NCBI RefSeq assembly: GCF_026616205.1
Contig: NZ_JANHGR010000001.1
Coordinates: 1,488,001-1,552,000 of the forward strand
Direction of reading: 5' to 3'
DNA length: 64,000 nt
Origin: Halolamina litorea
GTDB lineage: Archaea > Halobacteriota > Halobacteria > Halobacteriales > Haloferacaceae
Shown here: positions 1 to 64,000 of the stretch, piece by piece
Layout: every line of letters starts with the position of its first letter
Numbering within the stretch: the stretch's first letter is position 1
Position numbers and translations under genes: made by a program
Notes under the pieces: generated by a model
Database searches by the model: none
The model's input: the letters and a program-made list of their open reading frames with translations, nothing else
What the model was told of the DNA's origin: nothing

Positions 1-19
1 ATGGGTAGTAGTCGGAAAC

Positions 20-142
20 CATCACCAACCCTCTCGAACCCAATCACGGACCCTTCGAACCATACCCTTTGGTGGGCTCTTACATCCTGTTCTCACGGGG
101 TTCGACACAAACCCTTTGCAGAGGGTTCGCGCACCTGTGAGT
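20..142. promoter_or_regulatory. Cluster of GGGTTCG/CGAACCC-type repeats upstream of a winged-helix gene
   Basis: Short related motifs recur within about 120 bases ahead of the winged-helix gene: CTCTCGAACCC near 31-41, CCCTTCGAACC near 52-62, GGGGTTCGAC near 97-106 and AGAGGGTTCG near 120-129. The last two are in the opposite orientation to the first two. Such clustering before a small DNA-binding protein suggests operators for self-regulation. This is inference from repetition only. Confidence 0.35.
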
Positions 143-571
143 ATGAGATTCACGCCAGAAACTATCGCGTTCATTGAGGCCATCGACGCGAATGACGGGC
201 GCGCATCCATGCGCGAGATTCGAAACCGAACCGATTTGACCAGCGGTCAACGCCAACACCAATTTAGAAAGCTCGAAGACGCCGGGTATATCGAGGTAGA
301 GTACACTGATTGGGGGTCGTCGTCGACGGCTCCGATGAAAGTCGCTGTGTTGACTGAGGAGGCAGTAGAGGCTAAGAAAGCCGGGTGGTATCAGTCGCGC
401 GCCGAGAAAGTTCGTGACCGGACGAACGTCGATGTAGCCGACCTTGCAGTCTCTGTCGACGAGCTCGAAGACAGAGTCGAGATGACACAGACCTACGTCT
501 CGGAGAGACTGTACGATAAGCTTGAGGCGCTCGAAAGGCGCGTCGACGAACTGGAGGCGGCGAGTGGTTGA
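143..571 (+). CDS. Winged-helix DNA-binding protein with C-terminal coiled coil
   Basis: Small predicted regulator of 142 residues. Residues about 1-65 read as a winged helix: a first helix (MRFTPETIAFIEAI), a helix-turn-helix around MREIRNRTDLTSGQ and a wing around YIEVEYTD. Residues about 95-140 form an acidic heptad-like helix (SVDELEDRVEM, KLEALERRVDELE) suited to dimerisation. An upstream in-frame start at 116 exists, but the ATG at 143 begins right at the conserved fold. It is the first complete gene in the window and is preceded by a cluster of GGGTTCG-type motifs that may be its operators. DNA target and partners are unknown. The fold is fairly secure; the biological role is not. Confidence 0.7.
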   Translation: MRFTPETIAFIEAIDANDGRASMREIRNRTDLTSGQRQHQFRKLEDAGYIEVEYTDWGSSSTAPMKVAVLTEEAVEAKKAGWYQSRAEKVRDRTNVDVADLAVSVDELEDRVEMTQTYVSERLYDKLEALERRVDELEAASG

Positions 572-581
572 ATCGAACCAC
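564..581 (+). other. Small hairpin at the end of the winged-helix gene
   Basis: GTGGTT and AACCAC form a 6-bp stem with a 6-base loop across the stop codon (569-571). It could be a weak transcription end signal or another protein-binding site. No T-run follows it closely. Confidence 0.25.
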
Positions 582-629
582 AAATAGCGCTGTTTGTAGG
601 ATTAAGTGAGTCGGGGGTAATCGCCACGT

Positions 630-935
630 ATGGATATCCATCATAATCCGTCTCTCGACCAACGGGAGCCACGAGACGGCGATTTAGCGTTGTTCGAGGG
701 CTTGGAACCGGGAGACACGGTCTCGTTCTTCGAGTGGCCCGTGGAGCCACTCACAGTCCTTGCTCGCGAAGAGGATGCGAACGTTGGCGAGCGAGTACGG
801 GTTAAAGCGGAGGGGAGCGAATCGTTCCTGTACGAAGTAGACGGCTATCTCTGGCATTACGTCCCCGAGGAGGAATATGCCGGCGAGGATAATCCATTCC
901 CCGTCGAGAACCTCGTCTACGATTCTACGGATTGA
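630..935 (+). CDS. Small acidic hypothetical protein
   Basis: Soluble, very acidic 101-residue protein with no recognised family. Hydrophobic and aromatic positions recur in a beta-rich pattern (DTVSFFEW, EPLTVLARE, SFLYEVDGYLWHYV), compatible with a small barrel or SH3-like fold, but this is only an impression. The acidic composition is typical haloarchaeal coding sequence, and the gene lies 58 bases after the winged-helix gene on the same strand. Function unknown. Confidence 0.55.
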   Translation: MDIHHNPSLDQREPRDGDLALFEGLEPGDTVSFFEWPVEPLTVLAREEDANVGERVRVKAEGSESFLYEVDGYLWHYVPEEEYAGEDNPFPVENLVYDSTD

Positions 936-959
936 GGAAGGTAGCTAGACCTAGGCCAC

Positions 960-1952
960 TCACCGATAAATAGCGATGGGAGTAACCGAAATAGAAGGAT
1001 AGGAGACCATGAGACCCATCTGTGAAGCAAGACCATCTACGAGATGGTGAAGCATCCCCAATTGGTCTGAATCAAGTTCCTCCGAGTTTCCGAGCTCGCT
1101 AGGGTCGTTGGTGATTGTATCTACACGTGCAATAAGGGTACAATTTGGAATGTCGCGCTTTTCATACTTCGCCATTAGTTCGACAGGTTTCCCTTCGAGT
1201 TTCTCCCCATCCAGTATTGACCAGACGGTGTGCTCTCGGTTCCCATCCAAGGGGAACAACTCCGCAATTATCATGTTCTCATACTCTTCTGGGAGAATAG
1301 CGGAGAACATATCCAGAAATGCGTTGAATGCCTGTTCTCGGGTATTCCAATCCATTTCTGCGAACTTTGAATCGTCGTCGAAGGCTCCTTCCATGTCAAA
1401 GGACTCAATTCCAAGGCTATCGAGTTTCTGCATCGTACTCATCATCGATACGAACCCACCGAGGAGGTCAAGGCTGGTGGATACGTCGGAGAGTTCCATA
1501 TCTGCCTGAACACGGATGATGTCACCTTCGGAGATACGGTCTCGGAATACGCTTGTGTACATCCGTTCCCGAGCACTCTCGCCGGACATCTCTGATTCTC
1601 TCATAACCGACTCCAAGTCGTGGAACCAGTCTCCCTCTGCATCTTCAAGCTCTGATTCGAGAAGAGTGAAATGGTAGTGGTGAAGTCCCTTCACCGATTC
1701 CGACCGCGAGGTGTCGGCCTCGGTTCTCGTTATTTCTCCTTCGACATCCGCCCCGATGTTGAATATCGAAGCCATCAGCCGAGCTCGAAGGCTCTCAGAT
1801 TCTTCCTCAAGCTCCTCCTTCCCCTCGATTTGTTCCTTGATGTAGCCGCCGCCCATACGGGCTGATATTGACTTCACTTGGTCCATATCAAGATAAACGA
1901 AACCGGGGACATATCGTGGAGTGAGACTCTCTCTGCCATCTTCATCGGACAT
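960..1952 (-). CDS. DUF6414-like protein
   Basis: Soluble 330-residue protein. The opening (residues about 14-35: PGFVYLDMDQVKSISARMGG) resembles proteins annotated DUF6414, which begin with a short strand-helix 'F-YLD...S...GG' signature and often carry an N-terminal coiled region plus a C-terminal alpha/beta domain. Residues 41-60 are strongly charged and helical (EQIEGKEELEEESESL). Near residues 205-290 the protein has an alpha/beta-looking stretch (FLDMFSAILPEEYENMIIAELFPLDG). DUF6414 proteins have no established activity. The gene stands alone on the minus strand between plus-strand orphan genes. The family call is tentative because it rests on the N-terminal signature alone. Confidence 0.55.
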   Translation of the reverse strand: MSDEDGRESLTPRYVPGFVYLDMDQVKSISARMGGGYIKEQIEGKEELEEESESLRARLMASIFNIGADVEGEITRTEADTSRSESVKGLHHYHFTLLESELEDAEGDWFHDLESVMRESEMSGESARERMYTSVFRDRISEGDIIRVQADMELSDVSTSLDLLGGFVSMMSTMQKLDSLGIESFDMEGAFDDDSKFAEMDWNTREQAFNAFLDMFSAILPEEYENMIIAELFPLDGNREHTVWSILDGEKLEGKPVELMAKYEKRDIPNCTLIARVDTITNDPSELGNSEELDSDQLGMLHHLVDGLASQMGLMVSYPSISVTPIAIYR

Positions 1953-2135
1953 ATAGTGACTTGTGTGTTCGAAAATACATGAAACTTAGTGACGTGGTTG
2001 CGAAAAAGAATCGTCAGCCTGCTTCAGACGGTGCCCCAACCCCGGCATCGTCGAATGAGGGCGGCGTGAAGTTATATGTTGCAAATCGAATATTTCACAA
2101 ATACCTTGATACTGGTCTCGTGCAACGGTTGAGGT

Positions 2136-2513
2136 GTGACAGAACCAAGATACGGCGACGACCTCGAACGGTTCCGCGCGGGAGTCGAAGAGAAGACTGG
2201 ACAGGAAATCCACCCAGACACAGAGGTGGGAGACCACATCTGCTGGTTCTTCCTCAATATCCCGCTGGAACTAAACGGTGAAACATTCGACGCCGAGGTA
2301 GACTTCGACCTCTCCGAAGCCGAGGTGCATCCGATGTATGCTGAGATTTATGTCGAGAGTGGCACCGACCGAGAGAAGATACTCTCTGAGGCAGGTGGAA
2401 CTCGTATTGAAAGTGGTGACGTAGCCCTCTACGAATACTATCTCGATGAGGGTAAGGTCGAGGGTATGATGGCCAACCTACGTGATGCCCATACCGAAGT
2501 CTACGGAAAGTAA
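2136..2513 (+). CDS. Hypothetical protein
   Basis: Acidic 125-residue protein starting at a GTG, with no family I recognise. A cysteine and paired aromatics sit in the core (DHICWFFLNIPLEL), followed by alternating strands (FDAEVDFDLSEAEV, YAEIYVESGTD) and a C-terminal helix. The gene is flanked by other orphan genes. Coding status is supported by its acidic composition and by third-position GC; nothing can be said about function. Confidence 0.5.
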   Translation: MTEPRYGDDLERFRAGVEEKTGQEIHPDTEVGDHICWFFLNIPLELNGETFDAEVDFDLSEAEVHPMYAEIYVESGTDREKILSEAGGTRIESGDVALYEYYLDEGKVEGMMANLRDAHTEVYGK

Positions 2514-2633
2514 TCTCGCCGGAGGAGAATTACGACAACAGTCGCAATGACCCAGACGACCGCACTAAACACGGAGAACAGTTAATCCACTAATTGACGG
2601 TATCCTTATCTGAACCCCGAATGTGGAATCGCT

Positions 2634-3221
2634 GTGGGCCTCGATTCACTCGTGGTACCGTTGGCCTCGCTGTTTGTGAGTACGTTGGTAGCGACTATCA
2701 CCTACCTAAGATATATCGAGTATCGGAATAGCGTTCAGAGGTCTCTATATTCGGAGTTAGTTGGCGATACATACGAATATGATTATTTTGAGGAGAAACG
2801 ACAGTTCACTGTTGAGAACATAGATTTAATCGGTAATCGGAGTCCCACTACGTGGAAAACGATGGTCGTTATTCAGTTCGAATTTGAGGAGTTTCCTTGG
2901 GACCAGCACGGCAAGGACTACTCAGATGAGGCAAGAGAGGACTTACTTCGGCTATTCTCAATAGCTACAAAAGATAACTATACGGCTGACGTTGAATTCA
3001 TGGATACGTACAGGTCTCCCTCGATGCTGGTGACTCTCCCCACGACAAATCTATTCAAAATACGTCACGTTCTGAGAAAGTCTGAGTTCTTAATGGGGGA
3101 CATAATGGAACACTATGAGCAATATCCCATCAGTCAGGGCCGTTTACTTGATTATGCAAAAGAGCACATCGAATTCTTGCTACAACACGGGGAGGATGAG
3201 GATGAAGAGACCAGTGTATAA
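2634..3221 (+). CDS. Membrane-anchored hypothetical protein
   Basis: 195-residue protein starting at GTG. Residues about 5-27 form one hydrophobic helix (LVVPLASLFVSTLVATITYL) followed by basic residues, predicting an N-terminal anchor with a cytoplasmic remainder. The rest is soluble, with a Glu/Asp-rich tail (EDEDEETSV). No enzyme motif is visible. It sits 36 bases from the 3' end of the convergent TIR-protein gene. Partnership with that TIR protein is possible but unsupported apart from position. Confidence 0.5.
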   Translation: MGLDSLVVPLASLFVSTLVATITYLRYIEYRNSVQRSLYSELVGDTYEYDYFEEKRQFTVENIDLIGNRSPTTWKTMVVIQFEFEEFPWDQHGKDYSDEAREDLLRLFSIATKDNYTADVEFMDTYRSPSMLVTLPTTNLFKIRHVLRKSEFLMGDIMEHYEQYPISQGRLLDYAKEHIEFLLQHGEDEDEETSV

Positions 3222-3257
3222 AGAATCGAACTGTGAACGGAATCATAGGGTCCGATG

Positions 3258-4046
3258 CTATAGCATCCGGTAATCAGAGGGGTCGTCGGAAAGCTCCTCA
3301 AGCCGACTCTTTCGGATTCGTACGGTGAACTCTGCGCGCCCTGACCGAAGCGTCTGTATATCGGATACGACACATTCCAGTGGTTCTTCAATCGTGTCTA
3401 TCGTCATCACCGTTCCTTTCGAACTACTTGGGTATTCTACCCCATTCTCGTCCAGAATCTCGGTTGCCTCCAACTGATTCAAACTCGGTGCGTTGTGATT
3501 TCTCCACGACGTAATCGTTATTTTGTCACCTATGTTTGGCTGGAAGTTCCCCTGAAATCGTATATCAACTGATTGGAACAGTGAGCCATCTTCTCCTTCC
3601 CCCCACACATCAGACTCCCTATCATCTTCATTTACAACTCGATAAATACTCGTGGCGACCGATTCTACATTGTCCTCAGTAATCGTCTCAGACACAAGGT
3701 CGGCCAGACTCGGACTGTGGTCAAACACGTAACTGTGGTCTACGCCGTGGAGCAACGGGAGAATCACATCGCCTTCCTTGATATGCTTCTTTACCAGACC
3801 GTTGAATTCCCACTCCGAGGTGCCCTCGAAGTAGCTTTCTGAACAAACGACGATTCCATAGCGTGAGTTGCTGAAGCCTTCATCGATAGACTCTCGGATA
3901 CTATCTCCCAGTGACATCGAGATGTCGTCTTGCCATACGTCCAATCCCATCGTCTGCAACTCCTGAGTAAGTTGCTTAACGACTTCCCGCGAATCGTCGT
4001 GTGCATATGAAATGAATACGTCCTTCATCGAATCAGCGTCCGGCAT
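3258..4046 (-). CDS. TIR-domain protein with C-terminal accessory domain
   Basis: Residues 8-130 form a TIR domain of the TIR_2 type. The first strand and box-1 motif is VFISYAHDD (10-18), then DVWQDDISMSLGDSI with a helix, GIVVCSESYF (64-73), and EWEFNGL where E80 aligns with the catalytic glutamate of NAD-cleaving TIRs. VILPLLHGVD follows. Residues about 150-262 form a separate domain with beta-rich segments (VDIRFQGNFQP, DKITITSWRN, AEFTVRIRKS) that I do not recognise; it may be a sensor or small-molecule-binding domain. Prokaryotic TIR proteins of this kind usually act in anti-phage NAD depletion or signal synthesis. No obvious effector gene is adjacent. The TIR call is secure; the defence role is inferred. 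Confidence 0.85.
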   Translation of the reverse strand: MPDADSMKDVFISYAHDDSREVVKQLTQELQTMGLDVWQDDISMSLGDSIRESIDEGFSNSRYGIVVCSESYFEGTSEWEFNGLVKKHIKEGDVILPLLHGVDHSYVFDHSPSLADLVSETITEDNVESVATSIYRVVNEDDRESDVWGEGEDGSLFQSVDIRFQGNFQPNIGDKITITSWRNHNAPSLNQLEATEILDENGVEYPSSSKGTVMTIDTIEEPLECVVSDIQTLRSGRAEFTVRIRKSRLEELSDDPSDYRML

Positions 4047-4246
4047 AGTTAGTCATAGTTCTGTCATCACATAAGCATCGGTACTATTGAGGATTCAGGG
4101 ATACGGAGACATATCTCCAATGATGGTTCGAGAACCTGACCCAGATAGATATGTTATACTACTTTTAATTAAGTGTATTTGTCCATGTCGAAATCAGCTT
4201 GCACTCACGAACTTTGGAGAAACAACAGACAAGTCGGTATACTCTC

Positions 4247-5122
4247 TTACTGGTTCTCACGAGCTAGCTCTGAAGCCAGCTTCCGAAACGGGTTTGATTT
4301 CAGGAAGGCCACTGTATCTGTCTTGGTTGGCTCAACACCTTCATCGGTGATGGTGTAGTCTACATCCCCTGCTGCCTTCAACAGGCGGAGAGTCTGTGTA
4401 TTCGCCCCCTCAACCGCATAGAGGTCATCTGTGAAGTCAGCGGCCTCCTGCTTGAACTGCTCCAGAAGTAGCGTTCCGATTCCCGTTCGTCGGAATGTAG
4501 GGAGTGTGAATATCTGCCTGAGGACCGCCACCTTTCCGGACCGCGTATCTTCGGCCGGTTCGGCGGTCCACGTCAGGTATCCCACTGCCGTTCCATCGTG
4601 ATACGCGAGGAATGCGTTTGCGTGCTCTGGCTTGTAGAGACTGAACGTTGTGTCCTCGTTCTTCGCCTCTATATTCAGCAGTTGTACTGCGGCCTTTTGT
4701 TCCCTAGTTTCGACAACAGTGACTTGCTTGTTTTGTCTGACACTATCAACCTCCCCAACACATGCATCACTCAAGAGGTCGTTCGGGTCCTTGTACACGC
4801 CATTATCAAGCATCGCTGCGACGATGTAGTCACAGTCCTCGTTTGAGCAGTTGAGAACTGAGACATCCCCCACGTGACCAAGGTGTTCGTAGAACGGTGG
4901 CGTCTCTTCACCACAGGCTCCGCACGTGAACACGGGCAGTCGCTCTTCCTCCAATGTGAGGTCGCGCCCGAGCGGCTCGTCACAGGCTATACAGGCGTGC
5001 ATCTCTCCATATCTCGTCGCGCTATTCGACCGCTCTCCACAATCAGGACAGACAATCAGCTCCACAGTCTCAACCGACTTTGAGCTAGTAGTCAACTTCT
5101 GACACCCGTCTGATGCTGACAT
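4247..5122 (-). CDS. Zinc-finger GNAT-family N-acetyltransferase
   Basis: About 291 residues from the ATG at 5122; an in-frame start at 5182 adds 20 poorly conserved-looking residues. The N-terminal half carries paired cysteines typical of zinc ribbons: CPDCGER, CIACDE, CGACGEE and a C-x4-C pair (NCSNEDCDY). The C-terminal half is a GNAT domain: ANAFLAYHDGTAVGYLTW, VLRQIFTLPTFRRTGIGTLL (motif A, acetyl-CoA pyrophosphate loop R-x-x-G-x-G) and a final hydrophobic strand/helix. The acceptor substrate is unknown; the zinc ribbons could bind a protein or nucleic acid target. It is monocistronic and reads away from the small zinc-finger gene at 5504. Fold calls are good, substrate unknown. Confidence 0.75.
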   Translation of the reverse strand: MSASDGCQKLTTSSKSVETVELIVCPDCGERSNSATRYGEMHACIACDEPLGRDLTLEEERLPVFTCGACGEETPPFYEHLGHVGDVSVLNCSNEDCDYIVAAMLDNGVYKDPNDLLSDACVGEVDSVRQNKQVTVVETREQKAAVQLLNIEAKNEDTTFSLYKPEHANAFLAYHDGTAVGYLTWTAEPAEDTRSGKVAVLRQIFTLPTFRRTGIGTLLLEQFKQEAADFTDDLYAVEGANTQTLRLLKAAGDVDYTITDEGVEPTKTDTVAFLKSNPFRKLASELARENQ

Positions 5123-5182
5123 AATAGACGTTAGCCGACACGATGAGATAACGTTGCCCACTTTCGCTGAACTGAGATGCAT

Positions 5183-5503
5183 CGATAGGTTTGCCAGTTG
5201 CTAAGAGTAGCATGGTACTCATGTCGACGAGTCTGTCGAGTTGACGATGCTTGACAGTGGCAATAGTGAATATAGGAGGACTGTACCGATTGGTGGTTTC
5301 GCTGTACTTAGCGAGACAAGCAATATTCCTAGCAGCAGTTGGAAGATTCAATAACGATACATGTTCGGAGCTCAGGATAGCGAGGATTCACATCGAGTGA
5401 GTAGAATATTCATATGATGGGGGGTCAAGACCTCGTGTTTAAGCCGGTTCAGTACACCCTCAATCTACAAAGCACCAAAGCAGTCTAACCCCGTTTCCGT
5501 TGT
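5183..5503. other. Intergenic, no convincing gene
   Basis: No reading frame here has haloarchaeal amino-acid composition. An 88-codon minus-strand frame (5085-5351) overlaps the start of the acetyltransferase gene and is Ser/Arg/Tyr-rich, so it is not called. The sequence is AT-richer than its neighbours and must hold the promoters of the two divergent genes. Confidence 0.5.
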
Positions 5504-5683
5504 ATGATTCGACGGTCCCCGAACATCCGCAGCAAGCACTTCGAAGTTGACGAAGAGGAAGGCGAATACACCTGCAAGACGTGCGGTGACACCTACGAGG
5601 AAGTTGATGCCATAGTCCACCTCATGAAGGTCCATGGCTACGAGACAGTGGACATCATCCTTGATGAGCCACTGGACGACTAA
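5504..5683 (+). CDS. Tiny C2H2-type zinc-finger protein
   Basis: 59-residue protein from the ATG at 5504 to TAA at 5681-5683. It carries one classic finger: YTCKTCGDTYEEVDAIVH with C-x2-C, then H-x4-H (HLMKVH). An acidic tail follows (DIILDEPLDD). Haloarchaeal accessory regions commonly carry such one-finger proteins next to DNA-binding or replication genes; their targets are mostly unknown. The regular Cys/His spacing and acidic composition support it strongly even though it is short. Confidence 0.7.
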   Translation: MIRRSPNIRSKHFEVDEEEGEYTCKTCGDTYEEVDAIVHLMKVHGYETVDIILDEPLDD

Positions 5684-5910
5684 CACAATTTTCACCCGGC
5701 GAATTCCACCCTTTCACAGGATGCTTACTGGTTCTTTCAGATTTTTACTGGCGGCGTCGAGAAGCATCCGTGTTGACATCACGGCTTTAGTCGGACGTAT
5801 CCTCGGCATAGGTTAGACCTCCCGGTCGGCAGCTCGTCGATGAGGAAGGAGAATCGAGGTATCAACTCGATTATCCCGAATCGGCACGGTCGCCGGTTGG
5901 TCAGAACAAC

Positions 5911-7695
5911 ATGAAAGAGAACGACTCGAACCCGCATAAGCGTAGCGGGAACACGCCTGAATCGCCCGAAAACAGGGAGAACACCCCAACCAAAGTTAGT
6001 GATTACACCCCCCAGACACACGGGGTGGATGTGTTTTTTCAGCTTCGGGACGACAACGAGCTCTACAACGCTCTAGCGGACTTACAGCGTCGACTCAACG
6101 AGAAGAACGGCTACCGTGGCCGAAGTGGCCACCCGCACCACGTCGGTGATATCAATCCGTCATGGACGCCCGGTGACGAAGAGCACCAAGTCGGCTTCTA
6201 CTCCAGTTCGACAGGCATCGGCCACCTAAACGAGAATGGAGATTTCGTCTGTTACGAAGACCAGCGCCTGCGTCTCTTCGAGAACATCGACAACGGAAAA
6301 GCTGCGACCACCGCCGCGAAGTGTACTCTCACGCTCGAACCTCGTGGACCTCACCTTGTCAACAGGGAGAAAGAGCCCTTCGGATATCCAAAGGCCGTCG
6401 ACGGTCAGCGCTACACTGGGACGTACATCAAAGCGCAAGTCTCCTACGCGACAGACCTCCGTGAGGCTCTCGGCTGGATTAGCGAATACTTCGAGCACCT
6501 CGACGATGAACTCGGAACGTCTCTCATGGCCTACTGGGACCCCATTCCGGAGACACTCTATTTCAGTGGTCTCGAACGCTACGTCCGACACGACCTCGCG
6601 TCGATGGGTCGCATCATCAGCACTCAAAGAAACACAGCGAGACTCATCCACACCGGGAACGAAGGCGAGGAGGGGACCGTCAAAGAAGACATCCGACACG
6701 GTGAACACTCGATTTTCTCCGTGAGCTCGACAGAGTTCGAGCACCTCGGATATACCGCCGGGCCTCGCGATGACAGCGGCCGACTCAGAATCAAGAAGGA
6801 CAAAATCAAGACTTACAGAGCGAAGAACGCCGGCCGGTATACTGAGGAGAACTACCGCCACCACCCGAAGACCGAGTCGAAGGCAGTGAAAGGAAAACTC
6901 CATGTGAGCGTATGGGGAGAAGTCATCGACCGTCTCGACTCGATTCTCCTCCACCACCTCGAAATGGCCGCCATCGGCGAAGACGACCTCGTCTCTGACG
7001 ACTACTTCCGGCCAGTCAACAAAGACGGTGAGCCCGAAGACGACGAAACCTTCGAGAGTCGCGAGTATCAAGCGCCAGAGGGTCGAATCGCTTCTCTCCG
7101 GAAGTCATGGGAGGGAGAAGATGCGCGACGCAAACTGGAAGGCTTCATTGTCCACTCGAATACTGAGTCGTATCGAGATATTCTGAACATCCTCATGTTC
7201 GACCCCGGTCACGGCGGACGGAGTGTCACATACGAGTATCTTCAAAAGAAGACTGGACTCTCCTACAGTGCCGTTCAGCGGAACGTTACCAAGCTCACTG
7301 ACGCACGAATTCTCCACAAACTAAACGAAGGGTGCGTCTTCGTGAGTTGGGCCAGTCAAACTGCCTTCGAACGTGTCCGTGATTGGCTCAGAGACTACTT
7401 CGACCCGACGAGAGTCCTCAAGAAAATCGAAGAGCGCGCGGAAGAGAGAGTCTCTGCGCGCATTGGTAGGAATGGCGAGGCGGAAGAAGTCAAGCAAGAG
7501 TCTGACGAAGCAGCCGTTAAAGACGATGACATCGATGGTGACGACTTTGTCGACATCTCCGGCGGGAGCATGCTGGACGAGAATATTCAAGCCGAGCTCG
7601 ACGAAGTCTTTGCCGAAGCCCGCGAGAAAATGGCGTCCGGAGAGTGGGACGACTTCGGACCCGGTCATGCTATGGCTGACGGCGGGCCCGACTAA
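5911..7695 (+). CDS. DUF7845-like protein with C-terminal winged helix
   Basis: 594 residues. The Ser/Asn/Pro-rich start (1-35) is probably disordered. Residues about 40-350 are a large alpha/beta region of the kind I associate with haloarchaeal DUF7845 proteins found in plasmids and integrated elements. Residues about 415-480 form a MarR-like winged helix (SVTYEYLQKKTGLSYSAVQR, then a recognition segment and a beta wing HKLNEGCVFVSW). The tail 490-594 is extremely acidic and helical. This is compatible with a DNA-binding replication, partition or regulatory protein of a mobile element. It follows a small zinc-finger gene on the same strand after 227 bases. The family name is from memory and not certain. 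Confidence 0.6.
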   Translation: MKENDSNPHKRSGNTPESPENRENTPTKVSDYTPQTHGVDVFFQLRDDNELYNALADLQRRLNEKNGYRGRSGHPHHVGDINPSWTPGDEEHQVGFYSSSTGIGHLNENGDFVCYEDQRLRLFENIDNGKAATTAAKCTLTLEPRGPHLVNREKEPFGYPKAVDGQRYTGTYIKAQVSYATDLREALGWISEYFEHLDDELGTSLMAYWDPIPETLYFSGLERYVRHDLASMGRIISTQRNTARLIHTGNEGEEGTVKEDIRHGEHSIFSVSSTEFEHLGYTAGPRDDSGRLRIKKDKIKTYRAKNAGRYTEENYRHHPKTESKAVKGKLHVSVWGEVIDRLDSILLHHLEMAAIGEDDLVSDDYFRPVNKDGEPEDDETFESREYQAPEGRIASLRKSWEGEDARRKLEGFIVHSNTESYRDILNILMFDPGHGGRSVTYEYLQKKTGLSYSAVQRNVTKLTDARILHKLNEGCVFVSWASQTAFERVRDWLRDYFDPTRVLKKIEERAEERVSARIGRNGEAEEVKQESDEAAVKDDDIDGDDFVDISGGSMLDENIQAELDEVFAEAREKMASGEWDDFGPGHAMADGGPD

Positions 7696-8219
7696 GCCCA
7701 GCAGTCACCCACTGTGACTTCGGTCGACAGCGGTAGCTCTGGCATTTCTGGCACCTTTTCCGCGAATTGGCAGTCTCCAAGTGGGGTATCTCTCGCAAAT
7801 TTCTAGACCACCCCTTAATCTCGACTGAACACTCCATTTCTCAGCCATCACCCACGACATCCCTCGCGCACAGTTGTTCAAAAATACAGTTAGCTACCTA
7901 CAGTTACCTCTGGAGTCCGAGGGATATGCGCTTCCGTCTGTAGGATTCGGTCATTCTTGGGTCTATACACGGGTTCGCTCTTTTCGGTTGGGTTGCAATA
8001 TCCCCTTAGTCGTTAAGCCGCTAACAGCAAAATCGGAACAGAACAATCGAGAGTCCGTTCTCAGTAAGGGAAGTGGCTATGACTCAGGTATAATCGGTGA
8101 AATTCGGGCACGTAGCGGTATTTTCTCTCCATTTAGTGATGTAGCTCCTTTCGTGACACGTTAAGATTACGTTCGGTTTGCAAAACCCTCTTAGCCACCA
8201 ACACAATCTTCGAGCCGAC
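7696..8219. other. Noncoding stretch after the DUF7845-like gene
   Basis: About 520 AT-richer bases without a convincing gene. A 96-codon frame (7874-8164) has low acidity and an unlikely composition. Minor features seen are a close duplication of ACAGTTA (around 7889 and 7903) and two T/C-rich runs. A mobile-element origin could lie here next to the DUF7845-like gene, but I see no iteron array to support that. Confidence 0.4.
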
Positions 8220-8378
8220 CTACGAATCAGGATAGACAAGGTGGTCTTTCCATTGAAGAATCGCGCGACCGTACTTCTGGCCGAACGACTGACCACATCC
8301 GAGGCAGACCCAGCCGCTTGAGTGTTCTAACTGGAGTTGCGGCTTTTCGTCCTGCATTTCCGGGCAGTATGGATGCAT
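8220..8378 (-). CDS. Tiny zinc-finger protein
   Basis: 52-residue protein from the ATG at 8378. It has a cysteine near the start (HPYCPEM) and a finger-like core (WVCLGCGQSFGQ, then a distant H in WKDH) giving C-x2-C plus a late His. A longer frame reaches 8534, but its first half is basic and unlike haloarchaeal protein. It is divergent from the PD-(D/E)XK-like gene at 8477 with about 100 bases between. Small size keeps confidence moderate; the function would be nucleic-acid or protein binding by analogy. Confidence 0.5.
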   Translation of the reverse strand: MHPYCPEMQDEKPQLQLEHSSGWVCLGCGQSFGQKYGRAILQWKDHLVYPDS

Positions 8379-8476
8379 GCCCTCTAGAGAGTACGAGACT
8401 GCAAAGGGATATCCCCGGGACGCTGGTCCAGTAACAACACGCCTACAACTATACCGGTTCCAGCAGAATAGCCGAC

Positions 8477-9091
8477 GTGGATATCTCGCCATCAATCGAC
8501 CGACTGGAACGTCGATTCGTAGAGCGACCGGCAAACTATCTCGTAGAGGCTGAGCTCACTTTCGAGCTGAAGGAGATTCTCAACGACCAACTCCAGCCAG
8601 CACGTCTCTCCGGAACTCACGATTCAGGCGGTTCCCGCGGAGACATACCGAACCATTCTGAGTACGCTGACGCAGTCATCTCCACAGAGAGTATCGACCG
8701 AGCCCACTGTGAAGTGAGCGGGACGAACTTCGGGCTCGGAAGCAGCCAAATGAAGCTTGACCTCGTACTCTTCGACGAAGAGGTCCACCTGTCCCTCGAA
8801 GGAGGGAGCAAGAAGTTCCGGGCCGAAGACCTCGTGACAGCTGTCGAAGTAAAGTTCATCAAGAACGCCAAGTACCTCCGAGAAGACTCCAAGCGGTTCA
8901 ATCTCATTGCGGACGATATCGACCGGTTAGCCGGTCTCCCTGACTACGTCGACACTTACTGCCTCGCCTTTGGAAACTTCGACCTCACACGTCGGCCGGA
9001 TACCGAGGAAGCTCTCACGAGCCTGCAGCAGAGGGGAGAGGGCGTCGAAGTGCGCCACACCCATCCGCGGAGTAGTGAGGGGTCGAACTAA
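8477..9091 (+). CDS. PD-(D/E)XK-like nuclease-family protein
   Basis: 204 residues starting at GTG. After an N-terminal helical region, residues about 90-130 show the pattern of a PD-(D/E)XK nuclease core: KLDLVLFDEE supplies the metal-binding Asp and VTAVEVKFIKN supplies the E-x-K strand. The remainder (IADDIDRLAGLPDYVDTYCLAFG) fits the following helix and strand. Enzymes of this fold cut DNA or RNA; some are inactive relatives. Its last four bases overlap the 3' end of the convergent PLD-SNF2 helicase gene, so it may belong functionally to that defence operon despite lying on the opposite strand. The fold assignment is by motif only. Confidence 0.6.
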   Translation: MDISPSIDRLERRFVERPANYLVEAELTFELKEILNDQLQPARLSGTHDSGGSRGDIPNHSEYADAVISTESIDRAHCEVSGTNFGLGSSQMKLDLVLFDEEVHLSLEGGSKKFRAEDLVTAVEVKFIKNAKYLREDSKRFNLIADDIDRLAGLPDYVDTYCLAFGNFDLTRRPDTEEALTSLQQRGEGVEVRHTHPRSSEGSN

Positions 9092-12000
9092 CTGTCGTAT
9101 CGGCGTAACCAGTCGGTTACCTCTCTTCGGCCGACCGATTCGTCGGGGAGCGGAACGTCGAGAGTCAGTCGACGCTGGGTTTCCGTTGCGTACGTCGCAA
9201 CATCAGCCTCTGAGACGGCAGACGGCTCCGTCCAAACACGCGGACCGGCTTCCCCGACTTTCCCAGCCACACGGGTCACTTCGTCCTCAATAGTCTCGCC
9301 CAGCTCGTCGATGAGGACGTTCAACAGATGGTCGAACAGTTCGTGCTGGGGAAGGGGAATGACGACCGAAGGGTACCACTCCAAGACCTCGGGGTCGAAG
9401 GAGACAAGCACCTCGTCGTCATCGGCGTACATCGACTGTACCGTGTCCTCCGGCGGGTCCGAAGATATCGGCGGGTCAGCGTTCTCAGGGATAGCCAGCC
9501 GGTAGAGCTTCTGGTAGGGGGCGTCCTCATCTTCGGTTAGCTGCCGGTCGAGCATTTCGAACGTCCAGCCCTCGTTCCGGAGAACCTGACTCTGCGTGAA
9601 GAGCCGCTTCACGACCTCCGAGTCGATGAGTGGGTCGAACGGCCGGTTCGGATAGCCAATCTCGCCAACGTCAGGGTGGGACTCGGCCCAGCCGTAGAGC
9701 TTGGCCTCTTCGATGATGTCCTCGGGCTGAATCTCGTCGAGGTCCTGTACCAACCCAACCTGCTTGGACTTCTGTTCGGCCTCCTTCGACTGTGCCTGCG
9801 CGCTGTCTGCGATGTCGGAACCGGACTTCGTCGATTCACCCATCGCGACACTCTCAACCTCTCCCTCAAGACCATCGAGAATCGGTCGGAGTGGACCCAC
9901 GGCCTGCTCGAAGAGGTTGATTCGCTCACCCAGTCGCTCGTAGATGTCCTCCTCGACAGTGTCGTCGTAGATGTAGTTCCAGACGAGCACCTTCTCGTTC
10001 CGCTGGCCGATTCTGTCGATACGTCCGATTCGCTGCTCCACGACCTGCGGGTTCCATGGCATATCGTAGTTAATCATCGCGTCGCAGGTCTGGAGATTCA
10101 GTCCTTCGCTGGCGGAGTCCGTACAGACGAGGACGGAGAGGTCGCCGTCGGGGTCCGTGAACTCACGCTTGACGCGCTCTTTGCTCACGTTCTGCCACTC
10201 CCCATCGTCGGCGTCGAAGACCTCCCCACCGTCCCCGGAGTACGTGCCCACGTCGTTGTGGCTGACTTGGACTTTCTCCTTGATGGCGTCGAGCGTGTCT
10301 TTGTACTGGGTGAAGATGATGACCGTGTCACGGGCAAGGGCACTGAGTTCCGACAGGTCCTGCATCAACTGCTCCAGCTTGGGGTCCTCCGGCACGTCGT
10401 ACAGCTGTGAGATGAACTCCTCCAGTTCACTCAGTTCGAACTCCCGAACACGCTCCCCATCGGAACTGTTCGCACCGATTTGGTCCACACGAAGCCCGTA
10501 CTCACGCCGGAGCACTTCCTCCCGCTCGGAGATGGCCCCAGTCTGGAGGTCGCTTTCGGAGACCTCGGAAGCGTCGTTCAGCCCGCTACGGAGATTCTCG
10601 CGTCGACGTTTGAGGGACTGCTCGATTGCGTGGAGACTGGAGGTCAGACGCTGCCGATAGGTCGTCATCACAAAGCCGATGGCTGTCTTCTCCTTCCCCT
10701 CCAGCAGCTTCTTCGACTGGTCGTACACGTCGCTGATGTAGCTCTCTACTCGGTCGTAGAGCGGCTCCGCGTCCCCGAGGTCGACGGACCGAGTCTCGAT
10801 ATCCCTCCGGGGAATGTTCTCGTTGAGGAGCCCCGCACGCTTGCACATACGGAGAGTCTGACGCGTGTTGCGGAACACGCGGGACTTCACCGGTGTGGTC
10901 TCCTCACCGATATCGAGGAGGAAGCGCAGGCTCTCGACGGAGAGCTCCGAGAACTTGTCCTCCCATCCGCGGGTTCCGAGCTTCCCGATACCGAGAACCC
11001 GCTTGAGCCGTCTTCGTTCGCTCAGGGAGAACCCTTCGTCGTCGACGCGCTCCTCGACCCATCGGGCTACGTCGTCGTGAGACTGTACGAAGGACTGAAT
11101 CATCCCTGCCCACGTCTGCAGATGTGTGATGCCCTCGTAGGGCTCGTAGTTCCACTTCGACGCGAGGTCTGGAAGAATCTCTTCGACGGTCAGTCTGTCC
11201 GCGGCGCCGATGTCGTCGAGCGCCTCGGCGAGCTCCTGCTGCATCTCGAAGTACGTATCGAACGACTCGCGCTCGTTCCAGCCCTCCGGAAGGTCGCACA
11301 CTCTGAGGAGGTCGAACAGCTCGGTGATTTCGAGCTGCATCGGCGTCGCCGTCAGGACGTAGCTGCAGGCCGTATCGTTCTGGAGCTCCGTGAGCAGGTC
11401 GTAGAGGTTCGTCCCCTCGCGACCGTGGTGAGCTTCGTCGACGAGCGTCAGGTCCCACTCGAACTGGTCCTTCGGTGGGTGGCCGGGATGCTCCTCCTGC
11501 CAGTGGACGGAAGGTGAGAACATCCCCATGTTCCCCGTCCGTCGGGCCGTGTGCCACGAGGCGAGGACGACCGTCGGCTCGTCCCGGTCGTCGACGAACT
11601 CGCCGATGTGCGAGTCGTCCCACGCGTCGAGAGTCTCGTACTCCGAGAGGGAGTGCTCGACGCCGTAGGCGTCCCGCAGGACGCGCTGTGCGCCGCTGTA
11701 CTCGTAGGAGTAGGCGTTGATGTTGAACTTCTCCAGCAGCTCCTCCTGCCACTGTGGCTGGACTGTCGCCGGGACGAGCAGCAGGGCGTCACTCACCTCG
11801 CCGATGGTGAGGAGTCGAGAGATGGTCAGCCCGGCCTCGATAGTCTTCCCGAGCCCGACCTCGTCACAGAACAGGAGGCTCTCGGGATAGATGCTCGCCG
11901 CGGTGTCGGCAATGACGCGCTGGTGGGGCCACGGCTCAATCGAACTGATGTCCTCGGCCATGTGCATCGCGCCGGGGAGTAGCCCGTGTTCATCGGCGAT

Positions 12001-12711
12001 ACGGGTGACCGTCGCCTCAGAGGCCGGCGGCTCGCTCGACTTCTTCAGGCGTTCGACGTGCTCTTCGACCTCGTCGTCGGATTCGGGCTGCCAGTCGAGG
12101 ATGTCCTCCTCGATAGCGTCGTCGATGGCCGTAACCTCAACATCTTCGTGCTCCTCGTTCCAGAGTCGCTCGAAGGTAGCAACGTCTTCCTTGACGTACT
12201 CGTTCTCGACTTCATCCCACGAGCGGTGGACTTTGAACCGCTCGTAGTTCCGGTACCACGCGTTGTACGTCTCGTTGATGCTCCCCTCGAACGTGATTCG
12301 GTTCCCGTCGGCGTCGGTCGCGATGCCGAGCTTCGGGTGGAAGATGCCCGAGTCTGAGTTGTTCCGCGGCTCGCCGATTTTGAGCTGCAGCCGCCCCTCG
12401 TCCATCATCTGGGCGATGAGCGCGAGCCGTGACTCCCCTTCCTCCGAGAGCGGGACGTCGTCGGTGAGGACGGGTTTGTTCTCTCGGCTCAGCTGCTTCG
12501 AGGCGATGATACGGATTTCCCCGTCGGATTCGAACGCGGACTCGATGCCCTGCAGTGCATCGGCGAGATTCTGGAGACTCAGATAGCCGGCGAGGCGGTC
12601 GTACTGGACTGCCTCAGAGAGCATCGGTCGGTAGAACGACCCGACAAGCGTGTGTGTTCCCCCGAAGTCGCTCTCATACACACGATTCCAGTTACATTCA
12701 CGGAGGGTCAT
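9088..12711 (-). CDS. PLD-domain SNF2-family helicase (anti-phage type)
   Basis: 1207 residues. The N-terminal domain (about 20-165) is phospholipase-D-like: FHPKLG gives the H-x-K pair (H125, K127), followed by EGSINETYNAW with the usual G-S-x-N. Residues about 255-700 form a SNF2 ATPase: CDEVGLGKT (Walker A, 282-290), VDEAHHG (DEAH box, 424-430), TATPMQ. The second RecA domain (about 770-930) has TDSASEGLNLQ and the arginine-finger motif QRIGRIDRIGQ. PLD plus SNF2 is the architecture of helicases in methylation-linked defence systems (compare BrxHII and DrmD) and could translocate on and cut DNA. It is the last gene of a four-gene operon, 5 bases after the methylase. Architecture is well supported; the biological role is inferred. 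Confidence 0.9.
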   Translation of the reverse strand: MTLRECNWNRVYESDFGGTHTLVGSFYRPMLSEAVQYDRLAGYLSLQNLADALQGIESAFESDGEIRIIASKQLSRENKPVLTDDVPLSEEGESRLALIAQMMDEGRLQLKIGEPRNNSDSGIFHPKLGIATDADGNRITFEGSINETYNAWYRNYERFKVHRSWDEVENEYVKEDVATFERLWNEEHEDVEVTAIDDAIEEDILDWQPESDDEVEEHVERLKKSSEPPASEATVTRIADEHGLLPGAMHMAEDISSIEPWPHQRVIADTAASIYPESLLFCDEVGLGKTIEAGLTISRLLTIGEVSDALLLVPATVQPQWQEELLEKFNINAYSYEYSGAQRVLRDAYGVEHSLSEYETLDAWDDSHIGEFVDDRDEPTVVLASWHTARRTGNMGMFSPSVHWQEEHPGHPPKDQFEWDLTLVDEAHHGREGTNLYDLLTELQNDTACSYVLTATPMQLEITELFDLLRVCDLPEGWNERESFDTYFEMQQELAEALDDIGAADRLTVEEILPDLASKWNYEPYEGITHLQTWAGMIQSFVQSHDDVARWVEERVDDEGFSLSERRRLKRVLGIGKLGTRGWEDKFSELSVESLRFLLDIGEETTPVKSRVFRNTRQTLRMCKRAGLLNENIPRRDIETRSVDLGDAEPLYDRVESYISDVYDQSKKLLEGKEKTAIGFVMTTYRQRLTSSLHAIEQSLKRRRENLRSGLNDASEVSESDLQTGAISEREEVLRREYGLRVDQIGANSSDGERVREFELSELEEFISQLYDVPEDPKLEQLMQDLSELSALARDTVIIFTQYKDTLDAIKEKVQVSHNDVGTYSGDGGEVFDADDGEWQNVSKERVKREFTDPDGDLSVLVCTDSASEGLNLQTCDAMINYDMPWNPQVVEQRIGRIDRIGQRNEKVLVWNYIYDDTVEEDIYERLGERINLFEQAVGPLRPILDGLEGEVESVAMGESTKSGSDIADSAQAQSKEAEQKSKQVGLVQDLDEIQPEDIIEEAKLYGWAESHPDVGEIGYPNRPFDPLIDSEVVKRLFTQSQVLRNEGWTFEMLDRQLTEDEDAPYQKLYRLAIPENADPPISSDPPEDTVQSMYADDDEVLVSFDPEVLEWYPSVVIPLPQHELFDHLLNVLIDELGETIEDEVTRVAGKVGEAGPRVWTEPSAVSEADVATYATETQRRLTLDVPLPDESVGRREVTDWLRRYDS

Positions 12712-12716
12712 TAAAT

Positions 12717-15563
12717 TCAGAAATCTTGGAGCGTTGTTCTACTCTGTTCCTCTTCGTCACTGTCGCTCAGAAAGCCAACATCAATATCTAACAGCTCACC
12801 AGTCTCTCCAGAAGCCAGATTCACCAATAGCTCATAATCGTCATGCTCGTTGGGAAGAACCTGAATTAAGGTCTTGACTGTCCTCCTAAATGAAGAGTCG
12901 TTCTGGAGGTCTCTGTCTTTCAGCCAATTCCACGTGAAGTCACTTCCTTTTGTTTTCAATACGTTGAGGGTGGCGTGAACAGCATCGATATTATGGTTGA
13001 ACGCTTCGTCTCGGGGGTCAATTGGGTAGCCCCGTTTCCGGCGCTTCTCGCCAGCTTCAAGCGCAGTGTAATCTCTCACACGGTACTCCTGTCCTTTCAA
13101 CAATAGCTGGTCCCGACTTTTACCCCAAATCTTGGTGTCCTGTTTTATATCGTCGATTTGAACCCCGACCCCCAGACCCAATTGTCGAGCCTCGTCGTAC
13201 GGGATGCTCTCGGCCTCATAAACCAGCCACGAAAGGATATACCACTTTGAGAGAGCGTCAACATTATCCAAGTTGTCACTGAGCTCTCGTTCGATTAATT
13301 CCTCCGTCACCGATTTCCTAGCCTCCTCCAATGCCTGCTTAGGCCGAACAGGATTGTCGTGTTTATCAAGAACGGGATATGCTTCTGTGAAAACTCGTAG
13401 AGTGGGTCCGAAGGCGCCAATTATCACGTCGGTTTTCGTAAGGTTCAGTCCCGAATCAAGCAGCTCTGCAGCCTTATCACGTGCGGCCTGTTGCGTTTGA
13501 CTACGAATATCACTCCATAGAGTGGGCGTCGACTTCCCGTTCTCTGGCTCAGTCGGTTTACGGCAGGTTAGCAAGAGGGAGGAGTCAGCGGACGACTGCC
13601 CCTGAACCCCAATTCGACTCGGGCTCTCACTGGATATGGTATGTGTCGCTGTGATTGTGAAACCGGAGTCCATTATCGACATTGTGAGCGAATCCCAAGC
13701 TCCGATTTCCTTATCTGTGAAGTAGATAGTGATGACACCACCGGGCTCCAGTACCCGATAGGCTTCAGAGAAAATACTCCGCATCTTGTCTTCGTATCGT
13801 TGACGGGCAGACGTTTCCTCAGCGCTGCTTTGTTCGTCATCCAGTGCGGGGTTCTCTACTGCTTCGTCTTGCTTGTTCGTTTCAGACTGGGAGAATTTAC
13901 CCGGGAAGATATCGTTCAGGTACTGCCGCTGCCACACGTAGAAAGCGTCCGATATCTCTGAGTAGATGATGTTATCGCCATACGGTGGGTCAATAACTAC
14001 CGCCTGTATCGAGTCGGAATCCAGTGGGAGGTCACCGGCATCGCCCTGATGTAACTGAACGTCATTTCGGTCACCACGGACCGACTCCGGGTAGTATTCC
14101 ACCACCCTCTCGTAATACTGTAGAACGTTCTCCGTCCAGCTCTGGTACGATTTCCCCCCCGCGAGCATATTACTCTCTCCAAATGTCCACTGGAATGAGA
14201 AATTATTGTTGCCCAGCATATTATCAACAAAGCCGAATTGAGTTCGGATAGGAGCTAGGCGTGAGTTATGATTGATTTGGCGTGAGCCGATGAGGGTCAA
14301 TAAGACTAGTACGGCTTCAGCAGTCTCATCGTCATACTTGGATTTGATATCCTCTTCAACTTCTTTGAATGCATCTAGGTATGCAACATGGGAGAGGAGC
14401 TGGCGCGATGTGAAAAGGTCGCGCCACTGTGTAATGCCATAGGGGCCTGCTCTGTCATAGTAGCCAATATATCGGTCGTCACGAAGGAAGGTGCTTAGTC
14501 GAAGGTCGTTATCCACCTGACTTTCAGAGGCTTCTATTGCTTTGGCATCTTCCTCTGTCGGAGAATGATATTTCGTGCCATTCACCTTATCAACGTATTT
14601 AATCCCACATACCTCATACTCGTATTCCCCTGCTTGGAAGCGTTCAACGACTGAATCACGTTCAGTGACGACACCGCAATGAGGGCATTCAGCATCACCT
14701 CCCGAGATATTTCCGTTGTCCGGGTCAAATGAGGATTCGTCCGACGCCTCTACAATACGGTAGGATGGTTCTCCGGACTCATAGACTGGTTTAATTGCGA
14801 TATCTTTGTTCTTGTCGAACCACCATCGATTCGCGAGGGGGAAACGGCTGCCACAACTTGGACAAGAGATACTGTACGTCCTAAAGTAGTAACTCGCCTC
14901 TACACCGTTCTTCGTGGGGAAGAACTCGGAGATGTTCTCGTGAACGATATCATCGATTTTCCCAGCCCACTCTTTCACTTCTGATTCCAGACTTCCGATG
15001 TTCCGTGCGTATTCTAGAATGACTTTGTTCAACAACCAAGCAACAGGGTTGAGCTCATTGGAGACTGTTGGGAACCCATATCGAGCAGATTCAAATGGGA
15101 TGGTTCCTCCTCCCGCAGTCGGGTCGAGAACTGTGGGCAAATCCCCGTCCCAGTGATTCCGCAATTTATCATGCAAATCTGAAAGCTCGGACTCAGACGG
15201 GGTACGCCGGTGAGGATACTCGTATCCGAAATGTTCCTCAACAGAACCGTCACGCGAATCCTTAGTTGCTTCTTTACGAATAACGTAGTCTTCAATATCT
15301 CCTTCAATATCGGCCTTCGGCCCCACACACATCAATTTGAGAAGTTCGTTATTCGAGGTATCTGGCGGAAGAACTGATGCAAGAACAGCGAGCCGGGTGG
15401 TTGTGGTAGGCCTGCGAGCGAACCATTTGAAAATCCGCCGATGCGGAGACATGGAGTCGCTATATGACTCTTTGATACTTTCGATACCTGTGGCAGTCGA
15501 AGGGAGAGGACCTTCGATTTTCAACGGCTTGGGGGTCTTATCGGAATCCTCGTTCTGAGTCAT
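12717..15563 (-). CDS. DUF1156-containing adenine-specific DNA methylase
   Basis: 948 residues. The N-terminus (about 20-85) carries the DUF1156 signature around KESYSDSMSPHRRIFKWFARRP. Residues 147-155 (DPTAGGGTI) are the AdoMet-binding motif I, and DPPYGDN near residue 525 is catalytic motif IV, both typical of N6-adenine methylases. Two zinc-ribbon pairs (CPSCGSRF and CPHCGVV) lie between them. The family is COG1743-like and includes PglXI of type 3 BREX. In such systems methylation marks host DNA as self. The gene starts 6 bases after the 210-residue component and ends 5 bases before the PLD-SNF2 gene, so expression is coupled. The methylated site cannot be read from the sequence. Confidence 0.92.
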   Translation of the reverse strand: MTQNEDSDKTPKPLKIEGPLPSTATGIESIKESYSDSMSPHRRIFKWFARRPTTTTRLAVLASVLPPDTSNNELLKLMCVGPKADIEGDIEDYVIRKEATKDSRDGSVEEHFGYEYPHRRTPSESELSDLHDKLRNHWDGDLPTVLDPTAGGGTIPFESARYGFPTVSNELNPVAWLLNKVILEYARNIGSLESEVKEWAGKIDDIVHENISEFFPTKNGVEASYYFRTYSISCPSCGSRFPLANRWWFDKNKDIAIKPVYESGEPSYRIVEASDESSFDPDNGNISGGDAECPHCGVVTERDSVVERFQAGEYEYEVCGIKYVDKVNGTKYHSPTEEDAKAIEASESQVDNDLRLSTFLRDDRYIGYYDRAGPYGITQWRDLFTSRQLLSHVAYLDAFKEVEEDIKSKYDDETAEAVLVLLTLIGSRQINHNSRLAPIRTQFGFVDNMLGNNNFSFQWTFGESNMLAGGKSYQSWTENVLQYYERVVEYYPESVRGDRNDVQLHQGDAGDLPLDSDSIQAVVIDPPYGDNIIYSEISDAFYVWQRQYLNDIFPGKFSQSETNKQDEAVENPALDDEQSSAEETSARQRYEDKMRSIFSEAYRVLEPGGVITIYFTDKEIGAWDSLTMSIMDSGFTITATHTISSESPSRIGVQGQSSADSSLLLTCRKPTEPENGKSTPTLWSDIRSQTQQAARDKAAELLDSGLNLTKTDVIIGAFGPTLRVFTEAYPVLDKHDNPVRPKQALEEARKSVTEELIERELSDNLDNVDALSKWYILSWLVYEAESIPYDEARQLGLGVGVQIDDIKQDTKIWGKSRDQLLLKGQEYRVRDYTALEAGEKRRKRGYPIDPRDEAFNHNIDAVHATLNVLKTKGSDFTWNWLKDRDLQNDSSFRRTVKTLIQVLPNEHDDYELLVNLASGETGELLDIDVGFLSDSDEEEQSRTTLQDF

Positions 15564-15569
15564 AGTGGA

Positions 15570-16202
15570 TTAAACGTGGTCCGCAAGCAGCACTCGCAGC
15601 GCTTTCACTCCGTTCGGACTGGATGGAGACCGGCACTTCGCGTGCCAGTAGTAGCACTCCTCCAAACTCATCCGGGCGATACTGTCCGCGACGGTCGTCA
15701 GCTTCTCGTACTTCTGAAGGCGCTTCATCGCGAGGAACGCGATGGTGAGTCGAACCCCACCACTCTCGGAGAGGACGACCGACCCCTCCCCGCGCATCAC
15801 GAGGTCGGTGTCAATCCCGCTGTCGTTCAGCACGTCGCGGACCAGTCGGTGGACCGCCTGCTGACGGCTATCGGAGAGAGTGGTGATTTTCAGCGCGCAC
15901 CAGTCGTCCCAGTTCCAGTCGTTGGGGGCACGGGCTGACGGTGCGCCGACGCCAGAGAGGTCGAGGACGCCGGTCGAGTCCTCCTCCGCGTCCGGAATCG
16001 CGTCGGTGATGCTGGTCCGCGTGAGCGTTCGGTTGCTGTTCGCTCGGCTGAACCGCTTCTGGCGTCCGTCGGCGAGGTCCTCGGGAATCAGCTCGTAGAG
16101 CGTGAGGCCGGCGTCGTCGCCCAGTCGACGCGTCAAGGCGAACGTCGGCCGACCGCCGTACATGCTGCTGCCGTAGGCGAACGACTCCGCCTCGACACTC
16201 AT
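15570..16202 (-). CDS. Conserved small component of the DUF499/DUF1156 operon (DUF7680/DUF3780-like)
   Basis: 210 residues with no catalytic motif that I recognise. The start reads SFAYGSSMYGGRPTFALTRR, and the end has a conserved-looking segment LEECYYWHAKC followed by VKALRVLLA. Its position between DUF499 and DUF1156 genes matches a small protein family (DUF3780, or the haloarchaeal DUF7680) found with these genes; the exact family is from memory and uncertain. Its start overlaps the DUF499 stop by four bases (ATGA type), implying translational coupling and a stoichiometric partner role. It could be a scaffold or regulator of the ATPase or methylase; this is inference. Confidence 0.65.
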   Translation of the reverse strand: MSVEAESFAYGSSMYGGRPTFALTRRLGDDAGLTLYELIPEDLADGRQKRFSRANSNRTLTRTSITDAIPDAEEDSTGVLDLSGVGAPSARAPNDWNWDDWCALKITTLSDSRQQAVHRLVRDVLNDSGIDTDLVMRGEGSVVLSESGGVRLTIAFLAMKRLQKYEKLTTVADSIARMSLEECYYWHAKCRSPSSPNGVKALRVLLADHV

Positions 16203-19200
16203 GCACTCACCTCGCCGCTCTGTTCTGACGCCTCTTTCACGATACCCGAGACCACCAGTTCGAGGTTGTTAATCCCACCGAGGGAATCGAGTGCTTCCTC
16301 CAGCGCGTTGAGGGTGGCCTCGCGGGAGTTGTCCTCCATCGACGCCGCGTCGACCATCAGGACGGCCTCGCCTTCCGAGTCGCCGCCGGCGCTGATGAAG
16401 CTCTCCGGGATGTGGTTCGTGCCGAAGTGGTTCGCGAACTCGTCGACGGAGCCCTCGAAGCCAGCCTCGAAGACGCTGCCCGCGGTGTCCGCACCTTCCG
16501 CGACGTACTCGAACACGATTGAGGTCGCGTCGCCGATACCCTCCAAGTCCTTGAGCTTGTTCGAGATGAACCACGCTCGCTCCCAGACTTGGTCGCCCTC
16601 CAGTTCGATTTCGATGGAGTCGACCTCGACGACGATGTCGCTGCTGGACACGTCGTAGTTGTCCCGAAGGCTCATCTTCCGCTGGTCGATGGCGCTGTTG
16701 ACCTCCGAGAACGCCCCGGTGACAGCTTTCGGAGTATCCGTTCGAGCGTTGAACGAGAGCTCGGACCGCGTGGTCGGTTCACTGATTCCGCCGCCACCGC
16801 CGCCACCACCACCGCCCCCGCCGCCGATATCGTCTTCTTCCTCTTCTTCGCCGTCGTCGTCTTCCTCCTCCTCTACGGGGAAGGTGAGCTCCTGTGCACC
16901 GAGCAGCTTCTCACCATCGCCGTAGACGTGGTGCTCGTCGCTAATCAGGACACTCGACATCGGAAGGGACGTAGACATTTCCTCAGCATCGGCGAGTGTC
17001 TTCTCCCCTTCGGGGGTGCTGACCGTCATAATCTCCGAGCAGTACCCCTGCCTGTCGTCCTCGTCCCAGAAGACGAACGAAGACATGCTGGTCAAGTCCT
17101 CGTCGTCGCCGCCATCCTTCCCGACGGTGATGTCCCGGATGGTCGCGCGGAGCGGTCGCGGGTCGAGCAGAATACGGATGTCCGTTCGCTTGGAGACGAG
17201 CTTCCGGATTTCCAGCGTGGTCATCGAGTCCGGGTCCGACTGCCAGATTCGGGTCCGGAACCACGTCGTCCCCAGTGCGCCCTCGTCCTGCGTGATGAGC
17301 TTGTCGAGGCTTTCGAGGTTCTCGAAGACGATGTCGTGCAGGTCGGAACTGTCGTTGACGGAGTCGATGGTCTCGTTCGACAGGCCGCCGGAGTCGGGGT
17401 AGTAGAGGTGCCGGTAGGACTGCCGGACGGATTCCCCGAGGAGGGCAGACTCCTTCTGGAGACGCTCGTCAAGGTCGTCCCGCTGAGCACTGTTGAGTTC
17501 GGCCTCCCACGCTTCGCCGTTCAGAATCCGCTCCATCGCTTTCACGCGCCGGGCGTGGTTGAGCGCGCCATCCGTTTCCTGCTCGCCGGCGACGAGGAAG
17601 ACGACGTTGTTGCGATAGACACGCTTCTTTTCCGAGCCCGGGGAGTTACCCGTCTTGTTGGCGAGCGTCTGCAGGAGTTCGGGCGGCTCATCGAGGTCGC
17701 CGGTGACGGTCACCGCGTCGAAGCCCATCACACAGAGCCGTACAGTGTCGTACTCATCCGGGACTTCGTACGGTGCCTGTGGGTCGTAGATTGTCTCGAA
17801 GACGCCACCGCCGAGCGCGCCCCGAATCGACTGTTCGAGTCGGTTCCGAGCGACTCCGGCCTCGATTTGCTGTGCCTCGTTCGTGATGAGCTTCGAAATC
17901 TTGGGTTCGCCCTTGAACCGGAGGAGACCGTTCTCCGTCTCGTACAGGAAGAACGCCTCCGTATCGGGGTTCGACCCCGTCTCGTTCAGGTTCTTCAGGG
18001 CGTCGCGGTAGTGGTCGAGTTCGACGCCGGGCTCCAGAATCATCTCCCAGAGCTTCCGGCGGTTCACCCCACGGCCACGATTACCCCCGGATACGATGCT
18101 CTTCCAGAGGATGCTCGTCCCGAGATGGGTCGCTATCGGGGGGTGACCCATCGGCGTCCAGTTCTCGTCCTCGTACTGGCAGGCTGCCTTGCCCTCCCTC
18201 GTGAACACGTCGGACTTGGAGGCTGTCCGGAGGTCTTGGTCGATGTGCTCGAAGAGTTCGATGAGCGTCGACCAGACGTACTCGTCGGACGGGTGCATGT
18301 CGAACGTACGGACGAAGTGACGCTGGTCGTTGGTCCCCTCGTCGTCGTTCCAAATTCGGTGGACTGCTCGTGAGACCAGCTTGAGTGCCCCGCGTGTCCG
18401 CTGGAAGTTCGGTAGCGTGTCTATCTCCTTCCCTAGCAGGTCGATGAGGGTTGGGTGGAACGGGTACGTCCGTTCGAGCTGGTCACGGAACTCTGCCTTC
18501 GTCACCCTGTCCGGGAGCTCGTCTTCGAACCGACGGTAGTAGTTCTGGTACTCCTCGGCGACCTCGGAAGCCACGCTATCGTCGACGGACTCGAATAGAC
18601 GATGGCGGAGGACTGCTGCCACCTCGTCGTCTTCAGTCGGCGTGACGGAGTGCTCCGTACGCTCGGAGATGTCGTCGAGGTCGTCGATGAGCTCCTGAAC
18701 TTCCTGCGCTCGCTCCTCGAACGCGGTGGCGGACACCGAGAGGATGACCGTCACTGCGTCACTGTTCTGGCTGGCACGCATCAGCGACCAGAGGAAGGAG
18801 TTCGTCTGGTCGGCCAGCGTCGACTCTTCGACGCCGACGGCCGCCGCCTGTTCGAAGTATTGCGCGACCTCGTCGATGAGGACCAGCCCCGGGTCGTCAA
18901 GCGTATCGAAGAGGTCGACGATGTCGGACTCACCGGGGGCGATTTGCTCGTCGTCGTACTCGCTGAATTTCGCGTATCCTTCTGCTCCCGCTAGCTGGTA
19001 GGCGAGCTCACCCCACATCGTCTGCGTGTTGGGGGCATTTTCGTCTTCCTTGTTGCACTTGGCGTTGGTCGCGCTGACGTAGCCCCCCTCGAACACGGCA
19101 GTCCGAACAGAGAGGTCGTCTTTGATGCTCTCGAACTCCTCCCGCACCTCTTCGTCGACGATGTACTTATCGAGGTTTTCGACTACTCCCGGGTTCCGAG

Positions 19201-19525
19201 AGAAGTGGTAGGCGGCTATCTGCGAGTGGGTCTTCCCCCCGCCAAACACGGTGTCAAGCGAGAGTAGCCCGTCCGCCCCGCTGAACTCACCAGCTTCCTT
19301 GCCGGCGTATCGCTTTGCGAGGAGGGTGAGCAAGTCCTGTAGACCGTCAGTCGCGTACGTTTTCGAGAAGAACGTTTCCGGGTCACCGTAGATGTCGGGT
19401 GCTTCGTCGGGCCTGAACACCACGTCCGAGAGCTTCGCAGCGAACTCGTTCTCCGAGAGCGTTCCCGAGAGCACGTCGTCGTGGGGAACACACGACTCGA
19501 AGAGGGTAGGAATTTCAGGAGCCAT
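16199..19525 (-). CDS. DUF499 AAA+ ATPase (BrxC/PglY-related)
   Basis: 1108 residues. Walker A is VFGGGKTH (93-100) and Walker B is GLVLIDEVAQYF (213-224). An arginine- and acid-rich ATPase body follows to about residue 850. The family (COG1483/DUF499) includes BrxC/PglY of BREX. Near residues 875-915 is a striking low-complexity linker: a run of Glu/Asp and then thirteen consecutive glycines, followed by a C-terminal alpha/beta domain of about 190 residues. It is the first gene of the operon; the promoter probably lies around 19559-19567, where TAATTTAC reads on the minus strand. In BREX the homologue is essential for defence and probably works on DNA. The role here is inferred from family and context. 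Confidence 0.92.
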   Translation of the reverse strand: MAPEIPTLFESCVPHDDVLSGTLSENEFAAKLSDVVFRPDEAPDIYGDPETFFSKTYATDGLQDLLTLLAKRYAGKEAGEFSGADGLLSLDTVFGGGKTHSQIAAYHFSRNPGVVENLDKYIVDEEVREEFESIKDDLSVRTAVFEGGYVSATNAKCNKEDENAPNTQTMWGELAYQLAGAEGYAKFSEYDDEQIAPGESDIVDLFDTLDDPGLVLIDEVAQYFEQAAAVGVEESTLADQTNSFLWSLMRASQNSDAVTVILSVSATAFEERAQEVQELIDDLDDISERTEHSVTPTEDDEVAAVLRHRLFESVDDSVASEVAEEYQNYYRRFEDELPDRVTKAEFRDQLERTYPFHPTLIDLLGKEIDTLPNFQRTRGALKLVSRAVHRIWNDDEGTNDQRHFVRTFDMHPSDEYVWSTLIELFEHIDQDLRTASKSDVFTREGKAACQYEDENWTPMGHPPIATHLGTSILWKSIVSGGNRGRGVNRRKLWEMILEPGVELDHYRDALKNLNETGSNPDTEAFFLYETENGLLRFKGEPKISKLITNEAQQIEAGVARNRLEQSIRGALGGGVFETIYDPQAPYEVPDEYDTVRLCVMGFDAVTVTGDLDEPPELLQTLANKTGNSPGSEKKRVYRNNVVFLVAGEQETDGALNHARRVKAMERILNGEAWEAELNSAQRDDLDERLQKESALLGESVRQSYRHLYYPDSGGLSNETIDSVNDSSDLHDIVFENLESLDKLITQDEGALGTTWFRTRIWQSDPDSMTTLEIRKLVSKRTDIRILLDPRPLRATIRDITVGKDGGDDEDLTSMSSFVFWDEDDRQGYCSEIMTVSTPEGEKTLADAEEMSTSLPMSSVLISDEHHVYGDGEKLLGAQELTFPVEEEEDDDGEEEEEDDIGGGGGGGGGGGGGISEPTTRSELSFNARTDTPKAVTGAFSEVNSAIDQRKMSLRDNYDVSSSDIVVEVDSIEIELEGDQVWERAWFISNKLKDLEGIGDATSIVFEYVAEGADTAGSVFEAGFEGSVDEFANHFGTNHIPESFISAGGDSEGEAVLMVDAASMEDNSREATLNALEEALDSLGGINNLELVVSGIVKEASEQSGEVSA

Positions 19526-19962
19526 CTGGTGTTGGTAGTACCGATGTGGGGGGGTCAGTAAATTAGTTGCGTCTGTGAGATGAGCCCCGCCAATTACTGA
19601 CCAACTTTGCTGTCAGAAATCCGTCCTACCAGTGTTGGCAGGTGGATTGCGAGGATAACCGACAGTGGGGCCCCCGTGGGACCCCCTGTAGGTAGTATAC
19701 CCTCGGCTAACCGAGGTTGTGTAATAGGGAAGTACAGAGAGTGTCCGGCGTGATTGTTGCTTATTTTCTTTGTTTAGTACGCTGAACCGGGGGTCTACTA
19801 CCAAAACTCCGCGAATCGGACCTGCCAACACTGGTAGGTCGGTAGTTCCCCGCAGTCGAAGGGGCCTCGGCTCCCTTTTCGGAGTCTCTACTGTGCTAAT
19901 TCGTACGTTTCAGGCGTATATATCGTTCCCGGTCAAGCCAGAAGTTCCACGGTTTTAGCTTC
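19526..19962. other. Intergenic region with long inverted repeat and hairpins
   Basis: This 437-base gap between the defence operon and the AbrB-like gene carries no gene. It holds a perfect 19-bp inverted repeat (entered separately), a strong hairpin CCTCGG-CTAA-CCGAGG near 19690-19710, GC runs, and near 19880-19925 a segment similar to one at 24515-24570. It probably contains the operon promoter and may be the remnant of a small mobile element. Confidence 0.5.
19625..19838. repeat. Perfect 19-bp inverted repeat bounding 214 bp
   Basis: CCTACCAGTGTTGGCAGGT at 19625-19643 and its exact reverse complement at 19820-19838 are separated by 176 bases. Similarity continues weakly inward (GGATTGCGAGG versus CGATTCGCGGA read from the other end). 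Terminal inverted repeats around about 200 bp resemble a MITE, but I see no clear target-site duplication outside. Alternatives are a cruciform regulatory site or paired binding sites for a dimeric protein. Confidence 0.7.
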
Positions 19963-20436
19963 TCAAACAGCGAGGACCTTCTCAATTCTCTTCTTCACCT
20001 CATCTGTGAGCTTTGATGTGGGAACAATCACGACGACTCCATTCTCACTTCGTCGATGAACCCTATCCCCGGGTTCCAACTCTAGCCGCTTCGCTGCGTC
20101 CGTAATAAGTATCCTGTGTCCGGCCTCTCCAAGAGGGGCCAGCGAAGTCACGCTTGACGGTCGTCGGCCGTCGTCGCCTTCGGTCGCAGCCAATAACTGG
20201 ACAAGCTCAGCCGGGTTCATCTGCTCTACTGGCCTCCCCCGTGTTGCCGCGTTGTAAAGTTCAATCCACCGCTCGGTCGACATTTGCTCGTGCGTGATGA
20301 GGATGATGTCTGGGTCTACTGCCGTGATGCGGAGGGAATCTCCGTTCACCCATTTGGCGCGGTTGATGAGGGCTGCACTCATGTATACCCCGTATGAGCT
20401 TTTGGCGTTTCCTCCGACGCTGTGGATGCGTACCAT
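19963..20436 (-). CDS. Tandem AbrB/SpoVT-like swapped-hairpin protein
   Basis: 157 residues with two segments of the swapped-hairpin type. The first, about 13-50, contains GVYMSAALINRAKWVNGDSL and then DIILITHEQ. The second, about 103-150, contains ILITDAAKRLELEPGDRV followed by GVVVIVP. Two such units in one chain could make a monomeric AbrB-like DNA-binding fold. These proteins often act as antitoxins or as transition-state regulators. No toxin gene is directly adjacent on the same strand, although the RelE gene lies 2 kb away. It could also regulate the defence operon downstream. The fold call is moderate; the first unit is the weaker of the two. Confidence 0.55.
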   Translation of the reverse strand: MVRIHSVGGNAKSSYGVYMSAALINRAKWVNGDSLRITAVDPDIILITHEQMSTERWIELYNAATRGRPVEQMNPAELVQLLAATEGDDGRRPSSVTSLAPLGEAGHRILITDAAKRLELEPGDRVHRRSENGVVVIVPTSKLTDEVKKRIEKVLAV

Positions 20437-20671
20437 CTACACCACCTCGACGTACGTGTCGGTGGGATTCTCCGGGAGGGATAGGCGACCGTCATAGCGA
20501 CACGACTGGTGATACTGCATAGTAGCAGGAACTGCAGTCCCGACTTTATCCGTATGTACAGCACGGTGGTTCACGCACCTCATAGCAGATGCTGCTACGT
20601 GCCTCGCTATCTCCGAGAAGTATCGATACGGCCCAAAAGGAGAACTAATGACAGGAAAAACTAGTAATCGC

Positions 20672-20678
20672 TAATATA
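20672..20678 (+). promoter_or_regulatory. Probable TATA box of the gene at 20703
   Basis: TAATATA lies 25-31 bases before the ATG at 20703, the usual spacing for a leaderless haloarchaeal transcript. Confidence 0.45.
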
Positions 20679-20702
20679 CTACTAACCATCTTTTCAAGTG
20701 CA

Positions 20703-21086
20703 ATGCTTACTGTACAAGAAGTAGATTCTGCTCTGGAAGCAGCAAGAGAGATGGCCGCTAGCAACGGAGAAACCCTTCAGGATTGGTATCGGTATGTTGG
20801 TCCGAATCAAGAACCGGTCCATCTCTACAGAGATGCTGAGGAGAAGCATCTGTTACAAGTAGCTCGTGGAGAAACACTAGTTGCACTTTGTAGACAAGTT
20901 GACGACCCAGAGAGTGATATTGGAGTGGAGGGTATCACATTCCACTACACCAAAAGAATCGAAATTCTTGAGGTCATCATCGCTTTCTTCCTCAAACCTG
21001 AAGGTGCTTTTGAGGCGCTACAGGATGCTGAGGGTGTAGAACGAATCGTGCTGTCCAAGTCAGAAGACGATGTTCCGTGGTCATAG
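20703..21086 (+). CDS. Hypothetical protein
   Basis: 127-residue acidic protein with no recognised family. The N-terminal helix (EVDSALEAAREMAASNGE) is followed by strand-like segments (HLLQVARGETLVALCRQV, GITFHYTKRI) and a helical C-terminus (EILEVIIAFFLKPEGAFEAL). A TATA-like box at 20672 fits leaderless transcription. It precedes the DUF7342 pair on the same strand, 87 bases from the chosen start of that gene. No function can be proposed. Confidence 0.55.
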   Translation: MLTVQEVDSALEAAREMAASNGETLQDWYRYVGPNQEPVHLYRDAEEKHLLQVARGETLVALCRQVDDPESDIGVEGITFHYTKRIEILEVIIAFFLKPEGAFEALQDAEGVERIVLSKSEDDVPWS

Positions 21087-21172
21087 AAGATACAGTCCAG
21101 CGAGCGACTCTCCATCCAATTATTTTGAGCAACCAAAATTATTTGAGTGGCGGCTGTCTAGCATGGCTAGAG

Positions 21173-21709
21173 ATGGTGAAGGCACCCACCGGGTCGTGGG
21201 AGGACGACATGACCGGGCGTGAGCGGGTCCGTGCAGTCGTCGAAATACTCAACGGCGCTGCCACGGTCTCGGAAATCGCGGACCGTGCAGAGGTCTCTCC
21301 GACTACTGCGGGCGATGAGTTAGAGCAGCTCGAATCAGACAACCGGGTTCGAAAGACCCTCGTCAACGACCAGAAGGGCTACGAGTTGAATCCAACGCGG
21401 CTGTTCTTCGATGAACTGACGGAACTTATCGAGGGGAACACCCGCGACGAACTCGAAGCACGGCTTGAGCAGCTGAAGTCTGAAGAGGAGGAGCTGCACG
21501 AAGAGTTCGAAGCCGATTCACTCGGTGAGCTTCGCGAACGCTTGGCGGAGCAGGAGCTATCTGCGGACGAGACCAGAGAGATTCGAAACGTGGTCTCGAC
21601 GTGGGAGGCCGTGAACACCGAGCTCACACTGGTCCGTCACGCCTTGCGGCTCTACGATGATGTAACGGAACTCGATACTGCCGCGGGGTCGTCAGCAGCG
21701 ACAGTCTAA
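21173..21709 (+). CDS. DUF7342-family winged-helix protein
   Basis: 178 residues from the ATG at 21173; an in-frame start at 21077 adds 32 residues of unlikely composition. The start DDMTGRERVRAVVEIL and the winged helix (TVSEIADRAEVSPTTAGDEL) are the hallmark of haloarchaeal DUF7342 proteins. A long coiled region (LEARLEQLKSEEEELHEEF) and the segment LSADETREIRNVVSTWEAVN complete the family pattern. Family members occur in two-gene units on chromosomes and plasmids. Here the partner begins 8 bases downstream. The role may be an antitoxin-like DNA-binding regulator, which is inference from the pairing. Confidence 0.8.
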   Translation: MVKAPTGSWEDDMTGRERVRAVVEILNGAATVSEIADRAEVSPTTAGDELEQLESDNRVRKTLVNDQKGYELNPTRLFFDELTELIEGNTRDELEARLEQLKSEEEELHEEFEADSLGELRERLAEQELSADETREIRNVVSTWEAVNTELTLVRHALRLYDDVTELDTAAGSSAATV

Positions 21710-21716
21710 CAGCAAC

Positions 21717-22214
21717 GTGATTTTTCTCGCTAACCGCGCCAATCTCCAGCTTCGGCGACTACACAGGGAACGAATCGTCAACCGCTTCGAGTCGGACGGC
21801 CGGTTCGAGACCGTAGAGTTCTCTCGGGCGGGTATCCGCTCTCCGGGACAGTACCGAGTCATTTCGGAGGTCAACCCACGAGTCTTCCTCGATGAACCAT
21901 CGTATCCGAGTGAAAATGCCCGAATCGAGGTAGGCTTCGACCGAGTCGGAAGCGCTGGTATGGAACACTACTGGATAAACTGGGTCGAACCCGAGCGGTC
22001 GTTGCTAGTTGGATGGCATCAGGACGATACCCACCCGGAGTTTGGAGAGGTGCATCTCCAAGTAAACGATGGAGACACGACGGTCGAGCATTCCGCGGCA
22101 GAGTTTATTGATTCACACCCGATGGATGTCTTGAGTCAGCGGCTGCACAAACTGGCAGACGTAGTTACTTCTGTCCAGTGGTCGGATAGCCGCCCGGTCG
22201 GGTTCGACTTGTGA
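21717..22214 (+). CDS. Partner protein of the DUF7342 regulator
   Basis: 165 residues starting at GTG, 8 bases after the DUF7342 stop, hence one transcript. The start (RLHRERIVNRFESDGRFETV) is basic and helical; the middle is beta-rich (RIEVGFDRVGS, YWINWVEPERSLLVGWHQDD, EVHLQVNDGDTT). I recognise no enzyme motif. As second gene of a widespread haloarchaeal pair it could be a toxin-like or effector partner. The alternative is a ligand-sensing subunit. Confidence 0.6.
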   Translation: MIFLANRANLQLRRLHRERIVNRFESDGRFETVEFSRAGIRSPGQYRVISEVNPRVFLDEPSYPSENARIEVGFDRVGSAGMEHYWINWVEPERSLLVGWHQDDTHPEFGEVHLQVNDGDTTVEHSAAEFIDSHPMDVLSQRLHKLADVVTSVQWSDSRPVGFDL

Positions 22215-22409
22215 AACAGGGGAGAGCCAGTTTCCAAGGTTCTAGCGTGGTTCTTTCTGAAACGACTATAGTTGGCCTGAGAGACACGGAAGCATGCTGG
22301 AAACCGTGAATCATTTCGATAGCTGATGTGTTGCTGCGGAGAAAATTATTTATATTCTGCTGATTTAGTAAAGCTCACCGAGTAGGCCATACCCAGACTC
22401 GCTCTGAAA

Positions 22410-22448
22410 ATAGGCTGAGAGCCCAGAATCTGCGGCTTTTCAGCCTAT
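22410..22448 (+). promoter_or_regulatory. Inverted repeat 1 upstream of the RelE-like gene
   Basis: ATAGGCTGA (22410-22418) and TCAGCCTAT (22440-22448) pair perfectly with a 21-base loop, and two or three further pairs are possible if G-U is allowed. It lies directly before the second hairpin, so the pair may form a tandem operator or a structured leader RNA. Confidence 0.6.
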
Positions 22449-22450
22449 AT

Positions 22451-22489
22451 CCACTGGACTGGGGGGAGTCTGTCTCTCCAGTTCAGTGG
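22451..22489 (+). promoter_or_regulatory. Inverted repeat 2 (12-bp stem) abutting the RelE-like start
   Basis: CCACTGGACTGG (22451-22462) pairs with CCAGTTCAGTGG (22478-22489) over 12 positions with one G-U, around a 15-base loop. The stem ends 7 bases before the ATG at 22497. The purine-rich GGAGAG (22488-22493) that could act as ribosome binding site begins inside its last pairs, so folding may limit toxin translation. Confidence 0.65.
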
Positions 22490-22496
22490 AGAGAAA

Positions 22497-22766
22497 ATGG
22501 CCTACGACATCACGTACACTGGTTCTGCGGAGGAGGCATTCGAGGGGCTTGAGAAGATAGAGCAGAGTTACATCCAGAAGAAGCTGAACCAGATTGCTAC
22601 CTCAGAGTTCCGCCACCCCGCCCAGTGGGACTTCAAGCGTCTGGAAGGCCAAGCTGAAGGGCGATTCCGTATTGGGAACGGTCTCCGCGTCTTCGCGGAT
22701 ATCGACGACACAGAAAAGACAATCCGAATCTACCGAACCGACCGCCGGGAAAACCTGTATCGGTAG
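22497..22766 (+). CDS. RelE/ParE-superfamily toxin-like protein
   Basis: 89 residues, the normal size for RelE toxins. Pattern: DITYTGSAEEAFEGLEKIEQ (strand and helix), HPAQWDFKRLEGQAEGRFRI (the strand carrying R and the 'G-x-x-R-x-R-x-G' region: GRFRIGNGLRVFADID) and a closing IRIYRTDRRENLYR. Bacterial and archaeal RelE enzymes cleave mRNA on the ribosome and are normally encoded with an antitoxin. No antitoxin gene lies immediately on either side; instead two hairpins occupy the 90 bases before the start. The family call is good; toxicity is untested. Confidence 0.85.
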   Translation: MAYDITYTGSAEEAFEGLEKIEQSYIQKKLNQIATSEFRHPAQWDFKRLEGQAEGRFRIGNGLRVFADIDDTEKTIRIYRTDRRENLYR

Positions 22767-22785
22767 CTGAGAGAGCAGACAACAC

Positions 22786-22986
22786 TCAGGCTTCCGTCTC
22801 AGCACTGTATTCCCCTGTATTCTCGTCTAGGAGACGAACGGCATCCCTGAATAACTCTCCCTCGGCAGTCCCTTCAAACTGCTCTAACGTTCCTTCCAGA
22901 ACAACCTTCTCAGTCCCGAGCTCTTGTATTTCGTCGGTTAGAGCCCGGGCGTCATGCGGCCGCCTATAGTCCCCAACGAGACAACT
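22786..22986 (-). pseudogene. Open fragment without a start codon
   Basis: About 66 codons end at TGA (22786-22788) and show typical haloarchaeal composition (RALTDEIQELGTEKVV, EQFEGTAEGELFRDAV). The frame is bounded upstream by a stop at 22987-22989, and no ATG or GTG lies near its beginning. It is therefore probably the 3' remnant of a truncated gene, converging on the RelE gene. The family is not recognised. Confidence 0.45.
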
Positions 22987-23064
22987 CTAACGAGGAATGT
23001 TGGTTGGATATTCCGACTTCACTAAACAAACATATTCATCACGCAATGGGCCATCGTTGACGAC

Positions 23065-23700
23065 ATGATTGGCATCGAAATATGGCGCTATGAAACAGGG
23101 TGCTGGAAATGCAGCACCGATATCCCAGTAGTGTATCCACGCGGTCTCGGGGGATTCGGTGGTGGGACATGGGAACCAGCAGGAAGTATCCTCGTGGACA
23201 AGGACTACTGTAACGTTGAGCGAACGTACTCAAAGACACAAGGGCAAGAGGTCTATGGTAATATCTGTCCTTCGTGCGGGGCGTATCAGGGCAATCACTT
23301 CATACACGAACAAGTCTTTGACTCCGTCGCAGCCTACCAGAGTTGGGACCGTGCACGTGAGGACTACGAGGTAATCGACATTGTTGAGGTCCCGTATCCG
23401 TGTCAGGATTGTGGAACTGAGCTCACCTACAAACGCAGTCCACAAGTCTGTGATGAGTGTCTACATCATCGTGAGGTCGAGGACTCGCTCGGAGAGAGCG
23501 TTGAATTAGAATACTGCGAAGTCTGTGATGGCATACTTCACCCAGAGCATCGTGCTAACCACCATACTTCGTACGACCCTGAAGAGACGATGCTGGTGTG
23601 CGATACGTGCCACGCCAAGATACACCATAAGCCCGGATTCCGAGAGGACCTCGTCCCCGGAATGAGCCGGACCGAGGCTAAGCGGCAGGGTTTCATTTAA
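23065..23700 (+). CDS. Multi-zinc protein with HNH-like C-terminus
   Basis: 211 residues with six C-x2-C pairs (C13/16, C68/71, C113/116, C129/132, C151/154, C179/182), so at least two or three zinc ribbons. The C-terminal part HRANHHTSYDPEETMLVCDT then CHAKIHH has the order His-His, Cys pair, and His-x3-His of HNH (beta-beta-alpha-metal) nucleases. A few bases separate it from a membrane-protein gene on the same strand (12 bases), so the two probably share a transcript. A DNA-cutting or nucleic-acid-binding role is likely; the specific system is unknown. Confidence 0.65.
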   Translation: MIGIEIWRYETGCWKCSTDIPVVYPRGLGGFGGGTWEPAGSILVDKDYCNVERTYSKTQGQEVYGNICPSCGAYQGNHFIHEQVFDSVAAYQSWDRAREDYEVIDIVEVPYPCQDCGTELTYKRSPQVCDECLHHREVEDSLGESVELEYCEVCDGILHPEHRANHHTSYDPEETMLVCDTCHAKIHHKPGFREDLVPGMSRTEAKRQGFI

Positions 23701-23712
23701 CAGAAGAAACTA

Positions 23713-24288
23713 ATGTCGATTACTGACTCCCTTTCAGAGAAAGAGGAGCAAGCAGCGGCACTCGTTCTGATTGCGTTTTTCGGTGTCATCGTACTCCGAA
23801 GCTACAGCTATTATGACGTTTCTGAGCTGATTGAGCTCCTTCTCTATGCTGTGGTTGTACAGGTCCTGACCCAGCACCTCTCGATTACTGATTTTCCGGG
23901 ACTGAAAAGCCGTGTTAAGACTGTCATCGTATTTATCGCGATAAGTGCAGCTGCGGTCTTCTACGGGGAGATGCTTCGACAAGGTCTCCAAAGATTACTC
24001 GGGACGGTTTACGCTATTCAGGTACTTGGGGTGGTCTTCCTCTTGTCGAACGTGTATCTGGGCCTCATACGAAATCCCACGGGGTCAATCGGGAGTGTCC
24101 TTGGACTGGATGAAGATGTGAATTTGTATGGAATCGTCATCCCTGCAACGACGGCTGTGATTTTGCCGGCTCTGCACTATTCCCTCGGGTTGAATCTAGT
24201 GAACGTTGAGTCAATAGGGGGAATGCTCATCGTCGGTAGCCTGTGCGCTGCTACTGGCTACTTGAGTTACGATTACTGTGAAGAGTAA
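23713..24288 (+). CDS. Multi-pass membrane protein
   Basis: 191 residues with about five or six predicted membrane segments: near 15-32 (AAALVLIAFFGVIVL), 38-55, 70-88 (VIVFIAISAAAVFYG), 100-118 (AIQVLGVVFLLSNVYLGL), 137-155 and 167-185. No motif of a known transporter is seen. It is 12 bases behind the HNH-like zinc protein, suggesting a two-gene unit of cytoplasmic nucleic-acid protein plus membrane protein, an arrangement common in defence modules. That reading is inference. Confidence 0.6.
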   Translation: MSITDSLSEKEEQAAALVLIAFFGVIVLRSYSYYDVSELIELLLYAVVVQVLTQHLSITDFPGLKSRVKTVIVFIAISAAAVFYGEMLRQGLQRLLGTVYAIQVLGVVFLLSNVYLGLIRNPTGSIGSVLGLDEDVNLYGIVIPATTAVILPALHYSLGLNLVNVESIGGMLIVGSLCAATGYLSYDYCEE

Positions 24289-24361
24289 GACGTTCAGAGA
24301 TGACTGTGGAAGTGTGGAATGTGCTTAAGATTCAAGATGATGAGTATAGGGAGATGACCAA

Positions 24362-24559
24362 TTAAAGCTCGACGTGTCGTTCTCCAGTAAGAGGACAGTC
24401 CACCTCCACCTGTTTGACCTTGACGACCCGGGGACAGGGCCAATCTGTGGATATATTAGCTTTGATTAACCCAAAATGAGTGAGTTGGTATCCTACCGCT
24501 TCTGGAGCGGCCCTAACCCTCGAATTGGGGTCTCCACAGTGGACTAAACGGCGTTTCAA
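24362..24559 (-). CDS. Possible small protein (weakly supported)
   Basis: 65-residue frame starting at TTG. The protein has three cysteines and a compact pattern (GYQLTHFGLIKANISTDWPC, VEVDCPLTGERHVEL). Its first 60 bases resemble the segment at 19880-19925, where the same reading frame is interrupted by a stop; a decayed second copy would support the frame being a real, mobile gene. The rare start codon and the small size keep this tentative. No family recognised. Confidence 0.35.
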   Translation of the reverse strand: MKRRLVHCGDPNSRVRAAPEAVGYQLTHFGLIKANISTDWPCPRVVKVKQVEVDCPLTGERHVEL

Positions 24560-24570
24560 GCGTATCTAGA
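24515..24570. repeat. Segment similar to 19870-19925
   Basis: GGGTCTCCACAGTGGACTAA and GGCGTTTCAAGCGTATCTA here match GGAGTCTCTACTGTGCTAA and TACGTTTCAGGCGTATATA at about 19882-19923, in the same orientation and order. Roughly three of four positions agree by eye. This is either a dispersed repeat or two copies of one regulatory or coding segment. Confidence 0.5.
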
Positions 24571-24679
24571 AACGACAACCAGTATCTGGGCTCGAGATAT
24601 TCAGACCTTCTCGATTATAAGCCGGATTCACTATGTCAAAACTTCACAAATTTTGAGGTTTGTAGACTGCCCAAGAATT

Positions 24680-25066
24680 TCACAATAGAGTGCTTCCGTC
24701 ACAGTCTACACACCAGATTGTATATCTGACGCGAGGCGGGCTGTTGTTGGCCGACCGCTCCGTCCTTCTGATGTCCACGTACGAATCATCAGGAAGGATA
24801 TCAACCCCACACTTAGAACACTGAACCGCCGTTTGAGGTGCAGTAGTCTGGACAGGTCCGTAATCCCCGGTATAGACTTTTTCGCCGGGGTACCATCGAA
24901 CCGAGTTGCCGTCAGAAACCAGCCATCCGTACTTTTCGATTGTACGTAGTACACGCCGTGCTGCGTGTTTCTCGCTATTGTTGAACTCAAGTTCCCCGAG
25001 TGTGAAGCTCTGTCCCCTATTAGCGAGCGAGAGAGCGGTGTCCCAGATTTGGTCTTGAAGAGTCAT
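24680..25066 (-). CDS. Winged-helix plus zinc-ribbon protein
   Basis: 128 residues. Residues about 1-60 form a winged helix (DTALSLANRGQSFTLGELEF, AARRVLRTIEKYGWLVSDG, then a wing). Residues about 82-122 hold a zinc site, CSKCGVDI and WCVDCDG. The combination suggests a DNA-binding regulator. Its start overlaps the stop of the 233-residue gene upstream by four bases, so the two are translationally coupled. Confidence 0.6.
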   Translation of the reverse strand: MTLQDQIWDTALSLANRGQSFTLGELEFNNSEKHAARRVLRTIEKYGWLVSDGNSVRWYPGEKVYTGDYGPVQTTAPQTAVQCSKCGVDILPDDSYVDIRRTERSANNSPPRVRYTIWCVDCDGSTLL

Positions 25067-25764
25067 ACTGAGTGCTCTGACTCATCGTATGGGATGATTC
25101 TCTCAGCGCCAATGATGCTCGGGACGTGGTCGGCCAGAATTACTGTAGGGATTCCGAAATGACGGAGAACGTCCTCCGGGCGGATAGTCCCCTCCACCGC
25201 ACGAATTGACCAGCCTGATGGTATGATTTCGTCATCTTCCCACTCAGATAGCGTCTCGTGGGGGAATCCGCGTTCTGTATTTGAGAAGCCATCCCTGTCA
25301 TGGTTTATAGCAATAATGACATTTGCTTTGTCGTCCTGTGGTTCCGAATTCAGGGCGTCGTCGATATGGCTCCACCTGTGACCCTTCTCACCGGACTTCT
25401 CTCTGATTGGTTTGAGATGCTGCAGAGCTACCGATGGCGTCGAATCGAGCTCGATAGTAACCCGTGAACCCGAATTGGTGGGGATGTCCGCACCGGGATG
25501 CTCTGGAAGACCGATTTCTACCAGCGTAGAGTTGACCAGTCGTACTCGGTAATCGCAGCGAAGGTCTTCACACTCTCCCTCTCGGAAATCGTCGATGCTC
25601 TCTAGCCAGTGAATCCCGAGGTTCTGCAGGTTCTCTGTCACAATCAGATGGCCAGCTAGCGTGTTGAGAGAGTAGTTACCCATCTTGCTTACCGGCTTCC
25701 TGAAACCAGTAAATGTGGAGGGGCAGTCTTCTGGTTGGTCAAGAAGGTAGTCGGGACTCATCAT
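25063..25764 (-). CDS. Uncharacterised protein coupled to a winged-helix gene
   Basis: 233 residues with no family I recognise. It begins MMSPDYLLDQ and contains GNYSLNTLAGHLIVTENLQN, a beta-rich middle (YRVRLVNSTLVEIGL, RVTIELDSTP) and an alpha/beta end with possible acidic active-site residues (NVIIAINHDRDGF, GIPTVILADHVPS). Coupling to a DNA-binding partner and location just downstream of the HerA operon on the same strand suggest an accessory function of that region. Function unknown. Confidence 0.55.
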   Translation of the reverse strand: MMSPDYLLDQPEDCPSTFTGFRKPVSKMGNYSLNTLAGHLIVTENLQNLGIHWLESIDDFREGECEDLRCDYRVRLVNSTLVEIGLPEHPGADIPTNSGSRVTIELDSTPSVALQHLKPIREKSGEKGHRWSHIDDALNSEPQDDKANVIIAINHDRDGFSNTERGFPHETLSEWEDDEIIPSGWSIRAVEGTIRPEDVLRHFGIPTVILADHVPSIIGAERIIPYDESEHSV

Positions 25765-25976
25765 GAGTCAGCTTTCACCTCCGTTAATCGGTGAGCATCG
25801 TTGCATATTCGGGTATCGTAGCGCATACTCAATCTACGTTGTACGTTAACAAGAATATGTCGTCTTCCTTACTGTATTGTGAGGCCACTACTGCCCGTAT
25901 ATTCGATTAGGCCTTAACAAGCCAAATCCGAGAAGGAAGAGACCAAATAGGTCTGTTTGCGGGTGTGTAACCCCCC

Positions 25977-27857
25977 TCAGCTATCGTGCCGAGTCAAACA
26001 GACAGGTAGACCTACGAGCTCGACAGGCCGCACGTCAGGCTGTTTCACCACCATCTGCCCCTTGTTGAACTGGGTAACGGATTCTTGGAACTCCTTTGGA
26101 ACGTACACGTCGTGGCTCTCGACCACGTCCCGTTCCAAGCCGAGATAGATTCGCGTGTTCATCTGCTTGCGAATCTCGCCGTTGATGTCCTGTGGCGTCT
26201 GCGTGATGATGTAGAGGCCGAATTTGTCTTTCCGACCTCGCTTCGCGGCCTGTTGGAAGTTGGAGACGAGGTAGCGTTCCCGCGGGTCACTTGCCTCCGA
26301 GATGTATTCGTGTGCCTCGTCCAGCGCCAGCAGCATCGGCGTTCCCTTGATGTGGGGGTAATCGACGTTGCTGCCGATTTTGTTCTGGACGATGTGTGCG
26401 AGCAGGCAGGACACGACGATTCGGTCCGTACTCCCGCGGAGATGGTCCGTCGGTATGACGGTAACCTGCCCCGGGGCGAACATCTGCTGAGTGAGGTCTG
26501 TCAGGCTGTCCGTCCCGTGGTCGAAGATTCGGTTGTACTCGTACTGGTCGACGATGCGCTCCCGGGCGGCAATCAAGACGCTCTCGTTCTGAGTGATGGG
26601 GGAACTGTCGGCGTCGGCGAGCAGCCTTTCGGCATACTGTGAGAACTCTCGGTAGGTTGGCTGAGGGTTTCCGTAGCTCGACTGGGGGTCGTTGCACTCT
26701 CGGAAGTACCGAGAGATGGTCTGGTTGATTGCTGACCGCGTTCGCTCCGGAGGTTCAGACGAGTAGAGGAGCTGGCGATTCGTTCGGACAATTTCGAACG
26801 GGATACCGAACGACCGAGCGTTGTTGTGCGTGATATTCGTGTCCTCAATCTGGGGCACGAAGACCTCGAAGTCGACATCAGGGTCCGGCTGAATACCTCC
26901 GTGGCGAATGTTCTGCGCGTCGAGGTCTTCTCGGAAATCGACCGTGTACCCGTCGTCTTCCGGGTCGTCACCCATCTCAACATACTCCCCTTCTGGGTCG
27001 ATGATGGTGGTGTTGAGCCCGCGGACTCGTTCGTCCTGCACGTCGACGTTCTCCTCTTCTCGCTCCTCCGGTGGGACCTCGATAGTGTACTGCTTCTCGG
27101 TCGCTAGCTGCCGAAGGATGTTCTTCGAGGCGTGAGTCTTGCCCGACCCGGTACTCCCTGCGACCTGCGCGTGGCGGAAGATAGCGGGCTCGCCGAGGTC
27201 TTCGTTGCCGTCCGTGGCGTTCGGGTTGAACAGGTAGTAGGGAAGCGGTGACTCCTCACTCGGAATCCGGTCGCCGCTAACAGCCATGTGGCCGAGGAAC
27301 GCTCCCTCGTGCGGGATACGGAGTGCTGTTCGGAGGAACTCCTCGTCCTCGACAAGATACACGTCACACCCGGGTTTGGGGGGTTTGTCGACGGTCACCT
27401 GCTCGAACGACGCATCGTCGTCTTCCGGGTCGAAGGTCACCGTGCTAATCGGCTCGATTTGGGCGACGTAGGAGAATGACTGCTCGCCCGGTTCGTGCCG
27501 ATACCCACCGTCCTGTTTGTCGGTGATGTTCGCGACTGTCGCGTACTCCAGTCGATTGATGACGCCGACGAGCATCGAGGTCGGGTAGTCAGCCTCCTGT
27601 TCCTCACTCACGGGGTACGGGATTCGCAGATAGTTCCCGAGACGAACATCGTCACGGAAGTTGGAGTCGATGAACGCCCGGATGTAGGAGTCCTCCCTGT
27701 CGACGACAATTGGCTCGTCCTGCGCGGTGATGTGGCCTACACGGTGACCGTCATAGTCACCGAATGGTGCAGGAATCGTCCATGCGTCCGTCTCGTTCTG
27801 TTCGTCCTGTCCTCCATCGCGTTCCTGCCGGACTTCGTCGAGGATATCGTCGGTCAT
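25977..27857 (-). CDS. herA: HerA-family DNA-translocating ATPase
   Basis: 626 residues. Residues about 1-160 give the HAS-barrel region. Walker A is AGSTGSGKTHAS near 233-244, and Walker B is LLALDEAHEY near 513-522. The following IITQTPQDINGEIRKQMNTR is the conserved HerA segment with the arginine finger. HerA hexamers pump DNA and pair with the NurA nuclease to resect DNA ends together with Mre11-Rad50. The gene is the last of the four-gene operon, 75 bases after nurA. The chromosome of a haloarchaeon would normally have its own copy elsewhere, so this may be an accessory paralogue with a defence or element-maintenance role. Confidence 0.92.
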   Translation of the reverse strand: MTDDILDEVRQERDGGQDEQNETDAWTIPAPFGDYDGHRVGHITAQDEPIVVDREDSYIRAFIDSNFRDDVRLGNYLRIPYPVSEEQEADYPTSMLVGVINRLEYATVANITDKQDGGYRHEPGEQSFSYVAQIEPISTVTFDPEDDDASFEQVTVDKPPKPGCDVYLVEDEEFLRTALRIPHEGAFLGHMAVSGDRIPSEESPLPYYLFNPNATDGNEDLGEPAIFRHAQVAGSTGSGKTHASKNILRQLATEKQYTIEVPPEEREEENVDVQDERVRGLNTTIIDPEGEYVEMGDDPEDDGYTVDFREDLDAQNIRHGGIQPDPDVDFEVFVPQIEDTNITHNNARSFGIPFEIVRTNRQLLYSSEPPERTRSAINQTISRYFRECNDPQSSYGNPQPTYREFSQYAERLLADADSSPITQNESVLIAARERIVDQYEYNRIFDHGTDSLTDLTQQMFAPGQVTVIPTDHLRGSTDRIVVSCLLAHIVQNKIGSNVDYPHIKGTPMLLALDEAHEYISEASDPRERYLVSNFQQAAKRGRKDKFGLYIITQTPQDINGEIRKQMNTRIYLGLERDVVESHDVYVPKEFQESVTQFNKGQMVVKQPDVRPVELVGLPVCLTRHDS

Positions 27858-27932
27858 GTGTTGAGTGTCGAGGTCGTCTGTGAGTGGTGGTCGGGGTCGG
27901 TTCGCTGCTTGTTCGAAGGGTGGGTAGCCACG

Positions 27933-29234
27933 CTAGTCCTCCATATCTCGGAACCCCCGCTTCTCGTTGTAGTCCTCTATCGCCCGGACGGACCCGATGA
28001 CTTGGCGGAGCTTGTTTCGGTCTACGCGAGTGATTCGGGCCATCTCGTCGGCATGAGTGATTGCCCGGGGTTCATTCTGCTGCTGGGCGAGCTCGACGAG
28101 GACCTTTCGCTGAATCTGGTCGCGTCGGTCAGCGTCGTCGACCAGTAAGTACGGAACTTCAATTCGCATCACGTTGTCTGTCATCGGCGTCCGCACGTAG
28201 AAGAACACGCGCTGGTACTCGCTGGCGTCACCGTGTTCGAGGTCGACATCGAACGACTCGAACGGAACTACGGGGTTGCTGCGGACGGTCTGTTTGGTCT
28301 GGCGCAGCCACGGAGTGTAGCTGATGATTGACCCGCGGTCACCGTGCTTGTCCTCCATAGTGAACAGGGCGTCGTCGAACAGTTGGTGGTCGTTCGTCCA
28401 CGGGAGCGGAACGGACACGTCGACATCCGCGTCCTCTATCTTCGTTTCCAGCGCGTCGAGAGCGACTGCCGAGCCACTAGTTTTCGTGATGCCCACGACG
28501 GGCAGGTCGCGTCGGTGCATCGTCTCGACGGTATTGACGTAGTTCTGGAGAATGTCCGAGACCATCTCGGGCCAAATCTCGGTCATCCGTCGCGGTCCTT
28601 CGCCGACCTGCTCGAAGAGCATCCAGCCGAACGCGGGGTTCGGGTATATCGGACCGTCGATGAACAGCGGACCGTCGATTTCGCCCGCCATCTCGTACGC
28701 GTGCCGCCCTTCCGCGTACGTGCGCGAGACACCCACGACGTACTCCTCTAGCCGGCTCGTTCGCTCACACTGGGGAAACTGGAAGACGTGAGCCTCGATT
28801 CCGTCCGGTGTGTCGAACGCTGAGTCGTCAATATCGCCCAGCGAGAACTCGTCTTCGTTCAGGTGAGCGACGAGCGTCGTCGTCGCTCGGTTGGCGAGCC
28901 CAGCGTGTTCCGAGTCACCCGAGACACCGAGCTTGGCCACGCTGGCACCAGCCAGTAGACCGTTGCTGAACTGCAGCGAGCGAGTGGTCGAGCCGTCGAT
29001 ACCGTAGGAAACGGGCCACGGGTCGTCCCACTCGTACACGTCGGCGGTCGGTTCGTGGATGACCCCGAACTCCTCGTCGTCTGGAAGTAGTGGTTCGATG
29101 TATCCTCCCGGGAGACCAAAGTAGCTCAAGGCTTCTTCCGCCGTTATTCGGGACTCTTCTTCGAACTCGCTGACCGCGTGGTTGAGTTCGGTGAACATCC
29201 CTTCGAGGGCGGCGTAAGCCCCGAGGTCAGTCAT
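27933..29234 (-). CDS. nurA: NurA-family nuclease
   Basis: 433 residues. SYGIDGSTTRS carries the first catalytic aspartate (D80) of the RNase-H-like NurA fold. Further signature segments are PLFIDGPIYPNP near 190 and LPVVGITKTSGS near 245-256, which supply strand and metal-ligand positions. NurA is a 5'-3' exonuclease and endonuclease working inside a ring with HerA. It starts 39 bases after rad50 and is followed by herA. The assignment is strong from both motif and operon context. Confidence 0.88.
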   Translation of the reverse strand: MTDLGAYAALEGMFTELNHAVSEFEEESRITAEEALSYFGLPGGYIEPLLPDDEEFGVIHEPTADVYEWDDPWPVSYGIDGSTTRSLQFSNGLLAGASVAKLGVSGDSEHAGLANRATTTLVAHLNEDEFSLGDIDDSAFDTPDGIEAHVFQFPQCERTSRLEEYVVGVSRTYAEGRHAYEMAGEIDGPLFIDGPIYPNPAFGWMLFEQVGEGPRRMTEIWPEMVSDILQNYVNTVETMHRRDLPVVGITKTSGSAVALDALETKIEDADVDVSVPLPWTNDHQLFDDALFTMEDKHGDRGSIISYTPWLRQTKQTVRSNPVVPFESFDVDLEHGDASEYQRVFFYVRTPMTDNVMRIEVPYLLVDDADRRDQIQRKVLVELAQQQNEPRAITHADEMARITRVDRNKLRQVIGSVRAIEDYNEKRGFRDMED

Positions 29235-29273
29235 CGACGACCACCTCGGAGTAGTGCTGTCTGGCCCCTCACG

Positions 29274-32009
29274 TCAGACCACCTGTTCCGCTTCATCAGG
29301 TCGGATGATTTTGCTCGTCTCCGTCGACGGGTTCTTCGCGACCTGAATCGCCCTGTCGCTGTTCTCGATGAGGTGTTCATCGTGGCTCACCACGAGGACC
29401 TGCGGAACGTCCCACTCGCTGATGGTGTCAATCATGGTCTGGAGTTCGCCGACGTGGTCTTCGTCGAGGAACGTCGTTGGCTCGTCAAGGATGAACGGCG
29501 GGAGCGCTGCACCGGCCACACCTTCGCGTTCGGCGATGATGCGATAGACGCCTGCGCGGAGGGCGAGGTTGAGGATTGTCGACTCTCCCCCGCTGGAGAG
29601 CTCTGGTTCGAGAAGTTCGTTATCCGAGGTCACGAGATGGATGTTGTACTTCTTGTCAATCCGAACCCCGCGGTACGACTGGCTCTGGTAGAGTTCGGAG
29701 AACATCTCGTTGGTGTACTTGTTGAGCTTCGCAAGGTTGCGTTTGCGAAGCTTGCCTCGAACCGTCTTGTAGGCCTCCTGCAACTGCTCGGCCTCTTCGA
29801 CGTGTTCTGCGGCCCACGTGACCTGTTCGTCGAGCATTGCCTTGCGTTCCTTCTCCTCTCGTACCTGTTCCTTGGTCTGGCGATGCTCGACGATTTCTCC
29901 CTTCACGTCTTCGAGCCGCTCTTCAGCATCGGCTTTGTCGGACTCGTACTCATCGATGTATCCCTCGATTTCCGAAATCTCTTCCCGGAGTTCCTCCCCA
30001 TCGAGGTCACCGAGTTCGTCTTCGAGCTCTTCTTTGTCTTCTTCGAGTTCATCCACCCGCTCCTCCGCCTGTTCAAGGAGCTTTGAGAGGTTCCCGATGT
30101 TCTCGTCGCACTGCTGGATATCATCACGGAGCTCCGAGACTTCCTCGAACCACTCAACTACCGTCTCTACCGCTGCTTCCTTCTCTTCTGCCTCATCGAC
30201 GTGCTCCTCGGCTTCGCGGAGCCGCTCTTTCGCGTCACGAAGTTCGCTCTCTTTCTCCTCGCGTTCTGCCTTGTGCTTCGCGAGGTCCTCGCTGAGTGAT
30301 TGAAGCTCTTCCTGCGCATCTTCGATATCCGCTTCAGCCTCTGCTACTGCGGATTCGCCGTCTTCTACCGCTTGCCGAGCATCATCGAGGTCGTTGTCTC
30401 TGAGTTCTCGTGCATCGTTGACTTTGGTTTCCAATTCCTCTAGAGAATCCTTTGTGGCGTCGAGTTCGGCAAGTTCGTCCTTCGCATCCTGCAGTTCGCT
30501 GCGGTGCTCTTCAGCTACGGATTCGGCATCGATGTCGTGTGCTTCCTCGTTGGCCTTGCACACGGGACAGCGACCAGATACAGTGAGTTGGTCTACCTGC
30601 TCTTCCAGCGTCTCAAGTTCCCCGATGGTCTGACGTACCTCTTCGCGCCGGTTACTCAGTTCCTCACGTTTCCCCGGTATACGGTCTTCCGCCACCGTAT
30701 CGAGAGATTCGTCCGAAGGAATGTCGAGCTCTGACGCGAGTTCACCGATAGTCGCGCGCATCTCAGCCAGTTCGGCTTCGAGCTCGTCGACACGCTCCTC
30801 GGCTTCCTCGCGTTCCTCTTCGGCGTTCTCCTTCTCGTTCTGGCCCTTATTGATGGCTGACCAGCTTTCGCGAATTTCTCCGACGGTGCTTTCGATGTCC
30901 CGTTCGAGATGGTCGAGGTCGTTCTCAATATTGGATATCTCTCCCTGTTCAATCGACTGGACGGTAGAACGGGCATCCTCTGCCTCCTCACGAGCCTGCT
31001 GGAGTTGTTCTTCCGCAGACTCGTGGTCGGATAGGTCGATATCATCGACGACCTCGACGCTCCGGGCATCGACGAGTGACCCCTCCGCTTCGTCGAGTTT
31101 CGATTCTAACTCGGACCTCGTCGATTTCTCCTCAGTAAGGTCTCCCTCGTACTCGTCACGGTCGTCACGCGCTTGGCCGAGTTTTTTCTCTACTTCGTCG
31201 ATTTCGCCTTCGAGTTCCTCGATACGCTCCAGTTTTTCTTCGTTATCCTCCTTCCTATCCTCTAGGCGTTCGAGCGTATCTTCGAGGTCCGCGATTTCGT
31301 CCTCCCGCTCGGACTCCTCCTCTTGCAGGTCTCCGATTTGTTCTTCGAGGTCATCGATGGCAGGGAGGTCGTCCAAGCGGTTCTGCGTCTCTTCTCTCCG
31401 AGACTTTGCGTGCCTCTTCGCCCGACCGTATTCGAGTCGAACGTCATCGGCTCTCTCGATGAGTTCGTCCATCCGGTCGAGGCCGAGCAGCCCATCGAGG
31501 ATTCCTCGACGGGTCTCTGTATCGGCATGGATGAGGCGTGTAATGTCCCCTTGCTGGACGTAGACCGAGTTGACGAAGGAGATAGCATCCATCCCGACAA
31601 TCTCCTGAATATCGCTCTGGACTGCCCTAAACCCAGAGATTGTCTCTTCCATTGCTGGAGAGGAGAGCTTCGGATAGCCACTTTTCGTCTTCGCGCCATC
31701 AACCTCTCCGTCATCGTCGTACGTCTTTTCGATGACCCACTCGACGGTGTACTCCTCACCGCCGACGACGAACGTGAGCTCGATACGGCCAGAATCTTCC
31801 TGCTTACGGACGAGTTCATCGAGGTTGAACTCACTATTCACCTTCTTCTTGGTTATGTTCGTCTGGAAAAGGCCGCCGAACAGGCCCTGCAGGATGGTTG
31901 ACTTTCCCGCCCCATTGGGTCCAAAGATGAGGTTCTCCCCATCCGAGAATTCGACTGTTTCGTCGTCGTAACTCCGTATGTCTTCCAGCGTGAGTGACTT
32001 GAAGTGCAT
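29274..32009 (-). CDS. Rad50-family SMC-type ATPase
   Basis: 911 residues. Walker A GPNGAGKST (30-38) follows the N-terminal strand (KSLTLEDIRSY). Long Glu/Arg-rich coiled coils run about 180-480 and 490-760. The zinc hook CPVCKA sits near residue 483, between the coils. The ABC signature LSSGGEST near 800 and Walker B FILDEPTTFLD near 838 complete the head. This is a full-length Rad50, which with Mre11 tethers and processes DNA ends. Its start directly abuts the mre11 stop (no gap). It differs enough from a generic chromosomal locus by being linked to herA-nurA in an accessory region. Confidence 0.92.
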   Translation of the reverse strand: MHFKSLTLEDIRSYDDETVEFSDGENLIFGPNGAGKSTILQGLFGGLFQTNITKKKVNSEFNLDELVRKQEDSGRIELTFVVGGEEYTVEWVIEKTYDDDGEVDGAKTKSGYPKLSSPAMEETISGFRAVQSDIQEIVGMDAISFVNSVYVQQGDITRLIHADTETRRGILDGLLGLDRMDELIERADDVRLEYGRAKRHAKSRREETQNRLDDLPAIDDLEEQIGDLQEEESEREDEIADLEDTLERLEDRKEDNEEKLERIEELEGEIDEVEKKLGQARDDRDEYEGDLTEEKSTRSELESKLDEAEGSLVDARSVEVVDDIDLSDHESAEEQLQQAREEAEDARSTVQSIEQGEISNIENDLDHLERDIESTVGEIRESWSAINKGQNEKENAEEEREEAEERVDELEAELAEMRATIGELASELDIPSDESLDTVAEDRIPGKREELSNRREEVRQTIGELETLEEQVDQLTVSGRCPVCKANEEAHDIDAESVAEEHRSELQDAKDELAELDATKDSLEELETKVNDARELRDNDLDDARQAVEDGESAVAEAEADIEDAQEELQSLSEDLAKHKAEREEKESELRDAKERLREAEEHVDEAEEKEAAVETVVEWFEEVSELRDDIQQCDENIGNLSKLLEQAEERVDELEEDKEELEDELGDLDGEELREEISEIEGYIDEYESDKADAEERLEDVKGEIVEHRQTKEQVREEKERKAMLDEQVTWAAEHVEEAEQLQEAYKTVRGKLRKRNLAKLNKYTNEMFSELYQSQSYRGVRIDKKYNIHLVTSDNELLEPELSSGGESTILNLALRAGVYRIIAEREGVAGAALPPFILDEPTTFLDEDHVGELQTMIDTISEWDVPQVLVVSHDEHLIENSDRAIQVAKNPSTETSKIIRPDEAEQVV

Positions 32010-33209
32010 CTATCGTTCCTCCAGCGTAGCTTCCCCGAACTCCTCTTCCTGTGCCGCACGGATTCGATGGTTCATCTCGGTTCGGATGTCGCCGTCGTCG
32101 ACGGATTCGTCGCGGACGAGGTCTTCCGCTTCAGTAGAGATTGAAGAGAGGGAGAGCTCCGAAAGTTCGTCGTCAATCATCTGGTCGATGTCGTCGATGT
32201 CCCCCTCGTCAAACTCGAAGTCGAACTCGGCATCGACCTGCCGCCTGTCGTCGACGTGCGGGACGGACACGTCTCTTTGGGAGAGTAGATTGTACACGTC
32301 GTTGGTCGTGACCGGAACGTCGACGCCACGGAGACGGACGACGATGACCTTCTCAGCGATGTCCTCCCCACCTGCCTCCTCGTTGATTCGGCGCTCAACG
32401 TGGTCGATTCCGTGCCCCTCCTCGAACTCCACGTTCACGACGAGGAAGTCTCTGGGGACGTTGTCTCGGCCTGCACTCTCTATCGTTCGCGTTCGGAGTT
32501 GGATGTCCTCATCCGCTATTTCCAGCACGTAGACACAGGGGTCGGTGCTTTCGGAGACCTTCGTCCGCTCGGTTGCCCCGGGATAGAACGCTTTCACACC
32601 GTTCACCTCGGTGTTGCAGGTCGAATGGTAGTCACCCAACGCTAGCCCGTCTGGCAGGAAGTTCAGGCGGTCGAGAAATTCATCGAGATGGTAGGGCTGT
32701 CCCCTGTGAGGGGGAACCAACGGTTCGAACAGCTCGTGCATGCAGAGGAGGTTTACCGCGTCTTCGTCGGCTCGCTCTTCTAGAGTGAAGTCGTAATTAT
32801 CCCACTGCGGGTTACGAACCGCGTCGAACCCGAACACGTTGACAGGGTTGTCCCCCTCCGCTTCGGAGACTCGGGTTGGGGACGGCGAGAGACGCTCCGT
32901 GTTCCCGAACCGTTTGACGATATCCATCCACTGCTCGTCCCGCTTGCGCTCGTGATTCCCCACGATGGCGAGAAACGGGATGTCCTCAGAGTCCAAGCGC
33001 GAGACAGCGTCGAGACAGCGATTTACCGTTGGAACATTCGGAGAGGGGTCGTCGAAGAGGTCGCCAGTATGAACGACGGCTTCCACTTCTTCGTCGATGG
33101 CGATATCCACGGCGGCGTCGAACGCGTCCGCGAAATCGGACCGCCTGACGTTGCTTCTGTACTGTCGCAGTCCGAGATGGGTGTCGCTGACGTGGAGTAT
33201 CTTGGTCAT
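32010..33209 (-). CDS. Mre11-family nuclease
   Basis: 399 residues. Calcineurin-like metal ligands in order: DTHLG (D9, H11), GDLFDD (D50), GNHERK (N85, H86), CMHELF (H158) and ALGDYHST. In the last motif canonical Mre11 has G-H-x-H; here D193 replaces the first His while H195 is kept. Asp can still bind a metal, so activity may be changed rather than lost. The C-terminal third is acidic and carries a capping-type region. It leads the operon; Rad50 begins at the next base after its stop. As a pair they would process DNA ends for HerA-NurA. Confidence 0.9.
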   Translation of the reverse strand: MTKILHVSDTHLGLRQYRSNVRRSDFADAFDAAVDIAIDEEVEAVVHTGDLFDDPSPNVPTVNRCLDAVSRLDSEDIPFLAIVGNHERKRDEQWMDIVKRFGNTERLSPSPTRVSEAEGDNPVNVFGFDAVRNPQWDNYDFTLEERADEDAVNLLCMHELFEPLVPPHRGQPYHLDEFLDRLNFLPDGLALGDYHSTCNTEVNGVKAFYPGATERTKVSESTDPCVYVLEIADEDIQLRTRTIESAGRDNVPRDFLVVNVEFEEGHGIDHVERRINEEAGGEDIAEKVIVVRLRGVDVPVTTNDVYNLLSQRDVSVPHVDDRRQVDAEFDFEFDEGDIDDIDQMIDDELSELSLSSISTEAEDLVRDESVDDGDIRTEMNHRIRAAQEEEFGEATLEER

Positions 33210-33327
33210 CTTTTCGTAGAAACCAGCACGGGATATTCTGGCATAAGTGTTGTTAAAGAGATAGTTGACTCACAATACCGTATTTTGGATGGGGAGCCGG
33301 AGCGGGGTTCTTTGAGTATCAGTTCCT

Positions 33328-33573
33328 TCAGTCGTTGACTGGCGAACCTTCCTTTCGATGGGTAACGTGGATGCCTCCATCGTCCGTTACGGTGAGGTCG
33401 TAGTGATGGTCTGGTTCGTTGGGGTCATCTGTGTATGCACAAATCCAGAGCCCATCGGAATTCATTCGCTCAATTCGGAAGTTACAGTCCTCGATGTACT
33501 GGTCAATGTCAGTATCTGGGGGGTGCTCGGTTACACGGTCCGTGTCTATATCAAGGTCATCGAAGTCGGTCAT
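33328..33573 (-). CDS. Small acidic hypothetical protein
   Basis: 81 residues from the ATG at 33573. Acidic start (TDFDDLDIDTDRVTEHPPDT), then CNFRIERMNSDGLWICAYTD and a strand pair (HYDLTVTDDGGIHVTHRKEG). This looks like a small beta-sheet domain. It lies 118 bases upstream of mre11 on the same strand and could be the first gene of that transcript. Function unknown. Confidence 0.55.
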   Translation of the reverse strand: MTDFDDLDIDTDRVTEHPPDTDIDQYIEDCNFRIERMNSDGLWICAYTDDPNEPDHHYDLTVTDDGGIHVTHRKEGSPVND

Positions 33574-33663
33574 GTTCAAGAAATGGGAATTTTCTGAATG
33601 ACTGTATTGAGGCTCTTTCTCTTCTTACCAAACTATACATCACCCGACGACAAGGATTAATAT

Positions 33664-34488
33664 ATGGACTTACCGGACCGCCCCGGTGATAGATGGCGGG
33701 ACTTGCGTCAGGATGTTATACACAATAACTCCATTAAGTGGGTTCAACAGGATGAGGTTTCCCCTCTACCCCCAAATCTCGACGCCTACACAGATGTACT
33801 ACCCGGCGTGCGAGTACATCACTCCAGTTGGGCTAACAAGGATGATATCGCAGTCTGGGAGCCCGGAAATACTAATCTATACTTGGTCACTCGATACGAA
33901 CTCGTAGAGAAATTACTCGAAAGCAAGAGTGAAATCCCACAGAGGGTCATTGCGGTCCTTATTCTGGCGGGCGGCGCCGTTGTTTTCAAAGTTCTACTTG
34001 ACCTTCTACAGGGACTGGCAGACAGTTCCACTAGCGAAACAACCTCGAAAACCGGAAGGCAATCTCAGCAGCGCCCAAACCCGAGGAATCGTCAGTATAA
34101 TATATTCATCAGTCACGCTTGGGACTACACCGCAGAGTATGAGAGAGTGGTCGAATTCCTTGATGGGTTTGAAGAATTAGAATGGCAGAACCATAGTGTC
34201 CCTCTCGCTGACCCTCTCGATGTCGTGAACGGAGCTCACCTCCGGTCACGGCTCAAAGACCAAATTCGAACTACATCAATTGTTCTCGTACTTGCCGGAA
34301 TGTATAGCGCTCATCGAAAGTGGATTCAAAACGAGATTGAGCTCGCTGAAGAATTCGATAAGCCGATTGTCGGCATCGAGCCTTATGGGTCGGAACAAAC
34401 GCCAAACGTGGTTGAGGATGTAGCAGACGAGATGGTCGGATGGCGGCGGAACTCGATAGTACGAGCGATTGTGGACAACGCAGAATAA
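33664..34488 (+). CDS. Membrane-anchored TIR protein (DUF1863/ThsB-like)
   Basis: 274 residues. The N-terminal part (1-93) is unrecognised and contains a compact domain (SIKWVQQDEVSPLPPN). One transmembrane helix lies at about 94-115 (VIAVLILAGGAVVFKVLLDL). A linker of Ser/Thr/Gln (118-142) leads to a TIR domain of the DUF1863 type at 145-274: NIFISHAWDY, then SVPLADP, IVLVLAGMYS, and the W-x3-E motif (W220, E224) holding the putative catalytic glutamate. The domain ends PIVGIEPYGS and DEMVGW. ThsB of Thoeris has this TIR type and makes a cyclic-ADP-ribose-like signal. Here the TIR would face one side of the membrane. Its stop is 3 bases from the 3' end of the convergent membrane-protein gene. 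Confidence 0.8.
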   Translation: MDLPDRPGDRWRDLRQDVIHNNSIKWVQQDEVSPLPPNLDAYTDVLPGVRVHHSSWANKDDIAVWEPGNTNLYLVTRYELVEKLLESKSEIPQRVIAVLILAGGAVVFKVLLDLLQGLADSSTSETTSKTGRQSQQRPNPRNRQYNIFISHAWDYTAEYERVVEFLDGFEELEWQNHSVPLADPLDVVNGAHLRSRLKDQIRTTSIVLVLAGMYSAHRKWIQNEIELAEEFDKPIVGIEPYGSEQTPNVVEDVADEMVGWRRNSIVRAIVDNAE

Positions 34489-34491
34489 CAG

Positions 34492-35103
34492 TCAGTTTCC
34501 CTCCCCCGTATAGTCCCAGTATTTTTGCGTGGGGCTTTTTCCTTTAATGACCAGCACAGCATACCCACTCCAGAGTAGAGATAGAGCGATTACCGCCGGC
34601 CAATAGAGGTTCAACCCTCCGATGAGGGAAAGTCCACCATATAGAATCAAAACTGCATAAAAGAACCCGAACACACGAGGCCACCACACTTCTACGGTTG
34701 TATGCTTGATATAAACCTCTGCTTCGGAACCTTGCTTAAGCCGGTCCCATTCCATACGAAATGGGTCATACGGTAGGTCTTCGGCTATTTCCCGTAGAAC
34801 ACGGTACTTCCCACTGTTCAACTGTTTATAAGAGAGGATGTGGAACACCCACAAGACGCAGAACGGTAGGCCTATCGCACCGATGAAGAATATCCCGATG
34901 GGGGTGATGAAGTCTAGCTTACTCCCAATCCCAGCTAGTCCAAGAAGAGCGATGAGCAGTCGCAGGTAGAATCGATTATTCTTGAGACGCCGGTTACTCA
35001 CCTGTTGGGTTGACTGCCCGTAGAACTTCCATTGTTCAAGAGCTGGATTTCCGTCGGCTTTCGAGCCTGATTCTCCGTCCCCGCTATCGCCGTCATCACT
35101 CAT
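34492..35103 (-). CDS. Membrane protein coupled to a TIR gene
   Basis: 203 residues. After a disordered acidic start (1-22) comes a short amphipathic segment (EQWKFYGQSTQQVSNRR). Four membrane helices follow in two pairs: about 45-60 (LRLLIALLGLAGI), 67-90 (PIGIFFIGAIGLPFCVLW), 147-165 and 168-185. Between the pairs lies a cytoplasmic helical stretch, KYRVLREIAEDLPYDPFRMEW, that I have seen in small membrane proteins next to DUF1863 TIR genes. It might act as a membrane effector, for example of SLATT type; that comparison is tentative. Its start overlaps the TIR gene stop by four bases. Confidence 0.65.
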   Translation of the reverse strand: MSDDGDSGDGESGSKADGNPALEQWKFYGQSTQQVSNRRLKNNRFYLRLLIALLGLAGIGSKLDFITPIGIFFIGAIGLPFCVLWVFHILSYKQLNSGKYRVLREIAEDLPYDPFRMEWDRLKQGSEAEVYIKHTTVEVWWPRVFGFFYAVLILYGGLSLIGGLNLYWPAVIALSLLWSGYAVLVIKGKSPTQKYWDYTGEGN

Positions 35104-35549
35104 GGTGACAATTCACGGATTGCTGAGACGATAGAATCAGTGTTCCACCCGACCATTTCATCCGCATGTCTTTCGACGTAATCAGAGGTATTGTCGCTCC
35201 CCCATGGCTCGACACCGATTATGGGCTTGTTCTCTTCTTCAGCGATTCGTACTTCGCGACCAATCCAGTCACTGTACGATGAATAAAGACCGGCAAGAAC
35301 GACTACAACGGATGACGGTTTTATTTGGCCCTCACGAATTTCCTCTTTCAATTCTTCTACTGAATTGGCATCAATCGCATCTTCTTCCGGAACACTATAA
35401 TTGCGATATTCGAAGTAATTCGCATCGTCAAGGAGTTCCTCCATTCGCTCGTATTCTTGGCTGTAATCCCACGAGTGGGAGATGAACAGACGGTACTCAC
35501 TCCGGTCGTTCGTGCCCAATGATATCGTCCTGTTACTACTAAAGGACAT
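35100..35549 (-). CDS. Soluble TIR protein (DUF1863/ThsB-like)
   Basis: About 149 residues from the ATG at 35549; an in-frame start at 35576 adds nine residues. Nearly the whole protein is a TIR domain: RLFISHSWDYSQEYER, YSVPEEDAID, VVVVLAGLYSS, DWIGREVRIAEE with the W-x3-E glutamate, PIIGVEPWGS and DEMVGWNTDSIV. It is clearly related to the TIR domain of the gene at 33664, sharing the same motifs in order. The four-base overlap with the following membrane-protein gene implies equal production. A TIR enzyme plus membrane partner fits a signal-synthase/effector pair. Confidence 0.8.
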   Translation of the reverse strand: MSFSSNRTISLGTNDRSEYRLFISHSWDYSQEYERMEELLDDANYFEYRNYSVPEEDAIDANSVEELKEEIREGQIKPSSVVVVLAGLYSSYSDWIGREVRIAEEENKPIIGVEPWGSDNTSDYVERHADEMVGWNTDSIVSAIRELSP

Positions 35550-35705
35550 ACCAACCATTGGTGTAGTTCTAAACATGAAAGTTACCGATGCAGGTTACTA
35601 CGGAGACTTAGTGACAGCAGGTAGTGGAATTTCACCAGTTCGAACACCGGCAAAATAGTTAAACCTTCCCACAAGTTATCGAACTCTGTTAAGCAGAGGT
35701 CGTGT

Positions 35706-36449
35706 ATGGATTACCTCGCAAAAGCCCTCCACAGAGCAACATACGACCGTGTTGCGTATGAACCAATTAGGGAGGATTTCATCTCGTGGTACGTCTCCGC
35801 CTACAGAGATTTGGGGATTGAAGAGCAGATAGATTGGGATAACGGCAGAATTGTTGAAAAAGCGATTGAAGCGAGAACGGAAGCACAGAGCTATGAACCA
35901 GATACGACTCTGAACACGGCTATCAAGGTGACAAGTGAGGTAGATGCTTTCATCAAATCCGTCTCCGCACTTCTGACTCTTGTTGGTTTCCTGTTGGGTG
36001 GGGTGCTGGCAATGTTCGGCCTCTATAATCCCTACTCTACAAGCATATCAGTGCTTAGTTGGGCTTTCAGTAGCGGTGCCCTCATCTTCCCGGGCGGTGC
36101 ACTACCGTTCTACGCTCTGCTAAAATACACAGTTCAGACGAATTCCGAATTAATTCGTCAGTACAACGCCGACTTAGTGGTCTCTATCGGCCGGATAACA
36201 AGGGCAGAGCGCCGCCGGGAGCTTACTACGGCTTTCTACATCCATCACTCTAGCCTTTGCTCAACTAAGCAAGTTCCAGTAATCGTTTTTCTAGGGCTTT
36301 TGAGGGCTATATCACCGGGAATGTACGGCTTAGTATCATACCGTTTGAAACAGGACATCTCGGAATACGAAGGTTCCAACTTCTGGAAGATAGCAGGGAA
36401 AGAATATAGTAGACTGAAGAGAGGACGATACCCAAGAATTTCTGAGTAG
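35706..36449 (+). CDS. Membrane-associated hypothetical protein
   Basis: 247 residues. A soluble N-terminal part (1-85; ATYDRVAYEPIREDFISWYV) is followed by two closely spaced hydrophobic helices at about 88-108 (VSALLTLVGFLLGGVLAMFGL) and 113-138, then a helical charged region and a further hydrophobic stretch near 195-210. It has lower acidity than the chromosomal genes. No family recognised. It is divergent from the TIR/membrane pair, with the 129 bases between carrying both promoters. Confidence 0.5.
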   Translation: MDYLAKALHRATYDRVAYEPIREDFISWYVSAYRDLGIEEQIDWDNGRIVEKAIEARTEAQSYEPDTTLNTAIKVTSEVDAFIKSVSALLTLVGFLLGGVLAMFGLYNPYSTSISVLSWAFSSGALIFPGGALPFYALLKYTVQTNSELIRQYNADLVVSIGRITRAERRRELTTAFYIHHSSLCSTKQVPVIVFLGLLRAISPGMYGLVSYRLKQDISEYEGSNFWKIAGKEYSRLKRGRYPRISE

Positions 36450-36531
36450 CCTGTGCAGCTTTGCTATCACTCCATATCATTAATCAGGTGAAGAGAGAAG
36501 GGGCTGGCAGGTTGCTCTTGTCCCGTCCAGA

Positions 36532-36556
36532 GGACCCGTAGCTCAGCTGGAGAACA
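36532..36556 (+). tRNA. tRNA 5'-end-like fragment (remnant)
   Basis: GGACCCGTAGCTCAGCTGGA has the acceptor 7-mer, the TA at positions 8-9 and the D-stem/D-loop start (GCTC-AGCTGG) of a tRNA. No anticodon stem, T-arm (GGTTC) or matching 3' acceptor strand follows. It is best read as a truncated tRNA remnant, possibly left by an integration or deletion. Confidence 0.35.
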
Positions 36557-36665
36557 AATCGATTCACGCGTGTCATAATAATCTAGAGCAGGTATGTGAA
36601 GGTCATTTCTAGCATATTCTTATCAGATAGAAACTGTGTACTCACGGGAAGATACACGGTTGTGT

Positions 36666-37268
36666 ATGGTACGGGAATGCGAGGCCTGCGGGGAGGAGTT
36701 CGCAACGCTCTCTCGCCTTCGACTTCATGACTGTCCGGAACAAGAAAAGGAGGAGCTGTTGGTTGGGCTTTCGGGCGAGCCTGACGTGGATGCCCTACCC
36801 GACCGGCCGCTCACTGAGGAAGAGTTCCAAGTGTTACAGAACGACGAGCGAATCGGACGGGTCAAAGAGGTGTTGTCCGCTCCCGGGACGGGAAGCAAGG
36901 TCATCTCGTTCATCTACGAGGCTGAAGAGATGGTCTTCGGGATGCATTCAGACCACGACACGGGTGATTGGATAGTGACGACGCGGGGCGGGGCTTCGGA
37001 GTTCGAGCGTGTGGAAGACCGACACGACGAATGGGTGTCAAAAGACATTGAGCGCGTGACCGGCGGCTCGGTCGATATGGATAACGTCGGTCCCGTCAAA
37101 GACGAGTTGACAATCAACTGCGGATTGTGCGGAGACGAACATGTGTTGAAGGCTGACCCCAACAAGCAGATGGCCGAGATAGGGTTGATGGAGTATACGG
37201 GATACTGCGAAGGTGAGGGGGAACCACTGGTGCGGACGTATTCGCTGGATGAGGTTGTGAAGGACTGA
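36666..37268 (+). CDS. C2H2/C2HC zinc-finger hypothetical protein
   Basis: 200 residues from the ATG at 36666 (a GTG at 36636 adds ten). The first 25 residues carry a zinc finger, CEACGEEFATLSRLRLHDC. A central beta-rich domain follows (SKVISFIYEAEEMVFGMHSD, DWIVTTRGGASEFERV). Near residue 155 a second Cys pair appears (NCGLCGDEHV) with a late Cys in GYCEGEG. It is the last gene before the tRNA-Arg boundary. Role unknown; a nucleic-acid- or protein-binding function is likely. Confidence 0.6.
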   Translation: MVRECEACGEEFATLSRLRLHDCPEQEKEELLVGLSGEPDVDALPDRPLTEEEFQVLQNDERIGRVKEVLSAPGTGSKVISFIYEAEEMVFGMHSDHDTGDWIVTTRGGASEFERVEDRHDEWVSKDIERVTGGSVDMDNVGPVKDELTINCGLCGDEHVLKADPNKQMAEIGLMEYTGYCEGEGEPLVRTYSLDEVVKD

Positions 37269-37650
37269 AAGAGTGTTGCGAGCACGGCTACGACGCTGGA
37301 ATGGACTATGACCTTGGTCAGATAGGGAACCTTCTCATCGGTTCTTGACCCAAATGGATGGATGTCACGCGCGGTCGTGGTTGTGGTTCTCAGATGACCC
37401 GACCAGCCACCAGAATCTCTACTCGCTTGGACGCAGGTGACGCGCGCTGGCTCAAAGTGAGAGCCACTCTTTGTCAATTTTCTCAAACAACGGCACAGTT
37501 AAGATGGAATAGGCCCATGTTAGCTCTAGTGAATCGCACGACGGAGGAGAGGAGGATGACGTGGCATCATGAACTCGACGCTGAGAGCGGCAGAGGGTTT
37601 ATATACACGTCGACGCCGTCTGTTGACTCCTAAGTGTCACGCAGAATGAT
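37269..37650. other. Gap between the last accessory gene and tRNA-Arg
   Basis: No convincing gene. A 91-codon frame (37358-37633) is Arg/Thr-rich and lacks haloarchaeal composition. An attachment site would be expected here, because the gap adjoins the tRNA 3' end; I could not find a second copy of the tRNA end in the window. Confidence 0.45.
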
Positions 37651-37724
37651 GGGCGCTGCAGGATTTGAACCCGCGGCAGCTTGGTCCGAAGCCAAGTACT
37701 CTGTCCAGGCTGAGCTAAGCGCCC
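37651..37724 (-). tRNA. tRNA-Arg (anticodon TCG)
   Basis: The 74-base minus-strand sequence folds as a full cloverleaf: acceptor GGGCGCT/AGCGCCC, D-arm GCTCAGCCTGGACAGAGT, anticodon arm CTTGG-CTTCGGA-CCAAG with anticodon TCG (reads CGA), and T-arm GCGGG-TTCAAAT-CCTGC. CCA is not encoded. Its 3' end faces the accessory region, which suits tRNA-directed integration. A TATA-like CTTAAG lies about 30 bases upstream. Confidence 0.95.
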
Positions 37725-37751
37725 TGTACCAAATCATATCGCCGACCTACA

Positions 37752-37757
37752 CTTAAG
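37752..37757 (-). promoter_or_regulatory. Probable TATA box of tRNA-Arg
   Basis: CTTAAG, 28-33 bases upstream of the tRNA 5' end on the minus strand, the standard distance for archaeal TATA boxes. Confidence 0.5.
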
Positions 37758-37938
37758 CCCCTCGATTCCCTCTCCGGGTTCTGTTCCGCTCCGTGGACGT
37801 CGACGGCGGGGTCGAGGACCAACCACTAATCACAAAGAATAATAGCGCGTCAAGGGTACCTACCAACCGTCCGATGACTCTGGGGCTGAAGCTGTATCGT
37901 GCGACTACAGGAACCCATCCGGCCCCATCTGTCGCGTG

Positions 37939-38547
37939 ATGTATGACCTCCACCCACATCTCGATGCGGAGGTCGAGCCCGGGAGCAACATCCTGTTCAC
38001 CGGGCCCCCGCTCTCCGGGAAGCGAGCCCTCTGTCTGGATCTGCTGGCAAACGGCACCGAGCAGGGCGAGGGGTCGATCATCGTCACCACCAAAGACAGC
38101 GGCGACCGCATGCTCGAGGCGTTCGCCCAACGAACCTCCTACGAGAGCCGTCCCGTCGCCGTCGTCGACTGCGTCACCAAACAGCAGGGTGACGACGTAC
38201 CCGAACGCGACCGAGTGAAGTACGCCTCCTCGCCGGTGGACATGACCGGCATCGGGATCCAGCTCTCCGAGTTCCTGCAGGCGTTCCACCAGGACCGGAA
38301 CATCACCCACAACCGCGTCATGCTGCACTCGTTGACGACGCTGCTGATGTACTCGGACCTCCAGACGGTGTTTCGCTTCCTCCACGTGTTCACCGGCCGC
38401 GTCCAGAGCGTCGACGGCCTCGGGCTCTACTGCATCGACTCGACGGCCCACGACGAGCAGGCCCTCAACACCCTCAAACAGCTGTTCGACGGCGTCGTCG
38501 AAGTCGGCGAGGACGGCGAGCCGGTCGTCCGCCTGGCCGAGGCCTGA
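37939..38547 (+). CDS. KaiC/RecA-superfamily ATPase-like protein
   Basis: 202 residues. The P-loop is GPPLSGKR (23-30), in which the usual Ser/Thr after the lysine is Arg, so nucleotide hydrolysis may be lost or altered. Other core segments are GSIIVTTKDSGDRML (48-62), VAVVDCVTK, RVMLHSLTTLLMY (in place of Walker B) and GLGLYCIDSTAHDE. Haloarchaea carry several such small, KaiC-like proteins, often linked to signalling or to regulators. It reads away from the tRNA gene and precedes a CoA-binding protein gene by 45 bases. Precise function unknown. Confidence 0.7.
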   Translation: MYDLHPHLDAEVEPGSNILFTGPPLSGKRALCLDLLANGTEQGEGSIIVTTKDSGDRMLEAFAQRTSYESRPVAVVDCVTKQQGDDVPERDRVKYASSPVDMTGIGIQLSEFLQAFHQDRNITHNRVMLHSLTTLLMYSDLQTVFRFLHVFTGRVQSVDGLGLYCIDSTAHDEQALNTLKQLFDGVVEVGEDGEPVVRLAEA

Positions 38548-38562
38548 GCCGTAGTCGGCTCC

Positions 38563-38567
38563 TTTTT
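38563..38567 (+). terminator. T-run terminator after the KaiC-like gene
   Basis: TTTTT begins 15 bases after the stop of the KaiC-like gene within GC-rich sequence, the typical archaeal termination signal. It precedes the next start by only 26 bases. Confidence 0.4.
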
Positions 38568-38592
38568 GCGGGCACCGACCCAATCGCCGACC

Positions 38593-39015
38593 ATGCCCAT
38601 CACCGACGACGACGGCCTGCGGTCCCTGCTCGACGCCGACACCATCGCGGTCGTCGGCTGCTCGACCAGTGCGGGGAAGCCGGCCCACGACGTGCCGAAG
38701 TACCTCCAGGACCACGGCTACCGAGTCATCCCGATCAACCCCTTCGCGGACGAGATCCTCGGCGAGAAAGCCTACGACTCACTCGACGAGGTCGATGAGG
38801 AGATCGACCTCGTCGACGTGTTCCGGCCGAGCGAGGAGACGCCGGGCGTCGTTGAGAACGTGATCGCGCGCCACGAGGCCCGCAGCGACGCCGGCGCAGT
38901 CTGGCTCCAATTGGGAATCGCGAGCGACGAGGCCGCCGAACTGGCCGAGGAAGCCGGGCTGGAGTTCGTGCAGGATCGCTGTATCAAGGTCGAACACGAC
39001 CGGCTGGTCGCGTAG
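38593..39015 (+). CDS. CoA-binding-domain protein
   Basis: 140 residues, a single CoA_binding_2 Rossmann domain. TIAVVGCSTSAGKPAHDVPK gives the nucleotide-binding loop, followed by GYRVIPINPF, the segment IDLVDVFRPSEETP, and AVWLQLGIAS. The conserved cysteine near the end (VQDRCIKVEH) is typical of this small family (YccU-like). Its role is unknown in most organisms; it binds CoA or an acyl-CoA. The ATG at 38593 matches the domain start. Confidence 0.85.
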   Translation: MPITDDDGLRSLLDADTIAVVGCSTSAGKPAHDVPKYLQDHGYRVIPINPFADEILGEKAYDSLDEVDEEIDLVDVFRPSEETPGVVENVIARHEARSDAGAVWLQLGIASDEAAELAEEAGLEFVQDRCIKVEHDRLVA

Positions 39016-39038
39016 CGGCGAGGTCCGCGGTTCCCCGT

Positions 39039-40430
39039 TTAGGCTGTGTTCTCGGGGGCGTTCCCGCTAGCGTCCTCGATGGCGTCCTCGACGACCGTCT
39101 CCGCAGCCCCCGCGAGCGTCTCCACGTCGTCGCTCTCGGCGTAGATCCGGAGGTACGGCTCCGTCCCGCTCGGGCGGACGAGGACCCACGAGGCGTCGGG
39201 AAGCTCCAGTCGAACGCCGTACTCGTCGTCGACGCTCGCCTCGGGGAAGCGTTCGGGTAGCGTCTCCGCCAGCCGAGCCATCGCGCCGACCTTGGCGTGG
39301 TCGGCACACGGCACGCTGACCTTCGTGTACGGGCGTTCGCGGATCGGCTCGCGGCGCTCCGCGAGGGGGGTCTCGGCGACGAGTCGGGCCAGCACGGCCG
39401 CGGAGGCGACGCCGTCGATCCAGCCGCCAAAGCGGGTGTGGACGTGCTTCCAGGGCTCGGCGGCGAAGGCGACGTCGGCGCCGCCCTCGCGGGCGTCCGC
39501 GATGCCGTCGTGGAGGTAGCCGAGCGCGACGCGCTCGACACGACCGCCGGCGGCGCGCACCCGCTCGTCGATCCGAGCGGAGGCGTTGGGCGTCGTCACG
39601 GTAGCCGGGTCCTCCGAGTCGGCGGCCGCGACGTACTCTTCGGCGAGCATCGCCAGTACGGTGTCCTCGTGGACGACGTCGCCGTCGCCGGTGAGGACGA
39701 CGATCCGGTCGGCGTCGCCGTCGTGGGCGATGCCGAGGTCGAACTCGCCGTCGTCGAGGAAGTCGATACAGTCGCCGAGCGTCGCTTCCGTCGGCTTGCT
39801 CCCTCGGCCCGGGAAGTGGCCGTCGACGTTCCCGTTGAGGGTGACGACTTCCGCGCCCAGTTCGCGGAGCACGGCGGGCGTTGCCAGACCGGCCATCCCG
39901 TTCCCGCAGTCGACGACGACGCGGAGACCGTCGAGGTCGGCGCCGAAGCGCTCGGCGTAGTCGACGACGGCCTCGCGGTACTCGGGCAGCACCGCGGCAC
40001 TCTCGCGGGTGCCCCAGTCCTCCCACGCGGTCGGTTCGGTGCCGGCCTCGATGCGATCCTCGATCCGGGCCTCGGCCTTGCCGCCGTACTCCTCGCCGTC
40101 GACGAACAGTTTGATCCCGTTGTCCTCAGGCGGGTTGTGCGACGCCGTGATGGCGACGCCGTAGCGCCCCTGGCTCGCGTAGGCGAGCGCTGGCGTTGGT
40201 GCCTGCCCGATCTCGATCACGTCGGCGCCGGCCGAGGTCAGCCCGGAGGCCATCGCGTCGACCAGCGCCTCGCCGGTGACGCGGCCGTCGCGGGCGACCA
40301 CGAACTCCACCGCGCCGTTCTCCTCCTCGATCGCGTCGGCGGCGGCCGCCTGCCCCACACGCTGGGCGAGCGACGGCGTCACCGTCTCGCGGGCGTCGCC
40401 GCGGATACCGGCGGTTCCGAACAAGTCCAT
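39039..40430 (-). CDS. Phosphohexomutase (GlmM/ManB family)
   Basis: 463 residues, alpha-D-phosphohexomutase superfamily. Early strand FGTAGIRGDA (4-13) holds the first substrate loop. AITASHNPP near 93-101 contains the phosphoserine. The metal-binding loop is near 236-246 (AHDGDADRI). The C-terminal domain has the phosphate-binding VRPSGTEPYLRIY. Archaeal members interconvert glucosamine-, glucose- or mannose-6-phosphate with the 1-phosphates, feeding cell-surface glycosylation; the substrate cannot be told from motifs. It is transcribed towards the CoA-binding gene and starts divergently from acylphosphatase. Confidence 0.9.
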   Translation of the reverse strand: MDLFGTAGIRGDARETVTPSLAQRVGQAAAADAIEEENGAVEFVVARDGRVTGEALVDAMASGLTSAGADVIEIGQAPTPALAYASQGRYGVAITASHNPPEDNGIKLFVDGEEYGGKAEARIEDRIEAGTEPTAWEDWGTRESAAVLPEYREAVVDYAERFGADLDGLRVVVDCGNGMAGLATPAVLRELGAEVVTLNGNVDGHFPGRGSKPTEATLGDCIDFLDDGEFDLGIAHDGDADRIVVLTGDGDVVHEDTVLAMLAEEYVAAADSEDPATVTTPNASARIDERVRAAGGRVERVALGYLHDGIADAREGGADVAFAAEPWKHVHTRFGGWIDGVASAAVLARLVAETPLAERREPIRERPYTKVSVPCADHAKVGAMARLAETLPERFPEASVDDEYGVRLELPDASWVLVRPSGTEPYLRIYAESDDVETLAGAAETVVEDAIEDASGNAPENTA

Positions 40431-40493
40431 ATCCGCCCGGTCGGTACGGGGCTACTTTGCCTGCCCGGTTCGGGGCGCGGCCGGGCGTCGCAG

Positions 40494-40500
40494 TTAAGTA
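40494..40500 (+). promoter_or_regulatory. Probable TATA box of acylphosphatase
   Basis: TTAAGTA, 23-29 bases before the ATG at 40523, fitting a leaderless transcript. Confidence 0.5.
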
Positions 40501-40522
40501 TCGCTCCCCCCACCGAATCGAC

Positions 40523-40810
40523 ATGAGCGAGGAGTACGTCAGGGCCCGGGTCCACATCAGCGGCAACGTACAGGGGGTGGCCTACCGGGCCAACACGGAG
40601 GAAACGGCCAAACAGCGGGGCGTGAGTGGCTGGGTCCGGAACACCGACGACGGGCGTGTGGAGGCAGTGTTCGAGGGGGACCCCCGGACGGTGGAGTCGA
40701 TGATCGGCTGGTGTCACACCGGCAGCCCCCGTGCCGAGGTCGAGACCGTCGACGTGGAGTACGAGGAGCCACGCAGCGCCGACGGCTTCCACGTCCGCTG
40801 GTCGGGCTGA
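40523..40810 (+). CDS. acyP: Acylphosphatase
   Basis: 95 residues, the standard acylphosphatase size. The catalytic loop V-Q-G-V-x-Y-R is present as GNVQGVAYRANTE, with the active arginine in YR and the second conserved element GVSGWVRNTDDGRVEAVFEG containing the catalytic asparagine. It hydrolyses carboxyl-phosphate bonds of acylphosphates. The ATG at 40523 follows a TATA-like box by about 25 bases. Divergent from the phosphohexomutase gene. Confidence 0.92.
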   Translation: MSEEYVRARVHISGNVQGVAYRANTEETAKQRGVSGWVRNTDDGRVEAVFEGDPRTVESMIGWCHTGSPRAEVETVDVEYEEPRSADGFHVRWSG

Positions 40811-40906
40811 GCGCGGCGTCCGAGCTGTTCGTTCGTCAGCCGCCGTCGATGTCGTCGATGGCCGAAGCCGGAACGACTTAGCCGCGTGCGAACGACCCCC
40901 AGAGCG

Positions 40907-41635
40907 ATGCGACATGCACGCTTCCGAGACCCCAGCGGCGCGGTACGACACGGCGAGTGGCACGGCGACGCCGTCTCCTTCGCCGGCGAACGCTACGACC
41001 TCGAGGAGGTCGACCTGCTCGCCCCCACCGAACCGAGCAAGGTCGTCTGCGTCGGGCGCAACTACGTCGCCCACGCCGAGGAACACGACGCCGACGTTCC
41101 GGATCGCCCACTCCTGTTCCTGAAGGGCCCGAACACCGTCGCCGGTCACGGCGACACCGTCACGCTCCCGGCGGGGAAAGAGCGCGTCGAGTGGGAGGCC
41201 GAACTCGGCGTCGTCATCGGCGAACAGGCGAAGAACGTCGACGCCGACGAGGCGATGGAGTACGTCGCCGGCTACACCTGCGTCGACGACGTGTCGAACC
41301 GCGACGACCAGCGCAGCGAGTCCCAGTGGGTCCGTGGCAAGGCGTTCGACGGCGCGGCACCGATCGGCCCCTGCGTCGCCGACCCCGGGCACGTCGCCGA
41401 CGACGCCACGGTCCGGACCATCGTCAACGGCGAGGTCGAACAGGAGGCCACCATCGACCAGATGGTGTTCGACGTGCCGACGCTGATCGAGGAGATCACG
41501 ACCTACCTCACGCTCGAACCGGGCGACGTGATCGCCACCGGTACGCCGGAGGGCGTCGGCCCCTTCGAGGACGGTGACCACGCCGAAATCGAGGTCGAGG
41601 GCGTCGGCACGCTCGAACACGGGGTCACCCGGTGA
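40907..41635 (+). CDS. Fumarylacetoacetate hydrolase family protein
   Basis: 242 residues, FAH fold. Signature segments: KVVCVGRNYVAHAEEHD, PLLFLKGPNTVAGHGD, VEWEAELGVVIG with the metal-binding Glu pair (E-x-E), and DVIATGTPEGVGP near the C-terminus. Members open acetylated or diketo substrates, or act on 2-keto-4-pentenoate-type acids or oxaloacetate. The exact substrate is not evident. The start ATG at 40907 follows from the family's normal start. Its last four bases overlap the next gene's GTG start, so the two are coupled. Confidence 0.9.
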   Translation: MRHARFRDPSGAVRHGEWHGDAVSFAGERYDLEEVDLLAPTEPSKVVCVGRNYVAHAEEHDADVPDRPLLFLKGPNTVAGHGDTVTLPAGKERVEWEAELGVVIGEQAKNVDADEAMEYVAGYTCVDDVSNRDDQRSESQWVRGKAFDGAAPIGPCVADPGHVADDATVRTIVNGEVEQEATIDQMVFDVPTLIEEITTYLTLEPGDVIATGTPEGVGPFEDGDHAEIEVEGVGTLEHGVTR

Positions 41636-41964
41636 GCGAGGACGACACCGTCGTCCGCGTCTGGCACGGCTGGACCGATCCGGCGGACGCCGACGCCTAC
41701 GAGGCGTTCCTCACCGATCCCGACGACGGACTGCTCGCGACGATGTCGGGCGAGGGGTATCTGGGCTACGACCTGCTCCGACGCGACGACGGCGACGAGG
41801 TGGAGTTCGTGACCCAGATCCGTTTCGCGGATTACGACGCCGTGGCCGCGTTCGCCGGCGAGAACTACGAGAGCGCCCACATCCCGGAGCCGGCGCAGGA
41901 GCTACTGGCTCGGTGGGCAGACGAAGCGAAACACTACGAACGACGGGCGATCGGACGGCCTTGA
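41632..41964 (+). CDS. Antibiotic-biosynthesis-monooxygenase-fold protein
   Basis: 110 residues, dimeric ferredoxin-like ABM fold by pattern: VVRVWHGWTDPADADAYEAF, GYLGYDLLRRDDGDEVEF, QIRFADYDAVAAFAGEN. GTG start at 41632 overlaps the FAH gene stop. Such proteins bind small organic molecules or heme, or only stabilise an assembly; no catalytic signature is seen. Coupling suggests a shared catabolic step with the FAH protein. Confidence 0.7.
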   Translation: MSEDDTVVRVWHGWTDPADADAYEAFLTDPDDGLLATMSGEGYLGYDLLRRDDGDEVEFVTQIRFADYDAVAAFAGENYESAHIPEPAQELLARWADEAKHYERRAIGRP

Positions 41965-42046
41965 GCAGGCAGGGCTGATCGGAGTCGACCGCGCTCGCCC
42001 CCTTCTGTTGCCCAAACGATTTGTTCTCCCGCTCCGCAGCGCCCGT

Positions 42047-42490
42047 ATGGTCCCCTCCACCCGAGACGTGCTGTTCGGTGATCGCTTCCAGCGGAACCTC
42101 GGCGTGCTCACCGCCGCTGCACTGTTCCTGGGCACGTTCGTCGCCTACGCGACCGACGTGTTCGCCGTCTCGGGCGGTATCGTCGTGATTCCGGGCGAGG
42201 CAACCCTCGCAGGCGCCGTCGTTGCCAGCCTGATCGGCTACGAACGCGGCGCATTGCTGCCCGCGTGGCTCTCGCTCTTCGGGGCCTATCTCGGCTTCAG
42301 CGCGGAGTGGGCGTTCCTCGGCCTCTCGCCCAGTCACTCGCTCGCGGGACGGCTGGCGTTCCTGTTCGACCCGGTCGGGCTGGCGGTGTACGCGGTCGCG
42401 TCGGTGCTCCTCGGAAGCGCGGCGTTCGGCGCGGGCTACCTCCTCGGCCTCGTCGCAGACCGGGTTCGCGGTACTCTGGAAGAAGTGTAG
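42047..42490 (+). CDS. Small multi-pass membrane protein
   Basis: 147 residues with about four hydrophobic helices: near 19-34 (LGVLTAAALFLGTFVA), 40-62, 72-92 and 108-140 (GLAVYAVASVLLGSAAFGAG). No transporter motif. The ATG at 42047 lies behind GC-rich sequence, and the protein has normal haloarchaeal membrane composition. Function unknown. Confidence 0.6.
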   Translation: MVPSTRDVLFGDRFQRNLGVLTAAALFLGTFVAYATDVFAVSGGIVVIPGEATLAGAVVASLIGYERGALLPAWLSLFGAYLGFSAEWAFLGLSPSHSLAGRLAFLFDPVGLAVYAVASVLLGSAAFGAGYLLGLVADRVRGTLEEV

Positions 42491-42524
42491 CCGGCGACAG
42501 AAAGCAGCGTCGACGGCTCCGCTC

Positions 42525-42737
42525 TCAGCGGCCGTACGTCAGTCGCTGCACGGCCTCGTTCAGCCGCTCGGTGACGGTCCGGGTCCACGCGACCGGTGAG
42601 ACCCGCCGGATCGAGGACTCCTCGACCTCGATGCGCTCGTCGCCGAAGGGGTCCCGCGAGCCGTCGCCGTCCACGGCATCGACGACGGTGGTCATCGAAC
42701 AGCGCCCACACGCCTCCTTCGGTCCCTCTTCAGCCAT
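42525..42737 (-). CDS. Small hypothetical protein
   Basis: 70 residues from the ATG at 42737. It has a Cys pair near the start (EACGRCSM) and an otherwise acidic/basic mixed body. Such short Cys-pair proteins are frequent in haloarchaea. Divergent from the 42820 gene with an 82-base gap. Confidence 0.5.
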   Translation of the reverse strand: MAEEGPKEACGRCSMTTVVDAVDGDGSRDPFGDERIEVEESSIRRVSPVAWTRTVTERLNEAVQRLTYGR

Positions 42738-42819
42738 ACCCTGTCGTTGCGGGGCAACGCGTATAGTTCTCACGGCGCACACACGACGGGCTTTTCACCC
42801 CGGTGTGGTAACTACGCTC

Positions 42820-43476
42820 ATGACCAGCGAACCGCCCGACGCCGAGCCAGCGAGCGGCGGCGCGGCCGAGGGGAGCGGACCGGCCCCGGAGGAGCTTCCC
42901 GCCGAGATCCGTGAGGAGGTCCCGTCCTGGGAGGACAAGTACTTCGACCGGGTGAGCGACCGGTTGATGTACAGCTACGACCTCGAACGGGACTACGCCG
43001 TCGGGGACGAGCGCTTCGACCTCTACGGGAAGTACCGGGTCCGCACCCAGAAGCAGTTCTTCCACCCGGCGCTGAGCTACGCCGACCACGACACCGAGGA
43101 GTACCTGTTCGCCCGGCGGATCGACCGCCCGACCGTCGCCGACCTGGAGCGGCTGGTGGATCTGGGACACGACCTCGCCGACGACTGGATCGTCCCGAGC
43201 GAGGAGCACTTCGAGACGACGTTCACGTTCGTCGTCGTCGCCGAGGACCTCACCGACGAGGTAGAGTCGTTCGTCGACGGGTTCCGGGACCGAACGCTGC
43301 TGCGCTACGGCTACTACGGCCACTACGAGGTGACGCTGGTCGTCCTCGCGCCCGAGGACGAACGGATCGCCGCGGGCCAGGAGGCCGACGTAGCCGACGC
43401 ATTCGCGCTCTGGGGTGACGTCGAACCGCCCTCCGAGGGGCTGCTCTCGCGGGTCGCTAAGCGCTTCTGGCAGTAA
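42820..43476 (+). CDS. Conserved haloarchaeal hypothetical protein
   Basis: 218 residues from the ATG at 42820. The first 35 residues are low-complexity and acidic. Then DKYFDRVSDRLMYSYDLERD leads into an alpha/beta body (HFETTFTFVVVAEDLTDEVE, RYGYYGHYEVTLVVLAPEDE). No catalytic motif; I recall proteins of this kind only as conserved hypotheticals. The longer in-frame extension upstream to 42265 crosses the membrane-protein gene and is not coding. Confidence 0.65.
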   Translation: MTSEPPDAEPASGGAAEGSGPAPEELPAEIREEVPSWEDKYFDRVSDRLMYSYDLERDYAVGDERFDLYGKYRVRTQKQFFHPALSYADHDTEEYLFARRIDRPTVADLERLVDLGHDLADDWIVPSEEHFETTFTFVVVAEDLTDEVESFVDGFRDRTLLRYGYYGHYEVTLVVLAPEDERIAAGQEADVADAFALWGDVEPPSEGLLSRVAKRFWQ

Positions 43477-43523
43477 GTCGGTCGACGGAGGAAAGTGGAC
43501 GCGGGGGACCGGGGTACGGCCGG

Positions 43524-45398
43524 TCAGTCGTCGCTCGGTTCGGCGGCGGGCTGGCTCCCACCGCGGACGCTACTGATGTTCTGGTAGCCGATCTGGACCA
43601 GCGAGAGTGCGAGGTACATGAGTACCAACGCGAGCACGATCCGGACCGACGCCGAAACTTGGGCTCCGAGCCCGCCGGCGCCGCCCTGGATCAGCTGGTC
43701 GTAGAGCTGCTCTTTGAACGCGACCCACGAGAGCCCGAGGATCGTGATGGTGACCATCACGGCCATCGGGACGCCCGTGCTGATCAGCTGCTTGGAGTCG
43801 TCCCAGTTGGCGAGCCAGACCGTCGCGGTCAGCAGCGCCAGCGCCGCGAGCAGCTGGTTCGCGCCGCCGAACAGGGTCCACAGCGTCGCCCACTCGCCGG
43901 AGATGACGAGCACGTAGGCGATCCCACACTGGATCACCGGATTGGTGTACCGACCGCGGGCGAACGAGCTGACGCCGCCCGAGAGGCCGGTATCGGTGCC
44001 GCTGCCGGGCATGCCGATGATCTCTTCCATCATGTAGCGACCCAGGCGCGCGGCGGTGTCCGTCGACGTGAGCAGGAAGCTCACGAGGACGAGCGCCATG
44101 AACGGGGCGCCGTACTCCACCGGGAGCCCGAGGCTGGTGAGGATGACCCCACCGCCGGAGGCGAAGTTCGGGAGCGCGCCGCCGATCCCGCCGCCCGCGG
44201 CGGCGGATGCCCCGCCGGCGACGGCAAGCGTCGACAGCGCGACCGCGGCGAGCAGCCCTTCACCGAGCATTCCGCCGTAGCCGATCAGGCGGGCGTCGCT
44301 CTCCTGATTGAGCTGTTTGGCCGTCGTGCCCGAGGAGACCAGCGAGTGGAACCCGCTGATCGTCCCGCAGGCGATCGTGACGAACAACATCGGGAACAGC
44401 GGGAACGGCGCCACCGCGTCGACGCCGAGGAACCCCTCGAACGCCGCGATGCTGCTGTCGACCACGAGCGGTTCACTCGACGTGCCGAACACCGTGCCCA
44501 CGATGATCGCGAGCAGCGCGCCGCCGACGCCAGCGTACAGCAGGAACGACGAGAGGTAGTCACGCGGCTGGAGCAGCGTCCAGACCGGGAGCGCGCTCGC
44601 GATCGCGGCGTAGATCAGGATCGTCGGGACCCACGCGGCGACGTTGGGCGTGAGGATGGCACTCGGGTCCATCGACGCCCCCGGGAGCCACGCACCGTTG
44701 CCCAGGAAGCCGAGCAGCACGATCGTTCCCTCGGGGTAGGTGCCGGCCTCGACGGCCGGGAACAGCGCCATCGGGTTGTTGATACCGAACCAGACGCCCG
44801 CGAACACGCCGGCGACGAACACGACCGTGCCGGGGATGAACGGGGCGTCGAACTGGTAGAGGTAGATACCGAACACCACTGCCAGCGCGATGTAGACGAA
44901 ACTCGCCGTCGCCGCCGACGGGAACGCGTTGAGCACGATGCCCACGACGAGGGCAAACACCCCGACAACGAGGATGATCGTCAGGAACGCGAACCACAGC
45001 AGGAGGTTCTTCCCGCGTTCACCGACGTACTCGCCGATGATGTAACCGATCGACTTCCCCTCGTGTCGCATCGAGCCCGACAGCGAAATGAAGTCGTGGA
45101 CCGCACCCATCAGGGGGTTCCCGATGGCGATCCACGCGAGCGCCGGGACCCACCCCCAGATGGCGCCCGCGGTGATCGGACCGACGATGGGCGCCCCGCC
45201 CGCGATGCTCGAGAAGTGGTGCCCGAGCAGCACTGGTTTCTTCGACGGTACGTACTCCTGGCCGTCTTCGTACTTGTGGGCTGGCGTCTCACGTTCGTCG
45301 CTGAGGCCGACGAACTGCGAGAGGTACCGTGAGTACCCGACGTACCCCACGGAGAACGTGATCAACACCGCGGCCACAATCCAAATGACTTGAGTCAT
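43524..45398 (-). CDS. cstA: Carbon starvation protein CstA (peptide/pyruvate transporter family)
   Basis: 624 residues with some 15-16 membrane helices. The CstA signature is at the start: VGYSRYLSQ and PVLLGHHFSSIAGGAPIVGP, then GNPLMGAVHDFISL. Later segments include SGTTAKQLNQESDARLIGYG and FLLTSTDTAARLGRY. CstA proteins import peptides or pyruvate under carbon limitation. A TATA-like CTTAAG lies at 45438-45443, about 40 bases before the start. Length and motif order are full, so the gene is intact. The substrate in haloarchaea is not settled. Confidence 0.92.
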   Translation of the reverse strand: MTQVIWIVAAVLITFSVGYVGYSRYLSQFVGLSDERETPAHKYEDGQEYVPSKKPVLLGHHFSSIAGGAPIVGPITAGAIWGWVPALAWIAIGNPLMGAVHDFISLSGSMRHEGKSIGYIIGEYVGERGKNLLLWFAFLTIILVVGVFALVVGIVLNAFPSAATASFVYIALAVVFGIYLYQFDAPFIPGTVVFVAGVFAGVWFGINNPMALFPAVEAGTYPEGTIVLLGFLGNGAWLPGASMDPSAILTPNVAAWVPTILIYAAIASALPVWTLLQPRDYLSSFLLYAGVGGALLAIIVGTVFGTSSEPLVVDSSIAAFEGFLGVDAVAPFPLFPMLFVTIACGTISGFHSLVSSGTTAKQLNQESDARLIGYGGMLGEGLLAAVALSTLAVAGGASAAAGGGIGGALPNFASGGGVILTSLGLPVEYGAPFMALVLVSFLLTSTDTAARLGRYMMEEIIGMPGSGTDTGLSGGVSSFARGRYTNPVIQCGIAYVLVISGEWATLWTLFGGANQLLAALALLTATVWLANWDDSKQLISTGVPMAVMVTITILGLSWVAFKEQLYDQLIQGGAGGLGAQVSASVRIVLALVLMYLALSLVQIGYQNISSVRGGSQPAAEPSDD

Positions 45399-45437
45399 TT
45401 TGAAATGTACCTTCGTGATAGAGATTGTCGTACATGA

Positions 45438-45443
45438 CTTAAG
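45438..45443 (-). promoter_or_regulatory. Probable TATA box of cstA
   Basis: CTTAAG on the minus strand, 40-45 bases before the ATG at 45398, implying a leader of roughly 15 bases. Confidence 0.35.
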
Positions 45444-45497
45444 CGTTCGGTGTTCTTCTCAGAGACGTTCGTGGGAAACTACGTCGGCGGCCGAGAA

Positions 45498-46472
45498 TCA
45501 GACGAACGTCGGCTCCTCGGCGTCGACGGGGACGGCGAGTTCCTCGGCGACCGCGCCGAGCAGGTCCCCCTTCACCTCCCGCGTTCTGGTCTCGATTTCG
45601 GCGAGCAGCGGCGGCGAGAGCGACCCCCGGACGTGGTCGAGGCGCTGCTGCTCGGTCTCGATCCGGTCCCGGAGGTAGCGCGCGCCGCGGCCGTCCTCGT
45701 CGTCGTCGGGGGCGGGTGTGAGCTTGTTGGCGATCAGCCCGCGCACGCCGAGGTCCTGCTGGTTCATGTCGGCGATGGCGCGTTCGGTCTCGTTGACCGA
45801 GAGTTGGTCCGGGTTGAGCACGAGGAAGAAGGCGGCGTCCTCCCGGAGCGCGCCGCCGGCGAACTCGAAGAACTCCTTTCGCTCCTGCAGGCGCTGGAGC
45901 ACCGGGTCGCCGTCCATCACGCGCCGAGGTTCGTTGTTGCCGATGGCGGCCTTCTCGAACAGGTCGATGCTCTGTCGACGCTTGTACATCAGGCGCTCGA
46001 CCCACGACTCGAGGAACTCCGGCAGGCCGAGCAGCCGCAGGGTGGAGCCGGTCGGGGCGGTGTCGAAGACGATGCGGTCGTAGGGGTCGCTGTCGCGCAT
46101 TACGTCGACGAAGCGGTCGAACAGCGCCGACTCGTAGGCGCCGGGCGTCTGGTGGGCCATCTCGAGTTGTTTGTTGATCTCGTTGACCATCGACGCCGAG
46201 ACCTGATCGGAGAGCCGGGTCCGGATCTCGTCCAGATGAGCCGTCACCTCGTCGTCGGGGTCGATCTCCAGAGCCGACAGGCCGTCGATCCCCGCGACGG
46301 GTTCGGGGCTGTCGCCGAACTGCTGGTCGAACACGTCCGAGACGGAGTGGGCCGGGTCGGTCGAGACAACGAGCGTCTCCACGCCCGCATCGGCGCATTT
46401 GCGCGCGTACGCACACGAGACCGTGGTCTTGCCGACACCACCCTTGCCGCCGAAGAAGACGAACGGCTCCAT
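45498..46472 (-). CDS. Get3/TRC40 (ArsA-family) ATPase
   Basis: 324 residues. The P-loop is FGGKGGVGKTTVSCAY with the signature lysine (GKGGVGKT), followed by STDPAHSVSDVFDQQF (switch I) and FDTAPTGSTLRLLGLPEFLE (switch II, a hallmark of TRC40/Get3/ArsA). The single ATPase domain and helical insert (EMAHQTPGAYESALFDRF) fit archaeal Get3, which delivers tail-anchored membrane proteins. No arsenite-binding Cys set of ArsA is visible. It overlaps the stop of the 98-residue gene upstream by one base. Confidence 0.88.
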   Translation of the reverse strand: MEPFVFFGGKGGVGKTTVSCAYARKCADAGVETLVVSTDPAHSVSDVFDQQFGDSPEPVAGIDGLSALEIDPDDEVTAHLDEIRTRLSDQVSASMVNEINKQLEMAHQTPGAYESALFDRFVDVMRDSDPYDRIVFDTAPTGSTLRLLGLPEFLESWVERLMYKRRQSIDLFEKAAIGNNEPRRVMDGDPVLQRLQERKEFFEFAGGALREDAAFFLVLNPDQLSVNETERAIADMNQQDLGVRGLIANKLTPAPDDDEDGRGARYLRDRIETEQQRLDHVRGSLSPPLLAEIETRTREVKGDLLGAVAEELAVPVDAEEPTFV

Positions 46473-46768
46473 CAGAAGTGGTACTGCTGGCCCTTGCGTT
46501 CGAGCATGGTGTTACGGTCCCAGAGGCGGCGCTCCCACGACTCGAACTCGGCTTCGAGGTAGGGGAGCAACTCGGCGGTGTAGTACGACACCGGCGAGGG
46601 GATGCCGAAGGCGTCGGGGAAGCAGGCGAGCATGAACGCGTCCTCCAGGTCTTCGGCCTCCTTCTCGATCTTCTCGTAGGCCGGGTGACTGATCATGCCG
46701 TGGTAGAGCCCCCGGAGCCATTCGTCGAGGGTGTCGAGGTAGCGGTCGATCCGTTCTGCGAGCTCCAT
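46472..46768 (-). CDS. Small conserved partner gene of Get3
   Basis: 98 residues from the ATG at 46768. Helical throughout: ELAERIDRYLDTLDEWLRGL, KIEKEAEDLEDAFMLACFPD, PYLEAEFESWERRLW. Charged helices with a conserved-looking FPDAFGIPSP loop suggest a helical co-factor of Get3, but I know no name for it. It leads the transcript and shares one base with the Get3 start. Confidence 0.65.
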   Translation of the reverse strand: MELAERIDRYLDTLDEWLRGLYHGMISHPAYEKIEKEAEDLEDAFMLACFPDAFGIPSPVSYYTAELLPYLEAEFESWERRLWDRNTMLERKGQQYHF

Positions 46769-46790
46769 ACAGCGCGGTACTTCTTCACGC

Positions 46791-46797
46791 GGTAAAA
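46791..46797 (-). promoter_or_regulatory. Probable TATA box of the Get3 operon
   Basis: TTTTACC on the minus strand, 23-29 bases before the ATG at 46768, indicating a leaderless transcript. Confidence 0.45.
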
Positions 46798-46856
46798 GCT
46801 GACGTGGTGTTTCCGGTGGCCGGGGGACTGAAGTCCGGTGACAGCAACCCCCACAC

Positions 46857-48095
46857 ATGAGCGATCGCATCCCGGTGACCGTGCTGTCGGGAAGCCTCGG
46901 CGCGGGGAAGACCACGCTGTTGAACCACCTCCTCGGCTCTGCGGGGGACCGCGACATCGCCGTCCTCGTCAACGACATGGGCGACGTGAACGTCGACGCC
47001 GAACTGGTCGCGGAGGGCTCAGACATCGACGTGGCCGGCGGCGTCGAGGAGCTCTCGAACGGCTGTATCTGCTGTGAGCTACAGGACGACCTCGAAGCCG
47101 CCGTGGCGCGGTTGGCCCGCGAGTACGAGTTCGACCACCTCGTCGTGGAGTCCTCGGGCATCTCCGAGCCCGCGCCGGTGGCACGGCTGTTCACTACCGA
47201 GTCCCGCGCGGCCGCGCGCTACCGCGTGAACGGCCTCGTGACCGTCGTCGACGCGCGGCTGTTCGTCGACACCTTCGGCGGCGAGGGGACCCCGGAGCGG
47301 ACCGCGGCCGCTGAGGACGACCGCCCGCTCTCGGACCTCCTCGTCGAACAGATCGAGGTGTCGAACGCGGTCGTGTTGAACAAGGCCGACCTCTGTAGCG
47401 ACGCGGAACTCGAGGAGGTCGAGGCGCTGGTGGGCGCACTCCAGCCCGACGCCGAGACCGTCCGCAGCAGCTTCTCGGAGGTCGATCCCGCGTGGCTGCT
47501 CGACACCGAGCGCTTCGACGAGGCCGAGGTGAGTGACCTCCCGGGGTGGAAACGCGCGCTGGCGGACGATCACGACGACGAAGATCACGGTGACGACGAC
47601 GACCACGACCACTACGGCCACCGCCACCCGGACGAGGTGTACGGCGTCTCCTCGTTCACCTACCGGCAACGGCGGCCGTTCCACCCCGAGCGGATCGCCG
47701 ACGTGCTCCGGGACCTCCCCGACGGCGTCGTCCGGTCGAAGGGCACGCTCTGGATCGCCGGCAACGACCTCCGACAGACCGTGGGACAAGCTGGATCGTC
47801 CGTGCGCGTGAACGCGCGCGGGCCGTGGGTCGCGTCGCTCCCGGAGATCGAACAGGAGCTCTACCGCTCCAACCGTCCCAGTCTTGAGTGGGACGAGGAG
47901 CACGGCGACCGCCGAACCGAGTACGTGGTCATCGGGACCGGGTTCGACGAGCAATCGCTCCGCGAGCGCATCGACGACGCGCTGGTCACCGACGCCGAGT
48001 GGGACGCGGTCGGGGACCTGCCGGCCGGCCCGTTCCCGACGGAGAACGAAGCCGAGACCGCGCTCCGGGAACCCACGCCGACGGCCAGCGAGTAG
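46857..48095 (+). CDS. COG0523 (CobW-family) GTPase, probable zinc metallochaperone
   Basis: 412 residues. The P-loop GSLGAGKTTLLNHLL (12-26) opens the G3E GTPase domain. The metal-binding C-x-C-C is GCICCELQDD. The segment HLVVESSGISEPAPVARL and NKADLC (G4) follow. Between GTPase and CobW_C domains lies a His/Asp-rich metal-binding loop, about residues 235-257 (DDHDHYGHRHPDE). The C-terminal CobW_C domain begins near 265 (VSSFTYRQRRPFHPERI). Such proteins insert Zn, Co or Fe into client enzymes; the His loop points to zinc. A zinc-repressor site cannot be recognised here. Confidence 0.85.
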   Translation: MSDRIPVTVLSGSLGAGKTTLLNHLLGSAGDRDIAVLVNDMGDVNVDAELVAEGSDIDVAGGVEELSNGCICCELQDDLEAAVARLAREYEFDHLVVESSGISEPAPVARLFTTESRAAARYRVNGLVTVVDARLFVDTFGGEGTPERTAAAEDDRPLSDLLVEQIEVSNAVVLNKADLCSDAELEEVEALVGALQPDAETVRSSFSEVDPAWLLDTERFDEAEVSDLPGWKRALADDHDDEDHGDDDDHDHYGHRHPDEVYGVSSFTYRQRRPFHPERIADVLRDLPDGVVRSKGTLWIAGNDLRQTVGQAGSSVRVNARGPWVASLPEIEQELYRSNRPSLEWDEEHGDRRTEYVVIGTGFDEQSLRERIDDALVTDAEWDAVGDLPAGPFPTENEAETALREPTPTASE

Positions 48096-48152
48096 GGCGG
48101 CCCACACGGCGCCGTCGCCAATAGCTAAGTGGTAGCGTCCCCGCGCCCCGGT

Positions 48153-48386
48153 ATGAGCGACGACGACACCGAACCGGCTGGCCGGGAGGGGTTCGACGCC
48201 GCGACGGAGCACTCACCCGGGAACCCGCTGGTGGTCCACGGGCTGAACGCCGTGCTGTCGACGCTGTTCGCCGCGACCATCGTTTGGGGGCTGGACTACG
48301 TCGGGAGCGTCGCCTACACCCCGATCAACGTCGCAACCGGGGCGGTGCTCATCTTCACCGCGGCGTACCTGATGTCGGTTCGCTAA
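48153..48386 (+). CDS. Small two-helix membrane protein
   Basis: 77 residues from the ATG at 48153. Acidic start (1-25) followed by hydrophobic helices about 28-48 (GLNAVLSTLFAATIVWGL) and 54-74 (TPINVATGAVLIFTAAYLM). No family named. It sits between the metallochaperone and the DUF5798-like gene on the same strand. Confidence 0.55.
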   Translation: MSDDDTEPAGREGFDAATEHSPGNPLVVHGLNAVLSTLFAATIVWGLDYVGSVAYTPINVATGAVLIFTAAYLMSVR

Positions 48387-48446
48387 CGACGGTATCCGAC
48401 CCCTGCCACCGGAAGGGACACAAACCCCCGCCCCCATCTCCCCGGC

Positions 48447-48761
48447 ATGGTTGGACTCGGAAGCACCGCACAGAAGTTGCAGACTGTCGCGGAGAAAGCC
48501 GAAAAGGTGTACAAGCGGATGAACGAACTCCGCGAGGAGGTCGAGGAGACCCAACAGAGCGTCGAGGAGACGAACTCCCGCGTCGGCACCGTCGAGGAGG
48601 AACTGGCCGAACAGCGCGCCGTCCTCGACGCCATCGCGGAGAAACACGACATCGACGTGGAGGCCGTCGCCGCCGAGGTCCACATCAACGAGGCCGAGAA
48701 CGGCGCCGATGAGGGCGCTGATGAGGGCACCGAGGAGGAGGCAGCGACCGGCGGGGACTGA
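48447..48761 (+). CDS. DUF5798-like coiled-coil protein
   Basis: 104 residues. The start (VGLGSTAQKLQTVAEKAEKV) and the long amphipathic coil (ELREEVEETQQSVEETNSRV, EEELAEQRAVLDAIAEKHDI) match haloarchaeal DUF5798 proteins, with an acidic disordered tail. It probably forms oligomers; function unknown. Confidence 0.75.
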   Translation: MVGLGSTAQKLQTVAEKAEKVYKRMNELREEVEETQQSVEETNSRVGTVEEELAEQRAVLDAIAEKHDIDVEAVAAEVHINEAENGADEGADEGTEEEAATGGD

Positions 48762-48934
48762 ACCCACGGCGGACAGTCGTGGTTCTGTGACGACCGAATT
48801 CACGGCGGGGTGGCCGTCGGTTCGTTCGGCCTGATTTGGGGTGCCGACACGCCGCAATTTCTCGACGACCGACCGACGGCGGACCCCTTCGGCGAGATGG
48901 TAAGCTACACAAACACCACCCCCGAGGTTCGAGT

Positions 48935-49915
48935 ATGACAACTCATCGGGAACCTCTCGACTCGGTTCTCGACGCCATCGGCGAGACGCCGTTGGTCCGC
49001 GTCCACGACGGTCCCGACGCGGTCCCGGTGTACGCCAAACTCGAGTCGTTCAACCCCGGCGCGAGCATCAAAGACCGCATCGGGAAGTACATGCTCGAAG
49101 GCATGTTGGAGCGGGGCGACGTGGCGCCGGGCGGGACGGTGATCGAGCCGACCGCCGGCAACACCGGCATCGGCATCGCCGTCGCCGCGGGACAACTGGA
49201 CCTGAACGCGGTGTTCGTCGTCCCCGAGCGCTTCTCCGTCGAGAAACAGACGCTGATGCGCGCGCTGGGGGCCGAGGTGATCAACACGCCCAGCGAGGAC
49301 GGGATGCCCCGCGCCATCGAGCGCGCCCACGAACTCGCGGAGGAACTCGACAACGCTGCCGTCCCCCAGCAGTTCTCGAACCCGCTCAACGCCGAGGCCC
49401 ACTACGAGACGACCGCCCCGGAGATCTACGACGCCCTCGACGGCGAGGTCGGGGCGCTGGTCGCCGGCTGTGGCACCGCGGGCACGCTGATGGGGATGGC
49501 CCGCTACGGCCGCGAACAGCACCCCGACACCCACGTCGTCGCCGTCGAACCCGAGGGCTCGCTCTACGGCACCCTCGTCGGCGAGGACCGCGAGGAGGGC
49601 GAGTACAAGACCGAGGGGATCGGCACCCACGACACCTCGACCAACGAACTGTTCGACCCGGAACTGGTGGACGCAGTCCACGCGGTTCCCGACGAGGACT
49701 CCCACGCCGAAGTCCAGCGCCTCGCCGCCGAGGAAGCCCACCTCGTCGCCTCCAGCGCCGGCGCCAACGCGGTGGCCGCCAAGAAGGTCGCCCGAGGGAT
49801 CGCCGACGGCGAGATCGACGCCCCCTACGACGCCGTCGTGACGGTGTTCCCCGACTCCAGCGAGCGCTACCTCTCGAAGGGGATCTACGGCGAGTACGAG
49901 GAGTGGGAAGGGTAG
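48935..49915 (+). CDS. PLP-dependent cysteine synthase / cystathionine beta-synthase family enzyme
   Basis: 326 residues from the ATG at 48935. The PLP lysine is K46 in NPGASIKDRIG. TAGNTGIGIAVAA (72-84) is the substrate/PLP-loop asparagine motif, and the phosphate-binding glycine loop is GCGTAGTLMG (near 181). QFSNPLNAEAHYETTAPEI is typical of CysK and CBS. It would make cysteine from O-acetyl- or O-phosphoserine, or cystathionine from homocysteine; the motif set does not decide. The C-terminal end lacks a CBS-domain pair. Confidence 0.88.
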   Translation: MTTHREPLDSVLDAIGETPLVRVHDGPDAVPVYAKLESFNPGASIKDRIGKYMLEGMLERGDVAPGGTVIEPTAGNTGIGIAVAAGQLDLNAVFVVPERFSVEKQTLMRALGAEVINTPSEDGMPRAIERAHELAEELDNAAVPQQFSNPLNAEAHYETTAPEIYDALDGEVGALVAGCGTAGTLMGMARYGREQHPDTHVVAVEPEGSLYGTLVGEDREEGEYKTEGIGTHDTSTNELFDPELVDAVHAVPDEDSHAEVQRLAAEEAHLVASSAGANAVAAKKVARGIADGEIDAPYDAVVTVFPDSSERYLSKGIYGEYEEWEG

Positions 49916-50242
49916 CTGCCGCCGGTCGAAGGCTGTTGATTGGGGCCCTGTACCACGCTAATTCGTGACTTGCGCGCGCGAGACGCGAGCGTGACTACTG
50001 GACCGACCTGTCCGGCGCCGGCACGGCTCACGCGGGCGAGAAGGACCGGACATCTGCCGAAACCCGGAAGGGATCCGCCCACGGATAGACACGTTCGTGC
50101 ATCGTCCACTCTCGATAGTGTCGTCGTTCTTTCCCGTTCCGTCCGAAACGGGGTTCTGACGGAGAATATCCTGTCAACTGGCCGTTCCCCCCTCCCCGAA
50201 GCGACGGGCTTAAGCTTGGCTCATGGAGAGAAACCCACAACG
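49916..50242. other. Intergenic with promoter of the nucleoside transporter operon
   Basis: The 327 bases between the cysteine-synthase-family gene and the lipoprotein gene have no coding frame with an acceptable start; an open frame to 49940 in phase with the lipoprotein lacks haloarchaeal composition. The TATA-like GCTTAAGC at 50208-50215 is the clearest element. Confidence 0.5.
50208..50215 (+). promoter_or_regulatory. Probable TATA box of the BMP transporter operon
   Basis: GCTTAAGC, 28-35 bases before the ATG at 50243. Confidence 0.5.
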
Positions 50243-51331
50243 ATGCGCGAGCACATCGACCGGCGGACGTTCATCGGCGGCGCAACCGGCGCAGCACTGA
50301 CCGGGCTGACTGGCTGTCTCGGCGGTGGCGAGGGCGGCAGCAGTGCCGCGGCCAACGTCGGAATGGTGTACGCACTGGGCGGCCTCGGCGACGAGGCGTT
50401 CAACGACATGGCTCACTCGGGGATCCAGCGCGCGGAATCCGAACTGGACATCTCCTTTTCGAACACCGAACCCACCGAACAGAGCGAGTTCGGGACGCTT
50501 CAGAGCCAGTTCGCGAGTTCGACGAGCCCCGACTACGACCTGGTCGCCTGTATCGGCTTCGCCCAGCTGAGCGCGCTCCAGACCAACGCCTCCGAGTACC
50601 CCGACCAGAACTTCATGCTGGTCGACTCCACGCTCGACGCGGACAACGTCGCGTCCTACACGTTCCGCGAACACGAGGGATCGTTCCAGGTCGGCCACTT
50701 GGCCGGTCTGCTCAGCACGCGGGAGTTCAGCCACGAGGGGAGCTACAGCGGGAGCGACAAGACGTTCTCCACCGACCCCGAGGCCAAGACGGTCGGCTTC
50801 GTCGGCGGGAAGGAGAACCCCCTGATCAGGAAGTTCGAGGCCGGCTTCATCGCGGGTGTCAACCACGCCGACTCGGATATCGAGGTCCGAAGCGCCTACG
50901 CCGGCTCGTGGAACGACCCGGGCCGTGGCCAGGAGATCGCGGGCTCGATGTACGACGCCGGGGCCGACATCGTCTACCACGCCGCGGGTGCGACCGGCGG
51001 CGGAGTCTTCAGCGCGGCCGCGGAGCGCGGCCGCCTCGCCATCGGCGTCGACAGCGACCAGTCGCTCACGAGCGACGCGAGCCACGCCATCGTGGCCAGC
51101 ATGGTCAAGCACGTCGACACCGCCGTGTTCAACGCGACCCAGGACGTCGTCAACGACGAGTTCCAGGGCGGTTCCAACATCGCCCTCGGCCTCGAGAAGG
51201 ACGGCGTCGAGGCGGTCATCGGCACCGAGTACGAGGGTGAACTCCCGAGCGAGGTGACCGACGCGCTGGCCTCCTCGCAGGAAGCCATCCAGAACGGCGA
51301 CATCGACGTGCCGACCGAGCCCGAGAACTGA
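50243..51331 (+). CDS. BMP-family substrate-binding lipoprotein (nucleoside ABC importer)
   Basis: 362 residues from the ATG at 50243. A twin-arginine signal (DRRTFIGG) is followed by a hydrophobic stretch and the lipobox LTGC, so the protein is exported folded and lipid-anchored on the outside. The mature part is BMP-family: VGMVYALGGLGDEAFNDMAH, FMLVDSTLDADNVASYTFRE, VGFVGGKENPLIRKFEAGFI and AAGATGGGVFSAA. BMP proteins bind purine nucleosides. It is the first gene of a four-gene transporter operon. Confidence 0.92.
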   Translation: MREHIDRRTFIGGATGAALTGLTGCLGGGEGGSSAAANVGMVYALGGLGDEAFNDMAHSGIQRAESELDISFSNTEPTEQSEFGTLQSQFASSTSPDYDLVACIGFAQLSALQTNASEYPDQNFMLVDSTLDADNVASYTFREHEGSFQVGHLAGLLSTREFSHEGSYSGSDKTFSTDPEAKTVGFVGGKENPLIRKFEAGFIAGVNHADSDIEVRSAYAGSWNDPGRGQEIAGSMYDAGADIVYHAAGATGGGVFSAAAERGRLAIGVDSDQSLTSDASHAIVASMVKHVDTAVFNATQDVVNDEFQGGSNIALGLEKDGVEAVIGTEYEGELPSEVTDALASSQEAIQNGDIDVPTEPEN

Positions 51332-51398
51332 GCCGCCCGCCGTGGCCGCCGCTCCCGGCCCCGCCGGGACGAACCACCCTCCAACCCACTATCACTAG

Positions 51399-52958
51399 AT
51401 GAGCGCGCCAGCGGTCGACCTGAGACGGATCACCAAACGATTCCCGGGCGTCATCGCCAACGACGAGGTGGACCTTACCGTCGAACGCGGGAGCGTCCAC
51501 GCCCTCCTCGGCGAGAACGGGGCCGGCAAGACGACGTTGATGAACGTCCTCTACGGCCTCTACCAGCCCACCGCCGGCACCGTCGTCATCGACGGCGAGG
51601 AGCGGGCGTTCGACTCACCCCGGGACGCGATAGACGCCGGTGTCGGCATGATCCACCAGCACTTCATGCTCGTGGAGCCGATGACCGTGACCCAGAACGT
51701 CGTCCTCGGCAACGAGCCCCGGAAGTGGGGCGGCCTCGCCGTCGACCGCCAGCGCGCCCGCGAGGAGGTCGCGGCGCTCGCCGACCGCTACGGCTTCGAC
51801 GTCGACCCGACGGCGACCGTCGAGGACCTCTCGGTCGGCGAACAGCAGCGGATCGAGATCCTGAAGGCCCTCTACCGGGGGGCCGACGTGCTGATCCTGG
51901 ACGAGCCGACCGCGGTTCTCACCCCACAGGAGGTCGAGGAACTGTTCGGCGTGTTCGAGGAACTGACCGACGCCGGCAAGACGATCATCTTCATCAGCCA
52001 CAAGCTGAGCGAGGTGACCACCGCCGCAGACGAGGTGACCGTCCTCCGGGACGGGAAGAACGTCGGGTCCGTCGAGACCGACGACGTGACCGACACCGAA
52101 CTCGCGGAGATGATGGTCGGCCGCGAGGTGCTGTTCGACACCGACAAACCGCCCGTCGAGGTCGGCTCGATCGGGCTCGCGGCGCGTGACCTCGTCGTCG
52201 AGGACGACCGCGGGGTCAGCGCCGTCGACGGCGTCGACCTCCAGGTCGCCGAGGGCGAGGTGTTCGGGATCGCCGGCGTCGACGGCAACGGGCAGTCGGA
52301 GCTCGTCGACGCTCTCACGGGGCTTCGAGCCCCCGCCGCCGGCCGGGTGTATCTCGGCGACGCGGACGTGACCGACGCCCCGCGGCGCCAGCGCATCGAC
52401 GACGGGATGGCGTTCATCCCGGAGGACCGCCAAGCCCGCGGGCTGGTGATGAGCTACGACCTCACCGAGAACGGCCTGCTTGGCAGTCAGCGCGACCCAC
52501 AGTTCGGGTCCGCAGGACGCATCCGGTGGGACGACGCCGAGGCCCACGCCGAGGAGATCATCGAGGAGTACGACGTCCGTCCCGCCGACACGGAAGCGTC
52601 GGCGGAATCGCTCTCGGGCGGGAACCAACAGAAGTTCATCGTCGGTCGGGAGTTCGCCCGCGACCCCGAGGCCGTCATCGCCTCCCACCCGACACGCGGC
52701 GTCGACGTGGGCAGCGTGGAGTTCATCCACGAGCGACTACTCGCCCTCCGGCAGGCGGGGACCGCGGTGCTGTTGGTCTCCTCGAAGCTCGACGAGGTCC
52801 GGAGCCTCTCGGACCGACTCGGCGTGATGCACGACGGGGAACTGGTGGACGTCGTCGACCCCGAGACCGTCACCGAGGAGCAGTTGGGCCTGTTGATGGC
52901 CGGCGAACGGCCGCCGGACGTGCCACGGGCTGTGACCCGCGCCGGGGGTGACCAATGA
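51399..52958 (+). CDS. Nucleoside ABC importer ATPase (two ABC domains)
   Basis: 519 residues with tandem ABC domains. The first has Walker A GENGAGKTT, signature LSVGEQQRIEILKALYRGAD and Walker B LILDEPTAVLTP. The second (from about 265) has IAGVDGNGQSELVDAL in place of a perfect P-loop and LSGGNQQKFIVGRE, the degenerate half usual in RbsA/YufO-type proteins. It energises uptake through the two permeases downstream. Its stop overlaps the first permease start by four bases. Confidence 0.92.
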   Translation: MSAPAVDLRRITKRFPGVIANDEVDLTVERGSVHALLGENGAGKTTLMNVLYGLYQPTAGTVVIDGEERAFDSPRDAIDAGVGMIHQHFMLVEPMTVTQNVVLGNEPRKWGGLAVDRQRAREEVAALADRYGFDVDPTATVEDLSVGEQQRIEILKALYRGADVLILDEPTAVLTPQEVEELFGVFEELTDAGKTIIFISHKLSEVTTAADEVTVLRDGKNVGSVETDDVTDTELAEMMVGREVLFDTDKPPVEVGSIGLAARDLVVEDDRGVSAVDGVDLQVAEGEVFGIAGVDGNGQSELVDALTGLRAPAAGRVYLGDADVTDAPRRQRIDDGMAFIPEDRQARGLVMSYDLTENGLLGSQRDPQFGSAGRIRWDDAEAHAEEIIEEYDVRPADTEASAESLSGGNQQKFIVGREFARDPEAVIASHPTRGVDVGSVEFIHERLLALRQAGTAVLLVSSKLDEVRSLSDRLGVMHDGELVDVVDPETVTEEQLGLLMAGERPPDVPRAVTRAGGDQ

Positions 52959-54085
52959 GTCCCGACTGGCTCCCGAAACCGATCGAGGGCGTGATCGACC
53001 GGCTCGTCGACGCTTCCGCCGGTGAACGCCTGCTCGTCAGCGTCGCCGCGCTGGTGACCGCGATCCTCCTCGGCGGGGTCGTGACGCTGGTCGCCGGCGT
53101 GTTCGCGGCGTGTGAGTCGCCGGCCGTCGGGGTGTTCTGTTACAACCCCCTCGCGGTGTACCGCTACCTGTTCCTCGCGCCGCTGTCGGACCCGTTCATC
53201 CTGCAGGAGACGCTGAAGAACTCCGCGCTGTTGCTGCTGACGGGGCTGGCCGTCGCCGTCTCGTTCCGCGCGGGGCTGTTCAACATCGGGACGCAGGGAC
53301 AGCTCGTGCTGGGCGCACTCGCGGCCGCGCTGGTGGCGGTGCGGGTCGGACCCGCCGCGCCGGCAGGCCCGGTCGGCGGCGTGCTGATCGCCGTCACCGC
53401 CATGCTCGCCGGATCCATCGTCGGCGGGCTCTACGCCGCCATCCCGGGCGCGCTGAAAGCCTACGCCGACGCGAACGAGGTCATCACGACGATCATGCTC
53501 AACTTCATCGCCAGCGACGTGGCGTTCTTCCTGGTCTCGGCGTACTTCCAGAAGCCCGGATCGGGCAGTGTCGAGACGCGTGACGTGCCCGCGGCGGCCC
53601 GGTTCGGCCCGGAGATCGCGCTCGTGCTGGCGGTCGCGCTCGTGCTGGCGACCACCTACCTGCTCTGGGGAACGGCGTTCGGCTACGACCTCCGGACGGC
53701 GGGGATTCAGCCCGAAGCCGCCGACTACGCCGGCGTCGACGCCAAGCGGATGATCGTCACCAGCATGACCCTGTCGGGGGCCATCGGCGGCCTCGGCGGG
53801 GCGGTGTGGGTGTTGATGTCCGTCGGCCGCTGGGTCAACGGCGTCCCCGCGCTCGGCTTCGACGGCATCACCGTCTCGGTGCTCGCGAGCAACAACCCAC
53901 TCGGGGTGCTGTTCGCCGGACCGCTGTTCGGTTCGATGCAGGCCGGGAGCCTCTCTATCGACTTCCAACTGGGCGTGCCCAGACAGCTCGTCGGAGTGAT
54001 CCGGGGCCTGGTGATCCTGCTGGTCGCCATGCCGGAGTTCTTCCGGACACTCGGGGTTCGCTGGAACATGGGGGAGGGCCAATGA
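52955..54085 (+). CDS. Nucleoside ABC importer permease 1
   Basis: 376 residues with about ten membrane helices, BPD_transp_2 family. The conserved region is GLFNIGTQGQLVLGALAAAL, followed by ALKAYADANEVITTIMLNFI and GAIGGLGGAVWVLMSVGRWV. It would form one half of the transmembrane channel. Four-base overlaps with the ATPase gene before and the second permease after show tight coupling. Confidence 0.9.
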   Translation: MSPDWLPKPIEGVIDRLVDASAGERLLVSVAALVTAILLGGVVTLVAGVFAACESPAVGVFCYNPLAVYRYLFLAPLSDPFILQETLKNSALLLLTGLAVAVSFRAGLFNIGTQGQLVLGALAAALVAVRVGPAAPAGPVGGVLIAVTAMLAGSIVGGLYAAIPGALKAYADANEVITTIMLNFIASDVAFFLVSAYFQKPGSGSVETRDVPAAARFGPEIALVLAVALVLATTYLLWGTAFGYDLRTAGIQPEAADYAGVDAKRMIVTSMTLSGAIGGLGGAVWVLMSVGRWVNGVPALGFDGITVSVLASNNPLGVLFAGPLFGSMQAGSLSIDFQLGVPRQLVGVIRGLVILLVAMPEFFRTLGVRWNMGEGQ

Positions 54086-55311
54086 GGTCCCTCGTCCGCT
54101 TCGCGCTGTTCGCGGTGGCCGCGCTCGGTCTGGGTGTGCTGCTGGTCGTCGGCCGGCTGTTCCCCGGGACCGCCGTCGGCGAGTTCGCGGCGGTCCTCGA
54201 CGCCAGCTACGCCGCCTCCGCGCTGCGGCTCTCGGTCCCCATCGCGTTCGCCGCGCTCGGGGGCATCTTCGCCGAACGCAGCGGCGTCATCAACATCGGG
54301 CTGGAGGGGCTGCTGATCGTCTCGGCGTTTACCGGCGTCGCCGTTGCCCACTGGCTGACCGGCGACGGGCCGGTCGCCGTCGGCGCGGGCGTGATCCTGC
54401 TGCTGCTGCTCGCGCTGCTGCTCGTAATCGCCGGCGCTGCCCTCGGCCTGCTCGGCGACGATCGCTCGGAGATCGCGGTCCGTGGCGGCGGCGGCCTGCT
54501 GGCGACGGCCGTCCTCGCCGGACTCACCGTCGTGCTCGCGGGGCCGACGCTGGCGGCGACGTGGCTGGCGTTCTACGCCGCCGTGCTCGTCAGTACCGGC
54601 TTCGCGCTGCTGTTCGCGGTGGTCACCATCGAGTACCGCGCCGATCAGGTGATCGCCGGGCTGGCGGTCTGGCTGATCGCGCTCGGCGCGGCGCCCTTTG
54701 CCAGCAACGTCATCTGGGGCGCGGTGAACTCCCCGGGCGTCGACACCCTCGGGACGTGGACGACGCCGGTGCTCTCGGAGCTACCGGTGGTCGGCTCGGT
54801 GCTGTTCGACGCCGAACCCATCGTCTACTTCCTCCTGCTGGCGACGCCGCTCTCGTGGTACACGCTCGCCCACACCTCCTTTGGCTACTGGGTGCGGGCA
54901 AGCGGGGAGAACCCGAAGGCGCTCGACACCGCCGGCGTCGACGTGCGCCGGGTCCGCTACGCCGCCGTCCTGCTCTCCGGGGTCTTCTCGGGGATCGGCG
55001 GCGCGGGCCTCTCGCTGGGCCGCGTCGGGAGCTTCGTCGGCAGCGGGTCGACGATGATCGACGGCCGTGGCTGGATCGGCATCACGGCGATGCTGTTCGG
55101 CAACTACAACCCCTTCGGCGCGTTCGGCGCGTCGCTGCTGTTCGCGTCGCTCGACGCGCTGCAGTTCCGCCTGCAGCAGTTGGACTACGCCGTGCCGGAC
55201 TCGCTGATGCAGACGGTGCCGTACGTCACCGTCATCCTCGTGCTCGCGCTGGTCGGTCGGACCCGCACGCCCGACGCCGCCGGTGAGCACTACGAGGCCG
55301 ACGAGGACTGA
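54082..55311 (+). CDS. Nucleoside ABC importer permease 2
   Basis: 409 residues from the ATG at 54082. Family signature: GGIFAERSGVINIGLEGLLI and GVFSGIGGAGLSLGRVGSFV. An insertion of extra helices near 120-170 (VILLLLLALLLVIAGAALGL) makes it longer than many YufQ-type permeases. Last gene of the operon; a T-run follows within 20 bases. It pairs with permease 1 to form the pore. Confidence 0.9.
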   Translation: MRSLVRFALFAVAALGLGVLLVVGRLFPGTAVGEFAAVLDASYAASALRLSVPIAFAALGGIFAERSGVINIGLEGLLIVSAFTGVAVAHWLTGDGPVAVGAGVILLLLLALLLVIAGAALGLLGDDRSEIAVRGGGGLLATAVLAGLTVVLAGPTLAATWLAFYAAVLVSTGFALLFAVVTIEYRADQVIAGLAVWLIALGAAPFASNVIWGAVNSPGVDTLGTWTTPVLSELPVVGSVLFDAEPIVYFLLLATPLSWYTLAHTSFGYWVRASGENPKALDTAGVDVRRVRYAAVLLSGVFSGIGGAGLSLGRVGSFVGSGSTMIDGRGWIGITAMLFGNYNPFGAFGASLLFASLDALQFRLQQLDYAVPDSLMQTVPYVTVILVLALVGRTRTPDAAGEHYEADED

Positions 55312-55330
55312 CCGGGCGATCCGGACGGCG

Positions 55331-55336
55331 TTTTTT
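55331..55336 (+). terminator. T-run terminator of the transporter operon
   Basis: Six T residues after GC-rich sequence, 20 bases past the stop codon of permease 2. Confidence 0.5.
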
Positions 55337-55403
55337 CGAAGGCGCAGCGCCCCCCCGCCTTCGTGATAAAGAGTTTTGCACCCTCCCACCCGAGGGTTCC
55401 CAA

Positions 55404-56771
55404 ATGAGTACCCACGAGTACGACATCGTCGTCGTCGGTTCCGGCACCTCGGGTTGCTACGCGGCCGCGACGGCGGCCCGCGAGGGCCTCGACGTGGCGG
55501 TCGTCGAGCGGAAGGACGCCGAGGAGGCGGGCCACATCGCCTGCGGCGACGCGCTGAAGGGGGCCGACACGTTCCCGGACGCGATCCCCAAATCGAAGAT
55601 CGAGTCCTCTTTCACCAACACCGCCGTCGACCACGGCCGCTTCGAGATCCCCTCGGAGGACACGGTCCTGAACATCCCCGTGCCCGGCGAACTCGCGGTC
55701 ATCGACCGCTGGGAGTTCGGTCGCAAGATCATCGAGGCCACCGAGGCCGCCGGCGCGGAGTTCCACTACGACACCGTCGTCACGGACGTGCTGCAGGACG
55801 CCTCGGGGCGCGTACAGGGCGTTCGAGGCAAGCGCAAGGGCGAGGTCGAGGAGTTCCACGCCGAGATCACCATCGACGCCGCCGGGGCGCTCTCGGTGAT
55901 CCAGGACAACGCGGACCTCTCCGGGGCGACCTTCGACACGAACGTCTCCTACTCGCAGTTCTGCTCTGCCTACCGCGAGATCGTCGAGGTACCCGAGCCC
56001 GTCGACTGGGACGACGCGCTCGTGTTCAAGCCGACCGACCGCGCCTCGGGCTACCTCTGGTACTTCCCGCGCACACCGACGACGATCAACGTCGGCCTCG
56101 GCTTCCAGATGACCGAGGAGCCGATGAAGCTGGTTCAGGACCTCCGGAAGGACATGCAGAACCGCGCCGAGTTCGAGGGCGCGGAGGTCGTCGACAAACT
56201 CGGCGCCGCACTCCCGACCCGCCGACCGTACGACTCGGCGACGGCGCCGGGGATGGTCGCCGTTGGCGACGCCGCCGGCCTCGTCAACCCCACCACCGGC
56301 GGCGGGATCGCCGGTGCCGCCTACTCCGGCCAGTACGCCGCCGAGGAGGCCATCGCGGCCATCTCGGGCGGTCGCGCCGGCGAGGAACTCTGGCGCTACA
56401 ACGAGCGCGTGATGGAGCACTTCGGCGCGCGCTACGCCGCACTCGACGTGTACAACGTGCTCTCGACGGCCGTCGAGGTCGACGAACTCACGTCGATGCT
56501 CGCCTCGCTGCCGGGCGAACCGATCGCCGAGGCGCTCTACTCCGGGAAGGCCTCGATCGGTCCGCGAACCGCACTCCAGACGCTCCGTGGGGCGATCGGC
56601 CACCTCGACCAGCTTTGGGAGATCTATCAGGTCCGCAACCTGGCGGAGGAACTGCTGAGCCACTACGAGTCCTACCCCGATCGGCCGTCGGCGCTGCCGC
56701 GCTGGCAGGACCAGCGCGACTCGATCATGGAGCGCGTCTACGAGCGGACGGGCGCCGATCCGAAGTACTAG
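55404..56771 (+). CDS. Geranylgeranyl reductase family flavoprotein
   Basis: 455 residues. The FAD-binding start is DIVVVGSGTSGCYAA, followed by IACGDALKGA, and the second FAD motif GMVAVGDAAGLVNPTTGGGI near residue 283, diagnostic of GGR family enzymes. Archaeal members saturate the isoprenoid chains of membrane lipids (digeranylgeranylglycerophospholipid reductase) or of quinones and chlorophyll-type alcohols. The end of the protein is a helical C-terminal domain. Full length for the family; which isoprenoid is reduced is not shown. A T-run (56780-56784) follows the stop. Confidence 0.88.
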   Translation: MSTHEYDIVVVGSGTSGCYAAATAAREGLDVAVVERKDAEEAGHIACGDALKGADTFPDAIPKSKIESSFTNTAVDHGRFEIPSEDTVLNIPVPGELAVIDRWEFGRKIIEATEAAGAEFHYDTVVTDVLQDASGRVQGVRGKRKGEVEEFHAEITIDAAGALSVIQDNADLSGATFDTNVSYSQFCSAYREIVEVPEPVDWDDALVFKPTDRASGYLWYFPRTPTTINVGLGFQMTEEPMKLVQDLRKDMQNRAEFEGAEVVDKLGAALPTRRPYDSATAPGMVAVGDAAGLVNPTTGGGIAGAAYSGQYAAEEAIAAISGGRAGEELWRYNERVMEHFGARYAALDVYNVLSTAVEVDELTSMLASLPGEPIAEALYSGKASIGPRTALQTLRGAIGHLDQLWEIYQVRNLAEELLSHYESYPDRPSALPRWQDQRDSIMERVYERTGADPKY

Positions 56772-56779
56772 ACCACGAC

Positions 56780-56784
56780 TTTTT
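56780..56784 (+). terminator. T-run terminator after the geranylgeranyl reductase gene
   Basis: Five T residues 9 bases past the stop (56769-56771), in GC-rich surroundings. Confidence 0.4.
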
Positions 56785-56895
56785 GCTGCGGTCGCTCGGT
56801 CGCCGGATACAGAGCAGTCGTTTCGTCGGACTGAACGCATCCGAGCGGCCAAAAGGGCGTTTACCGGTTCGGTACCGCTGGGGGCTTTCGCAGGG

Positions 56896-58179
56896 TCAGT
56901 CCTCGCTTTCGCTCAGGGACTCGATGGCGCCCGCAAGCGTCTCGACGCCGATGGTCAGCGAGTCCTCGTCCACGTCGAACTCGGAGGTGTGGTGGCCGCC
57001 CGGGTGGTCCGTCCCGAGGCCGACGTAGCAGGCCTTCCCGCCCTGCTCTTGTACACGGTTCATCAGGAAGGTCGCGTCCTCGCTGCCGCCGAGTTCGTCG
57101 TGCTCGACGATGGAGTCCACGCCCTCGACGCTCCCGGCGGCGTCGCCGATCAACGCTGCGAGTTCGTCGTCGCTCTCCGCGGAGGGGGCTCGGGAGTTCA
57201 GGCTCCGTTCGGCGCTCACGTCGTGCATGTCGGCGGCGGCGTCGACGACGCGGCCGGTCTCGTCCCACATGTACTCCATCAGTTCGGTCGTCTGGCCGCG
57301 GACCTCACACTCCATGGCGGCCTCGGCGGCGACGATGTTCGAGGCGGTGCCGCCCTCGACGACGCCGGCGTTGACCCGAGTGGGGCCGTCGGCGTGGCGC
57401 GGGATCGCGTACATGTTCGTGATCGCCGCCGCCATCGCCTGAATCGCGTTGTCGCCCTCCTCGGGGTGGGCACCGGCGTGGGCCGGCGATCCCTCGAACT
57501 CGACTTCGAAGCCCGAAACGGCGAGGAACCCGCCCATTCCCGTGACGATCTCGCCGGTCGGGTGGTCGAGGCCGATGTGGACCGCGTAGAGGAAGTCCAC
57601 GTCGTCGAGGTGGCCCGATCGGGACATCGGGCCGCCGCCGGCGACGCGCTCCTCTGCGGGCTGGAAGAAGACTTTGAGCGTCCCCGAGAAGTCGCTGTGG
57701 CGCACGGCGTCGAGCACGCCGAGGCCGACCGTCGCGTGGGCGTCGTGGCCGCAGGCGTGCATGTAGCCCTCGTTCTCCGAGCGGAAGCCCGCCGCGGCGG
57801 GGGCGTGGGACTCCTCGTCGCTCTCCGGGATCGGGAGGCCGTCGATGTCGACGCGGAGGCCGACGGTCGGCCCCTCGCCCTGTTCGATGACGGCGACGGC
57901 GCCGGTGTTGCCGCCGTCGAGGCGTTCGACGAGGTCGGCGTCGGCGCCGGCGTCGACGGCGCGGTCCTTCCATTCGTCGCGGGTGGCTTGGTCGGGAAGC
58001 GACATGCGGGGCTCGTCGCTCTCCTCCAGCGCGTCCGGGCCGACGTGGAGTTCGTCCACGTCGCGGGCCCGGAGCTCCTCGACGATTCGGGCGGTCGTGT
58101 AGAACTCACACCACGCGGGCTCGGGGTGGCGGTGGAGGTCACGGCGGGTCTCTGTCAGGGCGTCGGCGTCTACGTTCAC
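56896..58179 (-). CDS. M20-family amidohydrolase
   Basis: 427 residues from a GTG at 58179, chosen because TATA-like GTTTAAG lies 24-30 bases upstream and the domain begins with LTETRRDLHRHPEPAW. Metal and catalytic motifs: DIDGLPI, GYMHACGHDAHATVGLG (H-x-C-G-H-D), FFQPAEER, GLDHPTGEI and the late HTSEF. This is the AbgB/HipO-like subgroup that removes acyl or aminobenzoyl groups from amino acids or peptides. It is convergent with the reductase gene and divergent from the antiporter. The substrate is unknown. Confidence 0.88.
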   Translation of the reverse strand: MNVDADALTETRRDLHRHPEPAWCEFYTTARIVEELRARDVDELHVGPDALEESDEPRMSLPDQATRDEWKDRAVDAGADADLVERLDGGNTGAVAVIEQGEGPTVGLRVDIDGLPIPESDEESHAPAAAGFRSENEGYMHACGHDAHATVGLGVLDAVRHSDFSGTLKVFFQPAEERVAGGGPMSRSGHLDDVDFLYAVHIGLDHPTGEIVTGMGGFLAVSGFEVEFEGSPAHAGAHPEEGDNAIQAMAAAITNMYAIPRHADGPTRVNAGVVEGGTASNIVAAEAAMECEVRGQTTELMEYMWDETGRVVDAAADMHDVSAERSLNSRAPSAESDDELAALIGDAAGSVEGVDSIVEHDELGGSEDATFLMNRVQEQGGKACYVGLGTDHPGGHHTSEFDVDEDSLTIGVETLAGAIESLSESED

Positions 58180-58202
58180 AGCCGACCGGTGGGCTGGCGG
58201 GC

Positions 58203-58209
58203 GCTTAAA
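58203..58209 (-). promoter_or_regulatory. Probable TATA box of the amidohydrolase gene
   Basis: TTTAAGC on the minus strand, 24-30 bases before the GTG at 58179; this spacing supports that start. Confidence 0.5.
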
Positions 58210-58279
58210 CCTCGGCGTGTCGGCAGCGGCCGCCCGGCGCACAGGCGGTGGAAAACCGACACTTCGACAGGACGGGCCG

Positions 58280-58286
58280 TTTATCA
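58280..58286 (+). promoter_or_regulatory. Probable TATA box of the NhaC-type antiporter gene
   Basis: TTTATCA, 24-30 bases before the ATG at 58310, indicating a leaderless transcript. Confidence 0.5.
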
Positions 58287-58309
58287 GGCCGCCCCTCCGC
58301 AGCAATTCC

Positions 58310-59845
58310 ATGAGCGATACGACCACCGAGGAATCGCCGCTCCGGTTCCGTGGGGGGCCGGCAGCAAGCACCATCCCGATCGGGGTGTTCGTCCTCTGGG
58401 CCGTCTTCCAGTCGGGCGTGCTCGGGATCGGTGACACGGCCGGCCTCGTCGTCGGGATGCTCGTCGGGCTGATCGCCGGACTGCCGTTCGTCCGCGGGGA
58501 CTGGAAGACCTACGCCGACGCGATCTTCGAGGGGATGACCCAGAAAGTCGCCGCTACCGCCGCCGTCGCGTGGCTCTGGGCGGGCATGTTCGCGAACACC
58601 ATCCAAGCCGGCGGGTTCGTCGACGGCCTCGTCTGGGCGGCCAACGCCGCCGACGTCGGGGCGGCGCTGTTCCCCGCCGTGACGTTCCTGCTCGCGGGGC
58701 TGCTCGCGACGGGTATTGGGACGGGCTACGGGACGACCATCGCCTTCGTGACGCTGGTGTTCCCGGCAGGGCTCCTGCTCGGTACGAACCCGATCCTCCT
58801 GTTCGGGGCCATCCTCTCGGGGGCGGTGTTCGGTGACAACCTCGCGCCCGTCTCGGACACGACCATCGTGAGCGCGGTGACCCAGGACGCCGACATCGGC
58901 GGCGTCGTCGCCTCGCGGATCAAGTACGCCGCCGTCGCGGCGGTACTCGCGTTCGTCTCCTACCTCGCCGCGGGCGTGCTGCTGCCGACCGGGAGCGCGC
59001 CCGCCGGGACCACCCCCGGATCGGGGGCCGTCTTCGGCCTGCTCCACCTGATCCCGGTGACCATCGTCATCGTCACCGCCGTCCGGGGCCGCCACATCGT
59101 CGAGGCGGTCTCCTGGGGGATCGCCAGCGCGTTCGTGTTGAACGTCCTGCTCGGCTACTTCGGCCGGGTCGACGTTGGCGTCAGCGACATGCTGGTGTTC
59201 GCCGCGTCCGAGGGCTCGAACCTCGCCACGACCCTCGACACCGCGCCGCTCGTCGGCGCCGTCGTCGAGACGGTTCCGGCGGGTGAGACGGGCGTCGGCG
59301 GCAGCCTCTACAACGGCGCCGTCGGCTTCTTCCCGCTGATCGTCCTGACGCTGCTGATCGTCGCCGGCGCACAGATCATGCGCCGTGGCGGCGGCTTCGA
59401 GGCGCTCCAGACCTGGCTGCTCGACACCGTGGCGACGAGCGTCCGCCGGGCGGAGGTGACGATGGTGTTCGGCACCGCGCTGGTCAACGCGATGGTGACG
59501 ATCAACACCGCCGCCGAGATCGCTATCGCGCCGTACGTCCGCACGCTGGGCCGACGGTTCAACATCAACGGCTACCGTCGGGCCAACATCCTTGACGCCA
59601 ACACGTCGGCGCTCGGCTACATCTTCCCGTGGGGCGGCGGCGTGCTCGCGGGCTACTCGGCGATGCAGTCGCTCCCGGCCGAGTACGACTGGTTCACCGT
59701 CGAGATGCTGGTCAACCCCGCCGCCGTGTTCCCGTACGTGTTCCACGGCTGGTTCCTCGTCGCGGTGTTCATCGTCGCCGCGGTGACCGGCTTCGGCAGG
59801 GAGTACGTTAGCGACCGGTCGAGCGAGGAGGTGAGTCGCGTATGA
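58310..59845 (+). CDS. NhaC-family Na+/H+ antiporter
   Basis: 511 residues from the ATG at 58310, about twelve to thirteen membrane helices. NhaC signatures: ATGIGTGYGTTIAFVTLVFP, AILSGAVFGDNLAPVSDTTI (the conserved G-D-x-x-x-P-x-S-D-T segment with ion-binding Asp residues) and GAQIMRRGGGFEAL. It exchanges external protons for cytoplasmic Na+, or may carry an organic substrate such as an amino acid in related members. The stop overlaps the next small gene by four bases. An intact copy. Confidence 0.88.
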   Translation: MSDTTTEESPLRFRGGPAASTIPIGVFVLWAVFQSGVLGIGDTAGLVVGMLVGLIAGLPFVRGDWKTYADAIFEGMTQKVAATAAVAWLWAGMFANTIQAGGFVDGLVWAANAADVGAALFPAVTFLLAGLLATGIGTGYGTTIAFVTLVFPAGLLLGTNPILLFGAILSGAVFGDNLAPVSDTTIVSAVTQDADIGGVVASRIKYAAVAAVLAFVSYLAAGVLLPTGSAPAGTTPGSGAVFGLLHLIPVTIVIVTAVRGRHIVEAVSWGIASAFVLNVLLGYFGRVDVGVSDMLVFAASEGSNLATTLDTAPLVGAVVETVPAGETGVGGSLYNGAVGFFPLIVLTLLIVAGAQIMRRGGGFEALQTWLLDTVATSVRRAEVTMVFGTALVNAMVTINTAAEIAIAPYVRTLGRRFNINGYRRANILDANTSALGYIFPWGGGVLAGYSAMQSLPAEYDWFTVEMLVNPAAVFPYVFHGWFLVAVFIVAAVTGFGREYVSDRSSEEVSRV

Positions 59846-60081
59846 GCCGCTTCGACGCCTTCGTCGCCGGCCTCGGCTTCCGAACGGCGACGCCACGCTA
59901 CGAGGCGGGCGACGAACTCGACGTGATCGTCACCGGCCGCGACGGCGACGACGCGCTGGTCCGGATCGGCGACACGGTGCTTCGGCTGCCGGGCGCCGAC
60001 GTGGCCGTCGACGACGAGGTCAGGATCCGGGTGACCGAGTTCGACGCCTACTCCTCGACGGGCACAGCGGAACTGGCCTGA
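59842..60081 (+). CDS. Small TRAM-like protein (DUF7513-like)
   Basis: 79 residues, start overlapping the antiporter stop (ATGA). Residues 18-75 read like a small OB/TRAM barrel: RYEAGDELDVIVTGRDGDDA, VRIGDTVLRLPGADV, DEVRIRVTEFD. TRAM-like domains bind RNA or act in assembly; a link to the antiporter is only positional. The DUF name is from memory. Confidence 0.6.
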   Translation: MSRFDAFVAGLGFRTATPRYEAGDELDVIVTGRDGDDALVRIGDTVLRLPGADVAVDDEVRIRVTEFDAYSSTGTAELA

Positions 60082-60162
60082 ACCGGGCCGGTTCCACGTA
60101 ACGAACGGGAGAGAACGCGACGGAGAAGCGGAGAGAACGCGACGGGAAAGCGGAGGGCGGGG

Positions 60163-60489
60163 TTAGCGGTAGGCCTGACTGGCGCGTCGCTCCACGTCGA
60201 CCTCGATGTGGATCGAGTCGGGGAGGTCGGTGCCGGCGACCTCGCGGGCGATGTGGTTCGAGCCGTGGATCTCGAGCCAGCGGGTGTAGACGGTGTAGTT
60301 CCAAGAGTCCGAGCGGTCCCCGAGCTGGCACTGGCTGTACAGCGGCACCGCGTGGTGTTCGGGCTGTTCCTGATGGGGGCCCTTACACTCGGCACCTTTG
60401 CGTTCGACTTGCTGTTTGAGTGAGGTCACCGTTTCGTCGAGCGTGGCCCGGTCCCCGCTCCGAAAGGTGAGGGTCGTGACGAAGGTCAT
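60163..60489 (-). CDS. uS10-like ribosomal-protein-fold protein
   Basis: 108 residues from the ATG at 60489. The ferredoxin-like S10 pattern is FVTTLTFRSGDRATLDETVT, KGAECKGPHQEQPEHHAVPL, WNYTVYTRWLEIHGSNHIAR and DSIHIEVDVE, matching the uS10 family with the H-Y-V-rich loop. This is probably a paralogue rather than the ribosomal gene itself, because no other ribosomal gene is adjacent. It is divergent from the Nudix gene. Confidence 0.7.
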   Translation of the reverse strand: MTFVTTLTFRSGDRATLDETVTSLKQQVERKGAECKGPHQEQPEHHAVPLYSQCQLGDRSDSWNYTVYTRWLEIHGSNHIAREVAGTDLPDSIHIEVDVERRASQAYR

Positions 60490-60592
60490 ACTCCGAGATT
60501 GTGTTCGAGGGTGAAAAACGCATCTACCGCCGGTCGCGGGGTGTGAGAGTCTCCCCACCACCCGGCGGCGCGGTTCCGGTCACCGAAGCCAA

Positions 60593-60599
60593 TTTAAGA
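60593..60599 (+). promoter_or_regulatory. Probable TATA box of the Nudix gene
   Basis: TTTAAGA, 23-29 bases before the ATG at 60622. Confidence 0.5.
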
Positions 60600-60621
60600 G
60601 CAGGTCGCTTACCCGAATGCA

Positions 60622-61080
60622 ATGACGGTCGAAGCGACGTCCGCTGGAGCCATCCTCTTCCGCGACACCCGCGGCGAACGGGAGTACCTGCTCCTGAAGA
60701 GCCGACCCGGGGACTGGGAGTTCCCCAAGGGCGGGGTCGAGGGGGAAGAGGAGCTCCAGCAGACCGCGATCAGAGAAGTGACTGAGGAGGCCGGGATCGA
60801 GGACTTCAGACTCATCGACGGCTTCCGCAAGGAGTACGACTACGTGTTCGAGGCCAACGGGAACACCATCCACAAGACGGTCCACCTGTTCATCGCCCGG
60901 TCGTTCGAGGCGAGCGCGGAGCTCTCCTCGGAACACCGCGACATGCAGTGGCGCGACTACGAGCAGGCGCTCAACACGATCACGCAGGACGGCCCTCGCG
61001 ACATCCTGGAGGACGCCCACGAGTACCTCGATGCCGTGAAAGAGGCCGAGGGCGACGGCTACGTCGGCACGCCGGCGTAG
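60622..61080 (+). CDS. Nudix hydrolase (Ap4A-hydrolase-like)
   Basis: 152 residues. The Nudix box is complete, G-x5-E-x7-R-E-x2-E-E-x-G, read as KGGVEGEEELQQTAIREVTE then EAGI. The start AGAILFRDTRGEREYLLLKS and the phrase GDWEFPKGGVE are those of Ap4A hydrolases, which split diadenosine polyphosphates. The C-terminal helix (WRDYEQALNTITQDGPRDIL) is normal. The next gene begins 4 bases after the stop, so they are co-transcribed. Confidence 0.88.
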   Translation: MTVEATSAGAILFRDTRGEREYLLLKSRPGDWEFPKGGVEGEEELQQTAIREVTEEAGIEDFRLIDGFRKEYDYVFEANGNTIHKTVHLFIARSFEASAELSSEHRDMQWRDYEQALNTITQDGPRDILEDAHEYLDAVKEAEGDGYVGTPA

Positions 61081-61084
61081 GCCG

Positions 61085-62143
61085 GTGCCCGACCCCGCTA
61101 TCAGTTCGGAGTTCACCTTCGAGCTACTGGTCTGTCGCTGGGCCGAACTCGACTGGCCACCCGACGACGCCGCTCGTGGCGTCGACGGCGAGAGCGCCGA
61201 CGCCGCACCACCCGTGATCGTCTCACGCCAACTCGGCACCCAGAAGCGTCGCTGGGACACCATCGTGATCGAGTGCGATCCCGAGGGGCTCGCGGCGCGC
61301 CGGGAGTTCGGCGACCGAACGATCGACGGCGACCTGCTGCCCCTCGTCCGCCACGCACCGGCGGAGTGGGCCTACTACCGTGACGCGCTCCCGGACCCGG
61401 GGTACCCGTGGCGCTACGTCCGCGAGGCGATCCACCGCGGCGCCGCCCGCGGCCTGATCGAGAAACGGAAGAACGGGCGCCGTATCGAGATCCGGCGGAA
61501 TCGACCGTACCCCGACTGGGTGCGCCGCATCGTCGCCATCGAGAACAAGCCGGATCTCGACGCCAGCGCCGCCGCCGCGCTGTCGGACCAACTCGAACAC
61601 GACGTCGAGACGGCACTCGCCGACGAGGTGTGGCTGGCGACCGGTCGAACCGGCGAGCGGGTCGAGCCGGCACTCCTGCGTGAGTTCCCGGTCGAAGCCG
61701 GGGTTCTGACGATGGACTTCGGCGACGGGGGGGACCGACCCCGGGTCGACGCCGACGCGGCGACGGTCGACTGGCTCCCGTCGACGCTCGAGCCACAGAG
61801 TGACGGCGAGCGCTTCGACTCGGCGGAGAAGGCCCGGCGGCGACGCCTCATCGCCGAGCGGGCGTACGGCAAGGGCTGGCGGTCGTTCACCGAGACGACT
61901 CGCCCGGACTGCCGCTGGTTCGACCTCGAACGGATGGGCCGCGGGCTGGTGCCGGTCTGTGGGGCGAAGAGACGCTGTCAGAGCGAGGCCGAGTGTGGCA
62001 GTCGCTGTGGGTCGTTCGAGCCGGAACCGCCACAGTGGCGGACGAAGGGCTGGCCCATCGAAGGCGGGCCGGGGAAGGGGGTTCGGGCGCTGTTGGAGCG
62101 ACGGCGCGAGCGCGCGCGGGATCCACCGTCGAAATCTTCGTGA
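61085..62143 (+). CDS. DUF5787-family protein
   Basis: 352 residues starting at GTG. The body shows EFTFELLVCRWAELDWPPDD, VIVSRQLGTQKRRWDTIVIE, WAYYRDALPDPGYPWRYVRE, VRRIVAIENKPDLDASAAAA (a restriction-nuclease-like 'E-N-K' strand) and a C-terminal Cys cluster (CGAKRRCQSEAECGSRC). This matches haloarchaeal DUF5787 proteins, some of which look like PD-(D/E)XK relatives with a metal cluster, a view based on pattern only. Four bases after the Nudix gene. Its stop lies inside the first copy of a tandem repeat. Confidence 0.75.
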   Translation: MPDPAISSEFTFELLVCRWAELDWPPDDAARGVDGESADAAPPVIVSRQLGTQKRRWDTIVIECDPEGLAARREFGDRTIDGDLLPLVRHAPAEWAYYRDALPDPGYPWRYVREAIHRGAARGLIEKRKNGRRIEIRRNRPYPDWVRRIVAIENKPDLDASAAAALSDQLEHDVETALADEVWLATGRTGERVEPALLREFPVEAGVLTMDFGDGGDRPRVDADAATVDWLPSTLEPQSDGERFDSAEKARRRRLIAERAYGKGWRSFTETTRPDCRWFDLERMGRGLVPVCGAKRRCQSEAECGSRCGSFEPEPPQWRTKGWPIEGGPGKGVRALLERRRERARDPPSKSS

Positions 62144-62204
62144 GGAAAGGACCGCTCGTTAGAGAGTCGTTCTTCGTGAGGAAAGGAACGCTCGTTAGAG
62201 AGTC
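62135..62204. repeat. Two-copy 36-bp tandem repeat
   Basis: TCTTCGTGAGGAAAGGA-C-CGCTCGTTAGAGAGTC (62135-62168) recurs at 62171-62204 with a single substitution (C to A), 36 bases apart. The first copy contains the stop codon of the DUF5787 gene; the rest is noncoding. Too few copies for an array; a recent local duplication. Confidence 0.85.
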
Positions 62205-62252
62205 CAGCGAACTGCCCCCGGCCGCTCCATCTCGATACCGCCGTGAGGGCGG

Positions 62253-62687
62253 TCAGACCAGATCGGCTAGCGTGTACGAATCGTTGATCCGTTCCTTGAG
62301 TCGGTACTCGTTGCGAAGGACTAGCGCGCCACCAACGAGTAACAGCAGCGCCAGCAGCGCCAACACGATCGAACTCCCGCCAGTGGTAATCAGGAGCAGC
62401 AACCCGAGCGCAAGGCTTCCGCTTCCGGCACCAACGATTTGATAGTTCAAGTCGTGCTCGTTGAGGCAGTCCGGGCAGTGGAGTTGGGTGCGCTCGGTCT
62501 CCCCATCACTGGTGTACTTGTACTTCACCAGTTGGGGCTGGTGACGGATCCCGATCGCACAGCTATCACAAAGTAGCCGTCCACAGTCGTGACAGACGGC
62601 GTCGACATTGAACTCGCAGTCGCGTTCGTTCACTTCACACTCCGGCGATTCGGGGTAGGGTTTGTCGAACTCTTTTTCTATCAGCAT
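62253..62687 (-). CDS. B-box-like zinc-finger membrane protein
   Basis: 144 residues. Cys/His-rich N-terminal half: CEVNERDCEFNVDAVCHDCG, then LCDSCAIGIRH and CPDCLNEH, a B-box or treble-clef-like zinc module. Two hydrophobic helices follow at about 88-102 (SLALGLLLLITTGG) and 105-123. A charged C-terminal tail remains. It lies 2 bases from the stop of the larger upstream gene, so the two are co-transcribed and may form a membrane complex. Confidence 0.65.
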   Translation of the reverse strand: MLIEKEFDKPYPESPECEVNERDCEFNVDAVCHDCGRLLCDSCAIGIRHQPQLVKYKYTSDGETERTQLHCPDCLNEHDLNYQIVGAGSGSLALGLLLLITTGGSSIVLALLALLLLVGGALVLRNEYRLKERINDSYTLADLV

Positions 62688-62689
62688 TT

Positions 62690-64000
62690 TCAGACCTCCG
62701 TGGCCATCGAGTCGAGTGTCATCTGAATGTCGTTGCGCAGATCGTTCACGTAGCTTTCGACTTTCTCGTTGTCAGCACCACGACCGACGATGTCGACGCC
62801 GACTCGGCCGTACGCCATCGAGACGTTGCGACGTTGGGCAGGGAGACTCTCGCCTTCTTCGCGAGTCGCCTCTACCTCGCCGGTCCGTCGCTCACCCTTG
62901 ATCGCGACTCTGACAGCGATACGGGTGTCCTCAACAACGACTGAGGCGTCGGTGAACTCGCCGTTGAACTTCGTCACTTCCGCATCCTCGTGCATTTCGC
63001 GAGTCTCTTCGAGGTTGGGGCCGGACGCGTCGAGGCCGCGTCGGCTCAGAATGGATTCGATCTCGCCCGCGGCCGTCGGCGGGGTCACCCCTTCGACGGT
63101 CAGCCGCTTGGTCACCTCGGCGCCTTCGCCGACCGTGATCGCCGACGTGGGCGTATGGAACTCTGCCTCGATCGCACAGGTCGAGGAGACATCGGCCATC
63201 CCGGCGTCGGCAGCGCCGTCCATGTCATACACCTTCTCACCACCGGCGTCGAACACCGCGTACGGCCAGAGATACGAGAACGTGTGGTCGGTGTGGATCT
63301 CGGCTTCACCAGCGACCTGTTCGAGATCGCGGCCAGCCGACGGTGGAACGACGAACGACACCGCAGTGTTCTCTCCCGGACCGAGGCCATCGATCACAAA
63401 CTCGTACACCTCGTCTGCAGGGTCGTACGTCCCCGTCGTGTTCGGCCCGAGTTCGGCCTCCCGACCGATCTCTGGTGGCATCGAGAGGCTGATACTCGAA
63501 TTCCGTGTCGGGTAACGTCGGTTGTTCCGGACAGTAAGCGTGAACTCGGTGCCGAACACGTCCTCGTTCTCGTCGGCAATTGGGTCGGCGCGAGCTTGGA
63601 TGTGAATCGGGACGCCGATCTCGTACTCGCTGGGGGGTACTCCTTCCCGCTCCAAGTGATCCCGCAGGTCCGATTCCAGCGCTGAGTGGTTCGTCTCGTA
63701 CTCGATCTCCTGTCTGAGCTCACGTTTCAGGTCGCTCGGGGAGGTTTCCTCGACCCGCTGGACTGAAACGTCGCTGCGTAGCGGCATCGACGGCTCGACC
63801 TCGTCCAGTGGGTCTGTTCCTCGGAGCACGAGCCGCCCGTAGTTGAGGCGTAACTCGTCGGCCGACGAGGCACCGTGGCTCCAATTTTCGAGCACCATAT
63901 TGAGCCGGTCCCTGATCGTCGGCTCCTCGGCTCGCTCGATCACCTCCACCAGTTCACCCCGGTTCGCCTCGTACTCGACCAGTAAGCGACCCTCTATGCT
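62690..64000 (-). CDS. Large acidic protein, truncated by the window edge
   Basis: Open from 62690 to the window end; the frame continues upstream of the first GTG (63949) with good composition (EGRLLVEYEANRGELVEVIE), so the true start lies outside. The visible 436 residues contain two Ig-like or beta-sandwich regions (EFTLTVRNNRRYPTRNSSIS, NTAVSFVVPPSAG, EVTKRLTVEGVTP) and a C-terminal domain with VSMAYGRVGVDIVGRGADNE. No motif is recognised. It precedes the zinc-finger membrane protein by 2 bases. Confidence 0.6.
   Translation of the reverse strand, partial: SIEGRLLVEYEANRGELVEVIERAEEPTIRDRLNMVLENWSHGASSADELRLNYGRLVLRGTDPLDEVEPSMPLRSDVSVQRVEETSPSDLKRELRQEIEYETNHSALESDLRDHLEREGVPPSEYEIGVPIHIQARADPIADENEDVFGTEFTLTVRNNRRYPTRNSSISLSMPPEIGREAELGPNTTGTYDPADEVYEFVIDGLGPGENTAVSFVVPPSAGRDLEQVAGEAEIHTDHTFSYLWPYAVFDAGGEKVYDMDGAADAGMADVSSTCAIEAEFHTPTSAITVGEGAEVTKRLTVEGVTPPTAAGEIESILSRRGLDASGPNLEETREMHEDAEVTKFNGEFTDASVVVEDTRIAVRVAIKGERRTGEVEATREEGESLPAQRRNVSMAYGRVGVDIVGRGADNEKVESYVNDLRNDIQMTLDSMATEV

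Follow-up and report, generated by a model that had tools for sequence, protein, structure and literature searches.

The Type-2 BREX-Related (BR) system was described as a DUF499-DUF3780-DUF1156-HKD/SNF2 arrangement without PglZ (Rakesh & Krishnan 2026, PMC12839542). In BR Types 1 and 2, a fused nuclease takes the place of PglZ, which is found only in BR Type 3. For the Type-2 BR system, the HKD nuclease has been put forward as the effector, and a standalone DUF3780 occurs in 98% of its members (PMC12839542). DUF499/Hma systems were counted in 3592 taxa, including 408 archaeal taxa, and phage defence by the helicase of this family is reported in literature cited by the same paper (PMC12839542). 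Hma was defined as three genes, and its HmaB was called a predicted m5C methylase (Payne 2021, PMC8565338). The haloarchaeal PbeABCD/CxC-DndE system (PMC6459918, PMC10853773) blocks virus replication, and cleavage of viral DNA was not seen (PMC6459918). No established mechanism for DUF499/Hma systems was found in the literature.

The window analyzed here is a stretch of 64,000 nucleotides from Halolamina litorea. It contains a minus-strand operon of four genes encoding a DUF499 ATPase, a 210-residue DUF7680 protein, a DUF1156-type adenine methylase, and a PLD(HKD)-SNF2 helicase (Table 1). Successive genes are spaced by -4 (overlap), +6, and +5 bases, in agreement with the four minus-strand components at 4- to 6-base spacings or overlaps listed in a sequence-only reading of this DNA. 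The range given there began at 8477 and took in a separate convergent plus-strand gene, which does not belong to the operon. The 210-residue gene, left unnamed in that reading, was identified as a DUF7680 family member and is the most distinctive part of the operon.

Table 1. Features of the operon and its surroundings (positions in the window)
Feature	Position	Strand	Supporting match or pattern
Convergent gene outside the operon, 204 aa	8477-9091	plus	D94...E124xK126, PD-(D/E)XK-like pattern
PLD(HKD)-SNF2 helicase, HmaA/PbeA-like, 1207 aa	9088-12711	minus	PLDc_2 + SNF2 + Helicase_C
DUF1156-type N6-adenine DNA methyltransferase, HmaB-like, 948 aa	12717-15563	minus	N6_N4_Mtase domain
DUF7680 protein, 210 aa	15570-16202	minus	Pfam DUF7680, E=1.4e-35
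DUF499 AAA+ ATPase, HmaC-like, first operon gene, 1108 aa	16199-19525	minus	Pfam DUF499, E=7.6e-37
Conserved non-coding element upstream of the operon	19600-19930		23-nt inverted repeat 19621-19643 / 19820-19842
AbrB/MazE-like small gene upstream of the operon, same direction	19963-20436	minus	MazE_antitoxin, E=6e-4, under cut-off

The catalytic motifs were intact in the operon proteins. The ATPase carries Walker A (FGGGKTH, residues 94-100) and Walker B (LIDE, 216-219), and its catalytic motif residues, including the Walker motifs, were invariant in 56 aligned sequences. The methylase contains motif I (DPTAGGG) at residue 147 and motif IV (DPPY) at 525, and its cysteines 234/237/293/296 form a four-cysteine zinc finger inside a target-recognition insert. 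DPPY and the four cysteines were invariant in 53 aligned sequences. The helicase contains HxK (125-127), GSxN (143-146), GLGKT (286), DEAH (425-428), and motif VI (894-903). Residues H125, K127, G143, S144, and N146, together with the helicase motifs, were invariant in 53 aligned sequences and in 9 DUF3780-type helicases from bacterial and methanogen-side loci. The Pfam match to PLDc_2 (residues 31-184) reached 26.1 bits against a cut-off of 27, and SNF2 and Helicase_C scored above cut-off. This protein is the predicted nuclease-translocase effector.

The convergent gene possibly encodes an accessory nuclease, judging by its motif pattern; its match to DUF6602 (E=0.019) was under cut-off. It was operon-adjacent in some close relatives only (L057/L091, L089, and L092, with D, E, and K kept), and near matches were present in few of 292 genomes. 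A homologue of the AbrB/MazE-like gene, a possible regulator, precedes the operon in L056/L090, L057/L091, and L092. Whether the non-coding element is tied to the four-gene operon is uncertain.

In PADLOC profile scores, with partial matched regions, three genes of the operon matched HmaA (helicase, E=5.6e-57), HmaB (methylase, E=2e-56), and HmaC (ATPase, E=2e-85), and they were called Hma. The fourth gene, DUF7680, lies outside the three-gene definition of Hma. The DPPY motif and the motif order point to an N6-adenine methylase in the window, unlike the m5C call for HmaB. DrmD models scored the helicase as high as HmaA did, and DISARM was rejected: only the helicase cross-matched, to DrmD and DrmA, and no DrmB or Drm methylase was present among the operon proteins.

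The operon shares with the Type-2 BR system its four-gene order, compact layout, DUF499 ATPase, zinc-finger N6-methylase with a target-recognition insert, Swi2/Snf2 helicase with an HKD nuclease fused at its N-terminus, and absence of PglZ. The methylase gave a marginal match to DUF1156, scoring 24.0 bits (cut-off 24) in a scan restricted to its N-terminus. Bacterial and methanogen-side loci showed the order DUF499-DUF3780-DUF1156-PLD helicase, which matches the window operon. However, the standalone DUF3780 (PF12635) had no match in the operon, and DUF7680 fills its position. The bacterial relatives carry anti-phage-associated names (DUF499/DUF1156/PLD NCBIfam families), as the sequence-only reading had stated. 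NCBIfam also placed the three large window proteins in these families. The ATPase matched DUF499_antiphage at E=4.7e-63, under the curated cut-off. Measured against the curated NCBIfam cut-offs, the window proteins are outlying relatives, since the ATPase and helicase scored 213-288 bits versus 1100-1200 and the methylase 149 versus 1000. In trees, the ATPase and methylase clades were separate from the DUF3780-type ones.

No match to PglZ (PF08665) was obtained anywhere in the genome (98% complete, 4 contigs), although a divergent PglZ could be missed because PF08665 reached its curated cut-off in just 6 of 40 haloarchaeal genomes. PF08665 matches in Halobacteria were weak and never close to a DUF7680 operon. 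The earlier description of the operon as BREX-like and unusual in lacking PglZ holds for the relationship to BREX and for the failure to detect PglZ. The absence itself is no anomaly, because DUF499-DUF1156-helicase systems form a separate family in which Types 1 and 2 are PglZ-free. The four-gene operon is very probably a defence system, and we read it as a haloarchaeal variant of the Hma/Type-2 BREX-Related restriction-modification-like antiviral system, with a probability of about 0.7.

DUF7680 was found in 46 of 292 Halobacteria, whereas the DUF3780 Pfam model matched in 0 of the 292. In a species-wide scan, 37 of 38 DUF7680 loci came from Halobacteria. The 40 loci inspected span many genera, and each contained the four genes in an identical order. 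No account of the DUF7680 family was found in the literature consulted, and its occurrence in the DUF3780 position is new as far as we found. The AF2 model of DUF7680 (pLDDT 83.7) showed four main strands plus helices, and a structure search gave no PDB relative at E<=0.001.

A fairly probable alternative is that DUF7680 is a fast-evolving DUF3780, in which case the operon would be a standard Type-2 BR system whose gene content holds no novelty. The two proteins occupy an identical operon position, and their AF2 models share the strand/helix order E-E-E-H-(E)-H-H-H-H, which fits the published DUF3780 fold of a four-stranded sheet plus five helices (PMC12839542). Their C-terminal motifs are also alike (EECYYW vs EERWWL), and hhalign finds them in the same register. 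These similarities suggest homology. However, the DUF3780 model was poor (pLDDT 49), and none of the sequence comparisons, by hhalign in several modes, HMMER in both directions, and column-shuffle controls, was significant. For whole-domain profiles, 60 of 200 column shuffles were equally good, and for the C-terminal profiles 18 of 200. The lack of any DUF3780 match among the Halobacteria likewise speaks against this identity.

The helicase raises a second alternative, since its N-terminal half matches PbeA (E=6.7e-55), a protein that likewise combines an HKD nuclease with an SF2 helicase and acts in haloarchaea. Under this explanation, the operon would act mainly in a phosphorothioation-type or abortive manner, as PbeABCD does when it stops virus replication without visible cleavage, and the methylase would be only incidental. 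This is unlikely, because the PbeABCD partners, the ABC ATPase PbeC, the DndE-like PbeD, and the small PbeB, were unmatched by the other three proteins, and DUF499 and DUF1156 are absent from PbeABCD. PbeABCD membership was rejected on this basis. Moreover, the methylase was present in 40 of 40 inspected loci, and the unit varies mainly through exchange of this gene.

BREX Type 3 (BrxC, PglXI/BrxXI, BrxHII, PglZ, BrxA, and BrxF) contains an AAA+ ATPase and homologous methylase and helicase classes, so that each of the three proteins has a counterpart there (PMC12839542). The BREX relationship noted in the sequence-only reading was confirmed by matches to PglX|PglXI (E=6.9e-17, methylase) and BrxHI|BrxHII (E=1.6e-53, helicase). 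It is nevertheless very unlikely that the operon is a decayed or partial BREX whose PglZ, BrxA, BrxB, and BrxL have been lost and which has ceased to be a complete defence system. The ATPase is DUF499-type and not BrxC-type (DUF6079), matching BrxC at only E=2.8e-05 on 90 residues, far worse than HmaC, and the HKD nuclease is a further difference from BREX. The four-gene unit with invariant motifs recurred in all 40 inspected loci, and BR Types 1 and 2 are PglZ-free by design (PMC12839542). The HmaC-type ATPase and the recurrent unit largely refute decay.

Within the Hma/Type-2 BR-like unit, the methylase gene is a cassette that has been exchanged while the chassis around it was conserved, a finding that is new as far as we found. 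The DNA of the window and of Halolamina pelagica (L089) was 94-95% identical over 5574-12606 and 15619-19584, whereas their methylase proteins were 57% and 70% identical in the two parts. In this comparison, the breaks lay within about 50-110 bases of the methylase gene ends; DNA identity fell there from 94-98% to about 60% over some 50-100 bases. The pattern recurred elsewhere, with 99/98/99% versus 52% for the methylase. In 27 pairs whose ATPases were 96-99.95% identical, mean identity was 98% for DUF7680 and the helicase, 63% for the N-part of the methylase, and 75% for its C-part. Diverged chassis also had methylases in common: L041 and L046 were 82% identical in the ATPase and 94% in the methylase, and the L089 methylase shared 83-88% identity with its counterparts in L062 and L055, whose chassis are diverged. 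GC3 in the window was 0.53 for the methylase versus 0.81-0.83 for the other three genes, and the methylase N-part had a lower GC3 than both the ATPase and the helicase in 36 of 37 loci. Tree topologies differed as well: L058 and L114 formed a pair for the ATPase, and this pairing was absent for the methylase.

Rapid diversifying point mutation of the N-terminal part, instead of exchange between operons, is most improbable: the variation is indeed spread along the N-terminal two thirds, but the sharp identity drop at the gene ends, the likeness of the L089 methylase to those of diverged chassis, the discordant GC3, and the differing tree topologies all contradict it.

Since the methylase was repeatedly swapped while its three partners stayed constant, it is suggested to set the target sequence of the machine. 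In the proposed mechanism, the methylase would label host DNA as self by modifying a single adenine motif. The conserved chassis, made up of the DUF499 ATPase, DUF7680, and the HKD-SNF2 helicase, would form a complex with it on DNA. Where the mark is missing, ATP-driven translocation would be licensed, and the HKD nuclease-helicase would cut or block the invading DNA. As PbeA is of the same HKD-helicase type and PbeABCD showed no viral DNA cleavage, the effector step may be a replication block. Target specificity would be seated in the methylase N-terminal two thirds, comprising the catalytic core and the zinc-finger target-recognition insert, and the C-terminal third probably docks on the chassis. 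A partial Mantel value of 0.39 tied the methylase C-part to DUF7680 beyond the ATPase, but it carries no weight for docking, since linkage between neighbouring genes would account for it just as well.

We infer antiviral activity, complex formation, an m6A mark, C-terminal docking, and a specificity shared by marking and restriction that the methylase alone would determine. In principle, methylases could instead be turning over to evade viral anti-methylase proteins and not to alter the target site. Tentatively, and at somewhat less than even odds, we propose a re-targetable restriction machine, in which a sequence-blind chassis takes its marking and attack specificity from an exchangeable methylase docked by its C-terminus, perhaps via DUF7680. 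In this proposal, DUF7680 would be a coupling subunit largely confined to halophiles that either has no kinship with DUF3780 or separated from it long ago.

The natural methylase swaps provide ready-made pairs, with the same chassis and different methylases, for finding the target-reading component, and DUF7680 is singled out as the fixed partner in haloarchaea. Specificity set by the methylase would parallel BREX, in which PglX sets specificity, as stated in the title of a paper that PMC12839542 cites (Went 2024). If the proposal is true, haloarchaea would re-target the whole system by swapping the methylase gene or its N-terminal two thirds.

The operon in the 3.02 Mb haloarchaeal host genome comprised four adjoining minus-strand genes, and ORF coordinates confirmed the tight spacing seen in the sequence-only reading, a 4-base overlap followed by gaps of 6 and 5 bases (-4, +6, +5). 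The extent of 8477-19525 proposed there was correct for the operon part; its left edge took in a separate, convergent gene. The PADLOC check suggested in that reading returned HmaC, HmaB and HmaA for the ATPase, methylase and helicase.

Features of the window with family matches or sequence patterns
Feature	Coordinates	Strand	Match or pattern
DUF499 ATPase	16199-19525	minus	Pfam DUF499 7.6e-37; PADLOC HmaC 2e-85
210-aa protein	15570-16202	minus	Pfam DUF7680 1.4e-35
Methylase	12717-15563	minus	Pfam N6_N4_Mtase 4.2e-07; PADLOC HmaB 2e-56
PLD-SNF2 helicase	9088-12711	minus	Pfam SNF2/Helicase_C/PLDc_2; PADLOC HmaA 5.6e-57
Convergent 204-aa gene	8477-9091	plus	D...ExK, PD-(D/E)XK-like pattern
Non-coding element, ~300 bp	19600-19930		23-nt inverted repeat (arms 19621-19643, 19820-19842)
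Consecutive HerA-like, NurA, Rad50-like and Mre11-like genes	25977-33209	minus	

The N-terminal half of the helicase also matched PADLOC PbeA (6.7e-55), and DUF1156 reached the cut-off (24 bits) only when the methylase N-terminus was scanned by itself. NCBIfam anti-phage models of a four-gene system were the top matches for ATPase, methylase and helicase, all with scores far under their cut-offs. The catalytic motifs were intact, including HKD (H125/K127) and GSxN, ATPase Walker A/B, the helicase motifs, DPPY and four zinc cysteines. The HerA-NurA-Rad50-Mre11 gene row looks like an ordinary archaeal DNA-end resection cluster.

The absence of PglZ, previously regarded as anomalous, is not so, as Hma and Type 2 BREX-Related (BR) systems are described without it. 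No PglZ was detected genome-wide, beyond the window, by a PF08665 search that passed its cut-off in just 6 of 40 haloarchaeal genomes and that a divergent PglZ could escape. Hma was first described as three genes for helicase, methylase and ATPase (PMC8565338). The classification of Rakesh & Krishnan (PMC12839542) divides DUF499 systems into BR Types 1, 2 and 3, confines PglZ among them to Type 3, gives Type 2 a standalone DUF3780 and a helicase with an N-terminal HKD nuclease but no PglZ, and the authors propose an effector role for that nuclease. The window operon resembles Type 2 BR in its HKD nuclease at the helicase N-terminus and undetected PglZ. Plasmid-borne bacterial loci have the order DUF499-DUF3780-DUF1156-PLD helicase, the same as in the window with DUF3780 where the window has DUF7680.

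DUF7680 thus occupies the DUF3780 place. Its AlphaFold2 model was confident (pLDDT 83.7, pTM 0.83), with main strands at 21-26, 32-40, 101-109 and 140-144, helices at 111-127, 146-159, 165-176, 180-191 and 198-207, and an additional helix at 41-54; no PDB relative was found. This strand and helix order is that of the published DUF3780 fold, a four-stranded sheet plus five helices, and of a weak DUF3780 model (pLDDT 49), and EECYYW of DUF7680 aligns with EERWWL of DUF3780. Profile tests did not support homology, with 60 of 200 shuffles equally good (18 of 200 for the C-terminus alone). DUF7680 may be a diverged DUF3780, and is not classed as one here.

DUF7680, of which the literature searched made no mention, was present in 46 of 292 Halobacteria; DUF3780 was found in none of these, and phylum-wide in 5 of 393 genomes. 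All 40 DUF7680 loci inspected had the four genes in identical order. A scan of ~85,000 species genomes gave 38 loci, 37 of them halobacterial. The exception (L120, 9959-10552 and flanks) lay on a bacterial-looking contig of an uncultured proteobacterium MAG and is probably a transfer, possibly from archaea to bacteria, or a mis-binning. It was flanked by cysteine-rich protein genes of bacterial appearance, with a tyrosine-recombinase-like gene downstream.

The methylase is exchangeable, and its three partners (the chassis) form a fixed set. DNA identity between the window and the Halolamina pelagica CDK2 locus (L089) was 94% over 5574-12606 and 95% over 15619-19584, dropping to ~60% within ~50-110 bases of the methylase gene ends; methylase protein identity was 57% (residues 12-608) and 70% (609-948). 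The L089 methylase was closer to that of L062 (85-88% identical), though the L062 chassis is more distant. GC3 in the window was 0.53 for the methylase and 0.81-0.83 for the other three genes. Among DUF7680 loci whose genes were full-length, GC3 of the methylase N-part (N-terminal two thirds) was below both ATPase and helicase in 36 of 37, as if methylase cassettes circulated from an AT-richer pool.

The same pattern was found across loci. Where ATPase identity was 96-99.95% (27 locus pairs), mean identity was 98% for DUF7680 and helicase, 63% for the methylase N-part and 75% for its C-terminal third; at ATPase identities of 90-96%, the means were 89% (DUF7680), 89% (helicase), 63% and 88%. 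The methylases of L039/L108 were 52% identical versus 99% (ATPase), 98% (helicase) and 99% (DUF7680), and those of L058/L114 47% versus 92% (ATPase). The opposite case was L041/L046 (methylase 94%, ATPase 82%, helicase 75%). Among close pairs, Spearman correlation with ATPase identity was 0.91 for helicase, 0.79 for DUF7680 and only 0.33 and 0.14 for the methylase, figures that describe the pattern in non-independent pairs and are not tests. Several placements differed between ATPase and methylase trees. Two DUF3780-type pairs likewise had a more divergent methylase (ATPase/methylase/helicase 84/63/82% and 88/71/88%). In L049/L069, L066/L067 and L036/L101, methylase identity, mostly 30-75% over the first 600 or so residues, was mostly 80-100% beyond; therefore, the catalytic-plus-recognition part can be the exchanged unit, with the C-terminal third kept with the chassis.

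Many haloarchaeal loci carried 1-5.5 kb between methylase and helicase; the window has no such insert. The inserted genes were variable (L034, L044, L033, L041/L042), encoding an SF1 (AAA_11/12) helicase, MCM_OB plus an HSDR_N-type nuclease, or an Rx4H protein without Pfam match whose HEPN-like motif was spotted by eye. They agree with the auxiliary effectors described in PMC12839542. Homologues of the convergent gene adjoin the operon in L057, L089 and L092 (80-97% identity) and are missing from most other loci; judged by its sequence pattern, it may be an accessory effector-type part.

The non-coding element occurred in 3 of 292 Halobacteria, with 75-77% identity between genera, and had no Rfam match. 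Its paired positions were nearly invariant, so covariation was uninformative. The copy in genome G135 (L137) lies not by a DUF7680 operon but near what may be, from a weak match, the beginning of a further PLD-like gene. RNA, operator and small mobile element are candidates. Separately, haloarchaeal loci L127, L128 and L129 carried a divergent DUF499 and two or three separate DUF1156-like methylase genes within 15 kb (540-3248, 4226-6973 and 12289-14907 in L127), possibly a different DUF499-type system using several methylases at once.

We infer that the methylase would mark self DNA at one motif and also determine which sites are attacked, since re-targeting at each methylase change cannot come from a chassis that remains 98-99% identical. 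In BREX, too, the methylase is reported to set specificity (Went 2024, cited in PMC12839542). The C-terminal third would dock on the chassis; a published suggestion for these HTH-like domains is that they aid in target reading. DUF7680 would be a chassis subunit, and the HKD-SNF2 protein would translocate on unmarked DNA, then cut or block it. Judging by the family literature, the operon probably has an antiviral role.

What the first reader, a model, noticed from the sequence alone, without database searches (positions are those of the whole stretch)
33664..35576. Two related DUF1863 TIR proteins arranged around a membrane protein
Seen: a TIR domain fused to a transmembrane helix (33664-34488, +) converges with a soluble TIR gene whose stop overlaps a membrane-protein gene by four bases (35100-35549 and 34492-35103, -). 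Both TIRs keep ISH-A/S-WDY, W-x3-E and DEMVGW. Established: ThsB of Thoeris is a TIR of this type that makes a signal. Inference: one TIR may generate a signal that acts on the membrane partner, while the other is pre-anchored; this layout has no Thoeris ThsA (SLOG/SIR2) gene nearby.
Basis: partly seen in the sequence, partly recalled or inferred. Interest (0 to 1): 0.75.

Follow-up and report, generated by a model that had tools for sequence, protein, structure and literature searches.

The report
Two TIR genes with membrane partner
A salt-loving archaeon carries, inside a defence island, a three-gene cassette of two TIR proteins of the NAD-processing kind and a small membrane protein; the TIR plus membrane-protein pair recurs in many archaea and some bacteria, so it is probably an antiviral alarm in which the TIR proteins switch on a membrane-damaging partner.

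Summary
Two ThsB-type TIR genes (PF08937, both over cut-off) flank a membrane protein of Pfam PF24838, "Octameric membrane protein family (8xMP)" (107.5 bits). TIR2 and 8xMP overlap by 4 bases; TM-TIR1 converges on them. The pairing is conserved: of 27 over-cut-off 8xMP matches in 391 haloarchaeal genomes, 26 have a TIR gene beside them, and all 35 TIRs there keep the W-I-x-x-E glutamate. Nine of the 26 have a second TIR. The pair also occurs in other archaea, bacterial plasmids and viral contigs. The exact trio recurs in two other genera, with DNA similarity confined to it. It sits in a low-GC defence island ending at tRNA-Arg. The genome has no SIR2_2 match; 16 island and flank proteins scanned show no macro or caspase domain. 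Best reading: a Thoeris-like system in which TIRs make an NAD-derived signal that opens 8xMP, so infected cells lose membrane potential. The layout resembles E. coli type II Thoeris (long TIR, short TIR, membrane effector) with another effector family. Signal, gating and octamer are inferred. Papers on "type III Thoeris" were not in the library, so the pair may already have a name.

The parts
33664..34488 (+). TIR1: N-terminal region, one hydrophobic (transmembrane) segment at residues 95-113, linker, ThsB-type TIR domain at residues 148-243, catalytic-position Glu at residue 224 (WIQNE)
   Evidence: TIR fold in the model (MTH538, EcThsB, B. cereus TIR)
34492..35103 (-). 8xMP membrane protein (PF24838), four hydrophobic segments, conserved stretch between the second and third (taken to be cytosolic); likely effector
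35100..35549 (-). TIR2: short ThsB-type TIR without a hydrophobic segment, catalytic-position Glu in WIGRE; stop codon overlaps the 8xMP start (ATGA). ORF can extend to 35576
35100..35103 (-). 4-base overlap of TIR2 stop and 8xMP start (translational coupling, inferred)
37650..37724 (-). tRNA-Arg (TCG) at the right edge of the genomic island that holds the cassette

Best explanation
The three genes are one antiviral cassette: a Thoeris-like TIR system whose effector is an 8xMP membrane protein. Inferred course: on infection the TIR domains oligomerise and convert NAD+ to an ADP-ribose-type signal; the signal acts on the conserved part of 8xMP between its second and third helices; 8xMP then opens as an oligomeric pore and the cell loses membrane potential before the virus matures. 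TIR2, translationally coupled to 8xMP, is the core enzyme or sensor. TM-TIR1 is an optional second sensor with its own N-terminal region, held at the membrane. Shown here: gene identities, conserved pairing, conserved catalytic-position residue, defence-island setting, recurrence of the cassette in other genera. Inferred: virus sensing, NAD cleavage, messenger, pore opening, cell death.
For: (1) 26 of 27 over-cut-off 8xMP matches in 391 haloarchaeal genomes lie beside a TIR gene. (2) 35 of 35 TIRs at these 26 loci keep W-I-x-x-E, aligned with the W-x3-E of B. cereus TIR 8fz9 and EcThsB 8wcf, at weak E-values. (3) 4-base TIR/8xMP overlap in 9 of 26 loci, and also in Synechococcus, Paenarthrobacter and viral contig L151. 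(4) Outside haloarchaea, 8 of 8 strong (86 bits or more) fetched 8xMP loci have a TIR gene within about 1.5 kb; a ninth strong match was not fetched. (5) In Rhizobium 8xMP follows a TIR/NB-ARC/WD40 protein that already carries a sensor-like WD40 part, which makes 8xMP the likelier effector. (6) Other small membrane proteins fill the same slot beside ThsB TIRs: DUF4231/SLATT in L097 and L098, and an unnamed 2TM protein with two TIRs in L092, L093, L095. (7) Type II Thoeris of E. coli has a long TIR (EcThsB1), a short TIR (EcThsB2) and a TM effector (PMC11204291). (8) Island with Hma-like and HerA genes, ending at tRNA-Arg.
Against: No experiment. No solved relative of 8xMP was found by sequence or fold, and the octamer is only the Pfam name. 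No nucleotide-binding domain was recognised in 8xMP. Of 13 bacterial plasmid 8xMP places, 5 had no TIR found nearby, one had it only about 2.6 kb away and one only below threshold. 10 of 10 weaker (31-57 bit) archaeal matches had no TIR by my local profile. TIRs of this family mostly live without 8xMP: 91 of the 115 haloarchaeal genomes with a PF08937 match. In E. coli type II, EcThsB2 showed no NADase activity although its structure has the catalytic Glu (PMC11204291), so a kept Glu does not prove activity.
Confidence: 0.6

Rival explanations
1. Reverse order: 8xMP is the membrane sensor (or restraint) and the TIRs are the effectors that destroy NAD+ when released.
For: TIRs keep the catalytic-position Glu (35 of 35); TM-TIR1 probably puts a TIR at the membrane next to 8xMP; some TIR systems kill by NAD loss directly (PMC12847820, passages).
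Against: 8xMP is also found with a TIR/NB-ARC/WD40 protein that has its own sensor-like part and, in some bacteria, without a TIR found nearby, which is odd for a dedicated TIR sensor. SLATT, the family in the same slot elsewhere, is predicted in print to be a permeability effector (PMC9503650, passage).
Confidence: 0.2
2. No diffusible signal: TIR2 and 8xMP form one stable complex, and TIR assembly on the cytosolic face opens the 8xMP ring mechanically.
For: Translational coupling (9 of 26 loci with 4-base overlap). 8xMP groups keep the type of their operon TIR: every locus of the window's 8xMP group and of the L072/L077 pair has a short TIR upstream; the other groups have a long one, except that the ORF in L085 is only 127 aa.
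Against: All 35 TIRs keep the catalytic-position Glu, which a purely structural TIR would not need. Known Thoeris types I, II and IV use messengers (PMC12847820).
Confidence: 0.13
3. A housekeeping or stress membrane module unrelated to viruses.
For: No infection data; 8xMP occurs without a TIR found nearby in several bacteria.
Against: Patchy distribution (25 of 391 haloarchaeal genomes; none of five genus relatives in that draw), position in a defence island, matches in 25 plasmid records, and the TIR pair in two of three viral-contig loci.
Confidence: 0.07

Closest known systems
Type II Thoeris (TM-macro ThsA; E. coli EcThsA/EcThsB1/EcThsB2), PMC11204291 (passages)
   Same: ThsB TIRs; one long TIR with an N-terminal part (EcThsB1, TIR construct 165-307) and one short TIR (EcThsB2, 169 aa); membrane effector
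   Different: Effector is 8xMP without a macro domain; in the window TIR1 is convergent to the other two genes (gene order in E. coli was not examined)
TIR-SLATT pairs (predicted; PMC9503650, passage)
   Same: TIR beside a small membrane protein predicted to control permeability in response to an ADP-ribose derivative
   Different: 8xMP has no SLATT match; profile comparison found no relation, but with only two SLATT rows
Type I Thoeris (SIR2-SLOG ThsA), PMC7272460 and PMC11204291 (start of abstract; passages)
   Same: ThsB_TIR family proteins
   Different: No SIR2_2 match in the genome; the partner is a membrane protein
Type IV Thoeris (TIR plus caspase-like protease), known here from PMC12847820 passages
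   Same: TIR with a partner in the same operon; in Paenarthrobacter an annotated TIR-caspase pair lies near the TIR-8xMP pair
   Different: No caspase match among the 16 window proteins scanned
PF24838 8xMP family
   Same: Window protein matches over residues 22-155, 107.5 bits
   Different: Window group has an extra C-terminal helix compared with the short members; no publication on the family was found

Membership tests
ThsB TIR family (PF08937) | Profile match over the curated cut-off | tested here: met
   TIR1 50.1, TIR2 63.9 bits; cut-off 21.2
ThsB TIR family (PF08937) | Catalytic glutamate after the conserved Trp | tested here: met
   Invariant in alignments A2 (15 of 15) and A3 (9 of 9); 35 of 35; aligned with 8fz9 and 8wcf at E 0.031 and 0.16. 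Residue only; activity not tested
8xMP (PF24838) | Profile match over the curated cut-off | tested here: met
   107.5 bits; cut-off 30
8xMP (PF24838) | Octameric assembly in the membrane | not testable with these tools
   Only monomer modelling is offered; the octamer is the Pfam name only
Thoeris type I | SIR2-SLOG ThsA gene beside ThsB | tested here: not met
   No SIR2_2 (PF13289) match in the genome and none in Pfam scans of 16 island and flank proteins. The separate SLOG (STALD) search was uninformative: nothing rang anywhere, controls included
Thoeris type II | TM-macro ThsA gene beside ThsB | tested here: not met
   The adjacent membrane protein matches only 8xMP in Pfam at E up to 1; no macro domain among the 16 proteins scanned
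Thoeris type II | Long TIR plus short TIR with one membrane effector | tested here: met
   Window and 8 of the other 25 haloarchaeal loci have both; E. coli layout from PMC11204291. Resemblance of layout, not homology of effector; not a feature of every type II system
Thoeris type IV | Caspase-like protease beside the TIR | tested here: not met
   No caspase match among the 16 proteins scanned
Thoeris (any type) | TIR-made nucleotide signal activates the effector and causes abortive infection | not testable with these tools
   Needs biochemistry and infection assays
SLATT 2TM effectors | SLATT/DUF4231 profile match or profile relation | tested here: inconclusive
   No Pfam SLATT match for the window protein at E up to 1; hhalign against a two-row profile gave nothing, which is a weak test

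The most novel reading that the evidence does not exclude
A separate Thoeris-like type spread over archaea and bacteria: NAD-consuming TIRs gate an octameric 8xMP membrane channel through a new or known ADP-ribose-type messenger, and some lineages add a membrane-anchored second TIR that makes the signal, or senses infection, at the membrane itself.
Probability: 0.4. Interest if true: 0.78.

Novelty: new variant of a known kind. Interest (0 to 1): 0.58.

Why it matters
If right, it adds another class of target for TIR signalling in prokaryotes besides NADase, macro-gated membrane and protease effectors: a Pfam membrane family without a function that I could find would gain one as an immune pore. 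It also suggests that ThsB-type TIRs swap membrane partners (8xMP, SLATT/DUF4231, an unnamed 2TM family, all in haloarchaea), and it offers an archaeal system in which two-TIR cooperation can be tested genetically.

Tried and rejected
Searches that gave nothing: 8xMP against PDB by sequence and by fold (no E below 0.001, top Z 9.9 to a designed transmembrane nanopore, then mixed helical bundles, in the range the tool calls common for helical proteins). NCBIfam gave no useful match. PADLOC-DB 2023 has no match for the four 8xMP proteins tried. Phage records: no match to the window 8xMP. The STALD (SLOG) family search rang nowhere, controls included, so it is not used as evidence of absence. Only SIR2_2 was searched as a SIR2 family over the whole genome; macro and caspase families were not searched genome-wide. 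8xMP against the unnamed 2TM family: hhalign probability 3.7, no relation established. Literature: no paper with 'octameric membrane protein' plus 'TIR domain', nothing relevant for 8xMP or PF24838, no paper holding 'type III Thoeris' or 'Thoeris III' (the wording 'Thoeris type III' was not searched), nothing in the listings that names this pair. A paper outside the library may describe it.

Considered and rejected: 35706-36449 (247-aa membrane protein, no Pfam match) and 36636-37268 as further members. They have no match in the other loci examined, and in the loci compared (L003, L004, L005, L069, L070, L071, L073) DNA similarity falls between 33723 and 35512. The Novosphingobium second TIR is a short-Argonaute-type TIR fragment by PADLOC, not a second ThsB. 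L128 and L131 have TIR_2-TM proteins rather than ThsB TIRs beside 8xMP; I count them as TIR neighbours but say so.

Limits: the long/short split of the TIR tree has only 86/99 support and the outgroup rows lie on long branches. The chance estimate assumes random placement. The local TIR profile (built) missed the TIR_2 protein of L128 and the annotated TIR of Acaryochloris, so absences judged by it alone (10 weak archaeal loci, and the unannotated Embleya and S. nigrescens) may be misses. Control loci L094 and L096 were scanned only with the local profiles. The second match of G392 (111.7 bits) and the second Megaera record were not fetched. G363 (59 bits) is the one haloarchaeal match without a TIR found; its contig ends about 1.6 kb past the match.

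Full report
What is there. The window lies in a 3.02 Mb haloarchaeal genome (G000:C1:1488001-1552000). TIR1 (33664-34488, +) has a 94-residue N-terminal region, one hydrophobic segment (95-113) and a ThsB-type TIR domain (148-243; PF08937, 50.1 bits). TIR2 (35100-35549, -, ORF to 35576) is a short ThsB-type TIR (63.9 bits). Between them, on the minus strand and overlapping TIR2 by ATGA, is a 203-residue protein with four hydrophobic segments that matches PF24838, 'Octameric membrane protein family (8xMP)', at 107.5 bits. These are the only PF08937 and PF24838 matches in the genome at E up to 0.001.

The pairing is real and old. In a draw of 391 haloarchaeal genomes, 25 have an 8xMP over the cut-off, with 27 matches, and 115 have a PF08937 match; 24 genomes have both side by side, so 91 have a PF08937 match without such a pair. 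I fetched about 15 kb around each 8xMP where the contig allowed. 26 of 27 have a TIR gene beside them; the exception, G363, is a 59-bit match near a contig end. In all 26 a TIR lies upstream of 8xMP on the same strand. In 9 of 26 the overlap is exactly 4 bases. The 26 proteins form 6 groups at 60% identity, so the association is not one recent clone. A crude random-placement estimate gives 2e-67 for 26 of 27, or 2e-16 for six of six groups. Five same-genus relatives in the draw have neither family.

The two-TIR layout. Nine of 26 loci have a second TIR. L077 (contig length as Halorubrum lacusprofundi pHLAC01) has a short TIR before 8xMP and a divergent long TIR; L078-L081 and L084 have a long TIR before 8xMP and a divergent short TIR. 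In single-TIR loci the TIR is short (L069, L072, L073) or long (L065-L068, L074-L076, L082, L083, L086-L088, L090; L085 has a 127-residue ORF). The window's 8xMP group and the L072/L077 pair always follow a short TIR, the other groups a long one apart from L085, which suggests specific pairing. The TIR tree separates long from short with 86/99 support, below its own threshold. In Haladaptatus halobius (L004) only residues 246-273 of TIR1 give a match next to TIR2 and 8xMP, so TIR1 can be lost.

Catalytic residue. 35 of 35 TIRs in these loci have W-I-x-x-E. The profile of long TIRs aligns this Glu with the W-x3-E of B. cereus TIR (8fz9) and EcThsB (8wcf), at weak E-values (0.031 and 0.16). Foldseek places the TIR1 model (mean pLDDT 61, TIR part 56-85) with MTH538, EcThsB and B. 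cereus TIR. PMC11204291 (passages) warns that EcThsB2 has the Glu but showed no NADase activity, and gives the usual residue near it as Phe or Ala; the window TIRs have Phe in the strand-A motif, a position that I matched only by eye.

Beyond haloarchaea. In a 392-genome draw of the phylum, 25 genomes are over the cut-off, seven of them haloarchaeal genomes already seen, leaving 18. Of the 18 loci fetched, the 8 with 86 bits or more all have a TIR gene in the fetched stretch: six ThsB-like by the local profile (L129, L130, L132-L135), two (L128, L131) TIR_2-TM proteins, in L131 on the opposite strand. The 10 with 31-57 bits have none by the local profile; that profile also missed L128, so a few of these could be misses. 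On bacterial plasmids I examined 13 places. A TIR is adjacent in six: Synechococcus, Novosphingobium, Polaromonas, Paenarthrobacter, Paracoccus (8xMP in two pieces), and Rhizobium, where it is a TIR/NB-ARC/WD40 protein (TIR by PADLOC, NB-ARC by annotation, WD40 by Pfam). Leptolyngbya place 2 has a sub-threshold TIR_2 match (18.7 bits, cut-off 28). Acaryochloris has an annotated TIR gene about 2.6 kb away. In five none was found (Leptolyngbya place 1, Embleya, two Streptomyces, Megaera). Of three viral-contig loci, L151 and L152 have the TIR pair and L153 does not.

Same slot, other membrane proteins. ThsB-type TIR loci without 8xMP in the same class also carry small membrane genes. L097 and L098 have a DUF4231 (SLATT superfamily) gene before the TIR. 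L092 and L095 have TIR, unnamed 2TM protein, TIR in a row; L093 has TIR-2TM and a convergent TIR further on. These five are the control loci that I looked at gene by gene, of seven fetched. SLATT has been predicted to be an ADPr-derivative-regulated permeability effector, found with TIR genes in firmicute phages (PMC9503650, passage). This makes the effector role of 8xMP the simplest reading.

8xMP itself. The model has mean pLDDT 75 with two long helices (20-62, 68-107), then 128-160 and 164-186. The invariant residues of A1 lie mostly before the first hydrophobic segment (Y28, R39, N43, R44, F45) and between the second and third (W85, S91, L95, N96, Y100, L110, E118, W119, L122, T135, V137, E138), the side that I take to be cytosolic. 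No solved relative was found. Octamer and pore are thus the family name and inference. I recall, without any call, that NCBI uses the name RipA family for such proteins; this was not tested.

Setting. From 37.60-37.65 kb rightward the window is syntenic with the five genus relatives whose stretches I fetched (81-82% identity, L116-L120), and the match ends there in all five. GC per 2 kb is 0.48-0.63 to the left and 0.62-0.70 to the right. A tRNA-Arg lies at 37650-37724. The left part holds Hma-like genes (9088-19525), a third TIR gene (3258-4046) and HerA (25977-27857), and a NurA-like, Rad50-like and Mre11-like gene named by eye; the genome has a second protein 36% identical to the Mre11-like one. 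So the cassette sits in a defence-rich island that ends at a tRNA gene; its left end is not determined. A stretch of G391 matches 17.1-22.2 kb and 32.7-33.6 kb of the window in pieces at 91-96% and stops 63 bases before TIR1, with no cassette match in the rest of that 16 kb.

Mechanism, and what is inferred. Shown: gene families, pairing, catalytic-position residue, recurrence of the trio, island. Inferred from Thoeris knowledge: viral trigger, NAD cleavage, ADPR-type messenger, effector opening, abortive infection. From the charge of its flanks (4 basic and 4 acidic before, 5 basic and 2 acidic after the segment) TIR1 probably has its TIR inside and its N-terminal part outside; this is weak evidence. 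The rival in which 8xMP senses and the TIRs kill cannot be excluded, and neither can direct TIR-8xMP contact without a messenger.

Known or new. It is not type I, II or IV Thoeris by effector (membership table). It works like type II, with 8xMP in place of TM-macro ThsA. No paper in the library names the pair in my searches, and PADLOC-DB 2023 has no match for the four 8xMP proteins tried. Type IV exists in print, so a type III presumably does too; I could not see its definition, and it might be this or a similar pair. I therefore score novelty as a new variant of a known kind.

Noticed in passing
window 1-37650: Low-GC genomic island (0.48-0.63 per 2 kb) ending at tRNA-Arg 37650-37724; to the right 0.62-0.70 GC and syntenic with five relatives. 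Left end lies outside the window.
   Followed up: partly
window 9088-19525: Hma-like defence system: SNF2/PLD helicase (DrmD/HmaA-like), HmaB-like methylase, DUF7680, HmaC/DUF499 ATPase.
   Followed up: partly
window 25977-33209: HerA, then NurA-like, Rad50-like and Mre11-like genes (the last three named by eye) directly left of the TIR cassette; the genome has another protein 36% identical to the Mre11-like one at C1:927658, and G391 has a partial copy (first 154 residues at 92%, one stop in the frame).
   Followed up: partly
L121 (G391:C1:2262000-2278000): Pieces of the island (window 17.1-22.2 and 32.7-33.6 kb) occur at 91-96% identity in G391; the match ends 63 bases before TIR1 and no cassette match follows.
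   Followed up: partly
window 3258-4046: A third TIR gene (TIR_2, 62 bits; PADLOC PDC-S66/ThsB-like) facing a 195-aa protein with a hydrophobic start (2634-3221).
   Followed up: no
window 35706-36449: 247-aa membrane-protein-like ORF with no Pfam match, next to the cassette but not found in related loci.
   Followed up: partly
L092:5697-7314, L095:5785-7391, L093:5682-8000: TIR genes around or beside an unnamed 142-143 aa 2TM protein with no Pfam match: the same kind of layout with a different membrane family.
   Followed up: partly
L082:7194-7457, L083:7542-7781, L085:7669-7899, L090:7452-7682: Small ORFs that match the 8xMP profile lie between the long TIR and the full 8xMP, as if one 8xMP replaced another behind the same TIR. 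In L090 the full 8xMP is itself in two frames.
   Followed up: partly
L125:478-4438 (Paenarthrobacter plasmid pYJN5-2): An annotated TIR plus caspase-family pair (type IV Thoeris-like) ends about 1.7 kb before a TIR plus 8xMP pair on the same strand.
   Followed up: no
L133:2374-3387, L134:1-873, L135:2395-3378: A related-looking large gene without Pfam match stands directly before the TIR-8xMP pair in three distant archaea; it could be an extra component.
   Followed up: no
L105:4292-4822 (Streptomyces plasmid): 8xMP without a TIR found nearby is followed by a protein whose sequence looks SLOG-like by eye (no Pfam match).
   Followed up: no
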